The notes below the pieces were generated by a model. That model saw nothing but the letters and a program-made list of their open reading frames with translations. It did not search any database and had not been told where the DNA came from. This document shows, piece by piece, positions 1-64,000 of a DNA stretch of 64,000 nucleotides. Each line of letters begins with the position of its first letter. The stretch's first letter is position 1. This DNA comes from Paenibacillus sp. FSL K6-3182 (GTDB taxonomy: Bacteria; Bacillota; Bacilli; Paenibacillales; Paenibacillaceae). Location: the NCBI RefSeq assembly GCF_037976325.1, contig NZ_CP150265.1, positions 2,227,501 through 2,291,500 on the forward strand, written 5' to 3'. The translations under genes were made by a program, and so were the position numbers.

Positions 1-367
1 CAAATCTGGTTTGCACCTCTTCAGTCAGATTAGCGATTTGAACAGCGAGCATTTCTTGATATTTCGGGAAGTTGTTAACGAGCTCAGTTCCTTGCTTCGT
101 AATTAGATAAGCAGCGCCTGAGAAGGCGGTAAGTAAAATTAAAGTGAACAGCAGAATCGAAATGCCGGAAGCGATCGATTTTTTCATGCCAAGCTTATTT
201 AGACGCCTTGCCAGCGGCTCGATACATAAGAAAATGAGAAAGGATAAAAATATAGGCGTTGCGATTCGGTACAAATAGCTGAAAGAAAACATAATTAAAT
301 AGACAGTTAGTGCAATGAGTGCGATGTCAAAGGCGGTTCGCCAATACTTTTTGTAAAAGGGCAGCAT
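1..367 (-). CDS. AI-2E family transporter / YtvI-like membrane protein, partial (N-terminal part)
   Basis: Reading the minus strand from the ATG at 367-365 gives an open frame of 122 residues that leaves the window at base 1, so only the N-terminus is present. It begins MLPFYKKYWRTAF and holds hydrophobic segments at about residues 12-50 and 70-92, separated by IEPLARRLNKLGMKK, a short basic stretch after IEPL that is typical of the AI-2E/PerM/YtvI family (multi-pass membrane proteins, some acting as antiporters or sporulation membrane proteins). The adjacent deacetylase gene is divergent, with its start 166 bases away. The family assignment rests on overall pattern only; the diagnostic C-terminal half is missing. 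Confidence 0.72.
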   Translation of the reverse strand, partial: MLPFYKKYWRTAFDIALIALTVYLIMFSFSYLYRIATPIFLSFLIFLCIEPLARRLNKLGMKKSIASGISILLFTLILLTAFSGAAYLITKQGTELVNNFPKYQEMLAVQIANLTEEVQTRF

Positions 368-533
368 AATGTTTCTCCTTCTTTTTCCATATTCATATTT
401 CCATAAAGATTGTACTATAGTTTTTAAAAAGATGCCTATTTTTAATTGCGTTATGCTACAATTAATACTACTGTTGTTGTTTTGTACCGCTATTTATTCG
501 TCGACTAAATCATATAACGGTGGGGAAAACAAA

Positions 534-1925
534 ATGGAAAATTTGCTGTTATGGGGATTATACGTAGCATCCTTCTATGCGTTTCTTCCTGGCCTCATTA
601 GCCGTACTTTTGGCTTTCGTGTTTTTAAGAAGGGCCGTGTGGGAAACGAAATATCTTTAACGTTCGATGATGGGCCTGATGAGATTTATACGCCGCAATT
701 GCTCGATCTTCTTGCCCGCTACAATGCGAAGGCAACCTTTTTTGTTGTCGGCTCACATGCCGAGGGACAAGAAGAGCTGCTGAAGCGGATGAAGGATGAG
801 GGCCACAATATTGGTGTCCATAATTACGTTCATAAATCGAACTGGTTAATGCGTCCGAGGACGGTTAAGCGCCAAATCGAGCGTACGCTTGACATTATTG
901 AGCAAGCTACGGGATTGCGATCGACTTATTATCGCCCGCCATGGGGAATCGTAAATGTATTCGATTATGCGAACTTAGGCCATTTGCAAATTATTTTGTG
1001 GTCGGCAATGTTCGGTGATTGGCGGATACGTTTAGGGTCAGAACGATTGAAAAACCGGATGATGAAAAAGCTTCGGCCCGGTGAAGTCATTCTATTGCAT
1101 GATTGCGGCATGACCTTTGGGGCGGACAAGGATGCACCGAGAAATATGCTTACGGCACTTGAGGCTTACTTAGAAGAAGGTACGAAGCAAGGTTTCCGCT
1201 TTGTTGGCATTGAAGAAATGATGAAGCGATCTGAAGCAGCGCGTGCTGCTCATACATCACTCTTGAAGAAAGCGATGATATCGCTTTGGCTGACATGGGA
1301 GCGTCTGTTTCACGTCGTTTTCCGTTTGAAGACCGTTGGTGATGTGAAGGATGCAGCATTTCATTACCGGGTGACCACATACACTGGTCAGGACATTGAA
1401 TTAGCAGAGGGAGGACGCGTCTCAAAGGGAGACCGTATTGCAGAACTGCATTTTGACAACAAGAAATTGTCGATGATTGCAGCAACCTCAAAATCCCCTG
1501 TAGCTACAGGTATTCGCATGCTGCGTGAAGTGGAGCAAGCTCTTCCGCTGCTCGCAAATCAGCTTGCTGAAGATACAGATGCGAATGACATCAAAGCGGT
1601 ATATGGGGTTACAATGATCCATCGCGGGGCTGATCGTTTAGGATTTGAAATATTTCAGCTGCCTGAGGGCTGGTTTGCTAGATCATCGCGTGTGTACTTG
1701 CGAGTATTGATTAAAGTATTAACGAACACGAAGCAGACTTCTCAGAGCAAGAAAAAAAGAGAACTGATCTCGCCGCGTATGCTGTTAATGCCCGTCGCAA
1801 CGATTAGGTCTTATGCAACGGCACAGCTGAACATGATTCAAGATATAAGCCAGACAGTAGAGAGAACTTTAAACGCAGCAGCCGACGAAGCTGCGCAGTT
1901 AGGTACAAAAACAACAGCGATCTAA
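534..1925 (+). CDS. Polysaccharide deacetylase (NodB/CE4) with C-terminal YkoP-like domain
   Basis: Predicted membrane-anchored metal-dependent deacetylase of cell-wall polysaccharide (CE4 family), 463 residues. Residues 3-25 are a hydrophobic anchor. The NodB domain follows: TFDDGPD at 43-49 supplies the catalytic Asp and the metal-binding Asp, a HNYVH segment replaces the usual metal-binding HxxxH motif, RPPWG is the active-site groove motif and LLHD is the C-terminal histidine motif. The last 200 residues match in style the YkoP-like domain found fused to such deacetylases. The ATG at 534 is chosen over an upstream in-frame ATG at 369 because it has a GGTGGGG ribosome binding site and begins the anchor. 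Substrate (peptidoglycan, chitin-like or other) cannot be read from sequence. Confidence 0.85.
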   Translation: MENLLLWGLYVASFYAFLPGLISRTFGFRVFKKGRVGNEISLTFDDGPDEIYTPQLLDLLARYNAKATFFVVGSHAEGQEELLKRMKDEGHNIGVHNYVHKSNWLMRPRTVKRQIERTLDIIEQATGLRSTYYRPPWGIVNVFDYANLGHLQIILWSAMFGDWRIRLGSERLKNRMMKKLRPGEVILLHDCGMTFGADKDAPRNMLTALEAYLEEGTKQGFRFVGIEEMMKRSEAARAAHTSLLKKAMISLWLTWERLFHVVFRLKTVGDVKDAAFHYRVTTYTGQDIELAEGGRVSKGDRIAELHFDNKKLSMIAATSKSPVATGIRMLREVEQALPLLANQLAEDTDANDIKAVYGVTMIHRGADRLGFEIFQLPEGWFARSSRVYLRVLIKVLTNTKQTSQSKKKRELISPRMLLMPVATIRSYATAQLNMIQDISQTVERTLNAAADEAAQLGTKTTAI

Positions 1926-1973
1926 TGTTGAGATATAAATGACATTTATCCAAATGAATGTTAAATAAATAAA

Positions 1974-2011
1974 GGAGTGCAGGCTGTTTCCAGCCTGCAC
2001 TCCTTTTGTTT
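1974..2011. terminator. Bidirectional rho-independent terminator
   Basis: A 13-bp perfect stem (GGAGTGCAGGCTG, TTTC loop, CAGCCTGCACTCC) is flanked by an A-rich run on the left and TTTTGTTT on the right. It sits between the convergent deacetylase and ilvD genes and can end transcription from both sides. Confidence 0.9.
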
Positions 2012-2085
2012 AAATATAAGGCTAACTTACCTTATATATCTTGCTCAAAGCTGCTTCAGCATCCAGAGGATACTGAAGGCGATAA

Positions 2086-3771
2086 CTACATTTTCATTAC
2101 GCCGCCCGTGCTGGCAGATGTAACAAGGTGAGCGTAGCGAGCCAAGTAGCCGCGTTTGATTTTTAGCTCGAAGCCTTTCCATTCGGAACGGCGTTTCTCG
2201 AACTCTTCGTCGCTAATAAGAAGATCCATCGTACGGTTGTTCATGTCGATCTCGATGATATCGCCGTCTTGTACGAAAGCGATAGGGCCGCCTTCAGCTG
2301 CTTCAGGAGAAGCGTGGCCGATGCTGATGCCGCGAGATGCGCCGGAGAAACGTCCGTCTGTAATGAGGGCAACCTTAGCGCCGAGTCCCATACCTACGAT
2401 TTGCGAAGTTGGTGCAAGCATTTCTGGCATACCAGGGCCGCCGCGTGGTCCTTCGTAACGAATGACTACGACATGACCTTCTTTGATTTTTCCGTTAGCG
2501 ATGCCGTGAAGCGCTTCGTCTTGGGAATCGAAACAGATAGCAGGACCTTTGTGGTAGCCGCCAACGGACTTGTCAACTGCACCTGTTTTAATAATAGCGC
2601 CGTGAGGAGCCAGATTACCAAATAGTACAGCTAAACCACCGCGTTCTGTATGCGGGTTGTCGATGGTATGAATAACATCGGTGTCTTGAATTTCACAGCC
2701 AATAACATTTTCACGAAGCGTTTTGCCAGTAACGGTGATGCAGTCACCATGCAATGCGCCTTCTTTCTTGAATAGCTCATTAAGGACAGCACTTACGCCG
2801 CCTGCATTATGCACATCTTCAATGTGATAATCGGATGCAGGAGCGATTTTTGCCAAATGCGGTACGCGTTCAGCTACTTCGTTAATACGCTCAATTGGGT
2901 ACTCGATTCCAGCTTCATGCGCGATTGCTAGCGTGTGAAGAACTGTGTTTGTTGAGCCGCCCATTGCCATATCTAGAGCAAATGCATTGTCGATTGTATC
3001 TTTTGTAACGATGTCGCGAGGTTTGATGCCTAGCTCGATGATTTTCATCAATTGGCGAGCAGCGTCTTTAACGAACTCTTTGCGTTCTGGAGAAACAGCA
3101 AGAATCGTGCCGTTACCAGGCATTGCAAGTCCCATGCCTTCTGCCAAGCAGTTCATGGAGTTTGCCGTAAACATACCGGAGCAAGAGCCGCAAGTCGGAC
3201 AACCGAATTGTTCAAGCTCCATCAGTTGATCGTCATTGATTTTACCAGCTTGGTGAGCGCCTACGCCTTCAAATACGCTGGAGAGTGAAATTGAACGACC
3301 ATCGGATGTTTTACCGGCTTTCATAGGTCCGCCGCTTACAAGCATAGTCGGGATATTGACGCGAAGTGCGCCCATGATCATGCCCGGTGTAATTTTGTCA
3401 CAGTTTGGAATACAAACCATACCGTCGAACCAGTGAGCATTTACGACTGTTTCAATGGAATCGGCAATAATTTCACGGCTGGCAAGTGAATAACGCATAC
3501 CGATGTGACCCATTGCAATACCATCATCAACGCCGATTGTGTTAAATTCGAAAGGAACGCCGCCAGCTTCACGGATCGCTTCTTTAACGAGCTTGCCGAA
3601 CTCCTGTAGATGAACGTGACCAGGAATAATATCAATATACGAGTTGCAAACCGCGATAAACGGCTTGTCGAAATCTTCCTCTTTTACGCCTGCGGCGCGA
3701 AGCAAGCTGCGATGCGGTGCGCGGTCGAATCCTTTTTTGATCATGTCTGAACGCATTCTTTTGGCCGCCAT
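2086..3771 (-). CDS. ilvD: Dihydroxy-acid dehydratase
   Basis: Dehydrates 2,3-dihydroxy-isovalerate and -methylvalerate to the 2-keto acids in valine and isoleucine synthesis; a cytosolic Fe-S enzyme. The 561-residue product has the usual full length. Cys42 (VCNSY), the PNCDK cysteine and the CPTCGSCSG cysteine motif are the cluster ligand regions, and TDGRFSG plus [11 protein letters not shown] near the C-terminus are family signatures. ATG start with an AGGGGGAAC ribosome binding site. It is transcribed alone; the 240 bases upstream show no T-box. No other ilv or leu gene is next to it. Recognition is secure. Confidence 0.97.
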
Positions 3772-4012
3772 GTAAGTTCCCCCTATATGCTTATTAAAAT
3801 ATCAATACTCTCGATTTTATCACAACGGACAGGCGTTGGCTATAACGTCAGCCGAAAGGCGTTTCGCAAATAAATGTTAAAAAAACATTAAAAATGGCTT
3901 AAACATTGTGATATTCCATGAAACAATAGGACATGATGCAGGTTATTCATGTATAGTATGCTCATTGGTAACGATGAGAATAATTTGAAGATGAATAAGG
4001 AGGCGCTTGAAA

Positions 4013-4717
4013 TTGGAAAGAAGAGTATTAATTGTTGATGATGAGCGGGAAATTGCCGATCTTATAGAGATCTATTTGAAAAATGAAGGGTTTATTACCG
4101 AAAAGGCGTATGACGGGGAGCAGGCGCTGCTTGCTTATGCGCGAGATCCGTTTGACTTAGTCATCTTAGACATCATGATGCCGAATATGGATGGGCTGGA
4201 AGCTACGAGGCGGCTCAGGCGCGATCAATCGGTCCCTATTCTAATGCTCAGTGCAAAAGCAGAGGATATGGATAAAATTATGGGGCTGATGACCGGTGCG
4301 GACGATTATATGATCAAACCGTTTAATCCGCTTGAGCTTGTTGCTAGGGTACGCTCTTTACTGAGAAGATCCTATCAGTACAGCGGTCAAGCAAGTGCAA
4401 ATAACGGGGCGCGACTAGATAAGGAACTTCGCCTTGGACCGCTGCGGATCGATAAGCTGAGCCATACGGCTGAAATAGACGGCAATCCGCTGCACCTGAC
4501 TTCTACTGAGTTCGGCATTTTGCATTTGCTCGCTGGTCAGCCTGGCCGCGTGTTTAGTGCGGAGGATATTTTCCAGCAGGTGTGGAAAGAAAAATATTTT
4601 GATTCCAACAATACGGTAATGGTCCATATCAGCAAGCTCAGAGATAAGCTGGAGAAGGAGCTTGGTGATAAGATGATCATCACGGTCTGGGGGGTTGGCT
4701 ATAAAATTGAAGGATAA
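4013..4717 (+). CDS. OmpR/VanR-type response regulator
   Basis: Two-component response regulator, about 234 residues. The receiver domain has the acidic pair Asp9/Asp10, the phospho-acceptor Asp53 in LDIMMPN, and the switch Lys in MIKPF. A winged-helix DNA-binding domain ends with VWGVGYKIEG. A TTG at 4013 is the preferred start: AAGGAGG at 3997-4003 lies nine bases upstream, whereas the in-frame TTG at 4007 is only three bases from it. The downstream histidine kinase overlaps by about 23 bases, so the two are translationally coupled. The kinase and the following carboxypeptidase suggest a VanR-like cell-wall sensing role; the inducing signal is unknown. Confidence 0.92.
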   Translation: MERRVLIVDDEREIADLIEIYLKNEGFITEKAYDGEQALLAYARDPFDLVILDIMMPNMDGLEATRRLRRDQSVPILMLSAKAEDMDKIMGLMTGADDYMIKPFNPLELVARVRSLLRRSYQYSGQASANNGARLDKELRLGPLRIDKLSHTAEIDGNPLHLTSTEFGILHLLAGQPGRVFSAEDIFQQVWKEKYFDSNNTVMVHISKLRDKLEKELGDKMIITVWGVGYKIEG

Positions 4718-5810
4718 CATTGCATTAAAGCTTGTCTTCCGTTCGCTGCTGAATATGGTGATAAGCGCCGTGCTAGCGGCCTTTTCACTTTATATCCTAT
4801 TAGGGTTCGGAATGTGGCTTATCGATAATGTAAGGCCAATGAGAGTTTTATATCAATTCATTGATTCTAGGTTTGATCGACAGCTTGTGTATGGTGCTGC
4901 GGGCATTGTAATGTCTCTTTTTTACTACATCATTCTCCAGTGGAGCTTATTTCATTATCTCGGTCAAATGAATAAGACGGTTCGCCGCATTGCTGACGGT
5001 ACCTATGATATGGATTACAAAATCGAAGTGCGGAAAAGAAATATATTTGGTCCTATGGCAGCCAATATGAACAGCTTGGCAGGAAGGCTCCATCATGCGC
5101 TCGTGGAAGAGCGGAAGGCAGAGCAAACCAAAAACGAATTGATTACGAACGTTTCCCATGATTTGCGTACACCTTTAACATCAGTGCTTGGCTATTTGGG
5201 ACTGATTGAGCAGGATCGTTATCGAGACGAGGTAGAGCTGCGCCACTATGTTCAAATCGCTTATGAAAAATCGATGAGGCTGAATGTCCTCATTAATGAT
5301 CTTTTTGAATATACGAGAATGAGGCATGATACGACTGCGCTAAAAGTAACGAATTTTAATTTAATCGAAATGCTCGGGCAGCTGCTCGTGCAGTTTCGTT
5401 TGCCGCTGGAGGAAGCGGGAATGCAGAGCAAGCTGGTGACAGATAAAACGTCAGTCATGATCAAGGGAGATGCAGCCAAGCTTGTGCGTGTATTCGAGAA
5501 CTTGATCGTGAATGCCATGAATTACGGCAGAGACGGCAAACAAGTTGTTGTGACTGTTCATTTGGAGGGCAGTGCAGCCGTTGTCGAGGTTATTAATTTT
5601 GGTGAACCGATTCCAATGATGGACATTCCACATATTTTTGAACGATTTTATCGCGTAGACAAATCAAGAACACAGTGGTCAGGAGGTTCCGGCTTAGGGC
5701 TTGCCATTGCCAAAGGCATCGTTGAAAAGCATGAAGGTACGATTTCGGTGACGAGTGATTCGGAGCAAACGGCATTCCGTATAACATTGCCGATATTAAT
5801 TAATAATTAA
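4695..5810 (+). CDS. VanS-type membrane sensor histidine kinase
   Basis: Sensor kinase of about 371 residues, partner of the overlapping response regulator. Two membrane segments (about 18-45 and 68-90) bracket a short extracellular loop. A HAMP-like linker is followed by the dimerisation/phospho-acceptor motif NVSHDLRTP (His155), the N box ENLIVNAMNYG and the G2 box GGSGLGLAI. The G1 box reads INFGEPIP instead of DxGxGI, the form familiar from VanS-like kinases. A TTG at 4695 or at 4707 could be the start; both lie inside the regulator gene, so the frame is certain and the first four residues are not. Followed after 89 bases by a D-Ala-D-Ala carboxypeptidase, a plausible target. Confidence 0.92.
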   Translation: MAIKLKDNIALKLVFRSLLNMVISAVLAAFSLYILLGFGMWLIDNVRPMRVLYQFIDSRFDRQLVYGAAGIVMSLFYYIILQWSLFHYLGQMNKTVRRIADGTYDMDYKIEVRKRNIFGPMAANMNSLAGRLHHALVEERKAEQTKNELITNVSHDLRTPLTSVLGYLGLIEQDRYRDEVELRHYVQIAYEKSMRLNVLINDLFEYTRMRHDTTALKVTNFNLIEMLGQLLVQFRLPLEEAGMQSKLVTDKTSVMIKGDAAKLVRVFENLIVNAMNYGRDGKQVVVTVHLEGSAAVVEVINFGEPIPMMDIPHIFERFYRVDKSRTQWSGGSGLGLAIAKGIVEKHEGTISVTSDSEQTAFRITLPILINN

Positions 5811-5899
5811 GGGTTTCTTATGGTTTGTTTACGGTCTCCTTAAACTAACTCTCCTATACTTGGTTGTATAGAAGTGACAGTGAAAGGGGATCGTTTTTT

Positions 5900-6868
5900 A
5901 TGCAGCAAGAAACGTATGGAAGAAAACGTGGAGGCACAGTCTTGTGGCTTCTAACCGCAATTGGAGTGATCATCAGCGTCTTTTACGTCATATCATTAAA
6001 AGGCAGCCCATCTAGAGCGGATTTGCAATTGGATTCTAGCTCGGCTATTTTAATAGATCTCAATACAGGGGAAGTGCTCTACGAAAAAAATGCAAATGAA
6101 GCGCTGCCGCCTGCAAGCATGTCGAAGCTGATGACAGAGCTTATCATATTAGATCTCACAAGTGAAGGTACGCTTGATTGGAAAGAACAAGTGAAAACCA
6201 GCGCTTATGCTGCGGAGGTACCGGGATCCCAAATAGGCTTTTCGGCAGGGGAGACTTATACGGTTAGAGAGCTTTTTGAAGCGATGGCTATTCATTCCGC
6301 GAATGATGCGGCAGTGGCGCTTGCAGAGCATGTTAGCGGCAGTGAGGCTGCATTTGTTCAATTAATGAATAATCGGGCTGCTAAGCTGGACTTGTCCAAA
6401 GAAACCGTCTTTGCGAATGCAACGGGGCTTAGCCATGAGGATCTGGTTCCGTTTGAAGCTGCTTCCTCGGAGAGGGATACTATGATGTCAGCTAAGGATA
6501 CTGCAACACTAGCTGCTTATTTACTAAAGAAATATCCTGAGGTGGTCGATGTTTCCAGCCGCAGCAGCGTGAAGCTTGCGAGCACCTCGCAAAGATTGAA
6601 GACGACAAACATGATGCTAAGCGGCATGCCGTATGCATTTCCGGGCAATGACGGGTTGAAAACAGGCTATACCGTGCAGGCTGGTTATTGCTTTACAGGT
6701 ACAGCGAAGCAGGATGGCAAACGTCTTGTATCCGTCATTATGGGTGCGAAGACGCCAGAGCAGCGATTCACGGAAACAGGGAAGCTGTTTGAATACGGTT
6801 TTCAATTAAGCGGTTTGGAGAGCGTGATGGGGCATGTGCAAAGCAAACTTGGCTTTAAAGTAGGATGA
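5900..6868 (+). CDS. D-alanyl-D-alanine carboxypeptidase (PBP5/DacF family)
   Basis: Serine peptidase that removes the terminal D-Ala of peptidoglycan stem peptides at the outer membrane face. About 322 residues: an N-terminal membrane segment (about 12-31), then SxxK as SMSK with nucleophile Ser73 and Lys76, SAN in HSANDAA, and KTG in GLKTGYT, all three PBP motifs in order. The ATG at 5900 is chosen because AAAGGGGA lies just upstream and because it gives a normal anchor. The C-terminus is short and lacks the long PBP5-type beta domain. It follows a VanRS-like pair, and the gap contains TATACT without an obvious -35 box, as expected for activator control. Exact physiological role is inferred. 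Confidence 0.9.
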   Translation: MQQETYGRKRGGTVLWLLTAIGVIISVFYVISLKGSPSRADLQLDSSSAILIDLNTGEVLYEKNANEALPPASMSKLMTELIILDLTSEGTLDWKEQVKTSAYAAEVPGSQIGFSAGETYTVRELFEAMAIHSANDAAVALAEHVSGSEAAFVQLMNNRAAKLDLSKETVFANATGLSHEDLVPFEAASSERDTMMSAKDTATLAAYLLKKYPEVVDVSSRSSVKLASTSQRLKTTNMMLSGMPYAFPGNDGLKTGYTVQAGYCFTGTAKQDGKRLVSVIMGAKTPEQRFTETGKLFEYGFQLSGLESVMGHVQSKLGFKVG

Positions 6869-6953
6869 AAAAGGTTGAGGTAATCTGTTTTTCTCGAATG
6901 ATGCAGAAAATAGTCGATTATTCTCATTTGATTAGTTATGTTATTGTCATGTT

Positions 6954-6999
6954 AAGTCTAGGACGAGCGCGAGTCGCTTTTTCTAGACTTTTTGTTTTT
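6954..6999 (+). terminator. Probable rho-independent terminator
   Basis: AAGTCTAG at 6954-6961 pairs with CTAGACTT at 6983-6990, with a weaker inner GAC/GTC pairing, and is followed by TTTGTTTTTA. It ends the carboxypeptidase transcript before the urease promoter. Confidence 0.7.
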
Positions 7000-7000
7000 A

Positions 7001-7017
7001 TGTCACAAAAACTAACA
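7001..7017 (+). promoter_or_regulatory. GlnR/TnrA box of the urease operon
   Basis: TGTCA-N7-TAACA matches the TGTNA-N7-TNACA consensus of the nitrogen regulators GlnR/TnrA exactly. It is centred about 52 bases upstream of the expected transcription start of the promoter at 7026-7054, an activator-like position. Binding itself is inferred. Confidence 0.8.
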
Positions 7018-7025
7018 TTAAATGA

Positions 7026-7054
7026 TTTACGAACCGGTTTTTGCTGTTTATAAT
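7026..7054 (+). promoter_or_regulatory. Sigma-A promoter of the urease operon
   Basis: TTTACG (-35) and a perfect TATAAT (-10) are separated by 17 bases, 30 bases upstream of the ureA start codon. The weak -35 box fits the need for an activator at the adjacent GlnR/TnrA box. Confidence 0.75.
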
Positions 7055-7083
7055 AAAACTAATACAGATAAAGAGGTGAGTAT

Positions 7084-7386
7084 ATGCAATTGACCGAACG
7101 TGAAAAAGAAAAGCTGCTCATTACGATCGCTGCAGATTTGGCAAGACGACGAATGAATCGCGGCTTGAAGCTTAATTATCCTGAAAGCATAGCGTTAATC
7201 ACCTCTGAAATTATGGAAGGCGCTCGTGATGGAATGACAGTTGCACAGCTAATGGCATTTGGAACGACAATTTTGAATGCAGATCAAGTCATGACTGGCA
7301 TACCGCAAATGATTCACGAGGTTCAGGTGGAAGCGACTTTCCCAGACGGAACGAAGCTTGTTACCATTCACGACCCTATAACTTGA
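7084..7386 (+). CDS. ureA: Urease gamma subunit
   Basis: Smallest structural subunit of nickel urease, which splits urea into ammonia and carbamate in the cytoplasm. 100 residues, the standard length, beginning [12 protein letters not shown] and containing [14 protein letters not shown] and the [18 protein letters not shown] ending typical of UreA. ATG start preceded by AAGAGGTGAG. First gene of ureABC-F-G-D. The reading is secure. Confidence 0.97.
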
Positions 7387-7480
7387 AAACTAAATACAAA
7401 ACGGCTAGGGGCATCATTTCATTTGATATAGCAAGTGGTACGTGGAACGATCAGCTTTATAGGGGAGGAGAGAATGGCCT

Positions 7481-7849
7481 GTGATACCTGGACAATATCG
7501 AACGGCTGACGGTGAAATTGAATTAAATGCCGGACGAATGACGAAGCAGTTAATTGTAGTAAATACTGGAGATAGACCGGTTCAGGTAGGCTCTCATTTT
7601 CATTTTTTTGAAGTGAATCGTGCATTGAAGTTTGATCGCGAGGAAGCTTTCGGGATGCGCCTTCATATCGCAGCAGGTACAGCGGTTCGTTTCGAGCCTG
7701 GTGAGGAGAAGCCTATAACCGTTGTTGAGCTGGGTGGTACAAAGCTGTCTTATGGACTTAATGGTCTCAGCCAAGGGAAAGCGGAGAATGGCAGGATGCC
7801 AGATGTTGTTCGCGAACGGCTTGCGGCTTGGGAGGGCGAAGGTAAATGA
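7481..7849 (+). CDS. ureB: Urease beta subunit
   Basis: Second structural subunit of urease, 122 residues. It begins MIPGQY and contains [19 protein letters not shown] and [23 protein letters not shown], the classic UreB core. The start is GTG at 7481 with AGGGGAGGAG ten bases upstream; an ATG at 7474 is in another frame. A gap of 94 bases separates it from ureA, longer than the other gaps in this operon, and its stop overlaps the ureC start by four bases (ATGA), implying coupled translation. Confidence 0.96.
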
Positions 7850-9561
7850 CTAAGATGGATCGACGCAGCTATGCGGCCATGTTTGGCCCTACAACGGGTG
7901 ATGCCATTCGGCTGGCAGATACGGAGCTATGGGCACAGATTGAACATGATTACACGGTGTATGGCGACGAATGCAAATTCGGCGGCGGCAAGGTTATACG
8001 CGATGGGATGGGGCAGTCGAGCGGCGCGCAGCGTGATGAGGGTGTGCTGGATACATTGATTACGAATGCGGTTATTATCGATCATTCCGGCATTGTGAAA
8101 GCGGATATCGGCCTAAAGGATGGATTTATCGTTGGCATCGGCAAAGCCGGCAATCCAGACATTATGGACGGCGTGCACCCGAATATGATTGTTGGCGCAA
8201 GTACCGAGGTTATTGCCGGTGAAGGAAAGATTGTAACTGCAGGAGCCATTGATTCGCATATTCATTTTATTTGTCCGCAGCAAATTGAAACGGCGCTCTC
8301 CTCGGGCGTCACGACGATGATCGGCGGCGGAACAGGTCCGGCAACAGGAACCAATGCAACCACGGTAACACCTGGCGCGTGGCATATGCGGCGCATGCTG
8401 GAGGCAGCCGAACATTTTCCGATGAATATCGGCTTTACGGGTAAAGGCAATGCTTCTTTCACCGCTCCGCTCATTGAGCAAATTGAAGCGGGAGCCATCG
8501 GGCTTAAGCTGCATGAGGACTGGGGAACAACACCAGCAGCAATTGACGCTTGCTTGCAAGCCGCAGATCAGTATGACATTCAAGTTGCTATCCACAGCGA
8601 TACGCTGAATGAGGCAGGTTTTGTTGAGGATACGCTTGCGGCCATTGGCGGAAGAACGATTCATACTTATCATACCGAGGGCGCGGGCGGCGGTCATGCC
8701 CCAGACATCATTATCGCGGCGGGTGAGATGAATGTTTTGCCTTCATCCACGAACCCTACTCGTCCTTTTACAATTAATACGATAGAAGAACATTTGGATA
8801 TGCTGATGGTTTGCCACCATTTGGACAGCAGCATTCCTGAGGACGTTGCATTCGCTGATTCTCGGATTAGGCCGGAGACGATTGCAGCGGAAGATATTTT
8901 GCATGATATGGGCGTATTCAGCATGATTAGCTCCGATTCGCAGGCGATGGGGCGCGTAGGAGAAGTTATTATCCGTACATGGCAAACGGCAGACAAGATG
9001 AAAAAGCAGCGAGGACCGCTCCTTCCGGACAATGAACAGCATGATAACTTCCGTATTAAGCGCTACATTGCCAAATATACGATTAATCCTGCGATCACGC
9101 ATGGTGTCTCTCATCTGGTAGGCTCGCTGGAAGCCGGTAAATTCGCCGATCTTGTCATTTGGAATCCAATGTTTTTTGGCGTCAAGCCGGATCTCGTCCT
9201 GAAGGGCGGGAGCATCGCATTTGCGCAGATGGGTGATCCAAACGCTTCCATCCCGACACCGCAGCCTGTGTTCGGTCGGTCGATGTTCGCTTCCTTCGGG
9301 AAGCTGGTGTTTAGCAGCTCGATTACTTTTGTATCTCAGGCAGCCTATGATCTCGGGGTTGCGAAGGAGCTCGGACTGCAGAAACGTATTGAACCTGTAA
9401 AAGGCTGCCGCAGCGTAACGAAGAAGGATATGATCCACAATGATGCAACGCCTAAGCTTGAGGTGGACGCGGAAACGTATCATGTTCTGGTAGATGGCGA
9501 GCATGTGACCTGCGAGCCAGCTGAGGTGCTGCCAATGGCGCAGCGTTATTTCTTATTTTAG
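7846..9561 (+). CDS. ureC: Urease alpha (catalytic) subunit
   Basis: Catalytic subunit carrying the two-nickel centre, 571 residues (full length). Visible active-site parts: [10 protein letters not shown] (nickel His pair), the carbamylated Lys221 in [35 protein letters not shown], the flap segment MVCHHLD with its cysteine and histidine, and [12 protein letters not shown] near the metal-binding Asp. Start overlaps ureB by four bases. No truncation or replaced ligand is seen. Confidence 0.98.
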
Positions 9562-9603
9562 CTGCACGCTGCGGCCATGGAGGACAGGAGGGCGAGCGAA
9601 AAA

Positions 9604-10296
9604 TTGAATAATGATATGAAATGGCTGGCTATGCAGCAGCTGCTCGATTCAGCGCTGCCGATCGGCGGCTTCTCGCATTCGTTCGGACTTGAGACCATGG
9701 TTCAAGATGGCCGTATGAATCGTTCTGCTCAGCTCTATGATTATGCCTCAGCCATGCTTATGCAAAGCTGGGCAAGCTCGGATGCGATGGTGATCAAGGC
9801 CGTATATAGGGATGCGCCAAAAGGGAATTGGGAAAAGGTGTGGGCGATTGAGCGGATTGTTCATTTGCAAAGGGTCGCATCAGAAACACGCAGCGGCGTA
9901 GAGAAAATGGGACGGCGGCTGCTTCAGCTTGCAGCAGCTATACATCCGCAGCTGGATTGGTCGCCTTTACTGGAAGCAATGAAGGCAGGGAATTGTTTTG
10001 CTTCCCATCCTCTCTCGCACGGCTATGCCTGCTGGGTGCTTGGCATATCGGAGGAGAAAGCGATCCAAGGCTATTTGTATACTTGCATCGTAACTTGCGT
10101 CAACAGCGCTCTGCGGCTGATGTCGATGGGACAGACGGAGGGCCAATCGTTGATCGCAAGGCTTATACCGCTAACAGCAGACGCTTTGGAAATCGTGCGT
10201 GCGATGGAGCCGGAACAAGCCTATTCTAATATGCCGATGGCGGAGATGGCGATGATGCGCCACGAGAGGTTATATTCGCGATTATTTATGTCTTAA
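9604..10296 (+). CDS. ureF: Urease accessory protein UreF
   Basis: Accessory factor that with UreG and UreD delivers nickel to apo-urease. The core LLDSALPIGGFSHSFGLE at the N-terminus, the all-helical body with HLQRVASETR and the SHGYACWVLG segment mark UreF. Start is uncertain: an ATG at 9577 lacks an upstream ribosome binding site, while AGGAGG at 9586-9591 points to the TTG at 9604 (12-base spacing); the ATG at 9616 is a further possibility. In many bacteria ureE lies between ureC and ureF; here the gap is too small to hold it. Confidence 0.93.
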   Translation: MNNDMKWLAMQQLLDSALPIGGFSHSFGLETMVQDGRMNRSAQLYDYASAMLMQSWASSDAMVIKAVYRDAPKGNWEKVWAIERIVHLQRVASETRSGVEKMGRRLLQLAAAIHPQLDWSPLLEAMKAGNCFASHPLSHGYACWVLGISEEKAIQGYLYTCIVTCVNSALRLMSMGQTEGQSLIARLIPLTADALEIVRAMEPEQAYSNMPMAEMAMMRHERLYSRLFMS

Positions 10297-10321
10297 TTAT
10301 AAATTAATGGAGGAATGAAAA

Positions 10322-11050
10322 ATGTGCCAAGGACAAGGACATACGCATCAGGAATGGGAAAGCCCGGCAATAGACAGCTCAAGGCCGATCCGAATCGGTA
10401 TCGGGGGACCAGTAGGTTCAGGAAAAACAGCGCTTGTAGAACGATTAACGCGTGAGCTGCATACCAAATACAGCCTCGCTGTCATTACGAACGATATTTA
10501 CACGAAGGAAGATGCTCGTATTTTGTTCAATACGGGTGTGCTGCCGGAAGAACGTATTATCGGTGTTGAAACTGGCGGGTGCCCGCATACAGCCATTCGA
10601 GAGGATGCATCGATGAATTTTGAAGCTATCGATGAGCTGGAGCGGCGTTTTGACCATCTGGATCTGATTTTCATTGAGAGCGGTGGAGATAATCTTGCAG
10701 CGGCGTTCAGTCCAGAGCTTGTCGATCGTTTTATTTATATTATCGATGTTGCCCAAGGCGAGAAGATTCCACGCAAAGGCGGACCTGGCATTATGCGCTC
10801 GGACCTGCTTGTCATTAACAAAATCGATCTTGCGCCGTATGTAGGAGCGAGTCTCGCAGTTATGGAAGCTGACACAATTAAGATGCGTGGGGAGCGTCCT
10901 TTCGTTTTCTCTAATTTGTTTGGCGGCGATGGCGTGGATGAGATTGTGAATTGGCTTACACATGAGGTAGCACATGCGCGCGGAACGGAACACTCCCATG
11001 TGATCCAGCTTACGAGCATACCTGATGACAAGCGGCACACAGCTTCCTAA
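10322..11050 (+). CDS. ureG: Urease accessory GTPase UreG
   Basis: SIMIBI-class GTPase that powers nickel insertion into urease. 242 residues with P-loop GGPVGSGKT at 28-36, the nickel/zinc-binding CPH motif in [25 protein letters not shown] and the guanine-specificity segment VINKIDLAP. The first 13 residues ([13 protein letters not shown]) add a cysteine and two histidines ahead of the conserved core; with no ureE in the operon this short tail might help hold nickel, but that is inference. ATG start with GGAGGAATG upstream; its stop shares a base with the ureD start (TAATG). Confidence 0.97.
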
Positions 11051-11943
11051 TGAGGCGTGAGCAAAGTAGTGCAGAGGCTGCAGCCATTCGGCACGAGGAT
11101 AATGGAGTGGGAGAGGTCAGGACATCCGTACTGCGTGCAACGTTTGCCAGCCGCCTCGGTCAAACGTTAATCGGCAATAAATATCATACCGCTCCGATAA
11201 AGATTGCCAAAGCTTTTCCACTGGATGGTCAGCTGGGCGTAATCGTAATGGATGTTTCACCAGGCCTGCTCAGCGGTGACCGGTATGAGCTGGAATGGAC
11301 AGCCGAGCAGCACTCTCATGTCATGATTACGAATCAATCGTATACGAAGGTGCATCCTAGTTTACCTAACAGTGACTCTTCGATGCAGCAGTTGTTCGAG
11401 CTAGAGACAGATGCAGTCGTCGAGCATATGCCGGAGCCCATTATGCTATATAAGGAAGCAGCCTTTCGAAACGATACTCAGGTTCGACTGCAAAAAGGGT
11501 CCGCTTGGCTGCAAGCCGACGTCCTTTGTCCAGGTCGCACGCTTCGCGGCGAACGCTTCGACTATCGCTCATACAGCAATTCATTAACCGTTCATTATGG
11601 TGAAGAGCTTATCTTCTCGCAGCGTCAGCGAGTAGTGCCAGGCAGTCAAGTTATAACTGCGCCTGGCAGCTGGGATGAGATGACGCACTGGGCTACCTTT
11701 TATATGTTCAGTGATCGTGTCAACAGCAGCCATCTGGAGCAGCTTCAGGAGAAGCTGGACAGCTTCGAAGCTCCAGAGGCTCATAAAGTAATTGGCGGGG
11801 CGTCTATGACCTATCGTTACGGTGTTGCGGTGTCCGCAGCCTCAACAGCAGCATGGCCGCTGCAGCAATTAATGCAAGAGCTGTGGCAGACTGCGCGAAT
11901 GGGACTGCTTGGCAAGCCGCCGCTGCGATTTTTGCAAGGATAG
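11050..11943 (+). CDS. ureD: Urease accessory protein UreD (UreH)
   Basis: Scaffold that binds apo-urease and recruits UreF-UreG. 297 residues with the family pattern: LRATFASRLGQTLIGNKYHTAPIKIAKAF-type start (here split around residues 25-55), DVSPGLLSGDRYELEW, NQSYTKVHP and VEHMPEPIMLYKEA. ATG start overlaps the ureG stop by one base. It is the last gene of the operon; the order ABC-F-G-D places the scaffold at the end. Confidence 0.95.
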   Translation: MRREQSSAEAAAIRHEDNGVGEVRTSVLRATFASRLGQTLIGNKYHTAPIKIAKAFPLDGQLGVIVMDVSPGLLSGDRYELEWTAEQHSHVMITNQSYTKVHPSLPNSDSSMQQLFELETDAVVEHMPEPIMLYKEAAFRNDTQVRLQKGSAWLQADVLCPGRTLRGERFDYRSYSNSLTVHYGEELIFSQRQRVVPGSQVITAPGSWDEMTHWATFYMFSDRVNSSHLEQLQEKLDSFEAPEAHKVIGGASMTYRYGVAVSAASTAAWPLQQLMQELWQTARMGLLGKPPLRFLQG

Positions 11944-11973
11944 ATCAAGCAGTTTTATACTTTTTCTGAAAAA

Positions 11974-12008
11974 AAGGTCAACCTGCAACCTTGGGTTGGT
12001 CTTTTTGT
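11974..12008 (+). terminator. Rho-independent terminator of the urease operon
   Basis: AAGGTCAACC pairs fully with GGTTGGTCTT at 11994-12003 when two G-U pairs are allowed, and a run TTTTTG follows. It lies 30 bases after ureD. Confidence 0.8.
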
Positions 12009-12124
12009 GCTAAATCAAAAAGGTTTCATATTTATTTCGTGCAGAACGTTAGTTAAACAAAGGAAGGGAAGGTATAATATGAACAACAGTATGGATTAAA
12101 GAAAGTAGATAGGTTGGTGATCAA

Positions 12125-12583
12125 TTGGAAGCTTCAAATATGGAAAGACAAGAGTTAATGAGGCGGCTGGACGAATCATTTCGTCAAGTGAGAAGACAAA
12201 TAAACACCGAATGGCACACCTATAATGTGCATGGCTTAGGCATGACCCATGGGAAAATGTTAATTATTTTAGGGAAATCAGGACCACAGAAAGCATCAGC
12301 TTTGGCTGAGCAGCTGCTCATCACTAGTGGGGGAGTTACTGGAATTGCTGATCGTTTGATAGAGCTCGGGTATGTGAAGCGCGAACGCGGCGAGAAGGAT
12401 CGGCGTGTCGTGATGCTCGAAATTACGGAAGAGGGTTTGGAAATCATCCATTTAATTGAGACGATACGCTCGAAGCTGATGCTTAAGCTGTTCGATGGCA
12501 TGTCGATAGCAGATATGGAGCAAGGTGTTCAGTTGTTTGAGCAAATGAGTCGTAATATGGAATCGGATGTTACAAATTCGTGA
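12125..12583 (+). CDS. MarR family transcriptional regulator
   Basis: Winged-helix regulator of 152 residues. Recognition elements: KMLIILGKSGPQKASALAEQL (helix-turn-helix region split around residues 42-65), GGVTGIADRLIELGYVKRERGEKDRRVVMLEITEEGL-type wing (DRRV core). TTG start at 12125 with a GGTTGGTGA ribosome binding site. A TATAAT at 12073-12078 probably is its -10 box; the -35 is weak. It stands between the urease terminator and the nucleoside transporter promoter. Ligand and targets are not visible; control of the neighbouring transporter is possible but unproven. Confidence 0.9.
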   Translation: MEASNMERQELMRRLDESFRQVRRQINTEWHTYNVHGLGMTHGKMLIILGKSGPQKASALAEQLLITSGGVTGIADRLIELGYVKRERGEKDRRVVMLEITEEGLEIIHLIETIRSKLMLKLFDGMSIADMEQGVQLFEQMSRNMESDVTNS

Positions 12584-12658
12584 CTAATTTCATATTTCAT
12601 TATTATTATGGATGAATTTAGTGTAGAATAAACTAGAAATTTGTCGAATCGAAAAAGA

Positions 12659-12687
12659 TTGACAAAATCCGATAAAACAACTAGGAT
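12659..12687 (+). promoter_or_regulatory. Sigma-A promoter of the nucleoside transporter operon
   Basis: A perfect TTGACA (-35) and TAGGAT (-10) spaced by 17 bases lie 42 bases before the lipoprotein start codon. No purine riboswitch fold is seen in the leader. Confidence 0.65.
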
Positions 12688-12728
12688 TAAAAGGAATTAA
12701 TACATTCAATTGTTTAGGGGAGATTACG

Positions 12729-13766
12729 ATGAAAAAGGTTTTTGCTTTGGCAGTATCGTTGTTTCTAATGGTTGCGATTGTTGCAGCTTGCGGATCTAAC
12801 AAAAATGAACCAGGAAACGCAGCGAATAACGGTGCAGGCGACAAAGCGGACAAGAAAAAAATCGCTCTTGTATTGCCCGAAAAAATTGGCGTTAACAAGT
12901 TTTTTGTATTGATGGATGAAGGCTTCAAAAAAGCAGGCTCCGAATTTGGCGCTGAAGTGAAAACAATTGAGTCCACTGACCCAGCGGGCTTTGAACAGAA
13001 TCTTCGTGCAACTGTAGCTGAAGATTACGACTTGATTATTACAGCAACATTCCAAGCAGAAGATGCACTTAAAAAAGTGGCTGCTGAAAATCCGGACAAG
13101 TCTTTTGCAGTTATCGATACTGTAGTTGATCTTCCGAACGTTCGCAGCGTTAACTTCCGCGAGCATGAAGCTTCCTACTTGATGGGAGCACTTGCAGGTC
13201 TTGCAACTAAAACAAATATTGTGGGTGCAGTCGTTGCAATGGACGCTCCACTTCTTAGCAAATATACATCAGGATTTGAACAAGGTCTGAAAAGCACAAA
13301 TCCAGATGCGCAATTCCTTATCAACTATGTAGGCAGCTTCACGGATCCAGTTAAAGGTAAAGAGCTTGCGCTTCTTCAACAGTCCAAAGGCGCTGACTTT
13401 ATCGCAGGTATGGCAGCAGTTGGCGACAATGGTGTGTTTGACGCAGCGAAAGAAAAAGGCTTCTTCACTTCAGGTCAAGATACAGACCGTACGGATGAAG
13501 ATCCAGAGCATATCGTGCTTTCACAATTGAAAGGTACGGATGCAGTTGCTTACGAAACAGTGAAAAGCTTCGTTGATGGCAGCTTTGCATTCGGCGTTGC
13601 AGACTACGGCTTGAAAGAAGACGGCGTAGGCTTGACTTTCGTTACAAGAGACAGCAAATCAACGCTTAGCCCGTTTATTGGCCAAGAAAATGTTGATAAA
13701 GTAAAAGCTATCGCAGAAGACATTAAATCTGGTAAAATCGTAGTAGTTAATCCGCTAGCTCAATAG
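12729..13766 (+). CDS. nupN: BMP family nucleoside-binding lipoprotein (NupN-like)
   Basis: Extracellular solute-binding lipoprotein of a nucleoside ABC transporter, 345 residues. Signal peptide with lipobox VAAC (Cys21). The BMP/Med domain shows KIALVLPEK, TATFQAEDALKK, VNFREHEASYLMGALAGL and GADFIAGMAAVGDNGV, characteristic of PnrA/BMP proteins that bind purine nucleosides. Gene order binding protein-ATPase-permease-permease equals nupNOPQ (yufNOPQ), described in Bacillus subtilis for guanosine. ATG start with AGGGGAGA upstream. The substrate is inferred from this order and from the nearby nucleoside phosphorylase. Confidence 0.9.
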   Translation: MKKVFALAVSLFLMVAIVAACGSNKNEPGNAANNGAGDKADKKKIALVLPEKIGVNKFFVLMDEGFKKAGSEFGAEVKTIESTDPAGFEQNLRATVAEDYDLIITATFQAEDALKKVAAENPDKSFAVIDTVVDLPNVRSVNFREHEASYLMGALAGLATKTNIVGAVVAMDAPLLSKYTSGFEQGLKSTNPDAQFLINYVGSFTDPVKGKELALLQQSKGADFIAGMAAVGDNGVFDAAKEKGFFTSGQDTDRTDEDPEHIVLSQLKGTDAVAYETVKSFVDGSFAFGVADYGLKEDGVGLTFVTRDSKSTLSPFIGQENVDKVKAIAEDIKSGKIVVVNPLAQ

Positions 13767-13774
13767 TACAACAG

Positions 13775-13847
13775 GCCGGCTGCTACCCATGCAGCCGGTT
13801 TGCTTGTTGCCTAGAAGCTTCCTCTGTAATCGAGGGAGCGGTTTTTT
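13775..13847 (+). terminator. Two tandem hairpins between the binding-protein and ATPase genes
   Basis: CCGGCTGC at 13776-13783 pairs with GCAGCCGG at 13791-13798; then GCTTCCTC at 13817-13824 pairs with GAGGGAGC at 13832-13839, followed by GGTTTTTTTG. The second is a good terminator. Leaky termination here would give more lipoprotein than ATPase and permease, a common arrangement in ABC operons. Confidence 0.75.
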
Positions 13848-13882
13848 TGTTTATATCGGGATTGAAAGGGGAGAGCTTTTGT

Positions 13883-15382
13883 ATGTTGCTGCAAATGGAC
13901 AGCATTACGAAGTCATATGGGAGCGTAACCGCAAATAGCAATGTTCAGTTTTCGCTGCAAAAAGGAGAAATTCATGCCTTAGTAGGTGAAAACGGTGCAG
14001 GAAAAACGACGTTAATGCGTATTCTGTACGGGATGGAAAGTCCAACTAGCGGTGAAATTCGCATTGACGGCAAGCCGGTTTCGTTCGGGAACCCAGCTGA
14101 TGCGATTAAGCATAAGATTGGAATGGTTCATCAGCATTTCATGTTATTCCCGACGTTTACGATTGCCGAAAATATCGTTATTGGGCGCGAGCCCTCCAAA
14201 GGGGTAGGTTTTGACCGTAAGGCAGCTGCCACAGAGGTGGAAAGAATCGGCAAGCTTTATGGCATGCCGGTAGACCCTTGGAAGAAAGTTGCAGATTGCT
14301 CGCTTGGCATGCAGCAGCGCGTTGAAATATTGAAAGTGCTCTATCAGGGCGCTGAAGTTATTATTTTGGATGAGCCGACTGGCGTCTTAACGCCGCTCGA
14401 AGTGAAAGAGCTGCTTATTGCGATTAAAGGATTAGCCGCGCAGGGCAAAAGCTTTATTCTTATTAGTCATAAGCTGCAAGAAATTATGGAAGTTGCTGAC
14501 CGCGTTACCGTCCTTCGAGATGGCAAGGTGACGGGAACAGTCGAAGCGAAAGACACGAATGCGGAACATTTGTCACGGCTTATGGTAGGCCGGGATTTAG
14601 TACATATATCACGAAATAAGGTGAGCAGAGGCAAGCCTGTTCTTGAAGTATCGAATGTTTCTATTCCAGGTGTCAAAGCGAAGCCGCTGCTTAGCGATAT
14701 TAGCCTTCATGTCAATGGGGGCGAAATTGTGGGGATCGCGGGTATTTCAGGCAATGGTCAATCTGAGTTATTGCAGACGATATCCGGATTAATGAAACCC
14801 GGAGCCGGCATAATCAAGTTGCTGGGTAAAGATGTGACCGGAGCGCCAGTTGGCGATATTCGGGAAAGCGGGCTTGCCCATATTCCTGAGGACCGTTACC
14901 AGTGGGGCGTTGCGAAGGATGCGACCGTTACCGAGAATGGCTTGATGGGACATGCAGACAAGCATCAAAAGCTTGGTGTATTGAATGGGACGAGCATTCG
15001 TCAGATGGTAGGCGAGTGGGTGACACGCTTTGGGATAAAAACGGGCTCTTTATCTACGAAAGCTCAGTATTTGTCAGGCGGTAACCTACAGAAGCTTATC
15101 GTTGCACGGGAACTTGCGCAGAAGACGCCGTTTCTTATTGCAGCGGAGCCAACGCGAGGCGTTGACGTCGGCGCGATGGAAATTATACATGGCGAGCTTC
15201 TAAAGAAGCGTGATGAAGGCGGAGCAATATTGCTTGTTTCATCAGAGCTGACTGAAATTTTGAAGCTGTCTGATCGAGTATTGGTCATGTATGAAGGTAA
15301 GATCGTTGGGGAACTGGACGCTGACAAAGCTACAGAAGAGCAAATTAGTTTGTTAATGGCGGGAGGAAAAGCGGTTGGATAA
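13883..15382 (+). CDS. nupO: Nucleoside ABC transporter ATP-binding protein (NupO-like, double ABC)
   Basis: Cytoplasmic ATPase of the transporter, 499 residues with two ABC domains, as in sugar/nucleoside importers. First domain: Walker A GENGAGKTT, Q-loop VHQHFMLF, signature LGMQQR, Walker B VIILDEPTG. Second domain: Walker A is altered (GISGNGQSE), signature LSGGNLQK, and the Walker B position reads LIAAEPTRGVDVGA. The weak second site is usual in this class. ATG at 13883 is chosen because AAAGGGGAGAG precedes it by about ten bases; an in-frame TTG at 13847 has no such site. Its stop overlaps the next gene by eight bases. Confidence 0.93.
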   Translation: MLLQMDSITKSYGSVTANSNVQFSLQKGEIHALVGENGAGKTTLMRILYGMESPTSGEIRIDGKPVSFGNPADAIKHKIGMVHQHFMLFPTFTIAENIVIGREPSKGVGFDRKAAATEVERIGKLYGMPVDPWKKVADCSLGMQQRVEILKVLYQGAEVIILDEPTGVLTPLEVKELLIAIKGLAAQGKSFILISHKLQEIMEVADRVTVLRDGKVTGTVEAKDTNAEHLSRLMVGRDLVHISRNKVSRGKPVLEVSNVSIPGVKAKPLLSDISLHVNGGEIVGIAGISGNGQSELLQTISGLMKPGAGIIKLLGKDVTGAPVGDIRESGLAHIPEDRYQWGVAKDATVTENGLMGHADKHQKLGVLNGTSIRQMVGEWVTRFGIKTGSLSTKAQYLSGGNLQKLIVARELAQKTPFLIAAEPTRGVDVGAMEIIHGELLKKRDEGGAILLVSSELTEILKLSDRVLVMYEGKIVGELDADKATEEQISLLMAGGKAVG

Positions 15383-16424
15383 GCTGGTACAATTCGGACG
15401 TTCGCTGTTACAGCCGCTTTTGGCTGTTATCATTGGTTTAGCAGCGGGTGCGATTGCCATTGTTATCGTCGGAGGCTCCGTAATGGATACATACGCGGAA
15501 ATGTGGAAGGGCGCCTTCGGCAGCTTTTATTTTTTTACGAATACGCTCAGTAGAGCTACGCCTATTATCCTTATTGGTCTAGGGGTGGCGCTGGCATTCC
15601 GTGCTGGATTTTTTAATATGGGCTCAGAAGGCCAAATGGTATTAGGCGCTCTAAGCGCAGCGGTAACGGCAATCTATTTGCCGGGGCCAGGTTGGTTTAA
15701 GCTCGTAGCTGCTATTATAGCTGGAATTATTTCCGGGGGAATATGGTCGGCATTCGCAGGATGGCTCGATGCTAGATTTCGAATGAATCTGCTCATAACC
15801 ACATTATTGCTAAATTATATTGCTACGTTATTTGCAGGGTATATCGTATCTTATCCGCTCAAGGATCGTACAGGCTCTGCTGCAATGGCTCAGACGGTTA
15901 TGCTTGATCAAAGCGTATGGCTGCCGAAGCTGTTTAAAGGAATGAGCCTTCATGGCGGTTTTATTATCGCTGTAGTCGGAGCAATATTGCTGTTCTTGTT
16001 CATGCGCTATACCGTTAAGGGTTATGAAATTAGAATGCTTGGCGGCAATCCGTTGTTTGCAAGCTATGGCGGCGTGCAGCGTGGAAAAATGATGCTTATC
16101 AGCATGTTCGTCAGCGGAGGTTTTGCTGGACTTGCCGGCTCCGTTGAAGTGCTTGGCACGCAGTACCGCTATTTGGACGGTGCTTTGACTTCTCCAGGTT
16201 ACGCATGGTCGGGCATCATGGCAACATTGCTTGCAGGATCGCATCCGCTAGGTACAGCTGTAGCTGCGATTTTGCTTGCTGCACTGCAGACCGGCGGTAT
16301 GGGTATGGAGCGGAATACAGATGTTCCGCTGGAGGTATCAAGCATTATTCAAGCGGTGCTCATTTTGTTCGTTTCTGCTAAATTCACATATTCGTTCATT
16401 AAACGCAGGAAGGCGAGGTCATAA
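15375..16424 (+). CDS. nupP: Nucleoside ABC transporter permease 1 (NupP-like)
   Basis: Integral membrane permease of 349 residues with about nine hydrophobic segments. The GLGVALAFRAGFFNMGSEGQMVLGAL-type segment (residues about 60-90, core FNMGSEGQ) and the GGNPLFASYGG region are hallmarks of the BPD_transp_2 nucleoside permeases. TTG start at 15375, overlapping the ATPase stop, with GGGAGG upstream. A C-terminal basic tail (KRRKARS) faces the cytoplasm by the positive-inside rule. Pairs with the next gene. Confidence 0.92.
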   Translation: MDKLVQFGRSLLQPLLAVIIGLAAGAIAIVIVGGSVMDTYAEMWKGAFGSFYFFTNTLSRATPIILIGLGVALAFRAGFFNMGSEGQMVLGALSAAVTAIYLPGPGWFKLVAAIIAGIISGGIWSAFAGWLDARFRMNLLITTLLLNYIATLFAGYIVSYPLKDRTGSAAMAQTVMLDQSVWLPKLFKGMSLHGGFIIAVVGAILLFLFMRYTVKGYEIRMLGGNPLFASYGGVQRGKMMLISMFVSGGFAGLAGSVEVLGTQYRYLDGALTSPGYAWSGIMATLLAGSHPLGTAVAAILLAALQTGGMGMERNTDVPLEVSSIIQAVLILFVSAKFTYSFIKRRKARS

Positions 16425-16426
16425 GT

Positions 16427-17350
16427 ATGGATTTTTTATTAGATGTCTCGCTGTATGCCTCGACGCTTCGTATGGTTACACCAATTCTGCTTGCGGCACT
16501 CGGCGGCGCAATATGCGCGCGTGTTGGTTTGTTTAATGTAGGCCTAGAAGGCTTAGTATTGATAGGTGCATTTTCTGGGATTGTAGGCAACCACTTCACC
16601 GGAAATGTATTCGCAGCGGTATTGTTTGCAGTATTATGCTCACTCCTGTTTTCAGTGTTGTTCGGTTTTATGAGTATTCATCTAAAAGCGAATGTCATCG
16701 TTGTTGGTATTGCGCTTAACTTTCTGGCGCTTGGGCTGACGACATTCTCGCTGCGTGCGATCTTTGATGTAAAAGGCGCATACTACAATAAGGATATGAT
16801 TGGGCTGCCTAAATGGGATATTCCATTGTTAAAGGATATTCCATGGTTAGGCGAGGTTTTATCCGGGCATTCCCCGCTCGTCTACTTGTCCATCATTCTC
16901 GTTATTGTGCTGCAGCTGTTTTTGTTCAAAACGGTTACCGGCTTTCGCTTGCTGGCAGCTGGAGAGAATCCAACAGCAGCCAAAAGCTTAGGCATCAAGG
17001 TAACTCGCATTCAATATGGAGCAGTGCTGCTATGCGGCGCTCTGTGCGGGTTAGCAGGCGCGCAGCTGTCGCTCGGCAATGTCACCATGTTTACAGAGGG
17101 AATGACTTCTGGTAGAGGTTTCATTGCGCTCGTTGCAACGATGTTAGGCCAATCCAATCCAATCGGTGTTGCAGCATCAAGCTTGCTGTTCGGATTCATG
17201 GATGCACTCAGCATCAGGCTGCAGGGCTTCGCGCTGCCGACTCATTTTACGATGATGCTGCCTTATATCGTTACGATTCTCGCTATGTTGTTCTTTAAAG
17301 ATAAAGGTTATATGCAGGAAGCTCGCAAGTCGAATGAGAGCTCCAGGTAG
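16427..17350 (+). CDS. nupQ: Nucleoside ABC transporter permease 2 (NupQ-like)
   Basis: Second permease, 307 residues, multi-pass. It repeats the family core as FNVGLEGLVLIGAFSG near residues 38-53 and has GENPTAAKSLGIKV and ALVATMLGQSNPIGV. Starts two bases after the stop of the first permease (ATG 16427), so the two are co-translated. No clear U-tailed hairpin follows; the 68-base gap to the next gene allows read-through, so the molybdopterin and phosphorylase genes may be in the same transcript. Confidence 0.92.
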   Translation: MDFLLDVSLYASTLRMVTPILLAALGGAICARVGLFNVGLEGLVLIGAFSGIVGNHFTGNVFAAVLFAVLCSLLFSVLFGFMSIHLKANVIVVGIALNFLALGLTTFSLRAIFDVKGAYYNKDMIGLPKWDIPLLKDIPWLGEVLSGHSPLVYLSIILVIVLQLFLFKTVTGFRLLAAGENPTAAKSLGIKVTRIQYGAVLLCGALCGLAGAQLSLGNVTMFTEGMTSGRGFIALVATMLGQSNPIGVAASSLLFGFMDALSIRLQGFALPTHFTMMLPYIVTILAMLFFKDKGYMQEARKSNESSR

Positions 17351-17418
17351 AGCTGAGATGCTTTATAGCTTGAAATAAGAAATGAATCAGCAAGGAATGG
17401 AATTTGGAGGTATACGAG

Positions 17419-18093
17419 ATGCATAAAAAAGCAGAACGTCTCAAAAAAGTGACTAGCATTAAACAGACGGTGCTCGCTCCTGAGATCGCTCATCGGATTC
17501 CGCCTGGTCAAACGATGACCGAGCGTTTTCCGATTTTGCATGAGGGAGAGGTTCCTTCCTATGACATTAACACCTGGTCGCTGCGAGTATTCGGCGAGGT
17601 AGAGGAGGAGCGTATGTTCAGCTTCGAAGAGCTGCTTGCTATGCCTCAAACCCAAACGAAGTGCGACATTCATTGTGTAACGCGCTGGTCGAAGCTGGAC
17701 ACAGAATGGGAAGGCATTAAGTTCAAGGACTTGCTGCCTTTGCTGGGCGTTAAGCCAGATGCTAAATATGTTATGTTTCATGCAGATGAGGACTATGACA
17801 CAAATGTGCCGCTTGAGGATTTGTTGCACGATAATGTGCTGCTTGCGCATCGATATGACGGTGAGCCGCTGACTGACAAGCATGGCTGGCCAATGCGGTT
17901 GCTCGTTCCTCATTTGTATTTTTGGAAAAGCGCAAAGTGGATTAGAGGTATTGAGTTTATGAAAGAGGATCGCGAAGGTTTCTGGGAGCGCAACGGCTTC
18001 CACAATTATGCCGATCCATTTCAAGAACAACGCTTCACGAGCGAAGAGAACTCGATGCCGGAAGACGAATGGATAACGAAGGAGTTTGATTAA
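17419..18093 (+). CDS. YuiH-like molybdopterin-binding (sulfite oxidase fold) protein
   Basis: 224 residues forming a single sulfite-oxidase-type molybdopterin domain. DIHCVTRWSKLD carries the cysteine that ligates molybdenum in the family; W-x-G-I-KFKDLL, HADEDYDTNVPLEDL and HGWPMRLLVPHLYFWKSAKW are conserved cofactor-binding segments. No signal peptide or haem domain is present, so it appears cytoplasmic. ATG at 17419 with GGAGG at 17406-17410. Substrate unknown. It is followed after four bases by a nucleoside phosphorylase; a functional link is not evident and may be only operonic. Confidence 0.85.
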   Translation: MHKKAERLKKVTSIKQTVLAPEIAHRIPPGQTMTERFPILHEGEVPSYDINTWSLRVFGEVEEERMFSFEELLAMPQTQTKCDIHCVTRWSKLDTEWEGIKFKDLLPLLGVKPDAKYVMFHADEDYDTNVPLEDLLHDNVLLAHRYDGEPLTDKHGWPMRLLVPHLYFWKSAKWIRGIEFMKEDREGFWERNGFHNYADPFQEQRFTSEENSMPEDEWITKEFD

Positions 18094-18097
18094 TCAG

Positions 18098-18820
18098 ATG
18101 CTGCCTATACTACAAGTTAACCCAGAAGATTTGCCGGCTTACGCCATCGTATGCGGTGATCCGCGCCGTGCGGAGACGATTTCACAGAAGCTGGACAATG
18201 TAAAAGAGCTTGCATTCGCTCGCGAATATCGGACATTTGTTGGTGAATATCAAGGAGTAAGACTAGCCGTGGTAAGCCACGGCGTAGGTTCGCCAGGAGC
18301 AGCCGTATGCTTTGAGGAGCTTATCCGCGGAGGCGTTAAGACACTTATTCGTGTCGGTACAGCGGGATCTTATTCAGCAGATCACCCTGCAGGAAGCCTA
18401 ATCGTCAGCACAGCGGCAGTTAGAGCGGAAGGGCTCACGCATCAGCTGGTGCCGGCAGGCTTCCCGGCTGTTGCAGACAGCGCGGTCACTGAAGCGTTGT
18501 ATGCATCTGCGCTTGAGAGCGAAGGCATTGTTAAAAAAGGCATAACGGTAACGCTTGATGTCTTTTTCTCAGGAGTTGTAGACATTCCGCATCGCCAGTA
18601 CAAACAAGCAGGCGCACTAGCTGTTGAAATGGAAATTGCAGCTTTGTTCGTTATCGCTACGATGCGCGGTGCACGCGCGGGAGCGATTCTCGCACTGGAC
18701 GGTTATGCAGATTCTGATTTGGCGGGCGAATATGATCCGCATACAGATGTTGTAGCGAAAGCGATCGAGCGTGAGATTGAAACGGCGCTTCTTGCCGTAG
18801 TTAAGCTTGCATCCGCGTAA
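18098..18820 (+). CDS. Nucleoside phosphorylase (Udp/DeoD superfamily)
   Basis: Splits nucleosides with phosphate into base and ribose 1-phosphate. About 240 residues. Family landmarks: VCGDPRRAE near the N-terminus (phosphate-binding Gly-Asp-Arg), VVSHGVGSPGAAVCFEEL, the RVGTAGSY segment and VEMEIAALF (Met-Glu pair binding ribose). The ATG at 18098 is preferred; AAGGAG at 18079-18084 lies 13 bases before it and an in-frame TTG at 18086 is too close. The gene follows a nucleoside importer, so it likely starts salvage of imported nucleosides. Purine versus uridine preference cannot be fixed by eye. Confidence 0.9.
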   Translation: MLPILQVNPEDLPAYAIVCGDPRRAETISQKLDNVKELAFAREYRTFVGEYQGVRLAVVSHGVGSPGAAVCFEELIRGGVKTLIRVGTAGSYSADHPAGSLIVSTAAVRAEGLTHQLVPAGFPAVADSAVTEALYASALESEGIVKKGITVTLDVFFSGVVDIPHRQYKQAGALAVEMEIAALFVIATMRGARAGAILALDGYADSDLAGEYDPHTDVVAKAIEREIETALLAVVKLASA

Positions 18821-18851
18821 CCATACTTGTTATTAAGTAAGGGGGCTTCAC

Positions 18852-19766
18852 GTGAGTGGGACGTTGTTTAAACGAGAATGGCTGAATGGAGATTTTTATC
18901 CGCATGTGTTTGCTTATTATTTTAAGCAATGGTCTGATTACGAGATGGCCTTCCACACGCATGATGCAATCGAAATTATGTATGTCATTTCCGGAGCTTG
19001 CGGGATAGAGCTGGAAGCAGAGGCAGTCAGTCAAGCATGTGAAATGACGCTCAAGAAGGGTGATTTCATTATTCTTGATGCGAATGTGCCGCACCGACTG
19101 ACCGTTGACGAGCGTGGGCCCTGCCGGATGCTTAATGTTGAATTTGATTTTAGGGAACGCCCCTCGGCGTTTCCCTCTATACGGCAGCTGGCGATGGAGG
19201 ACGAATTTGTGGACAGATTGATCACAGAGCCGTCCTCTTATTTGTTATTGCGTGATCCGAATGAGGTGTATCAGGTGCTAAAGAGCCTAGTGCTTGAGCT
19301 GGACAGCCGAGGCAGGAGCGTCAATATGAAGGCAGAGCTGTTGTTTGCTCAACTGATCTTGGCGATAGCACGACTTCATAAGGAAGCTGGCGTAAAGGGT
19401 GCTAATCCGGTTGAAGCATATGTGAAGCAATCGATTGAATATATGCATCATAACTATGATAGAGATATTCAAGTAAAGGATATTGCTGCAGCGGTAAGCT
19501 TGCATCCAGGTTATTTGCATCGTGTATTTCGCGCGCAGATAGGCCAAACGTTAACAGGCTATCTAACGGAGCTCCGAATGGAGAAAGCAAAAATGCTGCT
19601 TCGTGAGACGGATATAGCAATAGCGGATATTTGTGATTACGTTGGAGTAGGAAGCAGGCAATACTTTCATGCGATGTTCAAAAAGTATACGAAGCAGACA
19701 CCGATCGCTTACCGTCATTCGGTCGATACGCAAACATGGGACTTCCGCTGGCAGCGCAATGAATAA
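18852..19766 (+). CDS. AraC family transcriptional regulator with cupin sensor domain
   Basis: 304 residues. An N-terminal cupin-like domain (HTHDAIEIMYVISG, LKKGDFIILDANVPHRL) would bind a sugar-like ligand; the C-terminal double helix-turn-helix runs from about residue 200 (VKDIAAAVSLHPGYLHRVFR ... GVGSRQYFHAMFKKYTKQTP). GTG start at 18852 behind AAGGGGG. It lies directly before and in line with the GH4 glycosidase gene, so it is the likely regulator of that gene; this is inference from position. Confidence 0.9.
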   Translation: MSGTLFKREWLNGDFYPHVFAYYFKQWSDYEMAFHTHDAIEIMYVISGACGIELEAEAVSQACEMTLKKGDFIILDANVPHRLTVDERGPCRMLNVEFDFRERPSAFPSIRQLAMEDEFVDRLITEPSSYLLLRDPNEVYQVLKSLVLELDSRGRSVNMKAELLFAQLILAIARLHKEAGVKGANPVEAYVKQSIEYMHHNYDRDIQVKDIAAAVSLHPGYLHRVFRAQIGQTLTGYLTELRMEKAKMLLRETDIAIADICDYVGVGSRQYFHAMFKKYTKQTPIAYRHSVDTQTWDFRWQRNE

Positions 19767-19814
19767 TACAAAGTGACGATTTCTGACACTATGAATGGCA
19801 GTTGGTCACAATAT

Positions 19815-19828
19815 TGATAACGCTTCCG
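19815..19828 (+). promoter_or_regulatory. Candidate CcpA cre site before the GH4 gene
   Basis: TGATAACGCTTCCG matches the TGWNANCGNTNWCA cre pattern with two mismatches and lies 70 bases before the glycosidase start. A catabolite-repressed glycosidase would make sense, but the match is imperfect. Confidence 0.4.
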
Positions 19829-19898
19829 TTTTATCGTTGCTAAAATGTAGAGGAGATTAAACAAACTCTATTTAGACGATAATCGGAGGCTGATTGGC

Positions 19899-21395
19899 AT
19901 GTCTACTTTTAAAATTGCATTTATAGGCGCAGGCTCGATTGGATTCACTCGCGGACTGCTGCGGGATTTGCTCGCTGTACAGGAGTTTCAAAACATTGAA
20001 ATTGCATTTACTGATATTAATGCACATAACCTGGAGATGGTGACTGCGCTTTGTCAGCGTGATATTCATGAAAACGGCCTGTCGATTTCCATTCAATCGA
20101 CAACCGATCGGCGCGAAGCTTTGAAGGATGCGAAATACGTCATTTGCACTATTCGTGTCGGTGGTCTTGAGGCTTTCGCAACGGATGTTGATATTCCGCT
20201 CAAATACGGCGTTGACCAATGCGTTGGCGATACGCTTTGTGCTGGCGGCATTATGTATGGGCAGCGGGGCATCGCTGAGATGATGAACATATGCCGTGAT
20301 ATCCGCGAGGTTGCTGCAAAGGATGTGCTTCTGCTCAACTACGCGAACCCGATGGCGATGATGACTTGGGCATGCAACAAGTATGGCGGTGTCCGGACGA
20401 TTGGTTTATGCCATGGCGTGCAAGGCGGACACTGGCAAATAGCCGAAGCTTTTGGACTAAAGCAAGAGGAAGTCGATATTATTTGCGCGGGTATCAACCA
20501 TCAGACCTGGTACATCCAAATTAAGCATAACGGTGAGGATCTAACCGGCAAGTTGCTCGAAGCATTTGAGAAACATCCAGATTTCAGCCGTACGGAAAAG
20601 GTACGCATTGATATGCTGCGCCGCTTCGGGTATTACAGTACAGAGTCTAACGGTCACTTGAGCGAGTATGTCCCTTGGTATCGGAAGCGGCCTGAAGAAA
20701 TTAACGATTGGATCGATTTGAGTTCATGGATTAACGGAGAAACGGGCGGGTATCTTCGTGTATGCACGGAAGGACGCAATTGGTTCGAGACTGATTTTCC
20801 AAACTGGATGAAGGACCCTGCAAATGAATTCAAGTCGGAGCTGCGCAGTCATGAGCATGGTTCATACATCATTGAAGGACTCGAAACAGGACGGATCTAC
20901 CGAGGTCACTTTAATGTGGAAAACAAAGGGGTCATAGCTAACCTGCCTAACGATGCCATCATTGAAGCGCCAGGTTATGTTGATCGCAACGGCATCTCAA
21001 TGCCAATCGTGGGCGATCTGCCGCTTGGTGCCGCTGCGGTGTGTAATGTAAGCATCTCTGTGCAGCGTCTTGCTGTAGAGGCAGCCATAAATGGCGACAT
21101 TAACCTGCTCAGACAAGCATTTATGATGGACCCGTTAGTTGGCGCAGTTTGCAATCCGAAGGAAATTTGGCAGATGGTCGATGAGATGCTTGTGGCGCAG
21201 GAGCAGTGGCTGCCGCAGTATACAGATTCGATCGCAGCAGCCAAGAAACGCCTAGAGGAAGGGCCTTTGCTTCCTACGCGTGATTATAAAGGCGCAGCGC
21301 GTCTGAAGGTGAAGACGGTTGAGGAAATGCAGCAGGACCGAGATGCCGCAAATAAAAATGCAGGCGAATCGGATAAGGGCAAGGAGCGGGTTTAA
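19899..21395 (+). CDS. Glycoside hydrolase family 4 (alpha-galactosidase/glucuronidase type)
   Basis: NAD- and metal-dependent glycosidase of GH4, 498 residues. The N-terminal Rossmann motif is FIGAGSIGFTRGLLRDL; NYANPMAMMTWACNKY and INHQTWYIQI are family motifs. The metal-binding cysteine lies in GLCHGVQGGH, with His in INHQTW as second ligand. The motif after the cysteine is HGV, not the HSV I associate with MelA-type alpha-galactosidases, so the sugar should be treated as open (galactoside, glucuronide or galacturonide). ATG with GGAGG nine bases upstream. The stop overlaps the convergent exonuclease stop by four bases. Confidence 0.88.
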   Translation: MSTFKIAFIGAGSIGFTRGLLRDLLAVQEFQNIEIAFTDINAHNLEMVTALCQRDIHENGLSISIQSTTDRREALKDAKYVICTIRVGGLEAFATDVDIPLKYGVDQCVGDTLCAGGIMYGQRGIAEMMNICRDIREVAAKDVLLLNYANPMAMMTWACNKYGGVRTIGLCHGVQGGHWQIAEAFGLKQEEVDIICAGINHQTWYIQIKHNGEDLTGKLLEAFEKHPDFSRTEKVRIDMLRRFGYYSTESNGHLSEYVPWYRKRPEEINDWIDLSSWINGETGGYLRVCTEGRNWFETDFPNWMKDPANEFKSELRSHEHGSYIIEGLETGRIYRGHFNVENKGVIANLPNDAIIEAPGYVDRNGISMPIVGDLPLGAAAVCNVSISVQRLAVEAAINGDINLLRQAFMMDPLVGAVCNPKEIWQMVDEMLVAQEQWLPQYTDSIAAAKKRLEEGPLLPTRDYKGAARLKVKTVEEMQQDRDAANKNAGESDKGKERV

Positions 21396-22006
21396 CGCGG
21401 AGCGTATTTCAGCTCCATTGCTTCAAGCCTAGTCCCTGGCGGCGTCCAAGCAGGCGGTCCAAATTTCTTGAGGTAGCCTAGTGTATTGAGGTAGCTCTCT
21501 ACCGATTGCTCTTCATCCATCTTGCGGAAAACTTCCCAACAAGCGATAACATCATTCAGTGCACGATGACCGCCAATTAGCGGAATGCCGTAACGATCGG
21601 ACATGTCTTTCAGTGTATGCGGATAAACATGCCGTGCGCGGCTAATCGTGAGTGTATCGATGAAGCTGTTCGAAAATGATCTACCCGCAATGCGAAGCAG
21701 GGAATGGTGCAGGAAACCAAGGTCGAAGGCAGCATTATGAGCAATCAAAACGTTATCGCCTAACATTCGGTTCAAAATACGGAACGCGGTGTCCTCGTCC
21801 ATGCCGTAGGAGGTCATCTCATCCGTAATGCCGGTCAGCTCTGTTATTTTGGCAGACAGCTTGCCATCGTATCGTACGAGAGTACTGAATTCACTCGCTA
21901 TTTCACCATTCACGCAGCGGATCGCAGCCATCTCAATTACACGATCCTTCTTCGGATCAAGGCCGCTCGTTTCAAAATCGATGACAGTATAAGAATGATT
22001 AGTCAT
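21392..22006 (-). CDS. 3'-5' exonuclease, DnaQ/epsilon-like (DEDDh)
   Basis: Stand-alone proofreading-type exonuclease of 204 residues. Exo I DFETSGLDP gives the Asp-Glu pair, Exo II is AHNAAFDLGFLH with its Asp, and Exo III is HRALNDV with the His and Asp, so all four DEDDh acidic residues and the general-base His are present. The ATG at 22006 follows GTGGTGA; an in-frame TTG further upstream at 22042 has poorer support. Its 3' end overlaps the GH4 stop (TAA shared bases), leaving no room for a terminator between them. Cellular role (repair, RNA or DNA trimming) unknown. Confidence 0.9.
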   Translation of the reverse strand: MTNHSYTVIDFETSGLDPKKDRVIEMAAIRCVNGEIASEFSTLVRYDGKLSAKITELTGITDEMTSYGMDEDTAFRILNRMLGDNVLIAHNAAFDLGFLHHSLLRIAGRSFSNSFIDTLTISRARHVYPHTLKDMSDRYGIPLIGGHRALNDVIACWEVFRKMDEEQSVESYLNTLGYLKKFGPPAWTPPGTRLEAMELKYAPR

Positions 22007-22097
22007 AGTTGGTTCACCACTTTTTCTAGTTATAAGTTGCAATCGTATATGAAATAATTCGACAAAAAAGATAAATAACCTTCTATTGTAAACATAA

Positions 22098-22140
22098 AAC
22101 GACCCATTACCAGAGCTTAGTAAGCCGGTAATGGGTCGTT
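22098..22140. terminator. Strong hairpin terminator, both directions
   Basis: AACGACCCATTACC at 22098-22111 pairs perfectly with GGTAATGGGTCGTT at 22127-22140. Flanks are A-rich on the left and TTT on the right. It lies 28 bases after the stop of the small minus-strand gene at 22168-22254 and separates it from the exonuclease gene. Confidence 0.88.
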
Positions 22141-22167
22141 TTTGCGTTGATAAATTCGTTTTGCGGA

Positions 22168-22254
22168 CTAGTGGTTATTGCCGGATGCATTGCCTTTTTT
22201 GTCGGAAGTTTTTGTCGTTGTATTTTTGGTTGCATGACCTTGCTGCTTCGCCAT
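22168..22254 (-). CDS. Small basic 28-residue protein, possible spore protein
   Basis: A short frame on the minus strand, ATG at 22254 to TAG at 22170-22168, preceded by an excellent AAGGGGGTGA ribosome binding site and followed by a strong terminator. The product starts MAKQQGHATKNTTTK and ends GNASGNNH: hydrophilic, rich in Lys, Asn and Thr, with no hydrophobic core. This composition recalls the minor small acid-soluble spore proteins, but I cannot match it to a named one. The combination of ribosome binding site, frame and terminator supports a real gene. Confidence 0.6.
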   Translation of the reverse strand: MAKQQGHATKNTTTKTSDKKGNASGNNH

Positions 22255-22602
22255 GGTCGGTTCACCCCCTTCTCAATGTAATGGTTGTATTTTGTGATTT
22301 GAGGGGGGAGGCTATTCGCGATTAGGTACGATTAGTATGCTTTTGAAGCGCATGTGAAAATTAACCAGATTAAATCTGTTTAACCGCTATGTCTGCCATT
22401 TTCAAGTCGGATCGGCAAGTCTAATCATGCGAACAAGGGATATAAACAATGAATACGGTTACTTGATTGCTCCATATGGAAGAATAACGGCTATTTTGAA
22501 GGAGTGAGCGCTTTATTGAGTCGAGGGTATATGATAGCCATGTGATAAACTAAATAGAAAAGAAAGCGCTTTTCAGTTGAGAAGCAACGGGGGATGCTGC
22601 AA

Positions 22603-23859
22603 ATGCGGACGGGGTCGAGATTTTGGAGTAAATGGAATGTAATGAAAGGTACGCCGCTTCCGCCAGAGAGCAGACTTAGCAAGGAAGCGATAACGGCTTT
22701 AATCATTCATTGCTGCTTTCAGTTTGGCGCATCGATGTCGGGTTTGTTTCTCAATTTATATTTGTGGCGGTTAACGCAGGATTTGACAGTAAACGGAATT
22801 TATAACATCATCGTTTTCATCGTGACGCCTCCGGCCTTTGCACTAGGTGGCTGGATTGCGAAGCGGCATGATCGAATGGTCACTTATCGACTAGGTATCG
22901 TCATGATTGCCATCTTTTATTTGATGGTCGTCATTGCACAAGAGCATGTGGCTCAGTATTACATATGGTTTGCTATTTTTAATGGAATCGCCGCGGGGCT
23001 TTACTGGACTGGTTATTTAGTTATTCAATATGATGTCTCAACGGAAGCGAATCGCATACGTTTTCTTGCAATCAATATGATTTTCTTTAATGCATCCGGG
23101 CTAGCAGGGCCGGCGCTTGCGGGGTTTATTATTCAGCGAAGCGAGGGACTGCAGGGTTACATCATTATTTTCACGCTTGCCTTCATTATGTTTCTTATCG
23201 CAGCGATCGTCAGCTTCCGCATTCCGATGATTAAGTCGCATCACAAAGCCTATTATTTAAAATTCATGGGACTGGTGATGCGTAAGAACCGTCGCTGGCT
23301 GAAGGCATTGTACAGCTTTTTTGTATTAGGTCTATTTCAGGGTATTATGCTCTTCCTGCCCAATATTATGCTGTATCAGACGGTTGGGCGTGAGGATTGG
23401 GTAGGTTACTTAGGTGTTTTCTTCTCCTCGCTTACGGTAGCGACGGGGTATGTCATTTCAAGAAAAGCACAGAAGGAGCAAGTACGCAAATATGTGCTCC
23501 TGTCTACAACGGGGGTAGCCATCGGTTCATCGCTGCTGCTCATTCAAGTGGAATTTTGGTCGGTTGCCTTATTTATGATTTTGTTCTCGATATGCAATCC
23601 ACTTGCCGTCAATACGCTTACTTCCTATTATTATCGCTTAATCGGGACATTGCCTCTTAAAGGGCAGCTGCGAGTAGAATCCGTTGTTATGCGGGAGCTT
23701 TTTCTAAATGCGGGCAGGGTGCTTTCTATTTGCTTGCTCATTATACTTGCTAAAGATCTGCAATCTGTATGGATGCCGATTGTACTGTTTGCCATGGCGG
23801 TATTGCAATACATATCGGTATTGCTCATTAAAGAGAAGCAAAACTCGGAGCAAAATTAA
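22603..23859 (+). CDS. MFS transporter, substrate unknown
   Basis: Major facilitator superfamily permease of about 418 residues with twelve hydrophobic segments. Segments such as GLFLNLYLWRLT, GIAAGLYWTGYLVIQYD and FNASGLAGPALAGF resemble the YfkF/YxiO-like MFS group of Bacillales. The ATG at 22603 follows GGGGG (22589-22593) by nine bases; the ATG at 22594 is too close. C-terminus is charged (KEKQNSEQN). No neighbour hints at the cargo. Confidence 0.85.
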   Translation: MRTGSRFWSKWNVMKGTPLPPESRLSKEAITALIIHCCFQFGASMSGLFLNLYLWRLTQDLTVNGIYNIIVFIVTPPAFALGGWIAKRHDRMVTYRLGIVMIAIFYLMVVIAQEHVAQYYIWFAIFNGIAAGLYWTGYLVIQYDVSTEANRIRFLAINMIFFNASGLAGPALAGFIIQRSEGLQGYIIIFTLAFIMFLIAAIVSFRIPMIKSHHKAYYLKFMGLVMRKNRRWLKALYSFFVLGLFQGIMLFLPNIMLYQTVGREDWVGYLGVFFSSLTVATGYVISRKAQKEQVRKYVLLSTTGVAIGSSLLLIQVEFWSVALFMILFSICNPLAVNTLTSYYYRLIGTLPLKGQLRVESVVMRELFLNAGRVLSICLLIILAKDLQSVWMPIVLFAMAVLQYISVLLIKEKQNSEQN

Positions 23860-23894
23860 CGAAAAGAAGGTAGTATTAATTATCTTGGAAGAAG

Positions 23895-23931
23895 AGCCTC
23901 GACCGTGGGATGACTTGGTTGGGGCTTTTTG
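23895..23931 (+). terminator. Rho-independent terminator after the MFS gene
   Basis: AGCCTCGACC at 23895-23904 pairs along its full length with GGTTGGGGCT at 23917-23926 (two G-U pairs), then TTTTT. Confidence 0.8.
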
Positions 23932-24093
23932 CCGTGAAGTTCAGAAGCAGTCTGTTAAATCGTAAAAAAATATTAAGATAATCTTTATGAAATCTTAACG
24001 GTTACATTAAGCTCGCTTTAGGCGTCTTCCTTATACTAAGTAGAGTGCAGGGTATCGTACAGGTACCAAGGCAGAAGGAGATGTCACAAAGCT

Positions 24094-24900
24094 ATGACAA
24101 CAAAAAATCCCGTTATTGATATAAGACAAATATCCAAAATATACGGAAGCAATAAGGCGAATCAGGTTTATGCGCTGAACAATATTTCGTTCACGATGCA
24201 AGAAGGAGAGTTCATCGGCATTATGGGAGCTTCCGGTTCGGGCAAAACCACACTGCTCAACGTAATCTCGACGCTGGATAATCCAACAGAGGGTACGATT
24301 TCAATTGCTGGAACAGATATTACACGAATGAAAGCCCGTGAGCTTTCGGATTTCCGGGCGCAGCGGCTTGGGTTTATTTTTCAAGATTTTAATCTGCTCG
24401 ACAATCTGACAGTCTATGAGAATATCGCACTTCCCTTGTCCTTACAGGACGTCCCTGCTGGCGAGATCCAAATCAAAGTGCGTCAAGTAATGGACAATCT
24501 TGGTATTACAGCGCTAGCCGAACAATATCCAGCGATGATCTCAGGAGGGCAGCGGCAGCGAACAGCTGCGGCGCGCGCCATCGTTCATGAGCCTGCTTTG
24601 CTGCTGGGTGACGAGCCGACAGGCTCGCTTGATTTGAAAAATGCGGTTAGTCTGCTCGAGACGATGAAGCGTCTAAACGAGGAACAGCGAATATCGATTC
24701 TCATGGTGACTCATGACGCGTTCAGTGCAAGCTATTGCGGAAGAATTTTATTTATACAAGATGGTCAGCTTGTGAAAGAGCTGTACCGCACTGGCAGCCG
24801 TGAATCCTTTTATAAGCAAATTTTGGACGTGCTCGGCGATTATGGCTCGGCAGCTGCCGCTGCTGCATCCGATGAAACTTACGAATCGGAAAGGCAGTGA
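24094..24900 (+). CDS. bceA: BceA-like ABC transporter ATP-binding protein
   Basis: ATPase of a MacB/BceAB-type peptide-antibiotic resistance transporter, 268 residues. Walker A GASGSGKTT, Q-loop IFQDFNLL, signature ISGGQRQR, Walker B LLLGDEPTG, H-loop MVTHD. The C-terminal extension past the ABC core (YRTGSRESFYKQILDVLGDYG) is typical of BceA. ATG with AGAAGGAGATG upstream. A TATACT at 24032-24037 with no good -35 suggests an activator-controlled promoter. Symbol is by family resemblance. Confidence 0.88.
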   Translation: MTTKNPVIDIRQISKIYGSNKANQVYALNNISFTMQEGEFIGIMGASGSGKTTLLNVISTLDNPTEGTISIAGTDITRMKARELSDFRAQRLGFIFQDFNLLDNLTVYENIALPLSLQDVPAGEIQIKVRQVMDNLGITALAEQYPAMISGGQRQRTAAARAIVHEPALLLGDEPTGSLDLKNAVSLLETMKRLNEEQRISILMVTHDAFSASYCGRILFIQDGQLVKELYRTGSRESFYKQILDVLGDYGSAAAAAASDETYESERQ

Positions 24901-24909
24901 GGTGAGAAC

Positions 24910-26742
24910 ATGCTTATAAAACTAGCTTTATCCGGCATGAAGAGCAAATTCAAAGATTATATCGTGCTGCTTGCTGGACTTGTCATGTCGATAGCCATCT
25001 TCTATATGTTCCAGACGATGGCGTGGAACCGCGATTTTACAGAGGCAAATGCAGTTATCAACTCGATAGGGCTCGTCTATATATTGGGCTCGGTACTGCT
25101 CTCGGCGATCACTTTTTTCTACATTATTTATGCCAACAGCTTTTTGCTGTCGCTGCGCCAGCGGGAATTCGGACTCTATCTCGTTCTGGGGGCACGCAAA
25201 AGTAAAATACGTACTTTAATGTTTATTGAGACGATTGCGCTCGGCATTATTTCACTAGCGGTTGGGCTTGGGCTCGGGTTTGGCTTATCCACGCTTGTTG
25301 GGCATCTCATGGCTAAGCAGCTTCAGACGAGTCTTATCGGTTACCATGCCCTATTTGGACCAGCCATTTTATTTACTATTATCTTCTTTACTTGTTTATT
25401 TGGATTATCTGCGATATGGAATCAGCTGAAGCTTTCTCGCATGAAGGTATTGCATCTTGTCCATGGCAATATGCAAGCAGATCGGCTGTGGGGAAGCAGC
25501 CCGTGGAAAATTGTACTTAGCATCGTCGGAGCAATTGCTCTCGGGCTCGGTTACTTCTCCCTTACGTTTATGGAGCAGCTGCGGGAGAATGGATTGTATA
25601 CCGCCACATTCATGACACCGCTCGGAACGTACCTTCTGTTTATGATGCTGCTTCCGCCACTTGTAGTAAGAATGAAAAAGAGGAATCAAACACGTGGAAT
25701 CCGCGCCTTCACTTTCGGCCAGCTGAGCTTCCGAATAAATGGCTTAACGAAGCTGCTGGCAACGGTAGCGATGCTGATTGCACTTGGAGCTGGTGCAATT
25801 GCCGGAGGTATGGCTTTTGTGAACGATGCGAAAATTAGGGGAGAGAGCTACCGCGTTTATGACGCGATCGTGCATAATCCGAATGCGGAAGAAGCAAAGA
25901 TACTCGCTTCCATTCCATTCAAGGAGCAGTTCAAGTATCGCTACAAAATAGAGAACGAAATGGTTTATTATGCGAAAGAGGACCTCGAGAGCCAGCGGCC
26001 ATTTGTTCATTCGGGGCAGGGCCGCGAGTATTGGGATGAGATAGAACAGATCAAAGGCCCTCTTCCAGCAGGCTCTGCGAGTGATGCAGATAATACGGAT
26101 ACAGAAGAGCTGTCCAGTCAGAAGTGGAGAGGTTTCATCTGGGAGATTTCGCCACCCATAAGTGAGTTCAGGCTTGTTGATGCAGGAGAGTTCGCAAAGC
26201 TTGAAGCAAAGGAACAGTTCGTTGTGATCGGAAGGACGGGTAATTTCCTCGCTTATCGGATGTCATGGAAGGCACTAGACCAGCTGGAAACAGAGAAATC
26301 CAATGGGGAGTACCTATCATGGAGCAAGTACAAGAACTATGAGAATGCAATAGGTATCGCTAGCGGTACAGTCTTTATGGGCTTTTTCCTTGGCATCGCC
26401 TTTCTTGCTATGATGGCGAGCTGCTTAATGTTCAAAATATTATCGGGTGCAGCGAAGGATGTTCAGCGATATGAGATGCTCAGCAAGCTTGGCGTAAGGA
26501 GAGAGAGGTTATCGCGTTCAATCTATCACGAGCTGTTCCTCGTATTTTTATTTCCTGGTATCGTTGGGCTCACGCATGTTCTAGTTGGTATGAATCTCTT
26601 CTCGTTTATGTTAACTGAGCCATATTATCGCTTATGGATTCCCATTGCGTTGTTCGTGGTTATCTATGCTGCTTACTATATATTAACCGTTCGATTGTAC
26701 CAGAACATCGTGCTGTCAAAGCGGGACAAGGCTGTACATTAA
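24910..26742 (+). CDS. bceB: BceB-like ABC transporter permease (FtsX domain)
   Basis: Permease of 610 residues with the Bce architecture: about ten membrane segments and a large extracellular region, roughly residues 310-490, between segments seven and eight. An FtsX-type core is visible in LRQREFGLYLVLGARKSKIRTLMFIE and again near the C-terminus (RYEMLSKLGVRRERL). It starts nine bases after the ATPase gene. Such pairs protect against bacitracin- or lantibiotic-like peptides and usually signal to a neighbouring BceRS pair; no two-component genes are beside it here. Confidence 0.88.
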   Translation: MLIKLALSGMKSKFKDYIVLLAGLVMSIAIFYMFQTMAWNRDFTEANAVINSIGLVYILGSVLLSAITFFYIIYANSFLLSLRQREFGLYLVLGARKSKIRTLMFIETIALGIISLAVGLGLGFGLSTLVGHLMAKQLQTSLIGYHALFGPAILFTIIFFTCLFGLSAIWNQLKLSRMKVLHLVHGNMQADRLWGSSPWKIVLSIVGAIALGLGYFSLTFMEQLRENGLYTATFMTPLGTYLLFMMLLPPLVVRMKKRNQTRGIRAFTFGQLSFRINGLTKLLATVAMLIALGAGAIAGGMAFVNDAKIRGESYRVYDAIVHNPNAEEAKILASIPFKEQFKYRYKIENEMVYYAKEDLESQRPFVHSGQGREYWDEIEQIKGPLPAGSASDADNTDTEELSSQKWRGFIWEISPPISEFRLVDAGEFAKLEAKEQFVVIGRTGNFLAYRMSWKALDQLETEKSNGEYLSWSKYKNYENAIGIASGTVFMGFFLGIAFLAMMASCLMFKILSGAAKDVQRYEMLSKLGVRRERLSRSIYHELFLVFLFPGIVGLTHVLVGMNLFSFMLTEPYYRLWIPIALFVVIYAAYYILTVRLYQNIVLSKRDKAVH

Positions 26743-26757
26743 AGGTAACCAAAAAAG

Positions 26758-26790
26758 GAGCTCTCAGGATGAATGACCTGAGGGCTCTTT
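26758..26790 (+). terminator. Rho-independent terminator after the BceAB-like operon
   Basis: GAGCTCTCAGG at 26758-26768 pairs along all 11 positions with CCTGAGGGCTC at 26777-26787 (one G-U), followed by TTTATTT. Confidence 0.85.
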
Positions 26791-26881
26791 ATTTGGATAG
26801 AACATTACAAATAAATTCCTTTTTAATATTAATTTTATGTATAATAGCGCTTAATACGATTATTGATTAGGGGAGGATCAC

Positions 26882-27454
26882 ATGAGAGAAATAGATTATA
26901 GTCAATATTTTTGGCAGGATGAGGAGATTAGATTACGAGCAATTCAAGACGCTGACTGGGAAGGGCATTACTTCAACCGCTTTGATACGCCAGCTCGGCG
27001 CCTACTAGAGTGCACGGTTGAGCTGCCGCCTACGATTGCCGAGGCCAAAAATTTCGTTGAAACTTATGCTGATTTCTCTACGGACAACAGGCGCATCATG
27101 TTTGCGATTGAAAATAGAAACGCTGAAAATGTTGGAGGCGTTAATCTAAATAGTATCGATGAGAAAAACGGCACGTTTAGCATTGGCATACAGATCGATA
27201 GAGATCATCGAGGCAAGGGATACGGGACTAGAGCGATGAGAATTCTTTTAAAGTATGCTTTTATGGAAAGACGGCTTAATAAGTTTAATGACTATGTACT
27301 GGAAGGCAACGCAGGCTCAACAAACATGATGATCAAGCTGGGCTGCCAGCAAGAGGGTGTTCGCCGGAAAGTGATATACACAAACGGTGAGTATAAAGAT
27401 CTCATTTTATTTGGACTAACGAAGGATGAATTTGTAGAACAGCATAACCATTGA
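26882..27454 (+). CDS. GNAT acetyltransferase (RimJ/RimL type)
   Basis: 190-residue acetyl-CoA dependent N-acetyltransferase. The acetyl-CoA pyrophosphate loop is QIDRDHRGKGYGTRAMRILL, followed by NAGSTNMMIKLGCQQEGVRR, the RimJ/RimL-like end. Arg-rich start IRLRAIQDADW is also characteristic. ATG with GGGGAGGATC upstream. Acceptor substrate unknown. Starts a run of small accessory enzyme genes, most separated by short gaps. Confidence 0.85.
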   Translation: MREIDYSQYFWQDEEIRLRAIQDADWEGHYFNRFDTPARRLLECTVELPPTIAEAKNFVETYADFSTDNRRIMFAIENRNAENVGGVNLNSIDEKNGTFSIGIQIDRDHRGKGYGTRAMRILLKYAFMERRLNKFNDYVLEGNAGSTNMMIKLGCQQEGVRRKVIYTNGEYKDLILFGLTKDEFVEQHNH

Positions 27455-27472
27455 TTAAAGGGAGCGGTTTCT

Positions 27473-27730
27473 TTGAATGAAACAAAGAAGAAAGCGTATG
27501 AGAAACTGATATATCAAGCATTCCTTGATATAAAAAATAGTGGCGAGTTTAACGAGGAAAACTTTTATAGAAGTTTCCGCATTGCGCATGTTTTTCATAA
27601 CCTTGCAGATTTTATCGTAATGGATTATGACGGATTTGATGAGAACGAATTTTGGAGAAGAGTAGACGTGATCGAGGATCAGTTTAACACTTCCCCTTAC
27701 AAAAAGATTTTTAATGAGAATCTTAAGTGA
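27473..27730 (+). CDS. Small hypothetical protein, 85 residues
   Basis: Unrecognised acidic, helix-prone protein, rich in Phe, Tyr, Asp and Asn (YQAFLDIKNSGEFNEENFYR, VMDYDGFDENEFWRRVD). No membrane segment, signal peptide or cysteine. The TTG at 27473 has GGGAG eight bases upstream; an overlapping ATG at 27477 is in another frame. It lies 18 bases after the first GNAT gene and 37 before the second, probably in the same transcript. Confidence 0.7.
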   Translation: MNETKKKAYEKLIYQAFLDIKNSGEFNEENFYRSFRIAHVFHNLADFIVMDYDGFDENEFWRRVDVIEDQFNTSPYKKIFNENLK

Positions 27731-27767
27731 ATGCACGAGATGATGCCGACTAGGAGGATAATAGATT

Positions 27768-28241
27768 ATGAATATTCGATTGTTCGAGCACAACGATAGG
27801 CAGGATGTAATAAATATATTATCGGAGCATCCGCTGCAATTCCCAGATTTCGTTATTGAAAGATATCCGCCTCGGTGGGCGGACTTCGCCAAAGCCCCAG
27901 CGGGTAAAAGCCAATATTATGTAGCTTATAGCGATGACAATCAAATAATGGGCCATGCAGGATACCTATTTAATAATGATGTAGGACTTTATGAAATCGT
28001 AGGCGTAGTCGTGAAAAAGGATTTTCAACGAGCAGGCGTTGGCAAAGCTTTGCTTTCTACCATCTGCAATAAAGTAAACGAGCTGAAAGAGAAGGAAATT
28101 ATTCTTTATACTTTAGGTCATCCGGGGAATGAAGACACGATAACGTTTTATCAACGGATCGGTTTTGAGGTCAGCCTATATGAAAAGGACTATTTCAGCA
28201 GTGGTTACGATAGAGTGACGTTTATTAAACAATTGAGCTAG
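27768..28241 (+). CDS. GNAT family N-acetyltransferase
   Basis: 157 residues. The acetyl-CoA loop VVVKKDFQRAGVGKALLSTI (Q-R-A-G-V-G-K) and the LYTLGHPGNEDTITFYQRIGFE terminal motif define the domain. ATG with AGGAGGATAATAG before it. Substrate unknown. Not closely similar by eye to the GNAT at 26882. Confidence 0.87.
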   Translation: MNIRLFEHNDRQDVINILSEHPLQFPDFVIERYPPRWADFAKAPAGKSQYYVAYSDDNQIMGHAGYLFNNDVGLYEIVGVVVKKDFQRAGVGKALLSTICNKVNELKEKEIILYTLGHPGNEDTITFYQRIGFEVSLYEKDYFSSGYDRVTFIKQLS

Positions 28242-28279
28242 TAGATTCGTTGAGTATAAAAGAGTGGGTGATTGCATTC

Positions 28280-29743
28280 ATGACTAACGATGTTGAAGGC
28301 TTGATAAGTGTTATGGAAATGGGTCGACCAGAAAACCATGGTTTATCATCAAAGTCATTGCTTGCGTTTTTTACACAAATCAATCAATTAAACTTGAAGT
28401 TGAACAGCTTTATCTTGATGCAAAACGGCAAGGCTACTTCCACGTTTTATCGTGATCCTTATCGTCCAGGCACGCCGCAGCTGTTATTCTCACTTAGCAA
28501 AAGCTTCACATCTATCGCAATAGGCATTGCATGTGACGAGGGCCTGTTGGATTTAAGAGACAAGGTTATCTCTTTTTTTCCTGATAAGCTGCCTCTCGCG
28601 ATTTCGGATAACTTGGCTGAAATGACCATTCACCATCTGCTATCGATGAATGCCGGCCATCATGACAATATTTACAGAAGCGTAGCAGAGCAAATGGACT
28701 GGGTTAAAGCCTATTTAGCAATGGAAGTAGAGCATAAGCCAGGAACCTATTATCGTTACAGTACACATTCTACCTATATGTTATCTGCTATTCTTGAGAG
28801 AGTAACAGGTCAAAAGCTAACCGAATATTTAATGCCTCGTTTGTTTATGCCTCTAGGCATTTCATCCCCTTCTTGGGAAACCTGTCCACTTGGCGTCGTT
28901 GCTGGGGGAATGGGACTAAGTATTCCTACTGAAGGGATAGCTAAGTTTGGGCAAATGCTGCTAAACAAAGGCATATTTAATGGCCAGCGAATCGTTTCAG
29001 AGAAATACATTTCACTCGCCACCAGCATGCAAAGCGATACATCGCGAGACGAAGAGCGCATCGATTTTTCCCAAGGTTATGGGTATCAATTTTTTCTATG
29101 TCGTGATGGCTGCTTTATGGGGAATGGTGGGTATGGGCAGTTATGTTTTGTGTCGCCCAAACATCAGGTTGTTATTGCGGCAACATCGAGCTTCTCTTCC
29201 ATGAAACAGCTTCAAACCATGCTAGATTTAGTGTATGAACATATCCTCCTGCAAATAGACACGGATATCCTCTTTGAAGATGGTGAACAAAAAACAGATT
29301 TAGATCAGCATCTTTTGAAAATGGCTAATCCGTTCATACCAGCATTAAGTGAGCCTAGTCCTATTCGCTTAGATGATCTTCGTTTTTCATTCATGGATAA
29401 TAATCAAGGACTCACTGAGCTTCATTTTGCAGCAAGTGGGAACGAATTTCAGTTTAAGTTATTTTTTGGCGAACATAGTGTGAAGACGTATCCGTTTAAC
29501 TTCAGCACCATAAACCATCCAATCGATCATTTTGTGAAAGATTTGGAGACACATGATCAGGAAGTGGTTACAAATGCTTGTTGGATAGACAGCAACCAAC
29601 TATCTCTTACTTTGATCTACATAGAAACCCCGTATGTGATAACCTATTTCGTTCGCTTTTATGATCATAAAATAGAACTTAAATGTACCCATAACGTTTC
29701 ATTTGGATTTGAAGCGTACGAATTAATTGGTGTGCAGGTTTAG
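28280..29743 (+). CDS. Class C beta-lactamase-like serine hydrolase
   Basis: Serine hydrolase of about 487 residues. SxxK is SLSKSFTS (nucleophile Ser in LSLSKSF), the YxS motif is YRYSTHS, and a GNGGYGQ segment replaces the usual HxGx third motif. A C-terminal extension of about 130 residues forms a separate beta-rich part, as in esterase or D-aminopeptidase relatives. No signal peptide is seen, so it is probably cytoplasmic and not a classical beta-lactamase. ATG at 28280 follows GGGTGA by nine bases; an upstream in-frame TTG at 28250 lacks a binding site. Confidence 0.85.
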   Translation: MTNDVEGLISVMEMGRPENHGLSSKSLLAFFTQINQLNLKLNSFILMQNGKATSTFYRDPYRPGTPQLLFSLSKSFTSIAIGIACDEGLLDLRDKVISFFPDKLPLAISDNLAEMTIHHLLSMNAGHHDNIYRSVAEQMDWVKAYLAMEVEHKPGTYYRYSTHSTYMLSAILERVTGQKLTEYLMPRLFMPLGISSPSWETCPLGVVAGGMGLSIPTEGIAKFGQMLLNKGIFNGQRIVSEKYISLATSMQSDTSRDEERIDFSQGYGYQFFLCRDGCFMGNGGYGQLCFVSPKHQVVIAATSSFSSMKQLQTMLDLVYEHILLQIDTDILFEDGEQKTDLDQHLLKMANPFIPALSEPSPIRLDDLRFSFMDNNQGLTELHFAASGNEFQFKLFFGEHSVKTYPFNFSTINHPIDHFVKDLETHDQEVVTNACWIDSNQLSLTLIYIETPYVITYFVRFYDHKIELKCTHNVSFGFEAYELIGVQV

Positions 29744-29785
29744 TATTGTGACAGCATAGTTATGCGCTTTAGCAGAAATTCAGAG

Positions 29786-29811
29786 AGGATGCCAAGCGGC
29801 GTCCTTTTTTC
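29786..29811 (+). terminator. Rho-independent terminator
   Basis: AGGATGCC, loop AAGC, GGCGTCCT, then TTTTTTCTT. It closes the accessory transcript ending with the serine hydrolase. Confidence 0.85.
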
Positions 29812-29957
29812 TTACATACAGGAATAAAAAAATATTAACTTACCGAACGAATCGGAGTTTAGCGACCAATATCATATATTACAAAATGTGAGGTGAGTTC
29901 TTTTTGACAGCAGAAATCAATCGTCGGATTGAGCAGGTGGGCAGTAACATAATCACC

Positions 29958-29986
29958 TTGACTTGAAATATCATATTGAGTATAAT
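29958..29986 (+). promoter_or_regulatory. Sigma-A promoter of the T-box/methionyl-tRNA synthetase unit
   Basis: TTGACT and a perfect TATAAT with a 17-base spacer, about 20-30 bases before the T-box stem I. Confidence 0.8.
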
Positions 29987-29992
29987 TCCAAT

Positions 29993-30290
29993 AAATTGAA
30001 TATTCTAACAAAAGCTGCGATGAGAAAGAGTACCAAGGCGATGTCTTTTTACAGAGAGCTCCGGTTGCTGAAAAGGGGTAAAGAATAACTTTGGGAATAT
30101 GGTCTCTGAGCTGCGCATCGAAACCTCATATGGTTGTAGGCTGCGCCGGAACCCGCACCCGTTACTGTGCTAGGGTATACATGCATAAGCATCGTACCTG
30201 AAGAGGTTAATGCCGCGAGGCATTAATAAAATTGGGTGGTACCGCGTGAGCACAGCTCTCGTCCCTTTGGGATGAGGGCTTTTTTGTTTG
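29993..30290 (+). promoter_or_regulatory. T-box riboswitch, methionine specifier
   Basis: Leader RNA that senses uncharged tRNA-Met. Stem I base is GCGATG near 30018 pairing with the CATCG end at 30116-30120; it contains AGAGAG (30051), GGTTGCTG (30063) and a specifier ATG at 30099-30101 in GGAATATGG. The antiterminator carries the conserved T-box GGGTGGTACCGCG at 30233-30245. The terminator is AGCTCTCGTCCC (30254-30265) pairing with GGGATGAGGGCT (30269-30280) and then TTTTTT. Uncharged tRNA should favour antitermination and synthetase expression. Confidence 0.92.
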
Positions 30291-30308
30291 TCAAAAAAAG
30301 GAGGAGTT

Positions 30309-31958
30309 ATGATGACAAATGTGTTTATTGGCGGTGCTTGGCCCTATGCGAACGGTTCATTGCATTTGGGAAGATTGGCGAGTGTATTGCCAGGGGATGT
30401 ATTGGCACGCTATTACCGCGCAAAAGGAAATAAGGTGTTGTACGTATCTGGGAGTGACTGTCACGGTACACCTGTTGCGGTGCAAGCGATTCAGGAAGGT
30501 GTTTTTCCGGGAGATATTGCAGATCGATTTCATCAGGAATTTGCTGAATGTTTTAAACAGCTTGGGTTTACGTATGATTTGTATACTCGAACAGACCAGC
30601 CATTTCATCACCAAGTCGTTCAACAGTTATTTTTGACACTTTTAGAAAAAGGACATTTATATAAAAAAACAATCCAACAAACGTATTGTGAAACAGATCA
30701 ACGATTTTTGCCGGATCGATATGTTGAAGGGATTTGCCCTGTTTGCAGCAACCGTGCGAGAGGCGATCAATGTGATTATTGTTCAACCTTGCTTGACCCA
30801 GCCGACCTGACAGACAAGACATGCAAGCTTTGCGGGAATCCTCCAATTGAGCGGCCAACGGAACATTATTATCTTGCACTCTCTTCCTTCCAAGCTGAAT
30901 TGACTAAGTATGCAAAAAAAACAAAAGGTTGGAAAGAAAATGCAGTACAATTAACGCAAAGATATCTTGCAGAAGGGCTTCAAGATCGAGCGGCGACAAG
31001 GGACTTGGATTGGGGCGTGGCGGTTCCGGTTGCAGGCTTCGAGGATAAAAAAATTTACGTCTGGATTGAAGCAGTGAGCGGATATTTATCGGCAAGCCAG
31101 CAGTGGGCTGCTGAAACAGGCGGCAGCTGGGAGGCCTTCTGGAAGGACGGAAATGAGGATATAACCGCTTATTATGTACACGGCAAAGACAATATCCCTT
31201 TTCATACTTTGATATGGCCGGCTGTACTGATAGGCGCCGAGGAATACCATTTGCCTGATCGAATCATCTCTTGTGTATACATGACGCTGGAAGGGAAAAA
31301 GTTTTCGACAAGCAACAATTGGGCGGTTTGGGTGCCGGACATTTTGAAGCGTTATGAGCCAGACTCTATTCGTTATTTTCTGATCGCAAACGGTCCAGAG
31401 AAGCGGGATACTGATTTTTCTTGGCGAGAATTTATTTATAGTCACAACGGAGAGTTGCTTGGCGCATTTGGCAATCTAGTCAATCGTACGCTAGCGTTTG
31501 TGAATAAATCTTTTGAAGGAAACGTTCCTGAAAGCAAGCAGAGCGCGGAATGGATAAAAGCCATTACTTCTTTATATGTCGAGTCAGGTGCATTCATTGA
31601 AGAAGGACGACTAAAGGAAGCGATTGAGTTAATTTTTGCTACTATTCGTAGAGCAAATAAATATTTTGATGAACAAAAGCCATGGATTCAGATTAAAGAA
31701 AATCGAGAGGCTTGTGCTTTTACTATAAACACTTGCGTGCAAATTATAGCGAATCTGTCTCAATTGTTGAACCCGTTTATTCCTTTCTCATGCGAGAAAA
31801 TAAGAAGGTTTCTAACTCTTCCTGAGCCTAGCTGGGAGCTCATTACTGTAGCTGCTAACCAAAAAATTCAAGGTTTAGAGCTGTTGTTTGAGCGTATTGA
31901 CGTTGGTCGCATTGAGGAAGAAACAAATGCACTAAAGATTCAATCCAAAAGGGAGTGA
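30309..31958 (+). CDS. Methionyl-tRNA synthetase, T-box controlled
   Basis: Charges tRNA-Met. About 549 residues: class I catalytic core with the HIGH-like motif in PYANGSLHLG (near residues 12-21), a zinc knuckle CPVC...CDYC...C..C at about 143-175, WVIEAVSGYLSAS-type linker region, and the second signature as KFSTS at 331-335 instead of KMSKS. An anticodon-binding helical bundle follows and ends without the Trbp111-like C-terminal dimer domain of the long form. Start is ATG 30309 or 30312 behind AAGGAGG. Whether this is the only MetRS or a second, acquired copy cannot be decided here. Confidence 0.93.
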   Translation: MMTNVFIGGAWPYANGSLHLGRLASVLPGDVLARYYRAKGNKVLYVSGSDCHGTPVAVQAIQEGVFPGDIADRFHQEFAECFKQLGFTYDLYTRTDQPFHHQVVQQLFLTLLEKGHLYKKTIQQTYCETDQRFLPDRYVEGICPVCSNRARGDQCDYCSTLLDPADLTDKTCKLCGNPPIERPTEHYYLALSSFQAELTKYAKKTKGWKENAVQLTQRYLAEGLQDRAATRDLDWGVAVPVAGFEDKKIYVWIEAVSGYLSASQQWAAETGGSWEAFWKDGNEDITAYYVHGKDNIPFHTLIWPAVLIGAEEYHLPDRIISCVYMTLEGKKFSTSNNWAVWVPDILKRYEPDSIRYFLIANGPEKRDTDFSWREFIYSHNGELLGAFGNLVNRTLAFVNKSFEGNVPESKQSAEWIKAITSLYVESGAFIEEGRLKEAIELIFATIRRANKYFDEQKPWIQIKENREACAFTINTCVQIIANLSQLLNPFIPFSCEKIRRFLTLPEPSWELITVAANQKIQGLELLFERIDVGRIEEETNALKIQSKRE

Positions 31959-31962
31959 GCCT

Positions 31963-32427
31963 ATGAATAAGAGAATTATCGTCACTGGCGGAGCCATTAT
32001 TAAAGATGAAGCTGGAAGAATATTATTACAGAGAAGATCAGACTACGGAGATTGGGGTCTGCCTGGCGGCGGAATGGAAGCGGGAGAAAAGATTGAGGAT
32101 ACGATGATAAGAGAGGTGTTGGAGGAAACGGGGCTGCATGTAACAGAATATGATTTGTATTCCATTTACACTGGTCCCAATATGCAGTATCGATATCCTG
32201 ATGGCAATGAAGTTGTATTCGTCATGTTTATCTTCAACGTTGCGGTAGATTTAACAGGTAAATTAGCTGAGGATGGTAAAAATGTACTGCATAAGGATAG
32301 CAATAATGAGTCGCTGCAGTTGGTTTTTACGAAGTTGGAGGATATCGATATTGAATGTATTAGCAGCGTGCAGAAGCAGCTTTTTAGGGATCTACTGAAT
32401 CATAAAACGGATATTTTGCGAGGGTGA
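31963..32427 (+). CDS. Nudix hydrolase
   Basis: 154 residues with a canonical Nudix box, G-x5-E-x7-REVLEETG, beginning GGGMEAGEKIED. Hydrolyses a nucleoside diphosphate linked to some other group; substrate unknown. ATG with AAAGGGAGTGAG upstream, four bases after the synthetase stop, so probably co-transcribed and possibly under the same T-box. Confidence 0.9.
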   Translation: MNKRIIVTGGAIIKDEAGRILLQRRSDYGDWGLPGGGMEAGEKIEDTMIREVLEETGLHVTEYDLYSIYTGPNMQYRYPDGNEVVFVMFIFNVAVDLTGKLAEDGKNVLHKDSNNESLQLVFTKLEDIDIECISSVQKQLFRDLLNHKTDILRG

Positions 32428-32491
32428 TGATCGAATTTTCTTTTTGTTGCAATAGTTTAGAATAAATTATAAATTTTAGGAGTTGTTATTG

Positions 32492-32878
32492 GTGGAAAAT
32501 AAGAGTGCAAACTTGGTTCAATTGAAAGGACCATCATTGGTTTTTCTAGTAGCCGATATACACGAATCGATCCATTTTTATGAAGATATCGGATTTACTT
32601 CAGAAAATATTGGCGGACACATCCATATGAACTACGGAGATGTGACCTTCATTCTACACGAGGCTAGATTGAAAAGTGATATTCGGCCTAATTCCTCAGT
32701 AGAAGGCGGACTTTATTTTGATGCTTTCTGTTATACGAATCCTGAGGGATTAAGACAGTTACATAAGTTGTTTATTTCAAAAGATGTGAAGATTGTGCAA
32801 GGACCGCATTGGTCAGATGGATGGAGTGAGCTTACCATTGTCGACAATAACGGTTATCGTATAGCGTTCGGTGGGTGA
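32492..32878 (+). CDS. Glyoxalase/bleomycin-resistance (VOC) family protein
   Basis: About 128 residues with the VOC fold: PSLVFLVADIHESIHFYEDIGF opening strand-helix and WSDGWSELTIVDNNGYRIAFGG closing strand, separated by a FILHEA metal-side strand. Family members bind and sequester drugs or act as metal-dependent dioxygenases or isomerases. GTG at 32492 follows AGGAG (32478-32482) by nine bases; TTG at 32489 is the alternative. Function not predictable further. Confidence 0.82.
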   Translation: MENKSANLVQLKGPSLVFLVADIHESIHFYEDIGFTSENIGGHIHMNYGDVTFILHEARLKSDIRPNSSVEGGLYFDAFCYTNPEGLRQLHKLFISKDVKIVQGPHWSDGWSELTIVDNNGYRIAFGG

Positions 32879-33093
32879 GCAATGTTTTTTAAGTCGATGT
32901 GCCCGAACTTAAAAGTCTTGATTTGAATAATGGCATAAAGCATGTCATTAATCGAAGTATGAGATAAAGTTGAAGCGTTGAGAAATGGTTTGGACAGTTT
33001 TTGCCTAGAGTTGACTATTAAACGTTTTTTACCTTTGAGCGATACAGCAGTGAAGCTAAAATAAATGTATAACTTTGTTAAGGAGCTGCTGCA

Positions 33094-34011
33094 ATGCCTA
33101 AGAAAAACGAGCTTATCTCATCATTATTATTTATGGCCAATGAATGGGGGTTAACGGATATCACGCCTCATGTGCTTAGTGAGGGTGGGAATTTAATTAT
33201 TCATCTAGCTCCTTATCCCGTTGTGGCAAGAATAGCGATTGTCCTCTCTGAAGCAGATGAAGAGAATGCATACAAGATACAGGATCGAGAGCTGCTTATA
33301 GCGCGTTACCTTCATTCCAAGAATGTCCCTGTGCTGCTGCCAACTAGCCTTGTTGATGCGGGTCCTCATAACGTTGCAGATACATGGCTGACGCTGTGGG
33401 CTTATGTCCCTCCTATAGCCTTGCAACCTCCATCACCGAAGGAAGCAGTTGATCTTATTAACAAACTTTCTAAGGCGATGAAGGACTTCGAAGGTGAGGT
33501 TCCTATGCTTGGTGTTTGGGAGCGCACTTGTCAATCAGCACAAAGATTAATCCAAAACCCCGATGAACGAATACAAGCATTATTGCAGAAGTTTCATAAA
33601 TGGGATGAGCAGATGCGGGAGGAGCTAGACTTGTTAGTACCAAGTCATGGAGATGCCCATGCAGGAAACCTGATACCAAGCCCGGAGGGCTGGTTATGGA
33701 TGGATTTTGAGGACATATCATTAATGCCCCACTACTGGGATTTGGCCTCCTATGTTGGCAACCTTGTTTTATTTGGTGGAACACAAGAGCCAGCTTTCAC
33801 ATGTATGCTGAATCATTCTGATATTGTTTCTGATCAAAAGGCATTTGGATTTGCAGTTTCTGCACGCATATTGATGTCTACCTTAGGCAATCTGGATTTT
33901 GCTCTCGCAGGGCATGGTGATCTGGAGTTTGCAACGAAACAACTTGAATTAGCCGGGCCCATTTTGCAGCTGATAGATCTATTAACAGGCGAGACTCTCA
34001 AAGGGGAATAG
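33094..34011 (+). CDS. APH-fold phosphotransferase family protein
   Basis: 305 residues of the aminoglycoside/choline kinase (APH) fold. The catalytic loop is SHGDAHAGNL (Brenner HGDxHxxN) and the metal-binding Asp lies in WMDFEDISL. The N-lobe is short, with a weak nucleotide loop (LSEGGNLIIHL). ATG with AAGGAGCTGCTGC upstream. Could modify an antibiotic, sugar or protein; nothing in the sequence decides. 215 bases before it hold no gene. Confidence 0.85.
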   Translation: MPKKNELISSLLFMANEWGLTDITPHVLSEGGNLIIHLAPYPVVARIAIVLSEADEENAYKIQDRELLIARYLHSKNVPVLLPTSLVDAGPHNVADTWLTLWAYVPPIALQPPSPKEAVDLINKLSKAMKDFEGEVPMLGVWERTCQSAQRLIQNPDERIQALLQKFHKWDEQMREELDLLVPSHGDAHAGNLIPSPEGWLWMDFEDISLMPHYWDLASYVGNLVLFGGTQEPAFTCMLNHSDIVSDQKAFGFAVSARILMSTLGNLDFALAGHGDLEFATKQLELAGPILQLIDLLTGETLKGE

Positions 34012-34016
34012 ATTCG

Positions 34017-34880
34017 ATGAGCAACGATCAATTCTACTCTATAGGCCAAGCGGCAAAGATATGTAATATCGCTGTTCAAACACTGCGCTTTTACGACAAG
34101 ATCGGCTTGGTCATACCCAGCCATACGGATAAATCCACTGGTTATCGGTATTACTCCAATTATGAACTTCTTTATATTAAAATCGTCCAAGACATGAAAA
34201 CATTGCAATTTTCTCTTGATGAAATAAAAGCAGCTTTAAAAGATGGAAGCTTAAGCAGTTTAATAGAGAAGCTAGAATTAAAACGAAGGAACACGATTAC
34301 TGAAATAGAACAATTAGAGCAGCTGGTACAACTGATTGGAAAGAGATCGGAACAAATCAATTATTTGCTGGATTTAGGCGATGAGCTTAAAAACCTTGAT
34401 GTGTTAGTGGAATTAAAACATTTGCCGGAGCGGCTTATCCTATCTGATCGCAGCAGATCAGCCTGCGGGATGGAAGCATCGGTTGTGAAGTTTACACGAT
34501 TATTTCAGCAGGCGGAAGCAAATGGATTAATTCCGAAGCAATTGATGACGATTTACCATGAAAATATTTTGACATTTGATCGAGAGGATTCTGATTTGGA
34601 GTTTTGTATTTCTACTGACGCTATTGGTGCTCACGCTCCAAATGATTATAGCCGAATTATTCCTGAAGGCGAGTATATTACAGCTCTTTATTGCGGAATT
34701 CCGAATGCTGAATCGTGCAAACGGATTTACAGCAAGCTGCTGGAGTGGATGGAGAAGCATAACTACATCGAAGCGGGCCCATCGATTGAGCTGTATTTGG
34801 TTGATATGGCTCAAATGATGAAGCCGGAGGAGTTTATTGTAGAGCTTCAAGTTTCTGTTCGAAAAGCGTTGACCCTATAG
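34017..34880 (+). CDS. MerR family transcriptional regulator with BltR-like effector domain
   Basis: 287 residues. The N-terminal winged helix shows YSIGQAAKICNIAVQTLRFYDKIGL and STGYRYYSNYELLY, classical for MerR, then a coiled-coil dimer helix (IEKLELKRRNTITEIEQLEQ). The C-terminal about 150 residues form a GyrI/BltR-type ligand-binding part (FCISTDAIGAH, GEYITALYCG). Starts five bases after the APH-like gene, so the pair is likely co-expressed. A terminator hairpin overlaps its stop codon. Confidence 0.9.
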   Translation: MSNDQFYSIGQAAKICNIAVQTLRFYDKIGLVIPSHTDKSTGYRYYSNYELLYIKIVQDMKTLQFSLDEIKAALKDGSLSSLIEKLELKRRNTITEIEQLEQLVQLIGKRSEQINYLLDLGDELKNLDVLVELKHLPERLILSDRSRSACGMEASVVKFTRLFQQAEANGLIPKQLMTIYHENILTFDREDSDLEFCISTDAIGAHAPNDYSRIIPEGEYITALYCGIPNAESCKRIYSKLLEWMEKHNYIEAGPSIELYLVDMAQMMKPEEFIVELQVSVRKALTL

Positions 34881-34900
34881 TTACTATAGGGTTTATATTG
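34872..34900 (+). terminator. Hairpin terminator overlapping the MerR stop codon
   Basis: ACCCTATAGT at 34872-34881 pairs with ACTATAGGGT at 34883-34892 around a single-base loop region, followed by TTATATTG. The TAG stop lies inside the 5' arm. Confidence 0.6.
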
Positions 34901-34933
34901 TTTTTATTCACCAAATGGGGAGGAAAAAACAAT

Positions 34934-35848
34934 ATGAATGTGATTTTCGGAACGGGTCCGCTGGGTATGGCCGTCATGAGGGAGCTTGTTGCTCTTGGAG
35001 AACCTGTCAAAATGGTTAGTTTGAGCGGGAAAGCGACTGTGCCTTCAGGGGTGAGTGTAAAGCAAGCGAACGTAATGAATGAGGATGAGACAAAGGCCAT
35101 AATGAAACATGCAAAGGTTGTCTTTCAGTGTGCGCAGCCGCCATATCAGAAGTGGCATGAATTGTTTTTGCCTTTTCAGGAGCATATCATTTCGGGAGCT
35201 ATAGCTGCAGGAGCGAAGCTGGTCGTTGCCGAAAATGTATATATGTATGGGCAGGTTAATGGGAGCATGCTTGAAGGATTACCGTACACAGCTGTGACTA
35301 AAAAGGGGAAAGTACGCGCAGACATGTCTAGTCGACTGCTGCAGCTCTATCAAGAGGGAATGCTGCAGGTGACGATGGGGCGGGGAGCGGATTTTTTTGG
35401 ACCGAATGTTCACCATTCTTCTGTTGGTTCACGGTTGTTCAAGCCGATAGTGAAAGGCAAAGCGTGCACGGTTATGGGGAATCCGGATAAGAAGCATACG
35501 TATACGTTTATCGATGATTTTGGGAAAGCGCTCGTTGTGTTAAGTCAACATGAAGATGCATTTGGCCGTGCCTGGCATGTTCCGAACGATGCTACAGTTA
35601 CAACAAGAGAATTTGTTGAAACAGCTTATCGACTTGCTGGATTCCCTGCAAACATTCAAACGATGGGAAAAACGATGCTTCGAATAGGGGGATTGTTTAT
35701 ACCGGCAGCGCGAGAAAGCATCGAAATGCTGTACCAGTTCGAAAATGATTTTATTATTGACAGCAGTCTATTTTCAGAGAAGTTTGGCTTGACGGCTACA
35801 CCCTTAGAGGAAGCTATAGCTAAAACATTGGAATCCACTGTAGGGTAG
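34934..35848 (+). CDS. NAD(P)-binding epimerase/reductase-like protein
   Basis: 304-residue short-chain extended-type protein. The Rossmann loop is FGTGPLGMAVM near the N-terminus; ENVYMYGQ carries the catalytic-type Tyr, and RGADFFGPNV plus YTFIDDFGKALVVL are typical of NAD-dependent epimerases/dehydratases. The ATG at 34934 follows GGGAGG by about ten bases; an upstream in-frame TTG at 34898 is rejected. Substrate unknown, perhaps a nucleotide sugar or flavonoid-like molecule. Confidence 0.83.
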   Translation: MNVIFGTGPLGMAVMRELVALGEPVKMVSLSGKATVPSGVSVKQANVMNEDETKAIMKHAKVVFQCAQPPYQKWHELFLPFQEHIISGAIAAGAKLVVAENVYMYGQVNGSMLEGLPYTAVTKKGKVRADMSSRLLQLYQEGMLQVTMGRGADFFGPNVHHSSVGSRLFKPIVKGKACTVMGNPDKKHTYTFIDDFGKALVVLSQHEDAFGRAWHVPNDATVTTREFVETAYRLAGFPANIQTMGKTMLRIGGLFIPAARESIEMLYQFENDFIIDSSLFSEKFGLTATPLEEAIAKTLESTVG

Positions 35849-35889
35849 AGGTTTTGCAGGCGTGACCATGAAGAGATGGAGGTACACCT

Positions 35890-36939
35890 ATGGATGAAAA
35901 TAATCAATGGAGTGCTAACACACTGGTGAAAATTGATCATTACAAATTTAGTGGACTGGACAGTTCTTTAATCGGTGCCATTAAATCTACGGCTGACTTT
36001 TATCAAATGCCTCTATCGGCAGCATGGATTTATGGCATGACGGGGCTTGCTTTCTTACATGTCATTGATGAAAGACTAGTTGAGCCTAACGGGGGACCTC
36101 CCGAGCCGGAGGTTTTTCGGCTTGTTCGCAATATTGGATTAGAGGTTAGTGGGCTGCATGCTTATGCGGAAGGAGAAGACTTTAAACGTCTGCAAGCGGA
36201 AGCATGGGAGAAAGCAAAGCGCGCCTTACGTGCCAATCATCCCGTTTTTTCTAAAAATATTGATATTCAAAACCAGACATCTGTCGTGTACGCCCATGAT
36301 GATCACGGTTATTATACATATAATTGGCATACAGGGTATGAGCACAGCGAAGATGCAATACCTTGGAGTTTCTTAGGTCTAAGTTGTTGTCCTTGTATAA
36401 ACTGTGTAAAGAATCGAGAGAAATCCGAACAAAAAAACAAGGCAAGCGGCCTCATTTCTTTGCATTCGGTTGTTCCTATTCAAGCAGTAGACGAACGAAC
36501 CGCTTTTATAGAAGCGCTTGATTATGTTATTCGTTTAAATGAGGATGGCGCTTATCGGTGGCAGGATAAAACGTATCTTGTTGGTGCAAAAGCTTACGAA
36601 CGCTGGCTGGACGCACTCGACACCGAAACGATGGATAAATATTATTTTAGTTTATTTATCGAGATTTTGTGCGAAGCTAGGAGTCATGCCGTGCAGTTCC
36701 TGACGGAATTAAAGAGAACACCATCAGGTTCGGAAGAACAAAGCCTAAATGAGTTAATCCATACATATAGACAAGTTGTCTCTCGATCTAATAAGCTGAA
36801 AGAGATGTATCCATATCAAGAGCCACGAGAGCGCGAAGTGAAACAAAAAGAGCAGTGTATAACCATCGTTAAAGAGCTAATGGCATTAGAGAATGACGCG
36901 TTCTCTATTTTAAAAGACATTTATGCTGGGGGACAATGA
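35890..36939 (+). CDS. Unrecognised protein with a CCxCxxC cluster
   Basis: 349 residues, not assigned with confidence. The first part (IGAIKSTADFYQMPLSAAWIYGMTGLAFLHV) recalls BtrH-like N-terminal domains found in acyl transfer to natural products, which is a weak guess. A cysteine cluster CCPCINC occupies residues 166-172, just after HDDHGYYTYNWHTGYEH, a His/Tyr-rich stretch. The C-terminal half is helical and charged. No signal peptide. ATG with GGAGG seven bases upstream; its stop overlaps the S66 peptidase start by four bases. Confidence 0.75.
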   Translation: MDENNQWSANTLVKIDHYKFSGLDSSLIGAIKSTADFYQMPLSAAWIYGMTGLAFLHVIDERLVEPNGGPPEPEVFRLVRNIGLEVSGLHAYAEGEDFKRLQAEAWEKAKRALRANHPVFSKNIDIQNQTSVVYAHDDHGYYTYNWHTGYEHSEDAIPWSFLGLSCCPCINCVKNREKSEQKNKASGLISLHSVVPIQAVDERTAFIEALDYVIRLNEDGAYRWQDKTYLVGAKAYERWLDALDTETMDKYYFSLFIEILCEARSHAVQFLTELKRTPSGSEEQSLNELIHTYRQVVSRSNKLKEMYPYQEPREREVKQKEQCITIVKELMALENDAFSILKDIYAGGQ

Positions 36940-37952
36940 TGATCAAATATCCGAGGTTTGAAGAAGGAGCAACGATAGGCGTAACGGCACCATCGCATGG
37001 GGTTTCTGCTTCTATGTATGACTCGTTTAAGCTGGCTTGCAGACGTATGGAGACGAAAGGGTATTCAGTCATTTGTGGGGAGACAGTTTGGACGCAAAAT
37101 AAAGCCAAATCATCACCTGCCAAAAAACGTGCCGATGAGTTTAATGAAATGATGAGCAGCGATCACATTGATATCGTCATTCCTCCATGGGGAGGTGAGC
37201 TGTTGATTGAGATGCTTGAATATATTGATTTCAACCGCTTAAATGATAAATGGATAATGGGCTATTCAGATATAAGCGTGCTGCTGTTTGCGACTACGTT
37301 AAAGACAGGCATAGCGACTGCACATGGTGCTAATTTATTTGATCTAAGAGGCGAATATTCGGATGAGACGACAGCCATGTGGCAACCGGTTTTATCAACT
37401 AAGGCGGGAGAATCTATCATTCAATACTCTTCTAACAATTATCAAAAAGAATGGCAGCACGATAATCCAACCCCTTTTGTATTTCATTTGAACGAGCCTA
37501 CATACTGGAAATCGACCTCCAACCAACAAGTGAAGACCGAGGGGCGTATACTTGGAGGCTGTATTGATGTGATTAGACATTTAGTAGGCACACCTTATGG
37601 TGATGTATCCGCTTTTCGAGAGCAGTTTATCGATGGTGAGCCTATTTTGTGGTACCTCGAAAACTGTGAGTTATCGACCGTAGATTTACGAAGATCACTG
37701 GTTCAAATGAAGCTGGCAGGCTGGTTTGAGCAAAGCCCATGCATTTTGTTCGGACGGAGTCCAGCAAATCAACCTGTAGATGGTTATACCGTTGAAGATG
37801 TATATCAAGAGCTCGCTGAAGAGCTTCAAATTCCGATCATTTATGATGTGGATTGCGGGCATGTCCCTCCGCAAATTACGCTCATAAACGGTGCTTATGC
37901 CGAAGTGGAAGTTAATGAGGGTAAAGGTATAGTCAAGCAGTATTTTAAATAA
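36936..37952 (+). CDS. S66 family peptidase (LD-carboxypeptidase / MccF-like)
   Basis: 338 residues. Nucleophile serine in MGYSDISVL, with the Glu of ENCELSTVDLRR and the His of VDCGHVPPQ completing the Ser-Glu-His set of the S66 family. PSHGVSASMYDSF and IPPWGGELLIEML are characteristic. Members either trim peptidoglycan LD-bonds or, like MccF, cleave microcin C-type toxins; long central insertions as here are commoner in the MccF side. Translation is coupled to the Cys-cluster protein by an ATGA overlap. No signal peptide, so cytoplasmic. Confidence 0.88.
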   Translation: MMIKYPRFEEGATIGVTAPSHGVSASMYDSFKLACRRMETKGYSVICGETVWTQNKAKSSPAKKRADEFNEMMSSDHIDIVIPPWGGELLIEMLEYIDFNRLNDKWIMGYSDISVLLFATTLKTGIATAHGANLFDLRGEYSDETTAMWQPVLSTKAGESIIQYSSNNYQKEWQHDNPTPFVFHLNEPTYWKSTSNQQVKTEGRILGGCIDVIRHLVGTPYGDVSAFREQFIDGEPILWYLENCELSTVDLRRSLVQMKLAGWFEQSPCILFGRSPANQPVDGYTVEDVYQELAEELQIPIIYDVDCGHVPPQITLINGAYAEVEVNEGKGIVKQYFK

Positions 37953-38104
37953 GTGGCAAAGGTCAAAAGAATTCTATTTGCAATATAGTGCTGATCCTAG
38001 AATTAAGAGAACGTAGCAGCAGTATTTACAGCAGAGGTGAGTCCGTCTTTCGAAAGCAATGGCCTGGAGCTATTTGCGATAGGGAGGACGGATTGGTATA
38101 AAAA

Positions 38105-38118
38105 AGTAAGCGTTTACA
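38105..38118 (+). promoter_or_regulatory. CcpA cre site before the fructosidase gene
   Basis: AGTAAGCGTTTACA matches the cre pattern TGWNANCGNTNWCA except for its first base. Its place 51 bases before the chosen start fits carbon catabolite repression of sucrose use. Confidence 0.65.
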
Positions 38119-38168
38119 TATGCTCAATTGGCGTGATGAAAATTCACAAGCAAGGATGGGTGATCAGG

Positions 38169-39665
38169 TTGGAAAATACGACAAGCAAACAAGACCTTCA
38201 TCAACGTTATATTGCAAATGCGAATAAAGCGCTTCAAGAAAATGTGAAAACGATTGATACAACATATCGGCTTCATTATCATATGATGCCGCCAGCAGGC
38301 TGGATGAATGACCCGAACGGCATGATTTATTTTGAAGGACATTATCATCTGTTTTATCAGCATGATCCCTATCAATCGAAGCAAGGTCCGATGCACTGGG
38401 GACATGCTAGAAGCAAGGATTTAGTTCATTGGGAGCATCTGCCGGTTGCGATAGCACCCTCCGAGGATTATGACAAAGCGGAGTTTGGCGGACAGGGCTG
38501 TTGGTCAGGAAGCGCAGTTGATAACAACGGCGTTTTAACGTTAATTTATACGGGACATGTTGATGGCAAAACACCGGAAGAGGTTCAAGCTTTAGCAACA
38601 AGCACCGATGGTGTGACGTTCCACAAGTATGCTGCTAATCCGGTGATCGGTGATTCACCTGACGCGCAGCGGTTCGGATTCCGTGATCCGAAGGTGTGGA
38701 AGCATGAAGATAAATGGCATATGGTCGTTGGTTACGGCAAAGACGGACTTGGCAAAGGGTTAATTTATACGTCAAGCGATTTGCTGAGCTGGGAATATCA
38801 AGGTGCAGCTGTTCAGAGTGATGGCACGATGGGCGATATGTGGGAATGTCCAGATCTATTCCCGCTTGGAGAAGGCAATCAGCATACGCTGCTCATCTCC
38901 CCGATGAATATTGCACCTATCAAAAACCTGTATTTGTCAGGGACGTTCGATTACGCAAGCTGCCGCTTTGAGAAGCAGCAGATGGGACAAATCGATTATG
39001 GCTTTGACTTTTATGCGCCGCAAACGCTGCTTGATGATCAAGGCAGAAGAATTATGATCGCATGGATGAACATATGGGGAGCTAAGATGCCAGAGCAAGC
39101 GCATGGCTGGCTTGGCGGAATGACACTGCCGCGCGAATTGACGTTAGCAGCGGATGGTACGGTAAGAAGCAATCCAGTGCCGGAGCTTTCCGTGCTGCGT
39201 GGACAACAGGTTTCGGTGTCTGATGTAGCTCTATCAAACAACGAATTTGTCAAAATAGAAGGCGTCCATGGAGACTCTCTTGAAATGGATATTGTATTTG
39301 ATCTGGCTGGAACGGAAGCAACAGAAGTAGGTATTCGTGTACGCAGCTCCGAGGATGGGACGGCCTATACTGAAATTAGCTATTGCATAAGCGAACAAAA
39401 GATTTATATGGATCGTAATCTCGGCGGTGAAGGCGATGGCGGAGTTAGCGAGGCGCCGCTTCAGTTGTCTTCAGACGGGCGTTTGCAGCTAAGATTGTTT
39501 CTTGATCGCTCCTCTATTGAATTGTTTGCAGGCGAAGGCAGAGTCGCTATGACCAATCGGGTTTATCCGAGACCTGAAGATACAGGTATCTCTTTCTTTT
39601 CTCGCGGCGGCGATGCGCTGCTTCAAACCATGAATGCTTGGCAGCTGCGCTCGATTTGGTCATGA
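38169..39665 (+). CDS. GH32 beta-fructosidase / sucrose-6-phosphate hydrolase
   Basis: Hydrolyses beta-fructosides such as sucrose or sucrose 6-phosphate; 498 residues. GWMNDPNGM holds the nucleophile Asp48, FRDPKVW is the stabilising Asp motif and WECPDLF carries the acid/base Glu; a C-terminal beta-sandwich follows with LFLDRSSIELFAGEGR. No signal peptide, so intracellular, which favours the sucrose-6-phosphate type. The TTG at 38169 with AAGGATGGGTGA upstream is preferred: longer frames from 38037 or 38136 either run across the cre site or lie too close to it. No fructokinase or PTS gene is adjacent. Confidence 0.92.
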   Translation: MENTTSKQDLHQRYIANANKALQENVKTIDTTYRLHYHMMPPAGWMNDPNGMIYFEGHYHLFYQHDPYQSKQGPMHWGHARSKDLVHWEHLPVAIAPSEDYDKAEFGGQGCWSGSAVDNNGVLTLIYTGHVDGKTPEEVQALATSTDGVTFHKYAANPVIGDSPDAQRFGFRDPKVWKHEDKWHMVVGYGKDGLGKGLIYTSSDLLSWEYQGAAVQSDGTMGDMWECPDLFPLGEGNQHTLLISPMNIAPIKNLYLSGTFDYASCRFEKQQMGQIDYGFDFYAPQTLLDDQGRRIMIAWMNIWGAKMPEQAHGWLGGMTLPRELTLAADGTVRSNPVPELSVLRGQQVSVSDVALSNNEFVKIEGVHGDSLEMDIVFDLAGTEATEVGIRVRSSEDGTAYTEISYCISEQKIYMDRNLGGEGDGGVSEAPLQLSSDGRLQLRLFLDRSSIELFAGEGRVAMTNRVYPRPEDTGISFFSRGGDALLQTMNAWQLRSIWS

Positions 39666-39810
39666 TGTTGATAATGTTGATACCGTAATTGTCTGAGGTT
39701 TGGACGTTGTTGCGCGTGGCGAGTTGTTGATGGATTTTACACCTCTATTAAATGATTTGGTAGATAAGTTGCAGGCAATTGGTTCGTGATTTTGTCTGCA
39801 ATCTTCCCAA

Positions 39811-39852
39811 GGGCTGTTCCAAGCGTAGATTTATCTACGCCTGGGGCAGCCC
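39811..39852 (+). terminator. Long hairpin after the fructosidase gene
   Basis: GGGCTGTTCCAAGCGTAGA at 39811-39829 pairs over 19 positions with TCTACGCCTGGGGCAGCCC at 39834-39852 (some G-U). The tail TACTTTATT is only moderately U-rich, so termination is likely but not ideal. Confidence 0.6.
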
Positions 39853-40040
39853 TACTTTATTCTGATGGAACTTAAGCAAAACGATGAGCTCCCCTTATCC
39901 AATACACGGCTTACGAACCTAGAAACTCTTATTTAAACCATTCAGAATGGATTAACATTGTAACGAACTCTAGAATCGTTATTTCGAGAAAAGCAGCTAA
40001 AGACACCTTAAAAATCATGCTTTAGCGTTAATTGTCCACA
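39853..40040. other. Gene-free stretch
   Basis: I see no coding frame, promoter or strong fold in these bases. With the hairpin before and the iterated motif after, the gene-free gap from 39666 to 40237 marks the junction of core genes and the repeat-rich block. Confidence 0.5.
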
Positions 40041-40080
40041 GAAAATAAAGTATTAGATTGAGAAAATAAAGCTTTAGACT
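40041..40080 (+). repeat. Left pair of 19-base boundary motifs
   Basis: GAAAATAAAGTATTAGATT (40041-40059) and GAAAATAAAGCTTTAGACT (40062-40080) are tandem copies. Three copies in the opposite orientation lie on the far side of the repeat-rich block (44518, 44573, 44641). Confidence 0.7.
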
Positions 40081-40096
40081 TGCGGGTGCTTCATTA

Positions 40097-40120
40097 CGCT
40101 AACGGGCAGTTTAGTTCAAC
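40097..40120 (+). repeat. Cassette-boundary repeat R1 (right half only)
   Basis: Contains GCTAACGGGCAGTTTAGTT followed by CAAC, identical to the right half of R5. The left half of the element is missing, as expected if this is the first boundary of an array. Confidence 0.7.
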
Positions 40121-40819
40121 ATCCCTTGCAACCCACGGTTGCATTTAATGGTACATTCAATTCAACATATACTCGATTTTGATTTCGCTTTCTTTATGAT
40201 ACTATTTGCTTTAGTTGAGTAATGGAGGTGATCCACAGTGTTAGATAATGTAAAAGTCGGTAAAAACATATTGGACTTGCGGAAGGGACTATCATTAACG
40301 CAAGTAGAACTTTCCAATTTACTGGGCGTAAGCCATCAAGCCGTTTCCAAGTGGGAACAAGGCGAATGTTAGCCTGATATCGAAGTTCTGCTAAAACTAG
40401 GACAGGTCTTCAGCAAGTCTGTTGAAGAACTTCTTCTAAGTGAAAGTTTATATGGGGAGCCAGTAATTCATGAAGTTAAGAATACTAAAATAGAAGTAAC
40501 GGAACAATTTGATGTCTGGACAAAAGCATTGGACAAAATACAAAGCGAAATTTCAATTCCAAGCTTCAATACATGGTTTAAGAGTACGAAGGCAGAGTAC
40601 GTGGAAAGTACATATTTAATTTACAGTCCGAACAACTTTACTACGGAATGGTTATACCAAAGATACTCCAATTTCATTATGCAAATTCTCGAAGAAATTA
40701 CTGGTGAATCCGACTTTAAAATCGATTTTCGATCAATGGATAATTCTTCGACTAAATTTGAATCAAGTCTAATTCCAGGTAGAGCGAGTTTATGGTTAAG
40801 CTAACGGGAAACGATTGTT
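40098..40819 (+). repeat. Duplicated 722-base unit, copy 1
   Basis: Near-identical to 42518-43239. The first 140 bases, which include the promoter area, are the same; seven substitutions fall in the 567-base coding part and one in the terminal repeat. Similarity begins and ends within the GCTAACG repeat elements. Confidence 0.92.
40238..40804 (+). pseudogene. HTH-DnaA_N-like protein gene, copy 1, broken by nonsense codon
   Basis: Same 567-base frame as the intact gene at 42658-43224, with GTG start and GGAGGTGAT binding site. Codon 45 is TAG (40370-40372) where the other copy has TTG (Leu), cutting the protein inside the helix-turn-helix. Six other substitutions are present, so the copy is decaying but recent. 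An internal frame from 40529 still encodes the DnaA domain-I-like part and might in principle be translated, but has no clear ribosome binding site. Confidence 0.88.
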
Positions 40820-40890
40820 AATAACACACTTGATGAGCAGGCGCTACGGTGGGCTACTCTTCTTATTAAGCTAACGGGCAGTTTAGTATA
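40795..40890 (+). repeat. Cassette-boundary repeat R2
   Basis: Left part AAGCTAACGGGAAACGATTG, central imperfect GAGCAG/CTACTC pairing, right part AAGCTAACGGGCAGTTTAG. The stop codon TAA of the preceding frame (40802-40804) lies inside the element. Confidence 0.75.
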
Positions 40891-40989
40891 ATAAGGGACA
40901 TTTGCTAGAACGTTAAAATATTAAATTGAGATACATTTAAGAAAAAAGATTGGGCTATTTAAAACGATATCAGCGGGGGGAGAAGTGAA

Positions 40990-41493
40990 TTGGAGGATTC
41001 ATTAACGGAAAAGAATGGCTTGTATTCCTTACCACTGAACCAAAAGTCTAAATTAAAGTGGTCTCTCCACATTCTTTATGGATTTATGGTAGTCGTGTTT
41101 CTTGGTTTCATTATGATACCTGGTGATGACCAGGAAAAATTTATTCTAAACATTTTTTTTCTTGTGTTCGCTATCATTTTCGGATACGTATGGCTTGCAA
41201 TGGCATTGTTTAATAAGCCCCATTTAATAATTACTGACGAATACCTCGAATATAAATGGTTATTTGGACATAAGGTTATCATTTTAAACAGTATATACAA
41301 AGCTGAATTTTTTTCTGAAAGAGGTATTACTAAACTTGGAATTTGGGCTAATGAGCAAGGTAAACAGTCATTTTGGGAAACCACAGACCGATTTTTCGGC
41401 AGGGACTATTCAGTTAGTATCGTTGTTTCTACGTTTCAAAATATTGAATTTGATAAATTACGTTTAACAATTCTGTCAAAAATCAAAAGTTAG
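40990..41493 (+). CDS. Small membrane protein with PH-like cytoplasmic part
   Basis: 167 residues. Two hydrophobic segments at about 25-45 and 52-75 form a hairpin in the membrane; after NKPHLIITDEYLEYKWLFGHKVIILNSI-type strands (about 78-105) the rest resembles bacterial PH-like domains. No enzyme motif. TTG at 40990 with GGGGGGAG seven bases upstream. It is the second gene of the repeat-separated block, flanked by elements R2 and R3. Function unknown. Confidence 0.75.
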   Translation: MEDSLTEKNGLYSLPLNQKSKLKWSLHILYGFMVVVFLGFIMIPGDDQEKFILNIFFLVFAIIFGYVWLAMALFNKPHLIITDEYLEYKWLFGHKVIILNSIYKAEFFSERGITKLGIWANEQGKQSFWETTDRFFGRDYSVSIVVSTFQNIEFDKLRLTILSKIKS

Positions 41494-41539
41494 TGTTTAG
41501 TTTAATCGTAAGTATAGAGAGGATATTTCTCTTCATTCA

Positions 41540-41640
41540 TTGAACTAACGGGAAACTATAGGTGAACAAATAAGGAGCAGTTTGCTACATGGCAGCTGCT
41601 CCATTTCTTTGTTAAGCTAACAGGCAGGCTAGCGTAAACA
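41540..41640 (+). repeat. Cassette-boundary repeat R3
   Basis: Left TTGAACTAACGGGAAAC, tip stem GGAGCAG (41574-41580) with CTGCTCC (41596-41602), right GTTAAGCTAACAGGCAGG. The layout is the same as R5. Confidence 0.8.
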
Positions 41641-41684
41641 AAATGATCAAAAGTATTAACCATACGTAGTTAATTACATTTCGG

Positions 41685-41740
41685 GATTAGCGCAATGATT
41701 TTCGGCAGCTTCGTTTGGTTAACGGGGGTAGTTTGAGTAA
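41685..41740 (+). repeat. Degenerate boundary repeat R4
   Basis: GGTTAACGGGGGTAGTTTGA at 41717-41736 resembles the right half of the other elements; the left side is not clearly recognisable. It precedes the DinB-like gene. Confidence 0.45.
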
Positions 41741-41749
41741 ATGTAAATA

Positions 41750-41778
41750 TTTACTTGCGAACTAGTGTTCGGTATAAT
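41750..41778 (+). promoter_or_regulatory. Sigma-A promoter of the DinB-like gene
   Basis: TTTACT and a perfect TATAAT with a 17-base spacer, 35 bases before the start codon. It shows that this gene has its own promoter inside its unit. Confidence 0.7.
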
Positions 41779-41813
41779 AAGCTTGATTCCATTACAAAAA
41801 GGAGATGTTGGAT

Positions 41814-42317
41814 ATGTATAAACACATTAAAGATTTTGCCGCAACTTGGCAGTATGAAACGGAAGCAACAATGCGGACACTGGAGATGCTGACCGACGAG
41901 TCTCTTGGCCAACAGATAACAAGCGATCATAGAACGCTTGGACGTGTTGCATGGCACCTTGTACAGACGTTGCATGAAATGCCATCTCGGACGGGACTGT
42001 CTTTCGAAGGACCGGGCGAAGATATGCCGGTGCCAGCTTCGGCAGCAGACATCGCGTCAGTCTATAAGAGGACCTCACAAGCGCTCCTTGATGCTATACA
42101 GTCCAGTTGGAAAGATGAGAATCTGCTTATCATGAGCGATATGTATGGTGATCAATGGCCAAACGGCTTAATGCTGGATATTCTCGTAAAGCATGAGATT
42201 CATCATCGTGGTCAGATGACAGTCCTGATGCGTCAGGCAGGCCTTCGTGTGCCGGATCTTTATGGCCCGACAAAAGAGCAGTGGGCCGAGTACGGAGCGC
42301 TACCTCCAGTAATTTAG
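41814..42317 (+). CDS. DinB family (YfiT-like) metal-binding protein
   Basis: 167 residues, four-helix bundle of the DinB/YfiT group of putative metal-dependent enzymes (thiol transferases among them). Metal ligands would be the His of VAWHLVQT and the two of HEIHHRGQM. GLRVPDLYGPTKEQW closes the family pattern. ATG at 41814 follows AAGGAG by nine bases; the ATG at 41805 is too close to that site. Third gene of the repeat-separated block. Confidence 0.85.
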   Translation: MYKHIKDFAATWQYETEATMRTLEMLTDESLGQQITSDHRTLGRVAWHLVQTLHEMPSRTGLSFEGPGEDMPVPASAADIASVYKRTSQALLDAIQSSWKDENLLIMSDMYGDQWPNGLMLDILVKHEIHHRGQMTVLMRQAGLRVPDLYGPTKEQWAEYGALPPVI

Positions 42318-42443
42318 AGAAAGATTATATCCGCTTTGGCCGTTTGGCTATAGTGGGATTTATAAGTATTTTATCATAGGATTGAAAGTGGTGGCTTGAA
42401 TCATAGACAAGAGGATACCATCGGACTGAAACTGTTGATTCTA

Positions 42444-42540
42444 TTGAACTAACGGGGAACGATAGTTGAACGGAAAATGGAGCAGTTTGCCGCGGCATCT
42501 GCTCCTTTTATTATTAAGCTAACGGGCAGTTTAGTTCAAC
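42444..42540 (+). repeat. Cassette-boundary repeat R5 (most complete)
   Basis: Outer arms TTGAACTAAC (42444-42453) and GTTTAGTTCAA near 42529-42539 pair with one bulged base; inner GATAGTTGAA pairs imperfectly with TTAAGCTAAC; the tip is GGAGCAG (42479-42485) with CTGCTCC (42499-42505). Unpaired CGGGGAA and GGGCA lie between the stems. Confidence 0.85.
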
Positions 42541-43239
42541 ATCCCTTGCAACCCACGGTTGCATTTAATGGTACATTCAATTCAACATATACTCGATTTT
42601 GATTTCGCTTTCTTTATGATACTATTTGCTTTAGTTGAGTAATGGAGGTGATCCACAGTGTTAGATAATGTAAAAGTCGGTAAAAACATATTGGACTTGC
42701 GGAAGGGACTATCATTAACGCAAGTAGAACTTTCCAATTTACTGGGCGTAAGCCATCAAGCCGTTTCCAAGTGGGAACAAGGCGAATGTTTGCCTGATAT
42801 CGAAGTTCTGCTAAAACTAGGACAGGTCTTCAGCAAGTCTGTTGAAGAACTTCTTCTAAGTGAAAGGGTATATGGGGAGCCAGTAATTCATGAAGTTAAG
42901 AATACTAAAATAGAAGTAACAGAACAACTTGATGTCTGGACAAAAGCATTGGACAAAATACAAAGCGAAATTTCAATTCCAAGCTTCAATACATGGTTTA
43001 AGAGTACGAAGGCAGAGTACGTGGAAAGTACATATTTAATTTACAGTCCGAACAACTTTACTACGGAATGGTTATACCAAAGATACTCCAATTTCATTAT
43101 GCAAATTCTCGAAGAAATTACTGGTGAATCCGACTTTAAAATCGAGTTTCGATCAATGGATAATTCTTCGACTAATTTTGAATCAAGTCTAATTCCAGGT
43201 AGAGCGAGTTTATGGTTAAGCTAACGAGAAACGATTGTT
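42518..43239 (+). repeat. Duplicated 722-base unit, copy 2
   Basis: Partner of 40098-40819. It starts in the right half of R5 and ends in the left half of R6, so the duplicated piece is repeat-bounded exactly like a cassette. Confidence 0.92.
42658..43224 (+). CDS. XRE helix-turn-helix protein with DnaA domain-I-like C-terminus
   Basis: 188 residues in two parts. Residues about 8-62 are a classical HTH_3 domain (LRKGLSLTQVELSNLLGVSHQAVSKWEQGECLPD). After a linker, residues about 92-165 closely follow the pattern of the N-terminal domain of the replication initiator DnaA: W-KALDKIQSEISIPSFNTWFKSTKA and SPNNFTTEWLYQRYSNFI, then a strand FKIEFR. In DnaA this domain recruits the replicative helicase and regulators. 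There is no AAA+ ATPase and no DnaA DNA-binding domain. GTG start with GGAGGTGAT. Intact copy of the duplicated unit; function unknown. Confidence 0.82.
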   Translation: MLDNVKVGKNILDLRKGLSLTQVELSNLLGVSHQAVSKWEQGECLPDIEVLLKLGQVFSKSVEELLLSERVYGEPVIHEVKNTKIEVTEQLDVWTKALDKIQSEISIPSFNTWFKSTKAEYVESTYLIYSPNNFTTEWLYQRYSNFIMQILEEITGESDFKIEFRSMDNSSTNFESSLIPGRASLWLS

Positions 43240-43304
43240 CAATACACTACGTTAGCTGGTCTAATGCTCAGCTGCCGTTTCTAATTGAAATAACGAGCAG
43301 GAAT
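43214..43304 (+). repeat. Cassette-boundary repeat R6
   Basis: Left GTTAAGCTAACGAGAAACG, central AGCTG/CAGCT pairing at about 43254-43272, right ATTGAAATAACGAGCAGG. The stop codon of the preceding gene lies within it. Confidence 0.65.
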
Positions 43305-43418
43305 ATAAAGAAATGGAAACGAGTACATAATTCAGCATCCAAAATAGGTTGATTAGCGTGATTTCAACAACCGAGGATTTTTGTAAGCATCATAAAACTA
43401 AAAGGAGTAGCTGTTACT

Positions 43419-44483
43419 ATGAAGGATTTACATAATTTTGTTTCAGAGTACACGAAAGATAAGAAACATTTACATCTTGCGATCGGGATTATTAGAGAGG
43501 GCGGTATTGAATACTTTTCGTTCAGTAATAATCAAAAGAGAAGTACGATTCCTCCTGAGCATATGTTGTTTGAAATCGGCTCCATAACCAAAGTTTTCAC
43601 ATCCATTCTCTTATTAGAAATGGAACGGGAAAAACTGCTTTCCTCGGATGACATGGTTGGTAAGTTTGTGCCAAACGTTAAAAACGATTATTTGAATAAG
43701 GTTACTTTGAAAAGTCTTGCTACTCATACCTCTGGTTTACCTAGATTGGCAACAAACCACAATCTGGCTAAAAAAAGATCGAATCCTTATTCAATGTATA
43801 CCGAGCAAGATTTAACTGCTTTTCTATCTAATGCTGACTACACGGATAGTATTGGTTCATTTGGATATTCCAATATCGGTGTGGGCTTACTGGGGAGTAT
43901 TCTATGCAAAGTGTCAGGAAGCAAGTATGATGAACTGTTGAAAAAATACATAACGAGCCCATTAGAGATGAATGAGACAGCCGTTACACTTGATTCAGAA
44001 CAGAATAGAAGGTTTTTGAATGGACATGCTTCAACTGGGAAGAGAGTCCCTCACTGGGATCTCTCTATACATGAAGGAGCTGGGGGGATTAAGTCATCGG
44101 TTAACGATTTGAGTTTATTTGTCCAAGCCAATCTAAATGATGATAATCCGATAGCCTCTACACTGCAAAAAAGTCATATCCCTATATGGATCGGAAATTC
44201 AAACCGCCATTTTGGCTGGGGTGAGGATAAACTTCTAGATAAAGGTATCCTCTGGCATAACGGGGGTTCAGCTGGTTTTAACAGTTATCTAGCTTTCAAC
44301 AAGGAACTCCGTGTAGGAATTGTATTGCTATCCAATTATTCTTTTTTCTCGAATTCTCTTATGGATTATTATGTTGCTCAATTAATAAAATGGATTACTA
44401 AAAAAGAGCCTTCTCAAGGAACTATGATAGACGTTACAGGGTTAAAAATATTTGAAGCCATCCTAAGTAGTGAAAAGTCATGA
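43419..44483 (+). CDS. Serine hydrolase, class C beta-lactamase / PBP fold
   Basis: 354 residues. SxxK is GSITKVFTS (nucleophile Ser followed by Ile-Thr-Lys), YxN is GYSNIGVGLL and the third motif is HNGGSAGF. No signal peptide is seen, so it is likely cytoplasmic and perhaps an esterase or D-amino peptidase. ATG with AAAAGGAG upstream. It is the fifth gene of the repeat-separated block; its TGA stop is part of the following element (TGAACTAACGG). Not closely related by eye to the hydrolase at 28280. Confidence 0.85.
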   Translation: MKDLHNFVSEYTKDKKHLHLAIGIIREGGIEYFSFSNNQKRSTIPPEHMLFEIGSITKVFTSILLLEMEREKLLSSDDMVGKFVPNVKNDYLNKVTLKSLATHTSGLPRLATNHNLAKKRSNPYSMYTEQDLTAFLSNADYTDSIGSFGYSNIGVGLLGSILCKVSGSKYDELLKKYITSPLEMNETAVTLDSEQNRRFLNGHASTGKRVPHWDLSIHEGAGGIKSSVNDLSLFVQANLNDDNPIASTLQKSHIPIWIGNSNRHFGWGEDKLLDKGILWHNGGSAGFNSYLAFNKELRVGIVLLSNYSFFSNSLMDYYVAQLIKWITKKEPSQGTMIDVTGLKIFEAILSSEKS

Positions 44484-44585
44484 ACTAACGGAGAACGTTA
44501 GTTGAAATAGCCGCGGCAGTCTAAGACTTTATTTATCTGGTCTTGGTTCGCCGCTGCTTTTGTTATGGGGTTAGTCTAAAACTTA
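44481..44585 (+). repeat. Cassette-boundary repeat R7 (last)
   Basis: TGAACTAACGGAGAACGTTAGTT is itself an inverted repeat (AACTAACG / CGTTAGTT). Inside lie nested pairings GCGGC/GCCGC and AAGAC/GTCTT, then GGGTTAGTC. The first right-hand boundary motif (44518) overlaps it. Confidence 0.7.
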
Positions 44586-44659
44586 TTTTTTAAAAGCTGA
44601 CGATCTTTCAATTCAAAAATCGCGTTAATTCAATGACTCCAGTCTAATACTTTATTTTC
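44518..44659 (-). repeat. Right group of boundary motifs, three inverted copies
   Basis: AGTCTAAGACTTTATTTA at 44518, AGTCTAAAACTTATTTTT at 44573 and AGTCTAATACTTTATTTTC at 44641. The last is the reverse complement of the left motif at 40041 with one change. Confidence 0.68.
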
Positions 44660-45178
44660 ACCGAACATTAATTAGATTCGTTAAAACGCAAGAAGCGTAG
44701 TTTTCTATGGAATAAGCTCAATACAGTTCGTTAGAGAATAAACCAACCCCTAATGTCTTACACGAAATCGTTTATTATGCGCGAATCTATCACAATAGTG
44801 ACCATATAAATCAAAAAAAGAGAATTCCACCCCTTATTAACATAAAAATCCCCTTTCTTTCATAGGTGCAATCCAACTACTATAGGTATGAGTTCGAATG
44901 GTAAAAAGTATCATTTTTTTGATATTAGTATCAAATTAGTAAGGATGACCACGCTCTTTGATATCAAAATAAGCTAAACCTTTACAGCATTTTCCCACAC
45001 CTCTTTCATTGCGCAGCTCTTTTCTAGTAAATGATTTCATTGCTAATCTACATGCTTGTCAGTCTCCCCAACAAGTTAACCCACATGTTATTTTAACTCG
45101 AATATTCAACCCGTATAAGCTTATACCTTCAACCAAAACTACTTAGTCGAATGCATTCAGAAGTTATTAACAAACTAT
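44660..45178. other. AT-rich gene-free stretch before panD
   Basis: No coding frame with a ribosome binding site is seen. It contains two TTTGATA-type palindromes (separate entry) and ends in a cre-like site. Probably regulatory DNA of the biosynthetic operon plus the outer edge of the repeat block. Confidence 0.5.
44918..44968. promoter_or_regulatory. Pair of TTTGATA palindromes, possible operators
   Basis: TTTGATA-TTAG-TATCAAA (44918-44935) and the perfect palindrome TTTGATATCAAA (44957-44968) have centres 36 bases apart. The shared half-site suggests a dimeric regulator; no cognate gene is identified. Confidence 0.4.
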
Positions 45179-45192
45179 TGTTAACGCTTTCA
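45179..45192 (+). promoter_or_regulatory. Candidate CcpA cre site upstream of the biosynthetic operon
   Basis: TGTTAACGCTTTCA fits the cre pattern with one mismatch. It lies 143 bases before the panD start. No clear -35/-10 pair could be chosen in the AT-rich DNA between them. Confidence 0.5.
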
Positions 45193-45334
45193 TGTTAATG
45201 GAGCGATTTCTTCGTCTTTTTTATTTTAAAATTTGTAATAAATACAAATAAAAGTAACTTTAAGGTTGTGTTAAAGCACTATTATTTATCGGTATGTTAA
45301 CCAAATTCACTATTCTATGAGGAGTGTGTTATTT

Positions 45335-45718
45335 ATGTTTAGAGAAATTCACAAATCCAAAATTCACCGTGCGGTCGTTACGGAAGCAAATTTGAATTAT
45401 GTAGGCAGCATCACGATTGATCAAGATATTTTAGACGCATCCAATATTTTAGAGAACGAGAAAGTACAAGTTGTAAATATCAATAACGGCGCACGGTTGG
45501 AGACGTATGCGATCACTGGCCCAAGAGGCTCAGGCATGGTTTGTCTAAATGGAGCGGCTGCGCGAATGGTTCAGCCAGGAGATCTCGTTATTATTATCTC
45601 CTACGCTATGATGGAAGATCATGAAGCGAGGGTGTACAAGCCCGATGTGGTCATTATGGATGAGAATAATCGGATTGTGACGGACAAGTATCAAGAGCTG
45701 CACTCTACAACGGTATAA
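45335..45718 (+). CDS. panD: Aspartate 1-decarboxylase
   Basis: Pyruvoyl enzyme that turns aspartate into beta-alanine. 127 residues. The self-cleavage site is the Gly-Ser of NYVGSITID, where Ser becomes the pyruvoyl group; [31 protein letters not shown] and [10 protein letters not shown] are conserved. The ATG at 45335 follows GGAG by ten bases; an in-frame ATG at 45317 is less well placed. No panB or panC is beside it; instead it is the first gene of a long operon, 29 bases before the assembly-line gene. It could supply beta-alanine as a building block or for pantetheine arms. Confidence 0.95.
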
Positions 45719-45747
45719 TGCCACAGACAAAAAGTAGGGGGAGCTAT

Positions 45748-48700
45748 ATGAATATCATTCGAAATCTCTCAGAGGTACTCATTGCAAGCGGAACGAGCGG
45801 TGCGGGCATTACGTTCTGCGAGGCGGGTAAGGATCGATTCGTGTCGTATGGGCAACTACGCAAGGCAGCGGGAGCAGTACTAGGTCAGCTGCAGGAAAGA
45901 GGGCTTGGCAAAGGGCAGCATGTTGTGCTGCAGACCGAAGATAATGAACGATTTCTTGTTTTGTTTTGGGCCTGCCTATTGGGCGGCATGATCCCCGTTC
46001 CACTTACAGCGGGACGAACTGACGAAGGAAGGAAGAAGCTTCTTCAAGTAAGCAGCCAACTTGGAAATCCGTATTTGCTGTGCGAGCCAGAAATATGGGA
46101 ATCAATTGCAGCTTATTGTCTCAAGAATGAAGAGCATGCCACAGGACAGCTTCTGCAAAAAAAAATGCTGCCGATCAAGGATGTTTTGGATGAAGCAGCT
46201 GCTATAGATCGCCAAGGAACAATCTATGCGGCAAACGAGGATGATGTTGCATTTATCCAATTCACCTCTGGTTCTACAGGTGATCCTAAAGGTGTTGTTT
46301 TGACACATGGCAACTTGCTTTCGAATATGCGGGCGATATTGGAGGGCGCTCAGTCGACCGAGGCTGATTCCTCTTTAAGCTGGCTCCCGCTTACGCATGA
46401 TATGGGTTTGATCGGATTTCATCTAACTCCGATGCTTGGGCTTATGAATCAATGGCAGATGCCGACCTCGACATTCGTGCTTCATCCGATGAAGTGGATG
46501 GAGCTCACGCATCAGCATCGCATTACCTGTCTATCATCACCTAACTTTGGTTATGTTCACTTTCTACAGCATTTTAAACCTGAGAATGCCACCGGCTGGG
46601 ACCTTAGCTCGGTAAGGCTTATCTTTAACGGAGCGGAACCAATATCCGCGAGCAATTGCCGTGAGTTTCTCGCACAGATGAAGCCTTATGGGCTTAGAGA
46701 ACAATGTATATTTCCCGTCTATGGACTAGCGGAAGCAAGTTTGGCCGTTACATTTCCGCATGTGGAGGAGAGGTTGAATACCTTATATGTAAGCCGAAAA
46801 GGCTTGAATATCGGGGATGTTATTCAGGATGCTCCAGCAGATGATCCCAATAAAATAGAAATCGTTGAGCTTGGGGTCCCTGTATCCGAATGCGAGCTTA
46901 AAATTTGCGACGAGTCTGGCCGGGAAACGCCAGATCGGTATGTTGGACTCCTCCATATTAAAGGGAGGAATGTCACCAAGGGTTATTTTAACCGCCCTGA
47001 TGTGAACGCCGTCATTCTATCGTCAGACGGTTGGCTGAATACCGGTGATCTTGGATTTATGCAAGACGGCAGATTGTATGTGACTGGCCGCATGAAGGAT
47101 ATTATTTTCGTCAATGGCCAGAACGTATACCCGCATGATTTGGAAATGCTGGCAAGTGAAATTAAGGGAGCAGAAATAGGCAAAGTAGCTGTCAGTGCGA
47201 TTCAGAATGAAGTAACGAAGCAGGATGAGATCGCCATATTTATTCAATTTCGAGGCAAACTTAACGGTTTTGTGCCGCTGAGGCAAAGCGTGCAGCGATT
47301 GCTTAATCGAAAAACTGGACTCCAAGTGGAGCTCATTGTTCCAGTGAAGCGTATTCCGAAAACGACCTCTGGGAAAATTCAGCGTTACACTCTTGCTGAG
47401 AGTATGCAGAGCGGACAATTCTCTTCAGTCATTTCGGAATTGGAGTCGCTGGCAGCGATTATGGAAGAAACAGCTCCCGAGTTGGCTGCTGCAGCTCCTG
47501 AAACGGATGCCGAACAGCGCATATTGTCTATTTGGAAAAAAGTGCTGAAGACAGACCGCATTGGAATAGATGATCATTTTCTGGAGCATGGCGGTAATTC
47601 ACTGCGCGCAGCTTATGTAGCTGCCCAGCTGCAGTCGGCGTTTGGCATAAATGTATCTCTGAGCGAGTTGTTTCAGCATCATACTGTTCGGTTACTGGCC
47701 GCTTATGTCGCTGAAGTGACTGCTGGGGAAGATCAAAAAAATGGCGGAAATGGCCAGTGCGAAGTGATCTCAAATGGAGGCACGAGGGATTGGTATCCCG
47801 CTACGTCTGCTCAGAAGAGATTATTTATTGTTGAGGAAATGAATTCAGGTCTCCTTCGTTATCATCTTCCGCAGCGCATAAGCATTGATGGGGAGCTTGA
47901 CCTCAGTAAGTTTCAACAGGTGTGGGAGTCTTTGGTCAACAGGCATTCTTCACTACGTACATCATTTGTTATGGACAATGATATCGTGGTCGGTCGCATT
48001 GCAGATTCAGTAAAGCTGCCCATTGTTTGTACAGACGGCCGCGGTTGGTCAGAGAGTGATATGCAGCACAAAATAAGTGCATTTCTGCAGCCCTATGAGC
48101 TGTCTAAGGCGCCGTTGTTCCGAATGGAGTTAATCACACTTGGTCATAACCGACATCTGATGTTATTTGATATGCATCATCTCATTACGGATGGCACGTC
48201 GATGGGGATATTAATCGGGCAATTTGTTGCGATGTATGAAGGGGCTGTGTTGCCTCCAATATCTTTTCAATACAGCGATATTGCTGATTGGGAGAAAAGG
48301 TTCAGGGCAGAAGATAGGCGCATGATCAGGCAGAGAGGGTATTGGCGGCAAATCTTCAAGGAGGGAGCGGGGGAGATCGACATCCCGGCAGATTATCGGC
48401 GCCCGCTCACTCCTAGCTACAAGGGAGCTATCGAAAAATTTGTACTCGATGCAACACTTACAGCTAAGCTGGAGCAATTAGCTTTCCGAACAGGCGGTAC
48501 GCTGTATACCGTTTTAACTTCCGTTTACTTTATGCTGCTGAGCAAGTACACCGGAGCAGTTGATATGGTGATCGGTACTGCGTCGGCAGGGAGAACAAGG
48601 CCGGAGATGGAAGGTATCGTGGGCCTGTTCGTCAATATGGTGCCGCTGCGACTTCGGGCTGGCAAGGAGCTTTCGATCCTTCAATGCTTTGAAGAGATCA

Positions 48701-51700
48701 ATAAACAAATATTGTTATCGCTAGACCATCAGGATGTCCCTTACGAAGAAATTGTAGAGCTGGCAGAGGCAAAACAAGAACATGGCCGTAATCCATTGTT
48801 CAGCACTGTATTTACGTTGCACAACATGGAAATTCCACAGTTTAATACAGCGAATGTCACATTCAAGCCTGAGCCGATAGGGACAGGTACATCTAAATTT
48901 GATATGACCTGGGAATGTGTAGCTTCGGAGGAAGGCATTAAAGTATCTATTGAATATTCCCTCGACTTGTACAGTCAGGAAACAGTAAGAGGATTTGCTC
49001 GCCATTATAAAACATTGGCTGATGCAGCAGTTCAATCCCCTGAGACGACTGTTGAGATGCTTCCTATGTTAGACGAGGATGAATGCCAGCTTATTTTGGC
49101 AGATAGCGAGTCGAGTCGAGCACCTTACCCTAACGATACTTCACTGTACAAGCTGTTTGAGAGGCAGGTGGCTCATACACCGCAGCTCCCGGCTATAGTT
49201 ATGGATGAGGCAAGCCTCTCTTACACAGAGCTGAATGAAATGGCAAATACTCTGGCTAGATGGCTCATCAACCATGGAGTAGTTCCACATTCACGTGTGG
49301 CGCTGCTTCTTCATCGATCCTTTAATATGCCAGTTGCGATACTTGCTGTGTTGAAGACCGGCTCCGCTTATGTGCCAATCGACCCGAGTTATCCTATCGA
49401 CAGGATTGAGTTTATGCTTGGGGACGCTGATATTTCTACAATGATAGTAGATGCCCGGACAAACCATATAGGCGGCAAGCTTGCTCAAGCTGGGAATAGA
49501 CCAGTAGATAAGATTGACATGGATGCTATGAGGAACGAGTGGAGACAGGCAGAGGGACATAATTTGAGCGTGGATGTAACAGGGGACGACGCAGCTTATG
49601 TGATGTACACCTCTGGTTCCACAGGACGGCCAAAAGGAATTTTAACTACGCACCGAAACGTCATTCGCATTGCTCGGGATACTGACTATATCCGAATCAC
49701 GAATGAGGATGCGCTGCTGCAGTTATCGAATTATGCGTTTGACGGGTCGACGTTTGATTTTTATGGGGCACTTTTGAACGGCGCAAAGCTCGTCCTTGTG
49801 AATGAAAACGATTTGCTTGATATCCATCAGCTTATTTTATTGATGAAGAAACAAAGGGTTACTATATTTTTTGCGACTACAGCTTTGTTTAATGCATTCG
49901 TTGACTCTGGACTGAAGGACTTGCCTTCCCTTCGTCATCTATTGTTTGGCGGTGAACGCGCATCAGCCTCGCATATTAGAAGAGCTTATCAGACCGTCGG
50001 TTCAGGCGTGCTGCTTCATGTGTACGGTCCAACAGAGTCTACTGTTTTCGCTACTTGTTATCCGATTGACTCGCTAGAGCAGGACAATGCTGCAATTCCA
50101 ATAGGCAAGCCTGTCGCACATTCAGAAGCACTTGTATTGGACGAAAATGGTGCCTTGCTCCCAGCACTTGTGCCTGGGGAGTTATGTATTGCCGGCGATG
50201 GTTTAACACAAGGTTACTTGAACCTGCCGGAGCTTACTGCAAATAAATTTGTTCCCCATCCTTTTAAGGAGGGAACCAAGCTTTACAGGACAGGGGATTT
50301 GGTTAGGCGGCTGCCTGACGGTAATCTAGAGTTTTTGGATCGGCTCGACACCCAGGTGAAGCTGCGTGGATTTCGCATAGAACTGGGGGAAATTGAGAGC
50401 AAACTACTAGAGTGTGAGGACGTTAGGGAAGCGGTAGTTATGCTGAAATACCGCAGCGGCGATCCGCAGCTTGTTGCTTACATCGTAGCGAATGGTGAAC
50501 TCTTCATAGATCGGCTGCAAGCAGAGCTGGGAGCACAGCTGCCGCAATTTATGATTCCGGCAGTCTTCGTGCGGGTGGAGAAGCTCCCGCTCACTTCTAA
50601 CGGCAAGATTAACAAAAACGCATTGCCTGAGCCTGACTTTTCCAAACTGAGCATCGGAATGGCAGCAGCCTATGTCCCCCCTGCAACCCAAACCGAAATT
50701 CAGCTTGCAGCCATTTGGGAAATGATTTTGAAGGTAGAGGCTGTAGGCGTTAATGATCACTTCCTCGCACATGGCGGTCACTCTTTGAAGGCTGCAGCGC
50801 TTGTAACGGAAATCTACAAGCAATATCATGTCCGAATGCCGATCAAGGAAGTTTTTCTACGTTCAACAGTTAGAGAGCAAGCAGAATGGATTGACAACGC
50901 AGATATAGAGGCATATGAACCCATAAAACCGATAAACATTTCTCAATCTTACCCGTTAAGTCCATCCCAGCAGCGTATTTTTCTCATTGAAGAAATTGCA
51001 AACGCGGGTATAGCCTATCATATCCCGCTAGCGCTGCGCTTAACTTGCCATGTTCAGCGAACGGATATGGAACGGGCCATAAAAAATCTTATTGCTCTGC
51101 ATGAGCCGCTTCGTACATCATTTCAGTTTATTGACGGTGAGGCGCGTCAAATTATACATGAGCATGCTTCGTTCGAGCTTCAAGAGATAAGCGATACAAC
51201 AATAGATTTGGAGCAACAGTTCTGCGAATTTGCTAAGCCGTTGCCGCTTTCACAAGCACCGCTCCTTGACGCACGGCTGCTCAGCAGCGCATGCGGAGAA
51301 ACTTATTTGCTTCTAAATATCCATCATATTATTGCGGATGGCATTTCGGTGAGTCTGCTTATTGAAGAGCTAGTCAAACGACTAGACGGCAAGCGCTTGG
51401 AAGAGCCGCATATTCAGTACAAGGATTATGCGGTATGGAGAGCAGGCCAAGGGAATACGGAACGCATGCGGAAGAGCATCCGATATTGGGAGACTGAGTT
51501 AAGCGATCCACCTCCGAGCCTCGACATGCCGCTTGACTTCCCGCGTGGGGAACGGCAATCACTTGAGGGGGAGACGCTTGGATTCCATGTATCTTCAGAG
51601 CTAACAATTCGGCTTCAATCTATATCCGATATGCTCAATATCAGCTTAAATAGTCTGTTGTTTGCTTCCTACGCTCTGCTTCTTCAAAAGTATACAAGTG

Positions 51701-54700
51701 GAAATGACTTGATTATTGGGGCGCTAGCGGCAGGAAGATTACATCCCGAAACGACTAATATGATCGGTATGTTCAATAATTTTCTTCCAATTCGCCTTAA
51801 AATAGGCGATGGAATGAAATTTGATCAATTTGCGAAGGTGTCACATGATCATATGCTTGCAGCACTCGAACATCAAGATGTGAGCTTTGACCAGATGATT
51901 GAAGCTGCGCAAATGACGATGGATCCCTCACGAAACCCGCTGTTCGATACGATGATGATTTTGCACAACCAGATCGGAAATGATCTGGAAGTGAAGGGTC
52001 ACACTGTAGGGGTACAGCCTATACGCGCAGGTAAAAACATGACATCTAAATTGGATTTTAAACTTGATCTTTATTCTCATGGTGACGGAGGCCTTCGAGC
52101 AGAGCTAGAGTTCAATACGCGATTATTTCATAAAGCAACGATGATGAGGCTGGCGGACCATTGGCTCAATGTACTGAAACAAGTGACGGATGAGCCAGGT
52201 ATGAGATGCTCTTCCCTCAGCTTAATTATGGAGAAGGAAGCGCAAATGCTTCTTCAAGAATGGAATGATACAGCAAGGCCGTATCCTAGTGGCGAAACCA
52301 TCCATGGCTGTTTTGAGGCACAGGTGCGCAAGACGCCTGATGCTCCAGCTATTCGATCGAACGAGGGCATGTTTACTTACCGTGAGCTTGATGAACGCGC
52401 AAATCGACTCGCTCTGCTGCTCCGTCAGAAAGGTGTTGGAGCTGACACAATCGTCCCGATTGTTGCAGAGCGCTCTTTTGAAATGATGGCAGCGATTTTA
52501 GGCATTCTAAAAGCCGGGGGCGCTTACTTGCCTATCGATCCGCATTTTCCAGAGGAGCGTATTGGGTACATTCTTGAAGATAGCGGAGCCAATATATTAT
52601 GTTCCCAGCACAAATGGATGAACCAACTGCCGTTTAATGGTGAAATTATAGATATAGATGCTGTTGAAGACAAGGGTTCCCATGATGCTGAGAAATGGCT
52701 ATGGGAGCCTGCTGTGAACGCGCATCATTTGGCATATGTCATCTATACATCAGGTTCTACTGGAAAACCAAAGGGAGTTATGATCGAGCATGCTGCGGTC
52801 ATCAACCGTATACATTGGATGCAAGATCAATATCCACTTGACGCGCAAGATGTCATTCTTCAGAAGACACCCATAACATTTGATGTTTCGGTGTGGGAGC
52901 TGTTCTGGTGGAGTTTTGCAGGGGCATCTGTTTACTTGCTGGAACCGCGGGGGGAGCGGGAGCCGCAGGTCATGATGAAAGTCATCCGTGAGCAAGCGGT
53001 GACGGTCATGCATTTTGTCCCGTCCATGCTGGGTGTATATCTTCAGTATGCATCGGAAGTTAAGGCGGACAAGCCTTTCGGAGGTTTGCGTTACGTATTT
53101 GCAAGCGGAGAGGCGTTGAAGCCTGCACAGGTGGAAGGGTTCTATAGCCAGCATTCTACAGGCAGCGAAAGTCCACGACTCATAAATTTATACGGACCGA
53201 CTGAAGCGACCGTGGATGTCAGCGTATATGACTGCGCGAACTATAAGCAAGGATCAGTTCCAATTGGCTCGCCGATTCAAAATATTCGGCTGTACGTTGT
53301 GGATGAGCAGCGACGGCTGCAGCCCATTGGAATTCCGGGCGAGCTCTGCATCGCTGGAGTGGGACTCGCTAGAGGTTATTTGAACCGTCAAGAATTGACT
53401 GCGGAAAAATTTGTACCCGATCCTTTTTTTGCTGGGGAACGCATGTACTTGACCGGAGATCGCGCGCGCTGGCTTGCTGACGGTCATATCGAGTATTTGG
53501 GTCGATTCGATCATCAAGTGAAGATTAGAGGATTTCGAATGGAATGTGGAGAGATTGAGTATGCGCTGATGCAGCTGGAGGAGGTTTCCGATGCGCTCGT
53601 CATGACCGTGAAGGATCTGACGGGAGAGCCAGCCTTATGTGCATATATGGTTTCTTCTTTTGAGCTCAATGAACGTGAGTTGAAGGAGAGGCTGAGGGGG
53701 AAGCTTCCGGAATATATGATTCCTTCCCTTTTTGCCTGCCTGCATACCTTTCCTCTAAATGCTAGCGGGAAGATAGACCGCAGTCGCCTTCCACAGCCGA
53801 CGTTTGCTGATTCTATTGGCGGCGCCGATCCCCGCAGCGAGACGGAGCTCCGACTGGCAGAGCTATGGAAGAGCATACTTGGTGTTCACATCGTACGCAC
53901 CGACGATCATTTTTTCCAGCTTGGCGGACATTCGCTGCGCGCAGCGCAGTTAACGGGTGCAGTGGAGCGGCAGTTAGAGGTCACATTTACACTAAAGGAT
54001 GTGTTCGCTTACCCGGTCCTAGAAGAGATGGCAGCGTTCATTGATAGATCGACGAAAAGGACTGCAGCATCTATCACAAGGGCCGAGCAGAGGGATGTTT
54101 ATCCATTGTCGCTTGCGCAGAACCGACTATTCGTTTTGCATCATATGAAGCCTTCCAGTACAGCCTACAATTTGCCGCTCGCACTCAGTATGCGTGGTGA
54201 ACTGAACGTTGAGAGACTGCAAGAGGCGCTGCAGCGGCTCATTGATCGTCATGAGCCGCTCAGAACAAGCTTTGAATGGCGCGATGGTGCCCCCGTGCAG
54301 CGCATTCATGAGCGAGTAACGGTGCGAGCTGATGTAACAAAAACGGATCAAGTGGATGGATGGAGCAGCATGCAAAAATTCGTTCAGCCATTCGATTTGA
54401 GCATTGCTCCGCTGCTGCGCGCTTCGCTTATTACGAATGGCGCGCAAGAGCATTTGCTGCTGCTTGATATGCATCATATCGTTTCTGACGGTATTTCAAT
54501 GACAGTGCTGGCACATGATTTCACCAAGCTTTATGAAGGCGGCACATTGTTGCCGCTTGAAGTCCAGTACAGGGACGTAGCTGTATGGCAGCAGGGCTTT
54601 ATGAAGAGCCGAGAGCGGGATAGGCAAGAGCAGTACTGGCGAGAGGAGCTGGCGGGAACGCTGCCGCTTCTGGATTTGCGAGTGGATAAGCCAAGGCCAG

Positions 54701-57700
54701 CCGAACAAAGCTTTAAGGGGAGCAAAATCATTCATGCGCTGCCTCTCTCGTTAATGTCCGAAGTAGAGTCATTGGCAGCAACGGCTGGCATGACTAGTTT
54801 TCCAATATGGCTTACTTGTTTTCACGTGCTGCTTCATAAGCTGACGGGGCAAGAGGATATTATCTCCGGTACACCGATTGGAGGAAGATCCCATCTAGAG
54901 ACAGCCCCGCTTGTTGGGATGTTTGTCAATACCGTTGCTATACGGAGCCAGCCATCGGGTGAGCACAGCTTTCTTCATTTTGCCAAACAGATCAAGGAGA
55001 AGGTGCTTGGTGCGATGCATAATGGGATGCTGCCGTTCGAGCATTGTGTAACCGCACTTGATGTAAAGCGAGACCTGAGTCGAAATCCAATCTTTGATGT
55101 CATGTTCGTTATGCAAAATATGGATGTGCCGTCAATGAAAGCTGATGTGCTGCAATTAAAGACGCAGCCGCTGGAGCATGCTGTATCCAAGCTGGACCTG
55201 ACGTTTGAGCTTGCAATGCGTGAGGATGGTGCAGACCTTACTGTAGAATATGCAACGGATCTATTCGAAAAGCAAACAATCAACCGAATGATTAGCTACT
55301 ATATTCGAATTATGGAGCAAATTACGAAAGATACGCATATCTCTTTAAACCAGATAAGCTTGCTGACTTCGGATGAAGAAGCCATTCAACTTGTTCAATT
55401 TAATGAAACGGCTACCGCTTATCCAAGTCATTTGACCGTTGAGTCTTACTTGGAAGCACAAGCTGAGTGGATACCGCATGCCACTGCCCTGATATATGAG
55501 ACGGGGAAAATGTCCTATAGTGAACTGAATGGGAAGGCTAATCGGCTGGCAAGAGCTCTGAGAAAGCACGGGGTGAAGCATGAGGATACTGTAGCCGTCA
55601 TCATGGAGCGTTCTGTAGACATGATCATTGCGATTTACGGCATATTGAAGGCAGGAGCGGCGTATGTCCCGATCTCACCTGGGCTTCCTGAAGAGCGAAT
55701 TCGATATATGCTGGATGACTCGGGAGCAAGGATTGTTTTGACTCGGGGCTTAGACGGGCAGATCGGCAACATGTCGCTAGACTCTGAACGATTGAACATA
55801 GAGGAAGCGCTGCAGCATGAGCAAAATGATGGACCGTTAGAAAAAATCCATCGATCGCGCAGCTTAGCGTATGTGTTGTACACCTCAGGGTCAACAGGAC
55901 AGCCGAAAGGGGTAATGATTGAGCACCATTCCGTAGTGAATCGCCTTACGTGGATGCAAAACAGATACACACTTGATATGCATGATGTGATTCTGCAAAA
56001 AACGCCATTTACGTTTGATGTGTCGGTATGGGAGTTGTTCTTATGGAGCTTCTCAGGCGCTAAGCTATGCTTGCTTGCACCAGGCGGAGAAAAGGACCCT
56101 GGGGCGATATATGATGCCATTAATAAGCATGCGGTGACTACGCTACATTTTGTACCTTCTATGCTTCATCTGTTTTTGAATTACCCGGGCCTTGTTAATG
56201 ATAGTAAAAAGCTTGAGAGCTTACGTTATGTTTTTGCCAGTGGAGAAGCGCTTACGGTCAATCAAGTAGAGAGATTCAGAGAGCGAATCGGAGAACCTAA
56301 TGCTGCGAAGCTCATTAATCTGTATGGTCCAACGGAAGCGACGGTCGACGTGTCCTATTACGAGTGTATAGGAGAGCAAAGTTTAACGAGCGTGCCTATT
56401 GGCAAACCTATCGACAACATTTCCATATATGTGGTCAATGATGTTATGCAGGTTCAACCGGTAGGCGTGGCGGGAGAGCTGTGTATTGCGGGAGCTGGCT
56501 TGGCGCGAGGGTATTGGAAACGTCCTGATTTGACCTCGGAAAAGTTTGTGATAAATCCATTCGCAGCTAACGAGCTCATGTATCGTACAGGCGATCTTGC
56601 GAGGTGGCTGCCTGATGGCAGCATCGAATTTCTGGGACGAATGGATCACCAGGTGAAAATTAGGGGGTACCGCATTGAATGCGGGGAGATCGAGCATGCG
56701 CTTACGGGTCATCCAGACGTAAGGGAAGCCGTTGTCATGAAGCGTGACGGGGTTGCGGGGAAAAGCGCATTTCTATGCGCGTATGTCGTAACGAGTGATG
56801 CAGTCACAACTGCACAATTACGCTATCATTTGGCTAAAACATTACCCGATTATATGGTTCCGGCTGTCTACGTGGAACTGGATCACATGCCGCTTTCTCC
56901 AAATGGCAAGGTAGATCGGAAGTCATTGCCAGCACCAGACGAGCGGTTGGATGCAGGCGTGCGTTATGTGGAGGCAGCAAGCGAAACGGAGAAAACCATT
57001 TCTATCGTTTGGGGAGAAGTGCTAGGCCGAACCGCTATTGGGACGCATCATAATTTCTTTGATGTTGGGGGAGAGTCGCTGCTGCTTGTCCGTACCCACC
57101 AGCGATTGGAAGAGCTGTACCCAGGTTTACTCAAGGTGACGGATCTATTTAATTATCCGACAATTGCCGCGCTTGCAGAATATATCGATTCCCAAAGCAA
57201 TCTTTCTCGCACTTGGCATTATGCAGGGATTGCTGCAAGCGAGGACTGCTTCAATAACACATACGCTGCGCAGCGGAATGGTTCGTATCAATTCACCCTT
57301 GAGGACGATTTAATTGAGGGACTGGCGGAAATGGCATATTCGCAGTCCGTGTCCATTACAACCGTTGCACTAGCAATCTACCTGCTCTTCTGGAAGCAGC
57401 AGTCAGGCGCTAATGATCTGGTTATGCCGGTTGCAACATCAAGGGGACGGCTCACACCTTTAGAGCTTGACTTTAGTAAGGTGCTGGAGTTTAGCGAACT
57501 AATACGAGCAGCCGACGCGTTGTTTGACGATACGAAAATTTCCTACGATTGGAATCAAGTGGAGAGAGAGCCTGGGAGCTATAATAGTTCCTGCATCACG
57601 CCTTTGTTTGTAGATCGCTCGCGCACAGGCTTCATTCCCGAAAATCAACACATGCATCTCTTCGATATCATTCTGACATTAGACAGCGGCAGGGGCGCAG

Positions 57701-57855
57701 CAGGTAAAGGAATGAGCGGATTATGGGAATTTAATGCACGTCGATTAAAGAAAGAAAAGGTTAAGGCATGGGCTCAGAGCTATATTAAGCTGCTCAGAAT
57801 GGCCGTTCATCAATTTCAGCAGACTTCTAATGCTAGAGCTGGCGGCAAGCAGTAA
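45748..57855 (+). CDS. Acyl-ligase-initiated nonribosomal peptide synthetase (AL-PCP-[C-A-PCP]x3-partial C)
   Basis: 4035 residues. An acyl-AMP ligase-like domain (about 20-560; TSGSTGDPKG near 172, WLPLTHDMGLIGFH) should activate a fatty acid. PCP1 Ser618; C1 HHLITDG 810-816; A1 core 1287-1297; PCP2 Ser1679; C2 HHIIADG 1859-1865; A2 core 2333-2343; PCP3 Ser2729; C3 HHIVSDG 2909-2915; A3 core 3378-3388; PCP4 Ser3777. The last about 220 residues are the second half of a C domain without HHxxxDG. By aligning to GrsA I read codes DGFFLGVVF (Ile-like), DVWHFSLVD and DVWHFSLVD (Ser, Ser). No epimerase or thioesterase domain. ATG 45748 with GGGGGAG upstream. Confidence 0.93.
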   Translation: MNIIRNLSEVLIASGTSGAGITFCEAGKDRFVSYGQLRKAAGAVLGQLQERGLGKGQHVVLQTEDNERFLVLFWACLLGGMIPVPLTAGRTDEGRKKLLQVSSQLGNPYLLCEPEIWESIAAYCLKNEEHATGQLLQKKMLPIKDVLDEAAAIDRQGTIYAANEDDVAFIQFTSGSTGDPKGVVLTHGNLLSNMRAILEGAQSTEADSSLSWLPLTHDMGLIGFHLTPMLGLMNQWQMPTSTFVLHPMKWMELTHQHRITCLSSPNFGYVHFLQHFKPENATGWDLSSVRLIFNGAEPISASNCREFLAQMKPYGLREQCIFPVYGLAEASLAVTFPHVEERLNTLYVSRKGLNIGDVIQDAPADDPNKIEIVELGVPVSECELKICDESGRETPDRYVGLLHIKGRNVTKGYFNRPDVNAVILSSDGWLNTGDLGFMQDGRLYVTGRMKDIIFVNGQNVYPHDLEMLASEIKGAEIGKVAVSAIQNEVTKQDEIAIFIQFRGKLNGFVPLRQSVQRLLNRKTGLQVELIVPVKRIPKTTSGKIQRYTLAESMQSGQFSSVISELESLAAIMEETAPELAAAAPETDAEQRILSIWKKVLKTDRIGIDDHFLEHGGNSLRAAYVAAQLQSAFGINVSLSELFQHHTVRLLAAYVAEVTAGEDQKNGGNGQCEVISNGGTRDWYPATSAQKRLFIVEEMNSGLLRYHLPQRISIDGELDLSKFQQVWESLVNRHSSLRTSFVMDNDIVVGRIADSVKLPIVCTDGRGWSESDMQHKISAFLQPYELSKAPLFRMELITLGHNRHLMLFDMHHLITDGTSMGILIGQFVAMYEGAVLPPISFQYSDIADWEKRFRAEDRRMIRQRGYWRQIFKEGAGEIDIPADYRRPLTPSYKGAIEKFVLDATLTAKLEQLAFRTGGTLYTVLTSVYFMLLSKYTGAVDMVIGTASAGRTRPEMEGIVGLFVNMVPLRLRAGKELSILQCFEEINKQILLSLDHQDVPYEEIVELAEAKQEHGRNPLFSTVFTLHNMEIPQFNTANVTFKPEPIGTGTSKFDMTWECVASEEGIKVSIEYSLDLYSQETVRGFARHYKTLADAAVQSPETTVEMLPMLDEDECQLILADSESSRAPYPNDTSLYKLFERQVAHTPQLPAIVMDEASLSYTELNEMANTLARWLINHGVVPHSRVALLLHRSFNMPVAILAVLKTGSAYVPIDPSYPIDRIEFMLGDADISTMIVDARTNHIGGKLAQAGNRPVDKIDMDAMRNEWRQAEGHNLSVDVTGDDAAYVMYTSGSTGRPKGILTTHRNVIRIARDTDYIRITNEDALLQLSNYAFDGSTFDFYGALLNGAKLVLVNENDLLDIHQLILLMKKQRVTIFFATTALFNAFVDSGLKDLPSLRHLLFGGERASASHIRRAYQTVGSGVLLHVYGPTESTVFATCYPIDSLEQDNAAIPIGKPVAHSEALVLDENGALLPALVPGELCIAGDGLTQGYLNLPELTANKFVPHPFKEGTKLYRTGDLVRRLPDGNLEFLDRLDTQVKLRGFRIELGEIESKLLECEDVREAVVMLKYRSGDPQLVAYIVANGELFIDRLQAELGAQLPQFMIPAVFVRVEKLPLTSNGKINKNALPEPDFSKLSIGMAAAYVPPATQTEIQLAAIWEMILKVEAVGVNDHFLAHGGHSLKAAALVTEIYKQYHVRMPIKEVFLRSTVREQAEWIDNADIEAYEPIKPINISQSYPLSPSQQRIFLIEEIANAGIAYHIPLALRLTCHVQRTDMERAIKNLIALHEPLRTSFQFIDGEARQIIHEHASFELQEISDTTIDLEQQFCEFAKPLPLSQAPLLDARLLSSACGETYLLLNIHHIIADGISVSLLIEELVKRLDGKRLEEPHIQYKDYAVWRAGQGNTERMRKSIRYWETELSDPPPSLDMPLDFPRGERQSLEGETLGFHVSSELTIRLQSISDMLNISLNSLLFASYALLLQKYTSGNDLIIGALAAGRLHPETTNMIGMFNNFLPIRLKIGDGMKFDQFAKVSHDHMLAALEHQDVSFDQMIEAAQMTMDPSRNPLFDTMMILHNQIGNDLEVKGHTVGVQPIRAGKNMTSKLDFKLDLYSHGDGGLRAELEFNTRLFHKATMMRLADHWLNVLKQVTDEPGMRCSSLSLIMEKEAQMLLQEWNDTARPYPSGETIHGCFEAQVRKTPDAPAIRSNEGMFTYRELDERANRLALLLRQKGVGADTIVPIVAERSFEMMAAILGILKAGGAYLPIDPHFPEERIGYILEDSGANILCSQHKWMNQLPFNGEIIDIDAVEDKGSHDAEKWLWEPAVNAHHLAYVIYTSGSTGKPKGVMIEHAAVINRIHWMQDQYPLDAQDVILQKTPITFDVSVWELFWWSFAGASVYLLEPRGEREPQVMMKVIREQAVTVMHFVPSMLGVYLQYASEVKADKPFGGLRYVFASGEALKPAQVEGFYSQHSTGSESPRLINLYGPTEATVDVSVYDCANYKQGSVPIGSPIQNIRLYVVDEQRRLQPIGIPGELCIAGVGLARGYLNRQELTAEKFVPDPFFAGERMYLTGDRARWLADGHIEYLGRFDHQVKIRGFRMECGEIEYALMQLEEVSDALVMTVKDLTGEPALCAYMVSSFELNERELKERLRGKLPEYMIPSLFACLHTFPLNASGKIDRSRLPQPTFADSIGGADPRSETELRLAELWKSILGVHIVRTDDHFFQLGGHSLRAAQLTGAVERQLEVTFTLKDVFAYPVLEEMAAFIDRSTKRTAASITRAEQRDVYPLSLAQNRLFVLHHMKPSSTAYNLPLALSMRGELNVERLQEALQRLIDRHEPLRTSFEWRDGAPVQRIHERVTVRADVTKTDQVDGWSSMQKFVQPFDLSIAPLLRASLITNGAQEHLLLLDMHHIVSDGISMTVLAHDFTKLYEGGTLLPLEVQYRDVAVWQQGFMKSRERDRQEQYWREELAGTLPLLDLRVDKPRPAEQSFKGSKIIHALPLSLMSEVESLAATAGMTSFPIWLTCFHVLLHKLTGQEDIISGTPIGGRSHLETAPLVGMFVNTVAIRSQPSGEHSFLHFAKQIKEKVLGAMHNGMLPFEHCVTALDVKRDLSRNPIFDVMFVMQNMDVPSMKADVLQLKTQPLEHAVSKLDLTFELAMREDGADLTVEYATDLFEKQTINRMISYYIRIMEQITKDTHISLNQISLLTSDEEAIQLVQFNETATAYPSHLTVESYLEAQAEWIPHATALIYETGKMSYSELNGKANRLARALRKHGVKHEDTVAVIMERSVDMIIAIYGILKAGAAYVPISPGLPEERIRYMLDDSGARIVLTRGLDGQIGNMSLDSERLNIEEALQHEQNDGPLEKIHRSRSLAYVLYTSGSTGQPKGVMIEHHSVVNRLTWMQNRYTLDMHDVILQKTPFTFDVSVWELFLWSFSGAKLCLLAPGGEKDPGAIYDAINKHAVTTLHFVPSMLHLFLNYPGLVNDSKKLESLRYVFASGEALTVNQVERFRERIGEPNAAKLINLYGPTEATVDVSYYECIGEQSLTSVPIGKPIDNISIYVVNDVMQVQPVGVAGELCIAGAGLARGYWKRPDLTSEKFVINPFAANELMYRTGDLARWLPDGSIEFLGRMDHQVKIRGYRIECGEIEHALTGHPDVREAVVMKRDGVAGKSAFLCAYVVTSDAVTTAQLRYHLAKTLPDYMVPAVYVELDHMPLSPNGKVDRKSLPAPDERLDAGVRYVEAASETEKTISIVWGEVLGRTAIGTHHNFFDVGGESLLLVRTHQRLEELYPGLLKVTDLFNYPTIAALAEYIDSQSNLSRTWHYAGIAASEDCFNNTYAAQRNGSYQFTLEDDLIEGLAEMAYSQSVSITTVALAIYLLFWKQQSGANDLVMPVATSRGRLTPLELDFSKVLEFSELIRAADALFDDTKISYDWNQVEREPGSYNSSCITPLFVDRSRTGFIPENQHMHLFDIILTLDSGRGAAGKGMSGLWEFNARRLKKEKVKAWAQSYIKLLRMAVHQFQQTSNARAGGKQ

Positions 57856-57885
57856 GGACAACCCCATATGCAAAGGAGCATTACG

Positions 57886-58740
57886 TTGAAAAAGATCTTG
57901 TTTATGCTCGAGAATATCGCATGGTATTTAGGTATCTTCTACGCTTTGCTTTATCTGCTGCGCTCAACCTATCAGTATGAAGCTACACTCGGACTTGCCA
58001 AGTTTATGGATCGTAACCCGGCGATGTTCATGGCGATATTATTTACCTCCATTTTACTCATCTATATGCTTGTTTTCCGTTTGAAGAGAAGCATATGGAA
58101 AGAGCAGAAGCAAACTTTGTTTCAAGTTAGCGGCTTCAAGAAGATCGGGGTCAAAGATGCCGGGTTGATGCTGGCTATGGGGGCAGCCGGATGCCTGTTT
58201 AGTATTGGTCTAATTGAAATTGATGTCATCGCTCGGCACTTTCCATCCATCCCCTTCCTCGTAGATGATCTCATTAGGGGAGATTCCATTTTATTCGTTA
58301 TTTTGGGTGCGGGGCTTATTGCCCCCATCTATGAAGAAATTTTGTTTAGAGGATTAATTTACGGACAATTGCGTCAAGTGATGCCGCTGTATGCTGCGCT
58401 TATTTTGCAAGCATTGGTTTACGCCTATTTTCAGCCAAGCCTCAGCCTGTCATTCATTGGTTTTGGTTCTGGACTCATCTACGCGATATTGTATATCCGA
58501 ATAGGGAGCCTGTGGGCGCCAATTATTGTACAAACCTCAGCCATGAGTCTTATTTTTATAACAAAATATGTTGGATGGCATGAAGCGATTAACGAAATAG
58601 GAGAACCTGCTTTGTATGTTTTAACGGCTGGAAGCCTGCTCTTTCTCGTAGGAGGAACGGCATATATTTGGCGCAGAGGGCTAGAAAAAGGTGCAAGATC
58701 AGTACAAGCAGACCCGATTACGGTTGGAAGAGGGCGATAA
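57886..58740 (+). CDS. CPBP/Abi-family membrane protein 1
   Basis: About 284 residues with some eight hydrophobic segments. Motif 1 of the CPBP (CAAX-like) glutamic intramembrane protease family is intact (IYEEILFRG), but the later motif positions read VYAYFQ and WAPIIVQTS, where catalytic-type histidines are expected (FxxxH and AHxxxN). It may therefore be a non-proteolytic immunity or partner protein. TTG at 57886 follows AAAGGAG by eight bases; an ATG at 57868 is also possible. It sits directly after the synthetase gene and is the first of three related genes. Confidence 0.82.
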   Translation: MKKILFMLENIAWYLGIFYALLYLLRSTYQYEATLGLAKFMDRNPAMFMAILFTSILLIYMLVFRLKRSIWKEQKQTLFQVSGFKKIGVKDAGLMLAMGAAGCLFSIGLIEIDVIARHFPSIPFLVDDLIRGDSILFVILGAGLIAPIYEEILFRGLIYGQLRQVMPLYAALILQALVYAYFQPSLSLSFIGFGSGLIYAILYIRIGSLWAPIIVQTSAMSLIFITKYVGWHEAINEIGEPALYVLTAGSLLFLVGGTAYIWRRGLEKGARSVQADPITVGRGR

Positions 58741-58741
58741 G

Positions 58742-59542
58742 ATGAGAAATTGGACTGTATCGATAGGGCGTGTTCTACTGGTCATCGGATTGTATTTCGC
58801 CTGGTTTCTTACCGTTACCAAGTTGTTCTTTGCTTATATCTACCCGTTAAGTCCTTGGTTTGAACAAAATACGCTAACTGTCATCATATTAAATGACATT
58901 ATTGGTTTTCCGCTTATGTACTTTGCAATAAAGCTAATATTTAAACAAAACCTATTCAAGGAAGCCCGATTTCAAAAGATGGATGGCAGCGCTATTTCCT
59001 TGTCGCTATGGGTGGGTTTGGGTGCGGGGTTGTTCACTGTGGCATTCTCGCAATTGCCTGCGATCCAGTCTGATCAGTTCAAATTCCAAGAGCTATTCGA
59101 ATATTTGAATCGGGCAGAATGGTATGTTTTCCTCGTTTTTTTATTGCTAGGCAACGTATACAAGGAAACGTTATTCAGAGGTTTACTGCTGAACAGTTTT
59201 AGAGGCGTTCTTCCTGTCACCGTTGCGATTTTGCTGCAAGGGTTATTATATGGCGTTCTATTCTTCTTCGGCGATATTCCGCTTTCCTTGTATGGTTTTC
59301 TTGGCGCTATCATTTTTGCCCTCCTGTACGTATGGTTTGATTCCATCTGGGCGCCGATTGCCGCGCAGGTGGCTTGCCAAGGAGTTCAATACTTGCTCTG
59401 GCATCTAGGCCCGAAGAGTGACGATATATTCATATTGTCAGCCGTAATGGCAGTTGCAGGTGCCATGATTGCAACTGGCTTATATTTGGGCAATCGCCGC
59501 TTGCGCAAGCCATACAGTCACGAAGAGGTCATTCACACATGA
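58742..59542 (+). CDS. CPBP/Abi-family membrane protein 2
   Basis: 266 residues, multi-pass. Motif 1 is VYKETLFRG, so the first Glu of EExxxR is Lys; motif 2 (LYGVLFFFGD) and motif 3 (WAPIAAQVACQ) both lack histidine. This is the most degenerate of the three and unlikely to be an active protease. ATG at 58742 one base after the previous stop, with GAGGGCG upstream; it overlaps the next gene by four bases. Confidence 0.82.
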   Translation: MRNWTVSIGRVLLVIGLYFAWFLTVTKLFFAYIYPLSPWFEQNTLTVIILNDIIGFPLMYFAIKLIFKQNLFKEARFQKMDGSAISLSLWVGLGAGLFTVAFSQLPAIQSDQFKFQELFEYLNRAEWYVFLVFLLLGNVYKETLFRGLLLNSFRGVLPVTVAILLQGLLYGVLFFFGDIPLSLYGFLGAIIFALLYVWFDSIWAPIAAQVACQGVQYLLWHLGPKSDDIFILSAVMAVAGAMIATGLYLGNRRLRKPYSHEEVIHT

Positions 59543-60330
59543 GAACGTTAACTGTGATTAGTAAAGTTCTACTCTATTTAGCTATTTATATCTGCGTAGT
59601 TTTATTCACGAATTGGGCGTTGAACCATTGGATTCAAGATGCTGAGTTTAGTGCTTGGCTTAGCAAAAATCCAGCGAGCTCTCTTATCGCAGCGAATACG
59701 ATTGTGATCGCCATTTATGTGCCGCTGCTTCGCTGGCAAAACATTCGAATGCAAGACCTCGGCTTCGTTCGACCACAATCAGCAGTGATGGCTGCTGGGA
59801 CAGGAATTTGGCTTGGTCTGTTCATCGCGGTGTTCACACAGCTTGCTTGGATCGCTGAGAATTTTCCGGAAATTGCGAATTTGGTTCAATTTGTAGCTGG
59901 TGGAGGGAATTTCTATGTATTTGTATTGAGCAGCTTATTGCTAGGTTCTTTGCTCGAGGAATTGCTGTTCCGGGGGATGCTGATCCATGTTTTCCGCCAA
60001 CGATTCTCCTCTGCATGGTCTGTGCTGCTGCAAGCTTTGTTGTTTGGAACTGTATTTATGAGCGTAACCATTGGTGCTTTCGCTGCTCTTGGAGCGATTA
60101 TTTATGGTGTAACTCGCGTGACCACAGGATCGATATGGTCATCTTTGCTCGCGCATGTGTTCAGTACAGCAACCTTGTATGTCGTCTCTCATTTTATGAA
60201 GGATTCCTCTCCCGAAACTTTTCTTATTCTGTCGTTCATAAGCGGATTAGCGATTATTGTGCATTTGTATATATTGCTGCGTAGACAATCGGAGAATTTG
60301 AAGCGGCACAATAAAAGTATATCGAGTTAA
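59539..60330 (+). CDS. CPBP/Abi-family membrane protein 3
   Basis: 263 residues, multi-pass. Motif 1 EELLFRG is intact and motif 3 keeps a histidine (WSSLLAHVFS), but motif 2 (LFGTVFMSV) lacks one. Starts in an ATGA overlap with gene 2, so the three are made together. Related proteins act as bacteriocin immunity factors or processing proteases; within an NRPS-PKS operon self-protection or membrane assembly of the product is a reasonable but unproven role. Confidence 0.82.
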   Translation: MRTLTVISKVLLYLAIYICVVLFTNWALNHWIQDAEFSAWLSKNPASSLIAANTIVIAIYVPLLRWQNIRMQDLGFVRPQSAVMAAGTGIWLGLFIAVFTQLAWIAENFPEIANLVQFVAGGGNFYVFVLSSLLLGSLLEELLFRGMLIHVFRQRFSSAWSVLLQALLFGTVFMSVTIGAFAALGAIIYGVTRVTTGSIWSSLLAHVFSTATLYVVSHFMKDSSPETFLILSFISGLAIIVHLYILLRRQSENLKRHNKSISS

Positions 60331-60394
60331 ATCAATAATTTATGGTAGTGATCACATTGCCACTGCAAACAACCGCAAAAGAGGAGTGTGCAGC

Positions 60395-63300
60395 ATGTTT
60401 CAGTTGGATTTGTTGGAACCAAATCGCAATGAAAATGAAGGAGACGCAGGCAATGACGCGGTGCTGGAAACCGCAAGCCAAGAAATTGCGATCATCGGCA
60501 TTTCTGCCAAGCTTCCGAAGTCAGACACACACCGAGAGTTTTGGGATATGCTGCAAAATGGAGTGGACGGTGTACGTTCCTTCCCGCAGTCGAGGCGGCA
60601 GGAGTTGGAACCGTATCTTCGTCGCCTGAGCGCATTGTATGAAACCATTTCAATATTTGATGGTGCATATTTGGAGGATATCTCTTCCTTCGATTATTCC
60701 TTTTTTCGATTGTCTCCGAAGGAAGCTTCACTAATGAGTCCGAACCAGCGCATGTTTCTACAGACCGCATGGAGCGCATTGGAGGATGGCGGGTATGGGG
60801 GCGAAGTGCTCCATGGCTCACGAACAGGTGTATTTATCGGTCATAACGCCGATGCGCTGCATGATTATAAACGTATTATTGAAACGGTAAATCCAGAAGC
60901 GCTCGCAATGGCAGCGCCAGGCAATTTAAGTTCAATGATCGCAAGCCGCATCTCTTATCTCTTGAATTTGAAAGGGCCGGCACTTAATGTCGACACCGCT
61001 TGCTCATCCTCTCTTGTGGCCGTCCATTTAGCATGTCAGTCCATTCGCAGCGGTGAATGCGATGCTGCTATCGCTGGAAGTGTGAAGCTCAATCTGCTTC
61101 CGATCGATATGGGCATTCGGCTTGGGATCGAGTCAAGCGATAACCGTGCAAAGCCGTTTGATGACAGCTCTGACGGGACCGGTATCGGGGATGGTGTAGT
61201 CGCATTGCTGCTTAAACCGCTCGCAAAGGCGCTGCAGGATGGGGATCATATTTATGCACTTATTAAAGGGAGCGCTATGAATCAGGATGGCAGCTCCGTA
61301 GGCATTACTGCGCCTAACGCCTTAGCGCAGGAGGATGTCATTGTCCGTGCTTGGCAGGATGCAGCCATTGATCCCGAAACGATCATGTATTTGGAAGCGC
61401 ATGGTACAGGAACCACATTGGGAGATCCTATTGAAATTGACGGCATTACGAGAGCATTCAGACGTTTCACAGACAAGAGGCAGTTCTGTGCGATTGGCTC
61501 GGTCAAAAGCAATATCGGACATCTCGATCATGCTGCTGGTATTACAGGGCTGCTGAAGGCAGTTCTTTCCCTTTGCAATAAACAGATTCCACCTACGCTG
61601 CATTATCGTTTCCCCAATCGCAAAATATCGTTTGTTGATTCTCCTGTGTATGTCAACGACAAGCTATCGCATTGGAGTGACGAGTTTGGTGCGCGTAGAT
61701 GCGGTATTAGCGCATTTGGTATGAGCGGAACCAACTGCCATGTTGTGCTGGAAGAAGCACCGTCAATGTCAACGAATGATAGCGTTATGTTGGAGGAGGT
61801 AGCGCATGCAGCTTATGGGGAAGAAAAAAATGAAGTTTTTTGCCTATCCTCCCAAAGTGAATCGGCTCTTAAGCGATCCATTATTAATTATCGTGCTTGG
61901 TTTGCCGAGCAGGAGCAGCACGAGTGGCGCTTATCGGACATTTGCTATAGCTCGGCGATAGGTCGCGGACATTATCGATATCGTTTGGCGATCGTCGCCA
62001 AAAATGAAGTTGAGCTTAGAAATAGGCTGGAAGCCTTAGATGTTGAGCGGTTTCAAAACACGATGATGCCGAATATTTATTACGGCGATTCAAATGCAGT
62101 GCATACGGGAGGGAATGACGAGCGAAAGCAAAAGGAGCTCTTAGAGCAGGTTGTCCGCAGTAATCGGGGCAAAGATGATGCAAGTACACAGTTAGCTCAG
62201 TTATATGCAGCTGGTGCTAAAGTAGATTGGAAGGAGCTTTATCGTGATGAGAGACGCAGAAGGGTACCGCTGCCTGTATATTCATTTGATCCCTATCCGT
62301 GTTGGGTAGAGGAAGATGATCGCAGTGTTAATATAGCACCTCTGACAGAGATCAAGCAGGAATCGGCAGTTAACCACGTGAGGCTGTGCAGTGAAGGTGC
62401 AATCTCGGAATCGGAGCAAAGTGTCGCTAATGTATGGGGGGAACTGCTCGGTTATCGTGAGCTCAGCAACGATGCCAACTTCTATGAACTGGGTGGTGAT
62501 TCGATCATTGCGCTGCGAATCGTAAATTCACTTAGTCAAAGCTGGGGGATTCGGCTAGAAGTGCAGCATTTGTTAGGACATCCTACACTTAGTGGGTTTG
62601 CTGGTGTTGTGGAAGAGCGGCGATTAAGGAGCAGCTCGCCAGAAACGGAAAAAGTAATTCATATGCCCCGAGTAGCGGAGCGGGAGTATTATACGATCTC
62701 TTCGTCGCAAAAGCGCATGTACTTGCAGCAAGCTGCCTCGCCTAGGGATAGAAGCTATAATTTGCCGGAGCTTTTACATATAGAGGGGGAAATTGATGCA
62801 AGCAGATTGGAAGCGTCTATTCATTCATTAGTAAAACGGCATGAGATGTTAAGAACGTCATTCGCCATAGTAGACGGTGAAATTTGTCAATTTGTCCATA
62901 CTGATGTTCACTTTTCCCTTCAGCGGCTTCAGGCATCAGAAGAAACGGTGATTGAAACGCTGCATAGCTTGTTTACATCATTTGACCTGAGTCATGCACC
63001 GCTGCTTCGCGCTGCTTTATTGACCGTTAATCCTGAGCGGCATGTGTTGTATTTGGATATGCATCATATTGCTTCGGATGGCTTCTCAGCAGGTATTTTG
63101 CTCAAAGAGCTTATGATGCTTTACCGAGGAGAGAGTCTTGAGCCGTTAACCTTGCGGTATATAGACTACGCAGCGTGGCAGAGAGAGGAACTGCAATCGG
63201 AGCGGATTGAGCGACAGAGAAGTTACTGGATGAAGCAATGCCAAGGGGAGTGGCCTGTACTGGAGCTTCCGACTGACTTTCCTCGCCCTCTGATAAAGAG

Positions 63301-64000
63301 CAATCGCGGTGAAACATTTGATATTTATGTGGACAACGAATTATCGGATAATCTGCGTAAGCTGGCAAAATCAACGGAATCTACGCTATTTATGGTGCTT
63401 TTATCCGTCTATTATACCCTTCTTGCAAAGTATTCTGGCGGGGAAGATATTGCTGTAGGCACACCGATTGCGGGGCGAGTCAACCGTGAAGCAGAAGCTC
63501 TGGTAGGGATGTTCGTCGGAACACTTGTATTGCGCGGGTATCCCGTGGCAAACAAACCGTTTACCCAGTTTTTAGAAGAGATAAAAGCAGCATCGACAGA
63601 GGCTTATGAAAATTCGGACTTTCCATTTGAAGAGCTAGCGTCCATGGTGGATCGGCGAGACAGCAGCCGCAATCCGTTATTCGATACGATGTTTATTATG
63701 CAAAATTTGAACATTCCCAACTACTCGAGTGAAGAATTGACCTATCGGCATGAGAGGTTCCCGCATGGGACGGCGAAATACGATCTGATGGTTCAAGCCG
63801 TGGAGCAAAATGACGGCACCCTGCGATTGGTAGTCGAATATGGCAAGGACTTGTTCCGCGAAGAGACCGTAAGGTCGATGATGAGGCATTACGTTACGTT
63901 GCTAAGTTATGTAACGGACTATCCAGACCATACATTAGGCGAGTGTGAAATGTTGTCCCCTCAAGATTACAACAAGTTGCTGACGGAATTTGGCAGTCGT
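60395..64000 (+). CDS. AT-less polyketide synthase / NRPS hybrid, partial (KS-ACP-C...)
   Basis: Open to the right edge: 1202 codons present. Ketosynthase from about residue 28: Cys203 in DTACSSSL, His336 in EAHGTGT, His376 in SNIGHLDHA. After the KS comes the KS-AT linker (LSDICYSSAIGRGHYRYRL) and immediately the post-AT segment RVPLPVYSFDPYPCW, with no acyltransferase between: a trans-AT type docking region. A carrier domain has Ser703 in LGGDSIIAL, and a condensation domain has HHIASDG at 890-896. ATG at 60395 with GAGGAG upstream. It would extend the acyl-Ile-Ser-Ser chain by a ketide and then add another amino acid. Confidence 0.93.
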   Translation, partial: MFQLDLLEPNRNENEGDAGNDAVLETASQEIAIIGISAKLPKSDTHREFWDMLQNGVDGVRSFPQSRRQELEPYLRRLSALYETISIFDGAYLEDISSFDYSFFRLSPKEASLMSPNQRMFLQTAWSALEDGGYGGEVLHGSRTGVFIGHNADALHDYKRIIETVNPEALAMAAPGNLSSMIASRISYLLNLKGPALNVDTACSSSLVAVHLACQSIRSGECDAAIAGSVKLNLLPIDMGIRLGIESSDNRAKPFDDSSDGTGIGDGVVALLLKPLAKALQDGDHIYALIKGSAMNQDGSSVGITAPNALAQEDVIVRAWQDAAIDPETIMYLEAHGTGTTLGDPIEIDGITRAFRRFTDKRQFCAIGSVKSNIGHLDHAAGITGLLKAVLSLCNKQIPPTLHYRFPNRKISFVDSPVYVNDKLSHWSDEFGARRCGISAFGMSGTNCHVVLEEAPSMSTNDSVMLEEVAHAAYGEEKNEVFCLSSQSESALKRSIINYRAWFAEQEQHEWRLSDICYSSAIGRGHYRYRLAIVAKNEVELRNRLEALDVERFQNTMMPNIYYGDSNAVHTGGNDERKQKELLEQVVRSNRGKDDASTQLAQLYAAGAKVDWKELYRDERRRRVPLPVYSFDPYPCWVEEDDRSVNIAPLTEIKQESAVNHVRLCSEGAISESEQSVANVWGELLGYRELSNDANFYELGGDSIIALRIVNSLSQSWGIRLEVQHLLGHPTLSGFAGVVEERRLRSSSPETEKVIHMPRVAEREYYTISSSQKRMYLQQAASPRDRSYNLPELLHIEGEIDASRLEASIHSLVKRHEMLRTSFAIVDGEICQFVHTDVHFSLQRLQASEETVIETLHSLFTSFDLSHAPLLRAALLTVNPERHVLYLDMHHIASDGFSAGILLKELMMLYRGESLEPLTLRYIDYAAWQREELQSERIERQRSYWMKQCQGEWPVLELPTDFPRPLIKSNRGETFDIYVDNELSDNLRKLAKSTESTLFMVLLSVYYTLLAKYSGGEDIAVGTPIAGRVNREAEALVGMFVGTLVLRGYPVANKPFTQFLEEIKAASTEAYENSDFPFEELASMVDRRDSSRNPLFDTMFIMQNLNIPNYSSEELTYRHERFPHGTAKYDLMVQAVEQNDGTLRLVVEYGKDLFREETVRSMMRHYVTLLSYVTDYPDHTLGECEMLSPQDYNKLLTEFGSR

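Follow-up and report, generated by a model that had tools for sequence, protein, structure and literature searches.

Integrons, Tn7-like transposons, and the XerC/XerD/XerA recombinases are the described systems closest to the gene array considered here. With integrons, the arrays to which it belongs share a tyrosine recombinase, long same-strand runs of mostly single-gene cassettes, and elements built of two simple sites about a hairpin, with the cassette starting at the RH core. With Tn7 and Tn7-like elements it shares TGT...ACA ends, several repeated TnsB-type sites, and a 5-bp duplication; Tn7 itself carries a class 2 integron, a parallel to the present element. The array lies in a window of 64,000 nucleotides from Paenibacillus sp. 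FSL K6-3182, and we consider it likely, from sequence comparison, that it is a Tn7-like element holding a short piece of an integron-like, recombinase-driven cassette array of Bacillales, spread by Tn7-type transposition. The consulted portion of the IntegronFinder 2.0 paper reports one complete integron in Firmicutes (Limnochorda pilosa) and few CALINs, and terms the scarcity of integrons in such clades intriguing (PMC9024848); in excerpts of a second paper, Bacillales are mentioned once, as surveyed genomes (PMC11089894). We recognized no earlier description of this cassette system in the titles and abstract openings that searches of the CC0/CC BY/CC BY-SA papers of PubMed Central brought up.

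Read from its sequence, the window array is a small non-autonomous Tn7-like element of 4,635 bp (40033-44667) that carries part of the cassette system. It is bounded by two copies of TTAAT (40028-40032 and 44668-44672), recognized by flank comparison and by the empty site in the same-species genome G033, where the insertion is absent. The left end (40033-40080, plus strand) begins with TGT, has two TnsB-type repeats (40041-40059 and 40062-40080), and is joined to a solo R-site (40094-40119, plus strand) in an attI-like position; the right end (44518-44667, minus strand) has repeats at 44518-44536, 44573-44591, and 44641-44659 and closes with ACA at 44665-44667. The sequence-only reading had missed that the outermost repeats, at 40041 and 44641, are transposon ends, while its description of five same-strand units with repeats between them held on reexamination. 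All five units and their elements lie on the plus strand. Gene 1 (40238-40804) encodes an HTH_3 + DnaA_N-type protein and is a copy of gene 4 bearing an in-frame TAG at 40370-40372; it is followed by element 1 (40796-40891; L-site 40796-40822, a center, R-site 40866-40891). Gene 2 (40990-41493) encodes 167 amino acids and precedes element 2 (41540-41637; L-site 41540-41566, hairpin, R-site 41612-41637). Gene 3 (41805-42317), of the DinB family, belongs to a cassette with a 97% identical counterpart in a different G033 array and precedes the best copy, element 3 (42444-42539; L-site 42444-42470, hairpin, R-site 42514-42539). Gene 4 (42658-43224), an open frame for an HTH_3 + DnaA_N protein, runs into the degenerate element 4 (43216-43310; L-site 43216-43242, a center, R-site 43285-43310), and gene 5 (43419-44483), a serine hydrolase of the Beta-lactamase family (PF00144), runs into element 5 (44480-44565), where an L-site (44480-44506) and hairpin are fused to the right end without an R-site. 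A Pfam scan of these units bears out the DnaA-like fusion, DinB, and serine hydrolase assignments, and the supposed PH-like protein of gene 2 matches no family; stop codons fall inside the element, as had been claimed, in three of the five units (both DnaA-like copies and the hydrolase) and outside it in the other two. Rfam at gathering scores gave no match within the window array.

The 5-bp duplication spans the whole 4.6-kb element, and identical 5-bp flanks were found at 13 of 17 adjacent inward-facing end pairs, the other 4 having no matching flanks. In the relative G029, TnsA, B, C, D, and E-type proteins (Pfam) lie between such ends at glmS. The window copy differs from Tn7 and Tn7-like elements in lying away from glmS, in having no TnsABC with TnsD or TnsE between its ends, and in having ends fused to half-sites of the cassette system. 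One candidate transposase source, the TnsABC operon beside glmS at 6.84 Mb of the same genome, was set aside because no end repeat with 4 or fewer mismatches occurs in that 20-kb stretch. The window copy is probably dormant, since its genome yielded no transposase with matching ends and has a single recombinase gene within arrays, which is broken.

The repeat itself consists of two imperfect palindromes, an L-site and an R-site, that share CTAACGGG and flank a variable hairpin, an attC-like architecture. In the mechanism we propose, gene modules (1R-gene-1L) would alternate with hairpin linkers (2L-hairpin-2R), the junctions being L-sites and R-sites that each form an inverted arm pair about the CTAACGGG core. 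In the element-model search, elements 3, 2, and 1 of the window returned E-values of 3.5e-22, 5.3e-20, and 4.8e-17, which are not independent of the model, as all three are among the 32 sequences used to build it. Model-independent support that the repeats are not chance comes from a detector of sites that was trained on copies from the genome: it called 0 elements in positions 1-36000 of the window and likewise 0 after a 220-kb array had been shuffled. Matches occur in 49 of 51 genomes from the genus and 112 of 148 from the family, and 384 of 387 elements lie on their region's majority strand in fetched regions picked at strong element matches. A pattern of elements scattered singly, with no link to gene gain, was looked for and not seen. 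The cassettes are tandem, mostly single-gene units; of 277, 244 have their longest open reading frame on the array strand and 30 have it running the opposite way.

Folded as single-stranded DNA, elements 3 (z -3.0) and 5 (z -3.5) of the window do better than their shuffles, elements 2 (z -1.6) and 4 (z -2.0) do so weakly, and element 1 (z +1.0) has no advantage. Among the 316 of 398 elements that scored above 45, our set for linkage and motif analysis, there is no support for the pairing of arms that a folded attC-like site should show: 1L-1R gave z -0.9 in the covariation test, Watson-Crick pairing of 2L with 2R fell below shuffle (z -5.1), and covariation was absent both between the arms within each simple site and between 1L and 1R.

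Although the window array was rightly called integrase-less, another array in its genome has a broken recombinase gene, and arrays of relatives contain open copies. The enzyme is a Xer-like tyrosine recombinase of about 280 amino acids, and its gene, lying in the arrays, is often flanked by an L-site on one side and an R-site on the other. Of 38 recombinase loci, 25 have a site upstream of the gene, 22 have one downstream, and 15 have sites on both sides together (the other 23 do not), with a background of 14/1140. Its best sequence and fold matches are XerC, XerD, and XerA, but it differs from them in occurring in up to several copies per genome, within gene arrays, and in scoring 184-191 with their models, below the three curated cutoffs of 335, 330, and 220. 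Those scores nevertheless exceed what it reaches with the IntI family model TIGR02249, 88-93 bits in two separated stretches versus a cutoff of 265. In a plasmid search with 2946 records, none of the 60 listed carried an IntI label. The recombinase gene of Paenibacillus is codirectional with its array and often in linker position, unlike in integrons, whereas in other Bacillales relatives at about 50% identity are divergent from similar arrays, as integron integrases are; all two-site elements there (38 of 38) lie on the opposite strand from the recombinase, and shuffled loci gave 0.

How these cassettes recombine can be read from near-identical copies in different arrays, whose junctions fall at cores. 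The counts are limited to pairs that are 85% identical or more and extend to 12 nt or less from the cassette ends (18 three-prime and 15 five-prime ends; a looser criterion gave 64 cassette pairs), and related pairs are not independent of each other. At the three-prime side, the gene is retained next to another hairpin in 9 of 18 ends; 5 of 18 carry the complete element and diverge after it, as happens in integrons; 3 of 18 have the same context, and 1 of 18 is intermediate. Over all 316 elements, hairpin type is linked to its own arms (2L z 27.6, 2R z 35.2) and unlinked to 1L (z -0.5) and 1R (z -1.4); 1L is unlinked to 2L, and 1R and 1L of one cassette are weakly linked (z 2.8). Linkage passes from one side to the other within columns 10-14 of R and columns 8-16 of L, inside both cores. 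Because linkage breaks in both cores while the linker stays tied to its own arms, genes and linkers appear to be exchanged separately, which points to site-specific recombination at L and R cores. A genuine cassette system in which only the R core recombines, on a folded single strand as in integrons, would also explain the five integron-like ends and the central hairpins, 96.5% of which in the 316 elements outfold their own shuffle, with apparent L-core exchange then due to deletions at a later stage, new gene-linker junctions, or decay; the nine ends with exchanged hairpins, the independence of 1L from 2L, and the unsupported arm pairing make this alternative rather unlikely.

These data support a model of exchange at both cores, in which the Xer-like recombinase of the arrays would exchange strands in the cores to insert, excise, and reorder cassettes, possibly through circular cassette intermediates and with either a folded single strand or a duplex as substrate. 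TnsB bound to the end repeats, with TnsABC and TnsD or TnsE supplied in trans, would move array pieces to plasmids and other chromosomal places, and the TnsABC of relatives may act on the window's ends. Crossovers in the LH core, through which linker and gene separate, set the system apart from integrons. With slightly better than even confidence we see here a second kind of integron in Bacillales, one with a Xer-like recombinase rather than IntI, in which gene and linker recombine independently, the recombinase gene can fill a linker position, and Tn7-like transposons, their ends fused to half-sites, carry array pieces from genome to genome. Internal deletion of the recombinase-bearing linker may have given rise to the short hairpin linkers.

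By the definitions tested, the IntI model and the GTTRRRY/RYYYAAC cores, the cassette system is not an integron and is best read as a Bacillales system working like one. Of the three options offered by the sequence-only reading, the evidence supports one, a new cassette system in Firmicutes. True integron remnants (CALINs), canonical attC cassettes of IntI-type integrons whose integrase has since gone, would account for elements of two simple sites around a central hairpin, for unidirectional single-gene cassettes, and for cassette genes like those of integrons, including a match to Cass2 in a Pfam scan of 10 cassette proteins hand-picked from 20 sampled. This origin is very improbable: as first noted for the window, the cores are not those of attC (at aligned positions, GTTRRRY at 1R in 1/316, RYYYAAC at 1L in 5/316, both in 0/316), the integrase model is failed where Xer models score higher, and presence in 17 of the family's 19 genera is unlike a recent import. 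A terminator-like hairpin family of MITE or REP type, with no recombinase of its own and amplified and reshuffled through homologous recombination and Tn7-like transposition, is largely refuted and scarcely credible. In its favor, T-runs behind the hairpins give them the look of terminators, many pieces of array adjoin Tn7-like ends, and hairpin families recur among elements. Against it, the elements form one-directional arrays (67 of 67 on one strand over about 215 kb), the 5-bp duplication belongs to the transposon as a whole, linkage switches only in short cores where homologous recombination would break hairpins too, and a recombinase gene recurs beside the sites, consistently divergent from them in other Bacillales.

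If the two-core reading is true, a large Gram-positive group owns a cassette system that IntI- and attC-based searches may miss, that would hold a large store of still unread cassette genes, and that might serve as a tool for recombination in Gram-positive bacteria. Three questions could then be put to the test: whether cassette shuffling has more than one origin, whether recombination at both simple sites still requires a folded hairpin, and by what route ends fused to half-sites let arrays spread. As a minor observation, the leader of the recombinase gene folds into a stem of only 6 pairs, 2 of them changed on both sides, which is a lead at most.

The window holds both parts of the arrangement proposed in the sequence-only reading, five gene units and the repeats interspersed among them; the fourth unit is copied as the first, which carries an internal stop. 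Alignment of the window elements with further copies defined an L-site (consensus TTaagCTAACGGGnaACgaTAGtTgAA) and an R-site (consensus TTaagCTAACgGGCAGgaTagttnaa) separated by a variable centre with a median of 43 nt, and we name the arms along an element, in order, 1L, 2L, 2R and 1R. Four two-site elements lie in the window, along with one solo R-site at its array's left edge and, at the right edge, one L-site followed by a hairpin. The central hairpin was more stable than its own shuffle in 96.5% of 316 elements. Covariation tests did not demonstrate an attC-like folded pairing of the arms, as 1L-1R pairing showed no covariation (z -0.9) and Watson-Crick pairing of 2L with 2R fell under the shuffle level (z -5.1).

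The location at which linkage is lost was the informative point: both cores lose it, and the hairpin retains it. Across 316 distinct elements, with z-values uncorrected for relatedness, hairpin type was linked to 2L (z 27.6) and to 2R (z 35.2) and unlinked to 1L (z -0.5) and 1R (z -1.4). No linkage was found between 1L and 2L (z 1.5) or between 2R and 1R (z -0.2) despite a separation of about 9 nt, and the 1R and 1L of one cassette were weakly linked (z 2.8). Columns 0-9 of the R-site and 0-7 of the L-site track the left side, while columns 15-25 and 17-26, respectively, track the right; the limits of the crossover zones are approximate, since columns that hardly vary are poorly informative and small counter-signals arise in some (R20 left, 3.4; L8 right, 2.9). 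Such a pattern suits a tyrosine recombinase rather than homologous recombination.

Cassettes recur across contexts, with junctions that fall at the cores. Cassette pairs that align across 150 nt or longer at an identity of 78% or higher numbered 64, some of them non-independent. At 15 five-prime ends (at least 85% identity), 1R accompanies the gene: its identity reached 0.9 or more in 11 (random mean, 0.58), and that of the upstream hairpin was at most 0.75 in 12 (random mean, 0.60). Eighteen three-prime ends comprised five with a whole element followed by divergence, nine with a differing hairpin (1L identity of at least 0.9 in six), three with a common context and one intermediate. The DinB cassette of the window has a 97% identical copy in another array, in the relative G033, immediately 5' of a right transposon end. 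R-type sites lacking an upstream hairpin, L-site or transposon end numbered 29, compared to 266 within full elements; they would be expected if gene modules (1R-gene-1L) can also join directly, and are possible gene-gene junctions. One recurring cassette start, GGGCAGCATTCCTATTATGAAGAAATA, lies 3' of R-sites in several genomes, ahead of differing ORFs (L177:11373, L293:6882, and stretches of G040 and G033), and the related GGGGCAGCATTCCTGTA is present in other Bacillales.

A sequence-only model built from 32 element copies matched at least 49 of 51 genomes of the genus (E <= 0.01, best ~79 candidates per genome scored) and at least 112 of 148 genomes in 17 of 19 genera of the family (E <= 0.001, best ~27 per genome). 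Sixty-six stretches totalling 1.81 Mb, mostly picked at strong matches, yielded 398 elements, and in the 51 stretches holding more than one, 384 lay on the majority strand and 3 on the opposite. One run, in G029, has 67 of 67 elements on the same strand over ~215 kb, with gaps up to ~24 kb and nested transposon ends. Neither window positions 1-36000 nor one shuffle of the G029 array gave any element. Neighbouring detected elements are spaced by a median of 1.06 kb, a value inflated by missed elements. Of 277 cassettes, 244 have their longest ORF in the orientation of the array and 30 in the opposite one, and 3 have none of 60 aa. A Pfam scan of 10 of 20 sampled genes found aldo/keto reductase, methyltransferase, nucleotidyltransferase, GyrI-like/Cass2, DoxX, AAA, NUDIX, DinB and pentapeptide proteins, plus a glyoxalase match under its cut-off.

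The window's genome has 10 integrase-domain matches, one of which lies in an array (3.5735-3.5744 Mb); this gene is split into two frames, one of 82 aa and one of 181 aa. Of the 51 genus genomes, 29 have relatives of the 181-aa piece (E <= 1e-20), many of these relatives being distant or partial, and nine genomes have open frames of at least 285 aa with 83-91% identity. All 12 recombinase loci inspected carry cassette-system sites: in 9, one lies no more than 102 nt upstream of the frame (right arm often CGCTAGTT), and in 7, one lies no more than 45 nt downstream (often CTAAAGGGCAG). Among 38 named loci of 67-91% identity, 25 have an upstream site, 22 a downstream site and 15 both, against a background of 14 of 1140 random reverse-strand windows; thus the gene often, not always, occupies the position of a hairpin linker. 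NCBIfam XerD, XerA and XerC models scored 184-191 bits, all under cut-off, and the integron integrase model 88-93 against a cut-off of 265. Foldseek with the predicted structure (pLDDT 88, pTM 0.75) ranked XerA first and IntI4 ninth, with TM-scores of ~0.55. Up to ~80 nt upstream of the start (L261-L309), a conserved leader, AAAACCTYY...RRGGAGGTTTT, surrounds the ribosome-binding site that precedes the ATG and could mask it; its stem has only six pairs, two with changes on both sides.

Homologues with ~50% identity occur in Bacillus, Neobacillus, Sporosarcina, Lysinibacillus and others. About half of 25 aligned loci of these homologues have an upstream site, its reverse complement like TTGAAGTAACGGGCAGGTTAGTTCAA, and a downstream hairpin plus site. 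In 42 such loci, 38 two-site elements (16 loci) all oppose the recombinase strand, as do most single sites (R, 132 versus 10; L, 113 versus 19); shuffled loci gave no two-site elements, R-sites or L-sites. The search patterns were permissive, and some hits that overlap may have been double-counted. This layout, an array divergent from its recombinase, matches that of integrons, of which the attC motif and attI are features. By sequence, the cassette system would function like an integron, yet the definitions applied here do not class it as one; that recombination takes place, what the array recombinase does in it and which form the substrate has are all inferred. We recognised no earlier description in searches of open-licence literature.

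Tn7 itself carries a class 2 integron. The outermost repeats of the window's array belong to the ends of a transposon (40033-44667): TGT is followed by repeats of the GAAAATAAAGTATTAGACT type, of which the left end has two and the right end three in inverted orientation, and TTAAT flanks the element on either side. An empty site is present in G033, a genome that bears the same species label, where the flanks join with a 6-bp overlap. Identical 5-bp flanks bound 13 of 17 adjacent inward-facing end pairs in 74 stretches; the other four (L049, G042, G048 and the G029 array) may reflect mispairing or rearrangement. Plasmids of Paenibacillus and of Thermobacillus have like ends with other cargo, and one left end of this kind lies on a Priestia plasmid. 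The window element contains no transposase. Adjoining glmS in G029, window-type ends surround TnsA, TnsB, TnsC, TnsD/TniQ and a TnsE-like protein, and ORF inspection gave the same gene order in G018. The window genome's own TnsABC operon (L053:8410-12194, at 6.84 Mb), beside glmS and accompanied by a gene resembling a type I restriction methylase, apparently belongs to a different Tn7-like family, since window-type end repeats were not found nearby. A 0.3-kb element in G048 (L169:6796-7057) has both ends and the duplication CCTGC, and is inserted at an R-site-like sequence. Within the hairpin of the array's last element (window 44507-44591), as similarly in L048, L049 and L050, lies one TnsB-type repeat, so that cassette site and transposon end are fused.

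Elsewhere in the window, a 4045-aa ORF (45718-57855) with repeated adenylation/condensation-like motifs is, by eye, a putative nonribosomal peptide synthetase. Rfam matched a 5' ureB small RNA at 7998-8293 and, at 30008-30269, a T-box leader upstream of an ORF resembling methionyl-tRNA synthetase.
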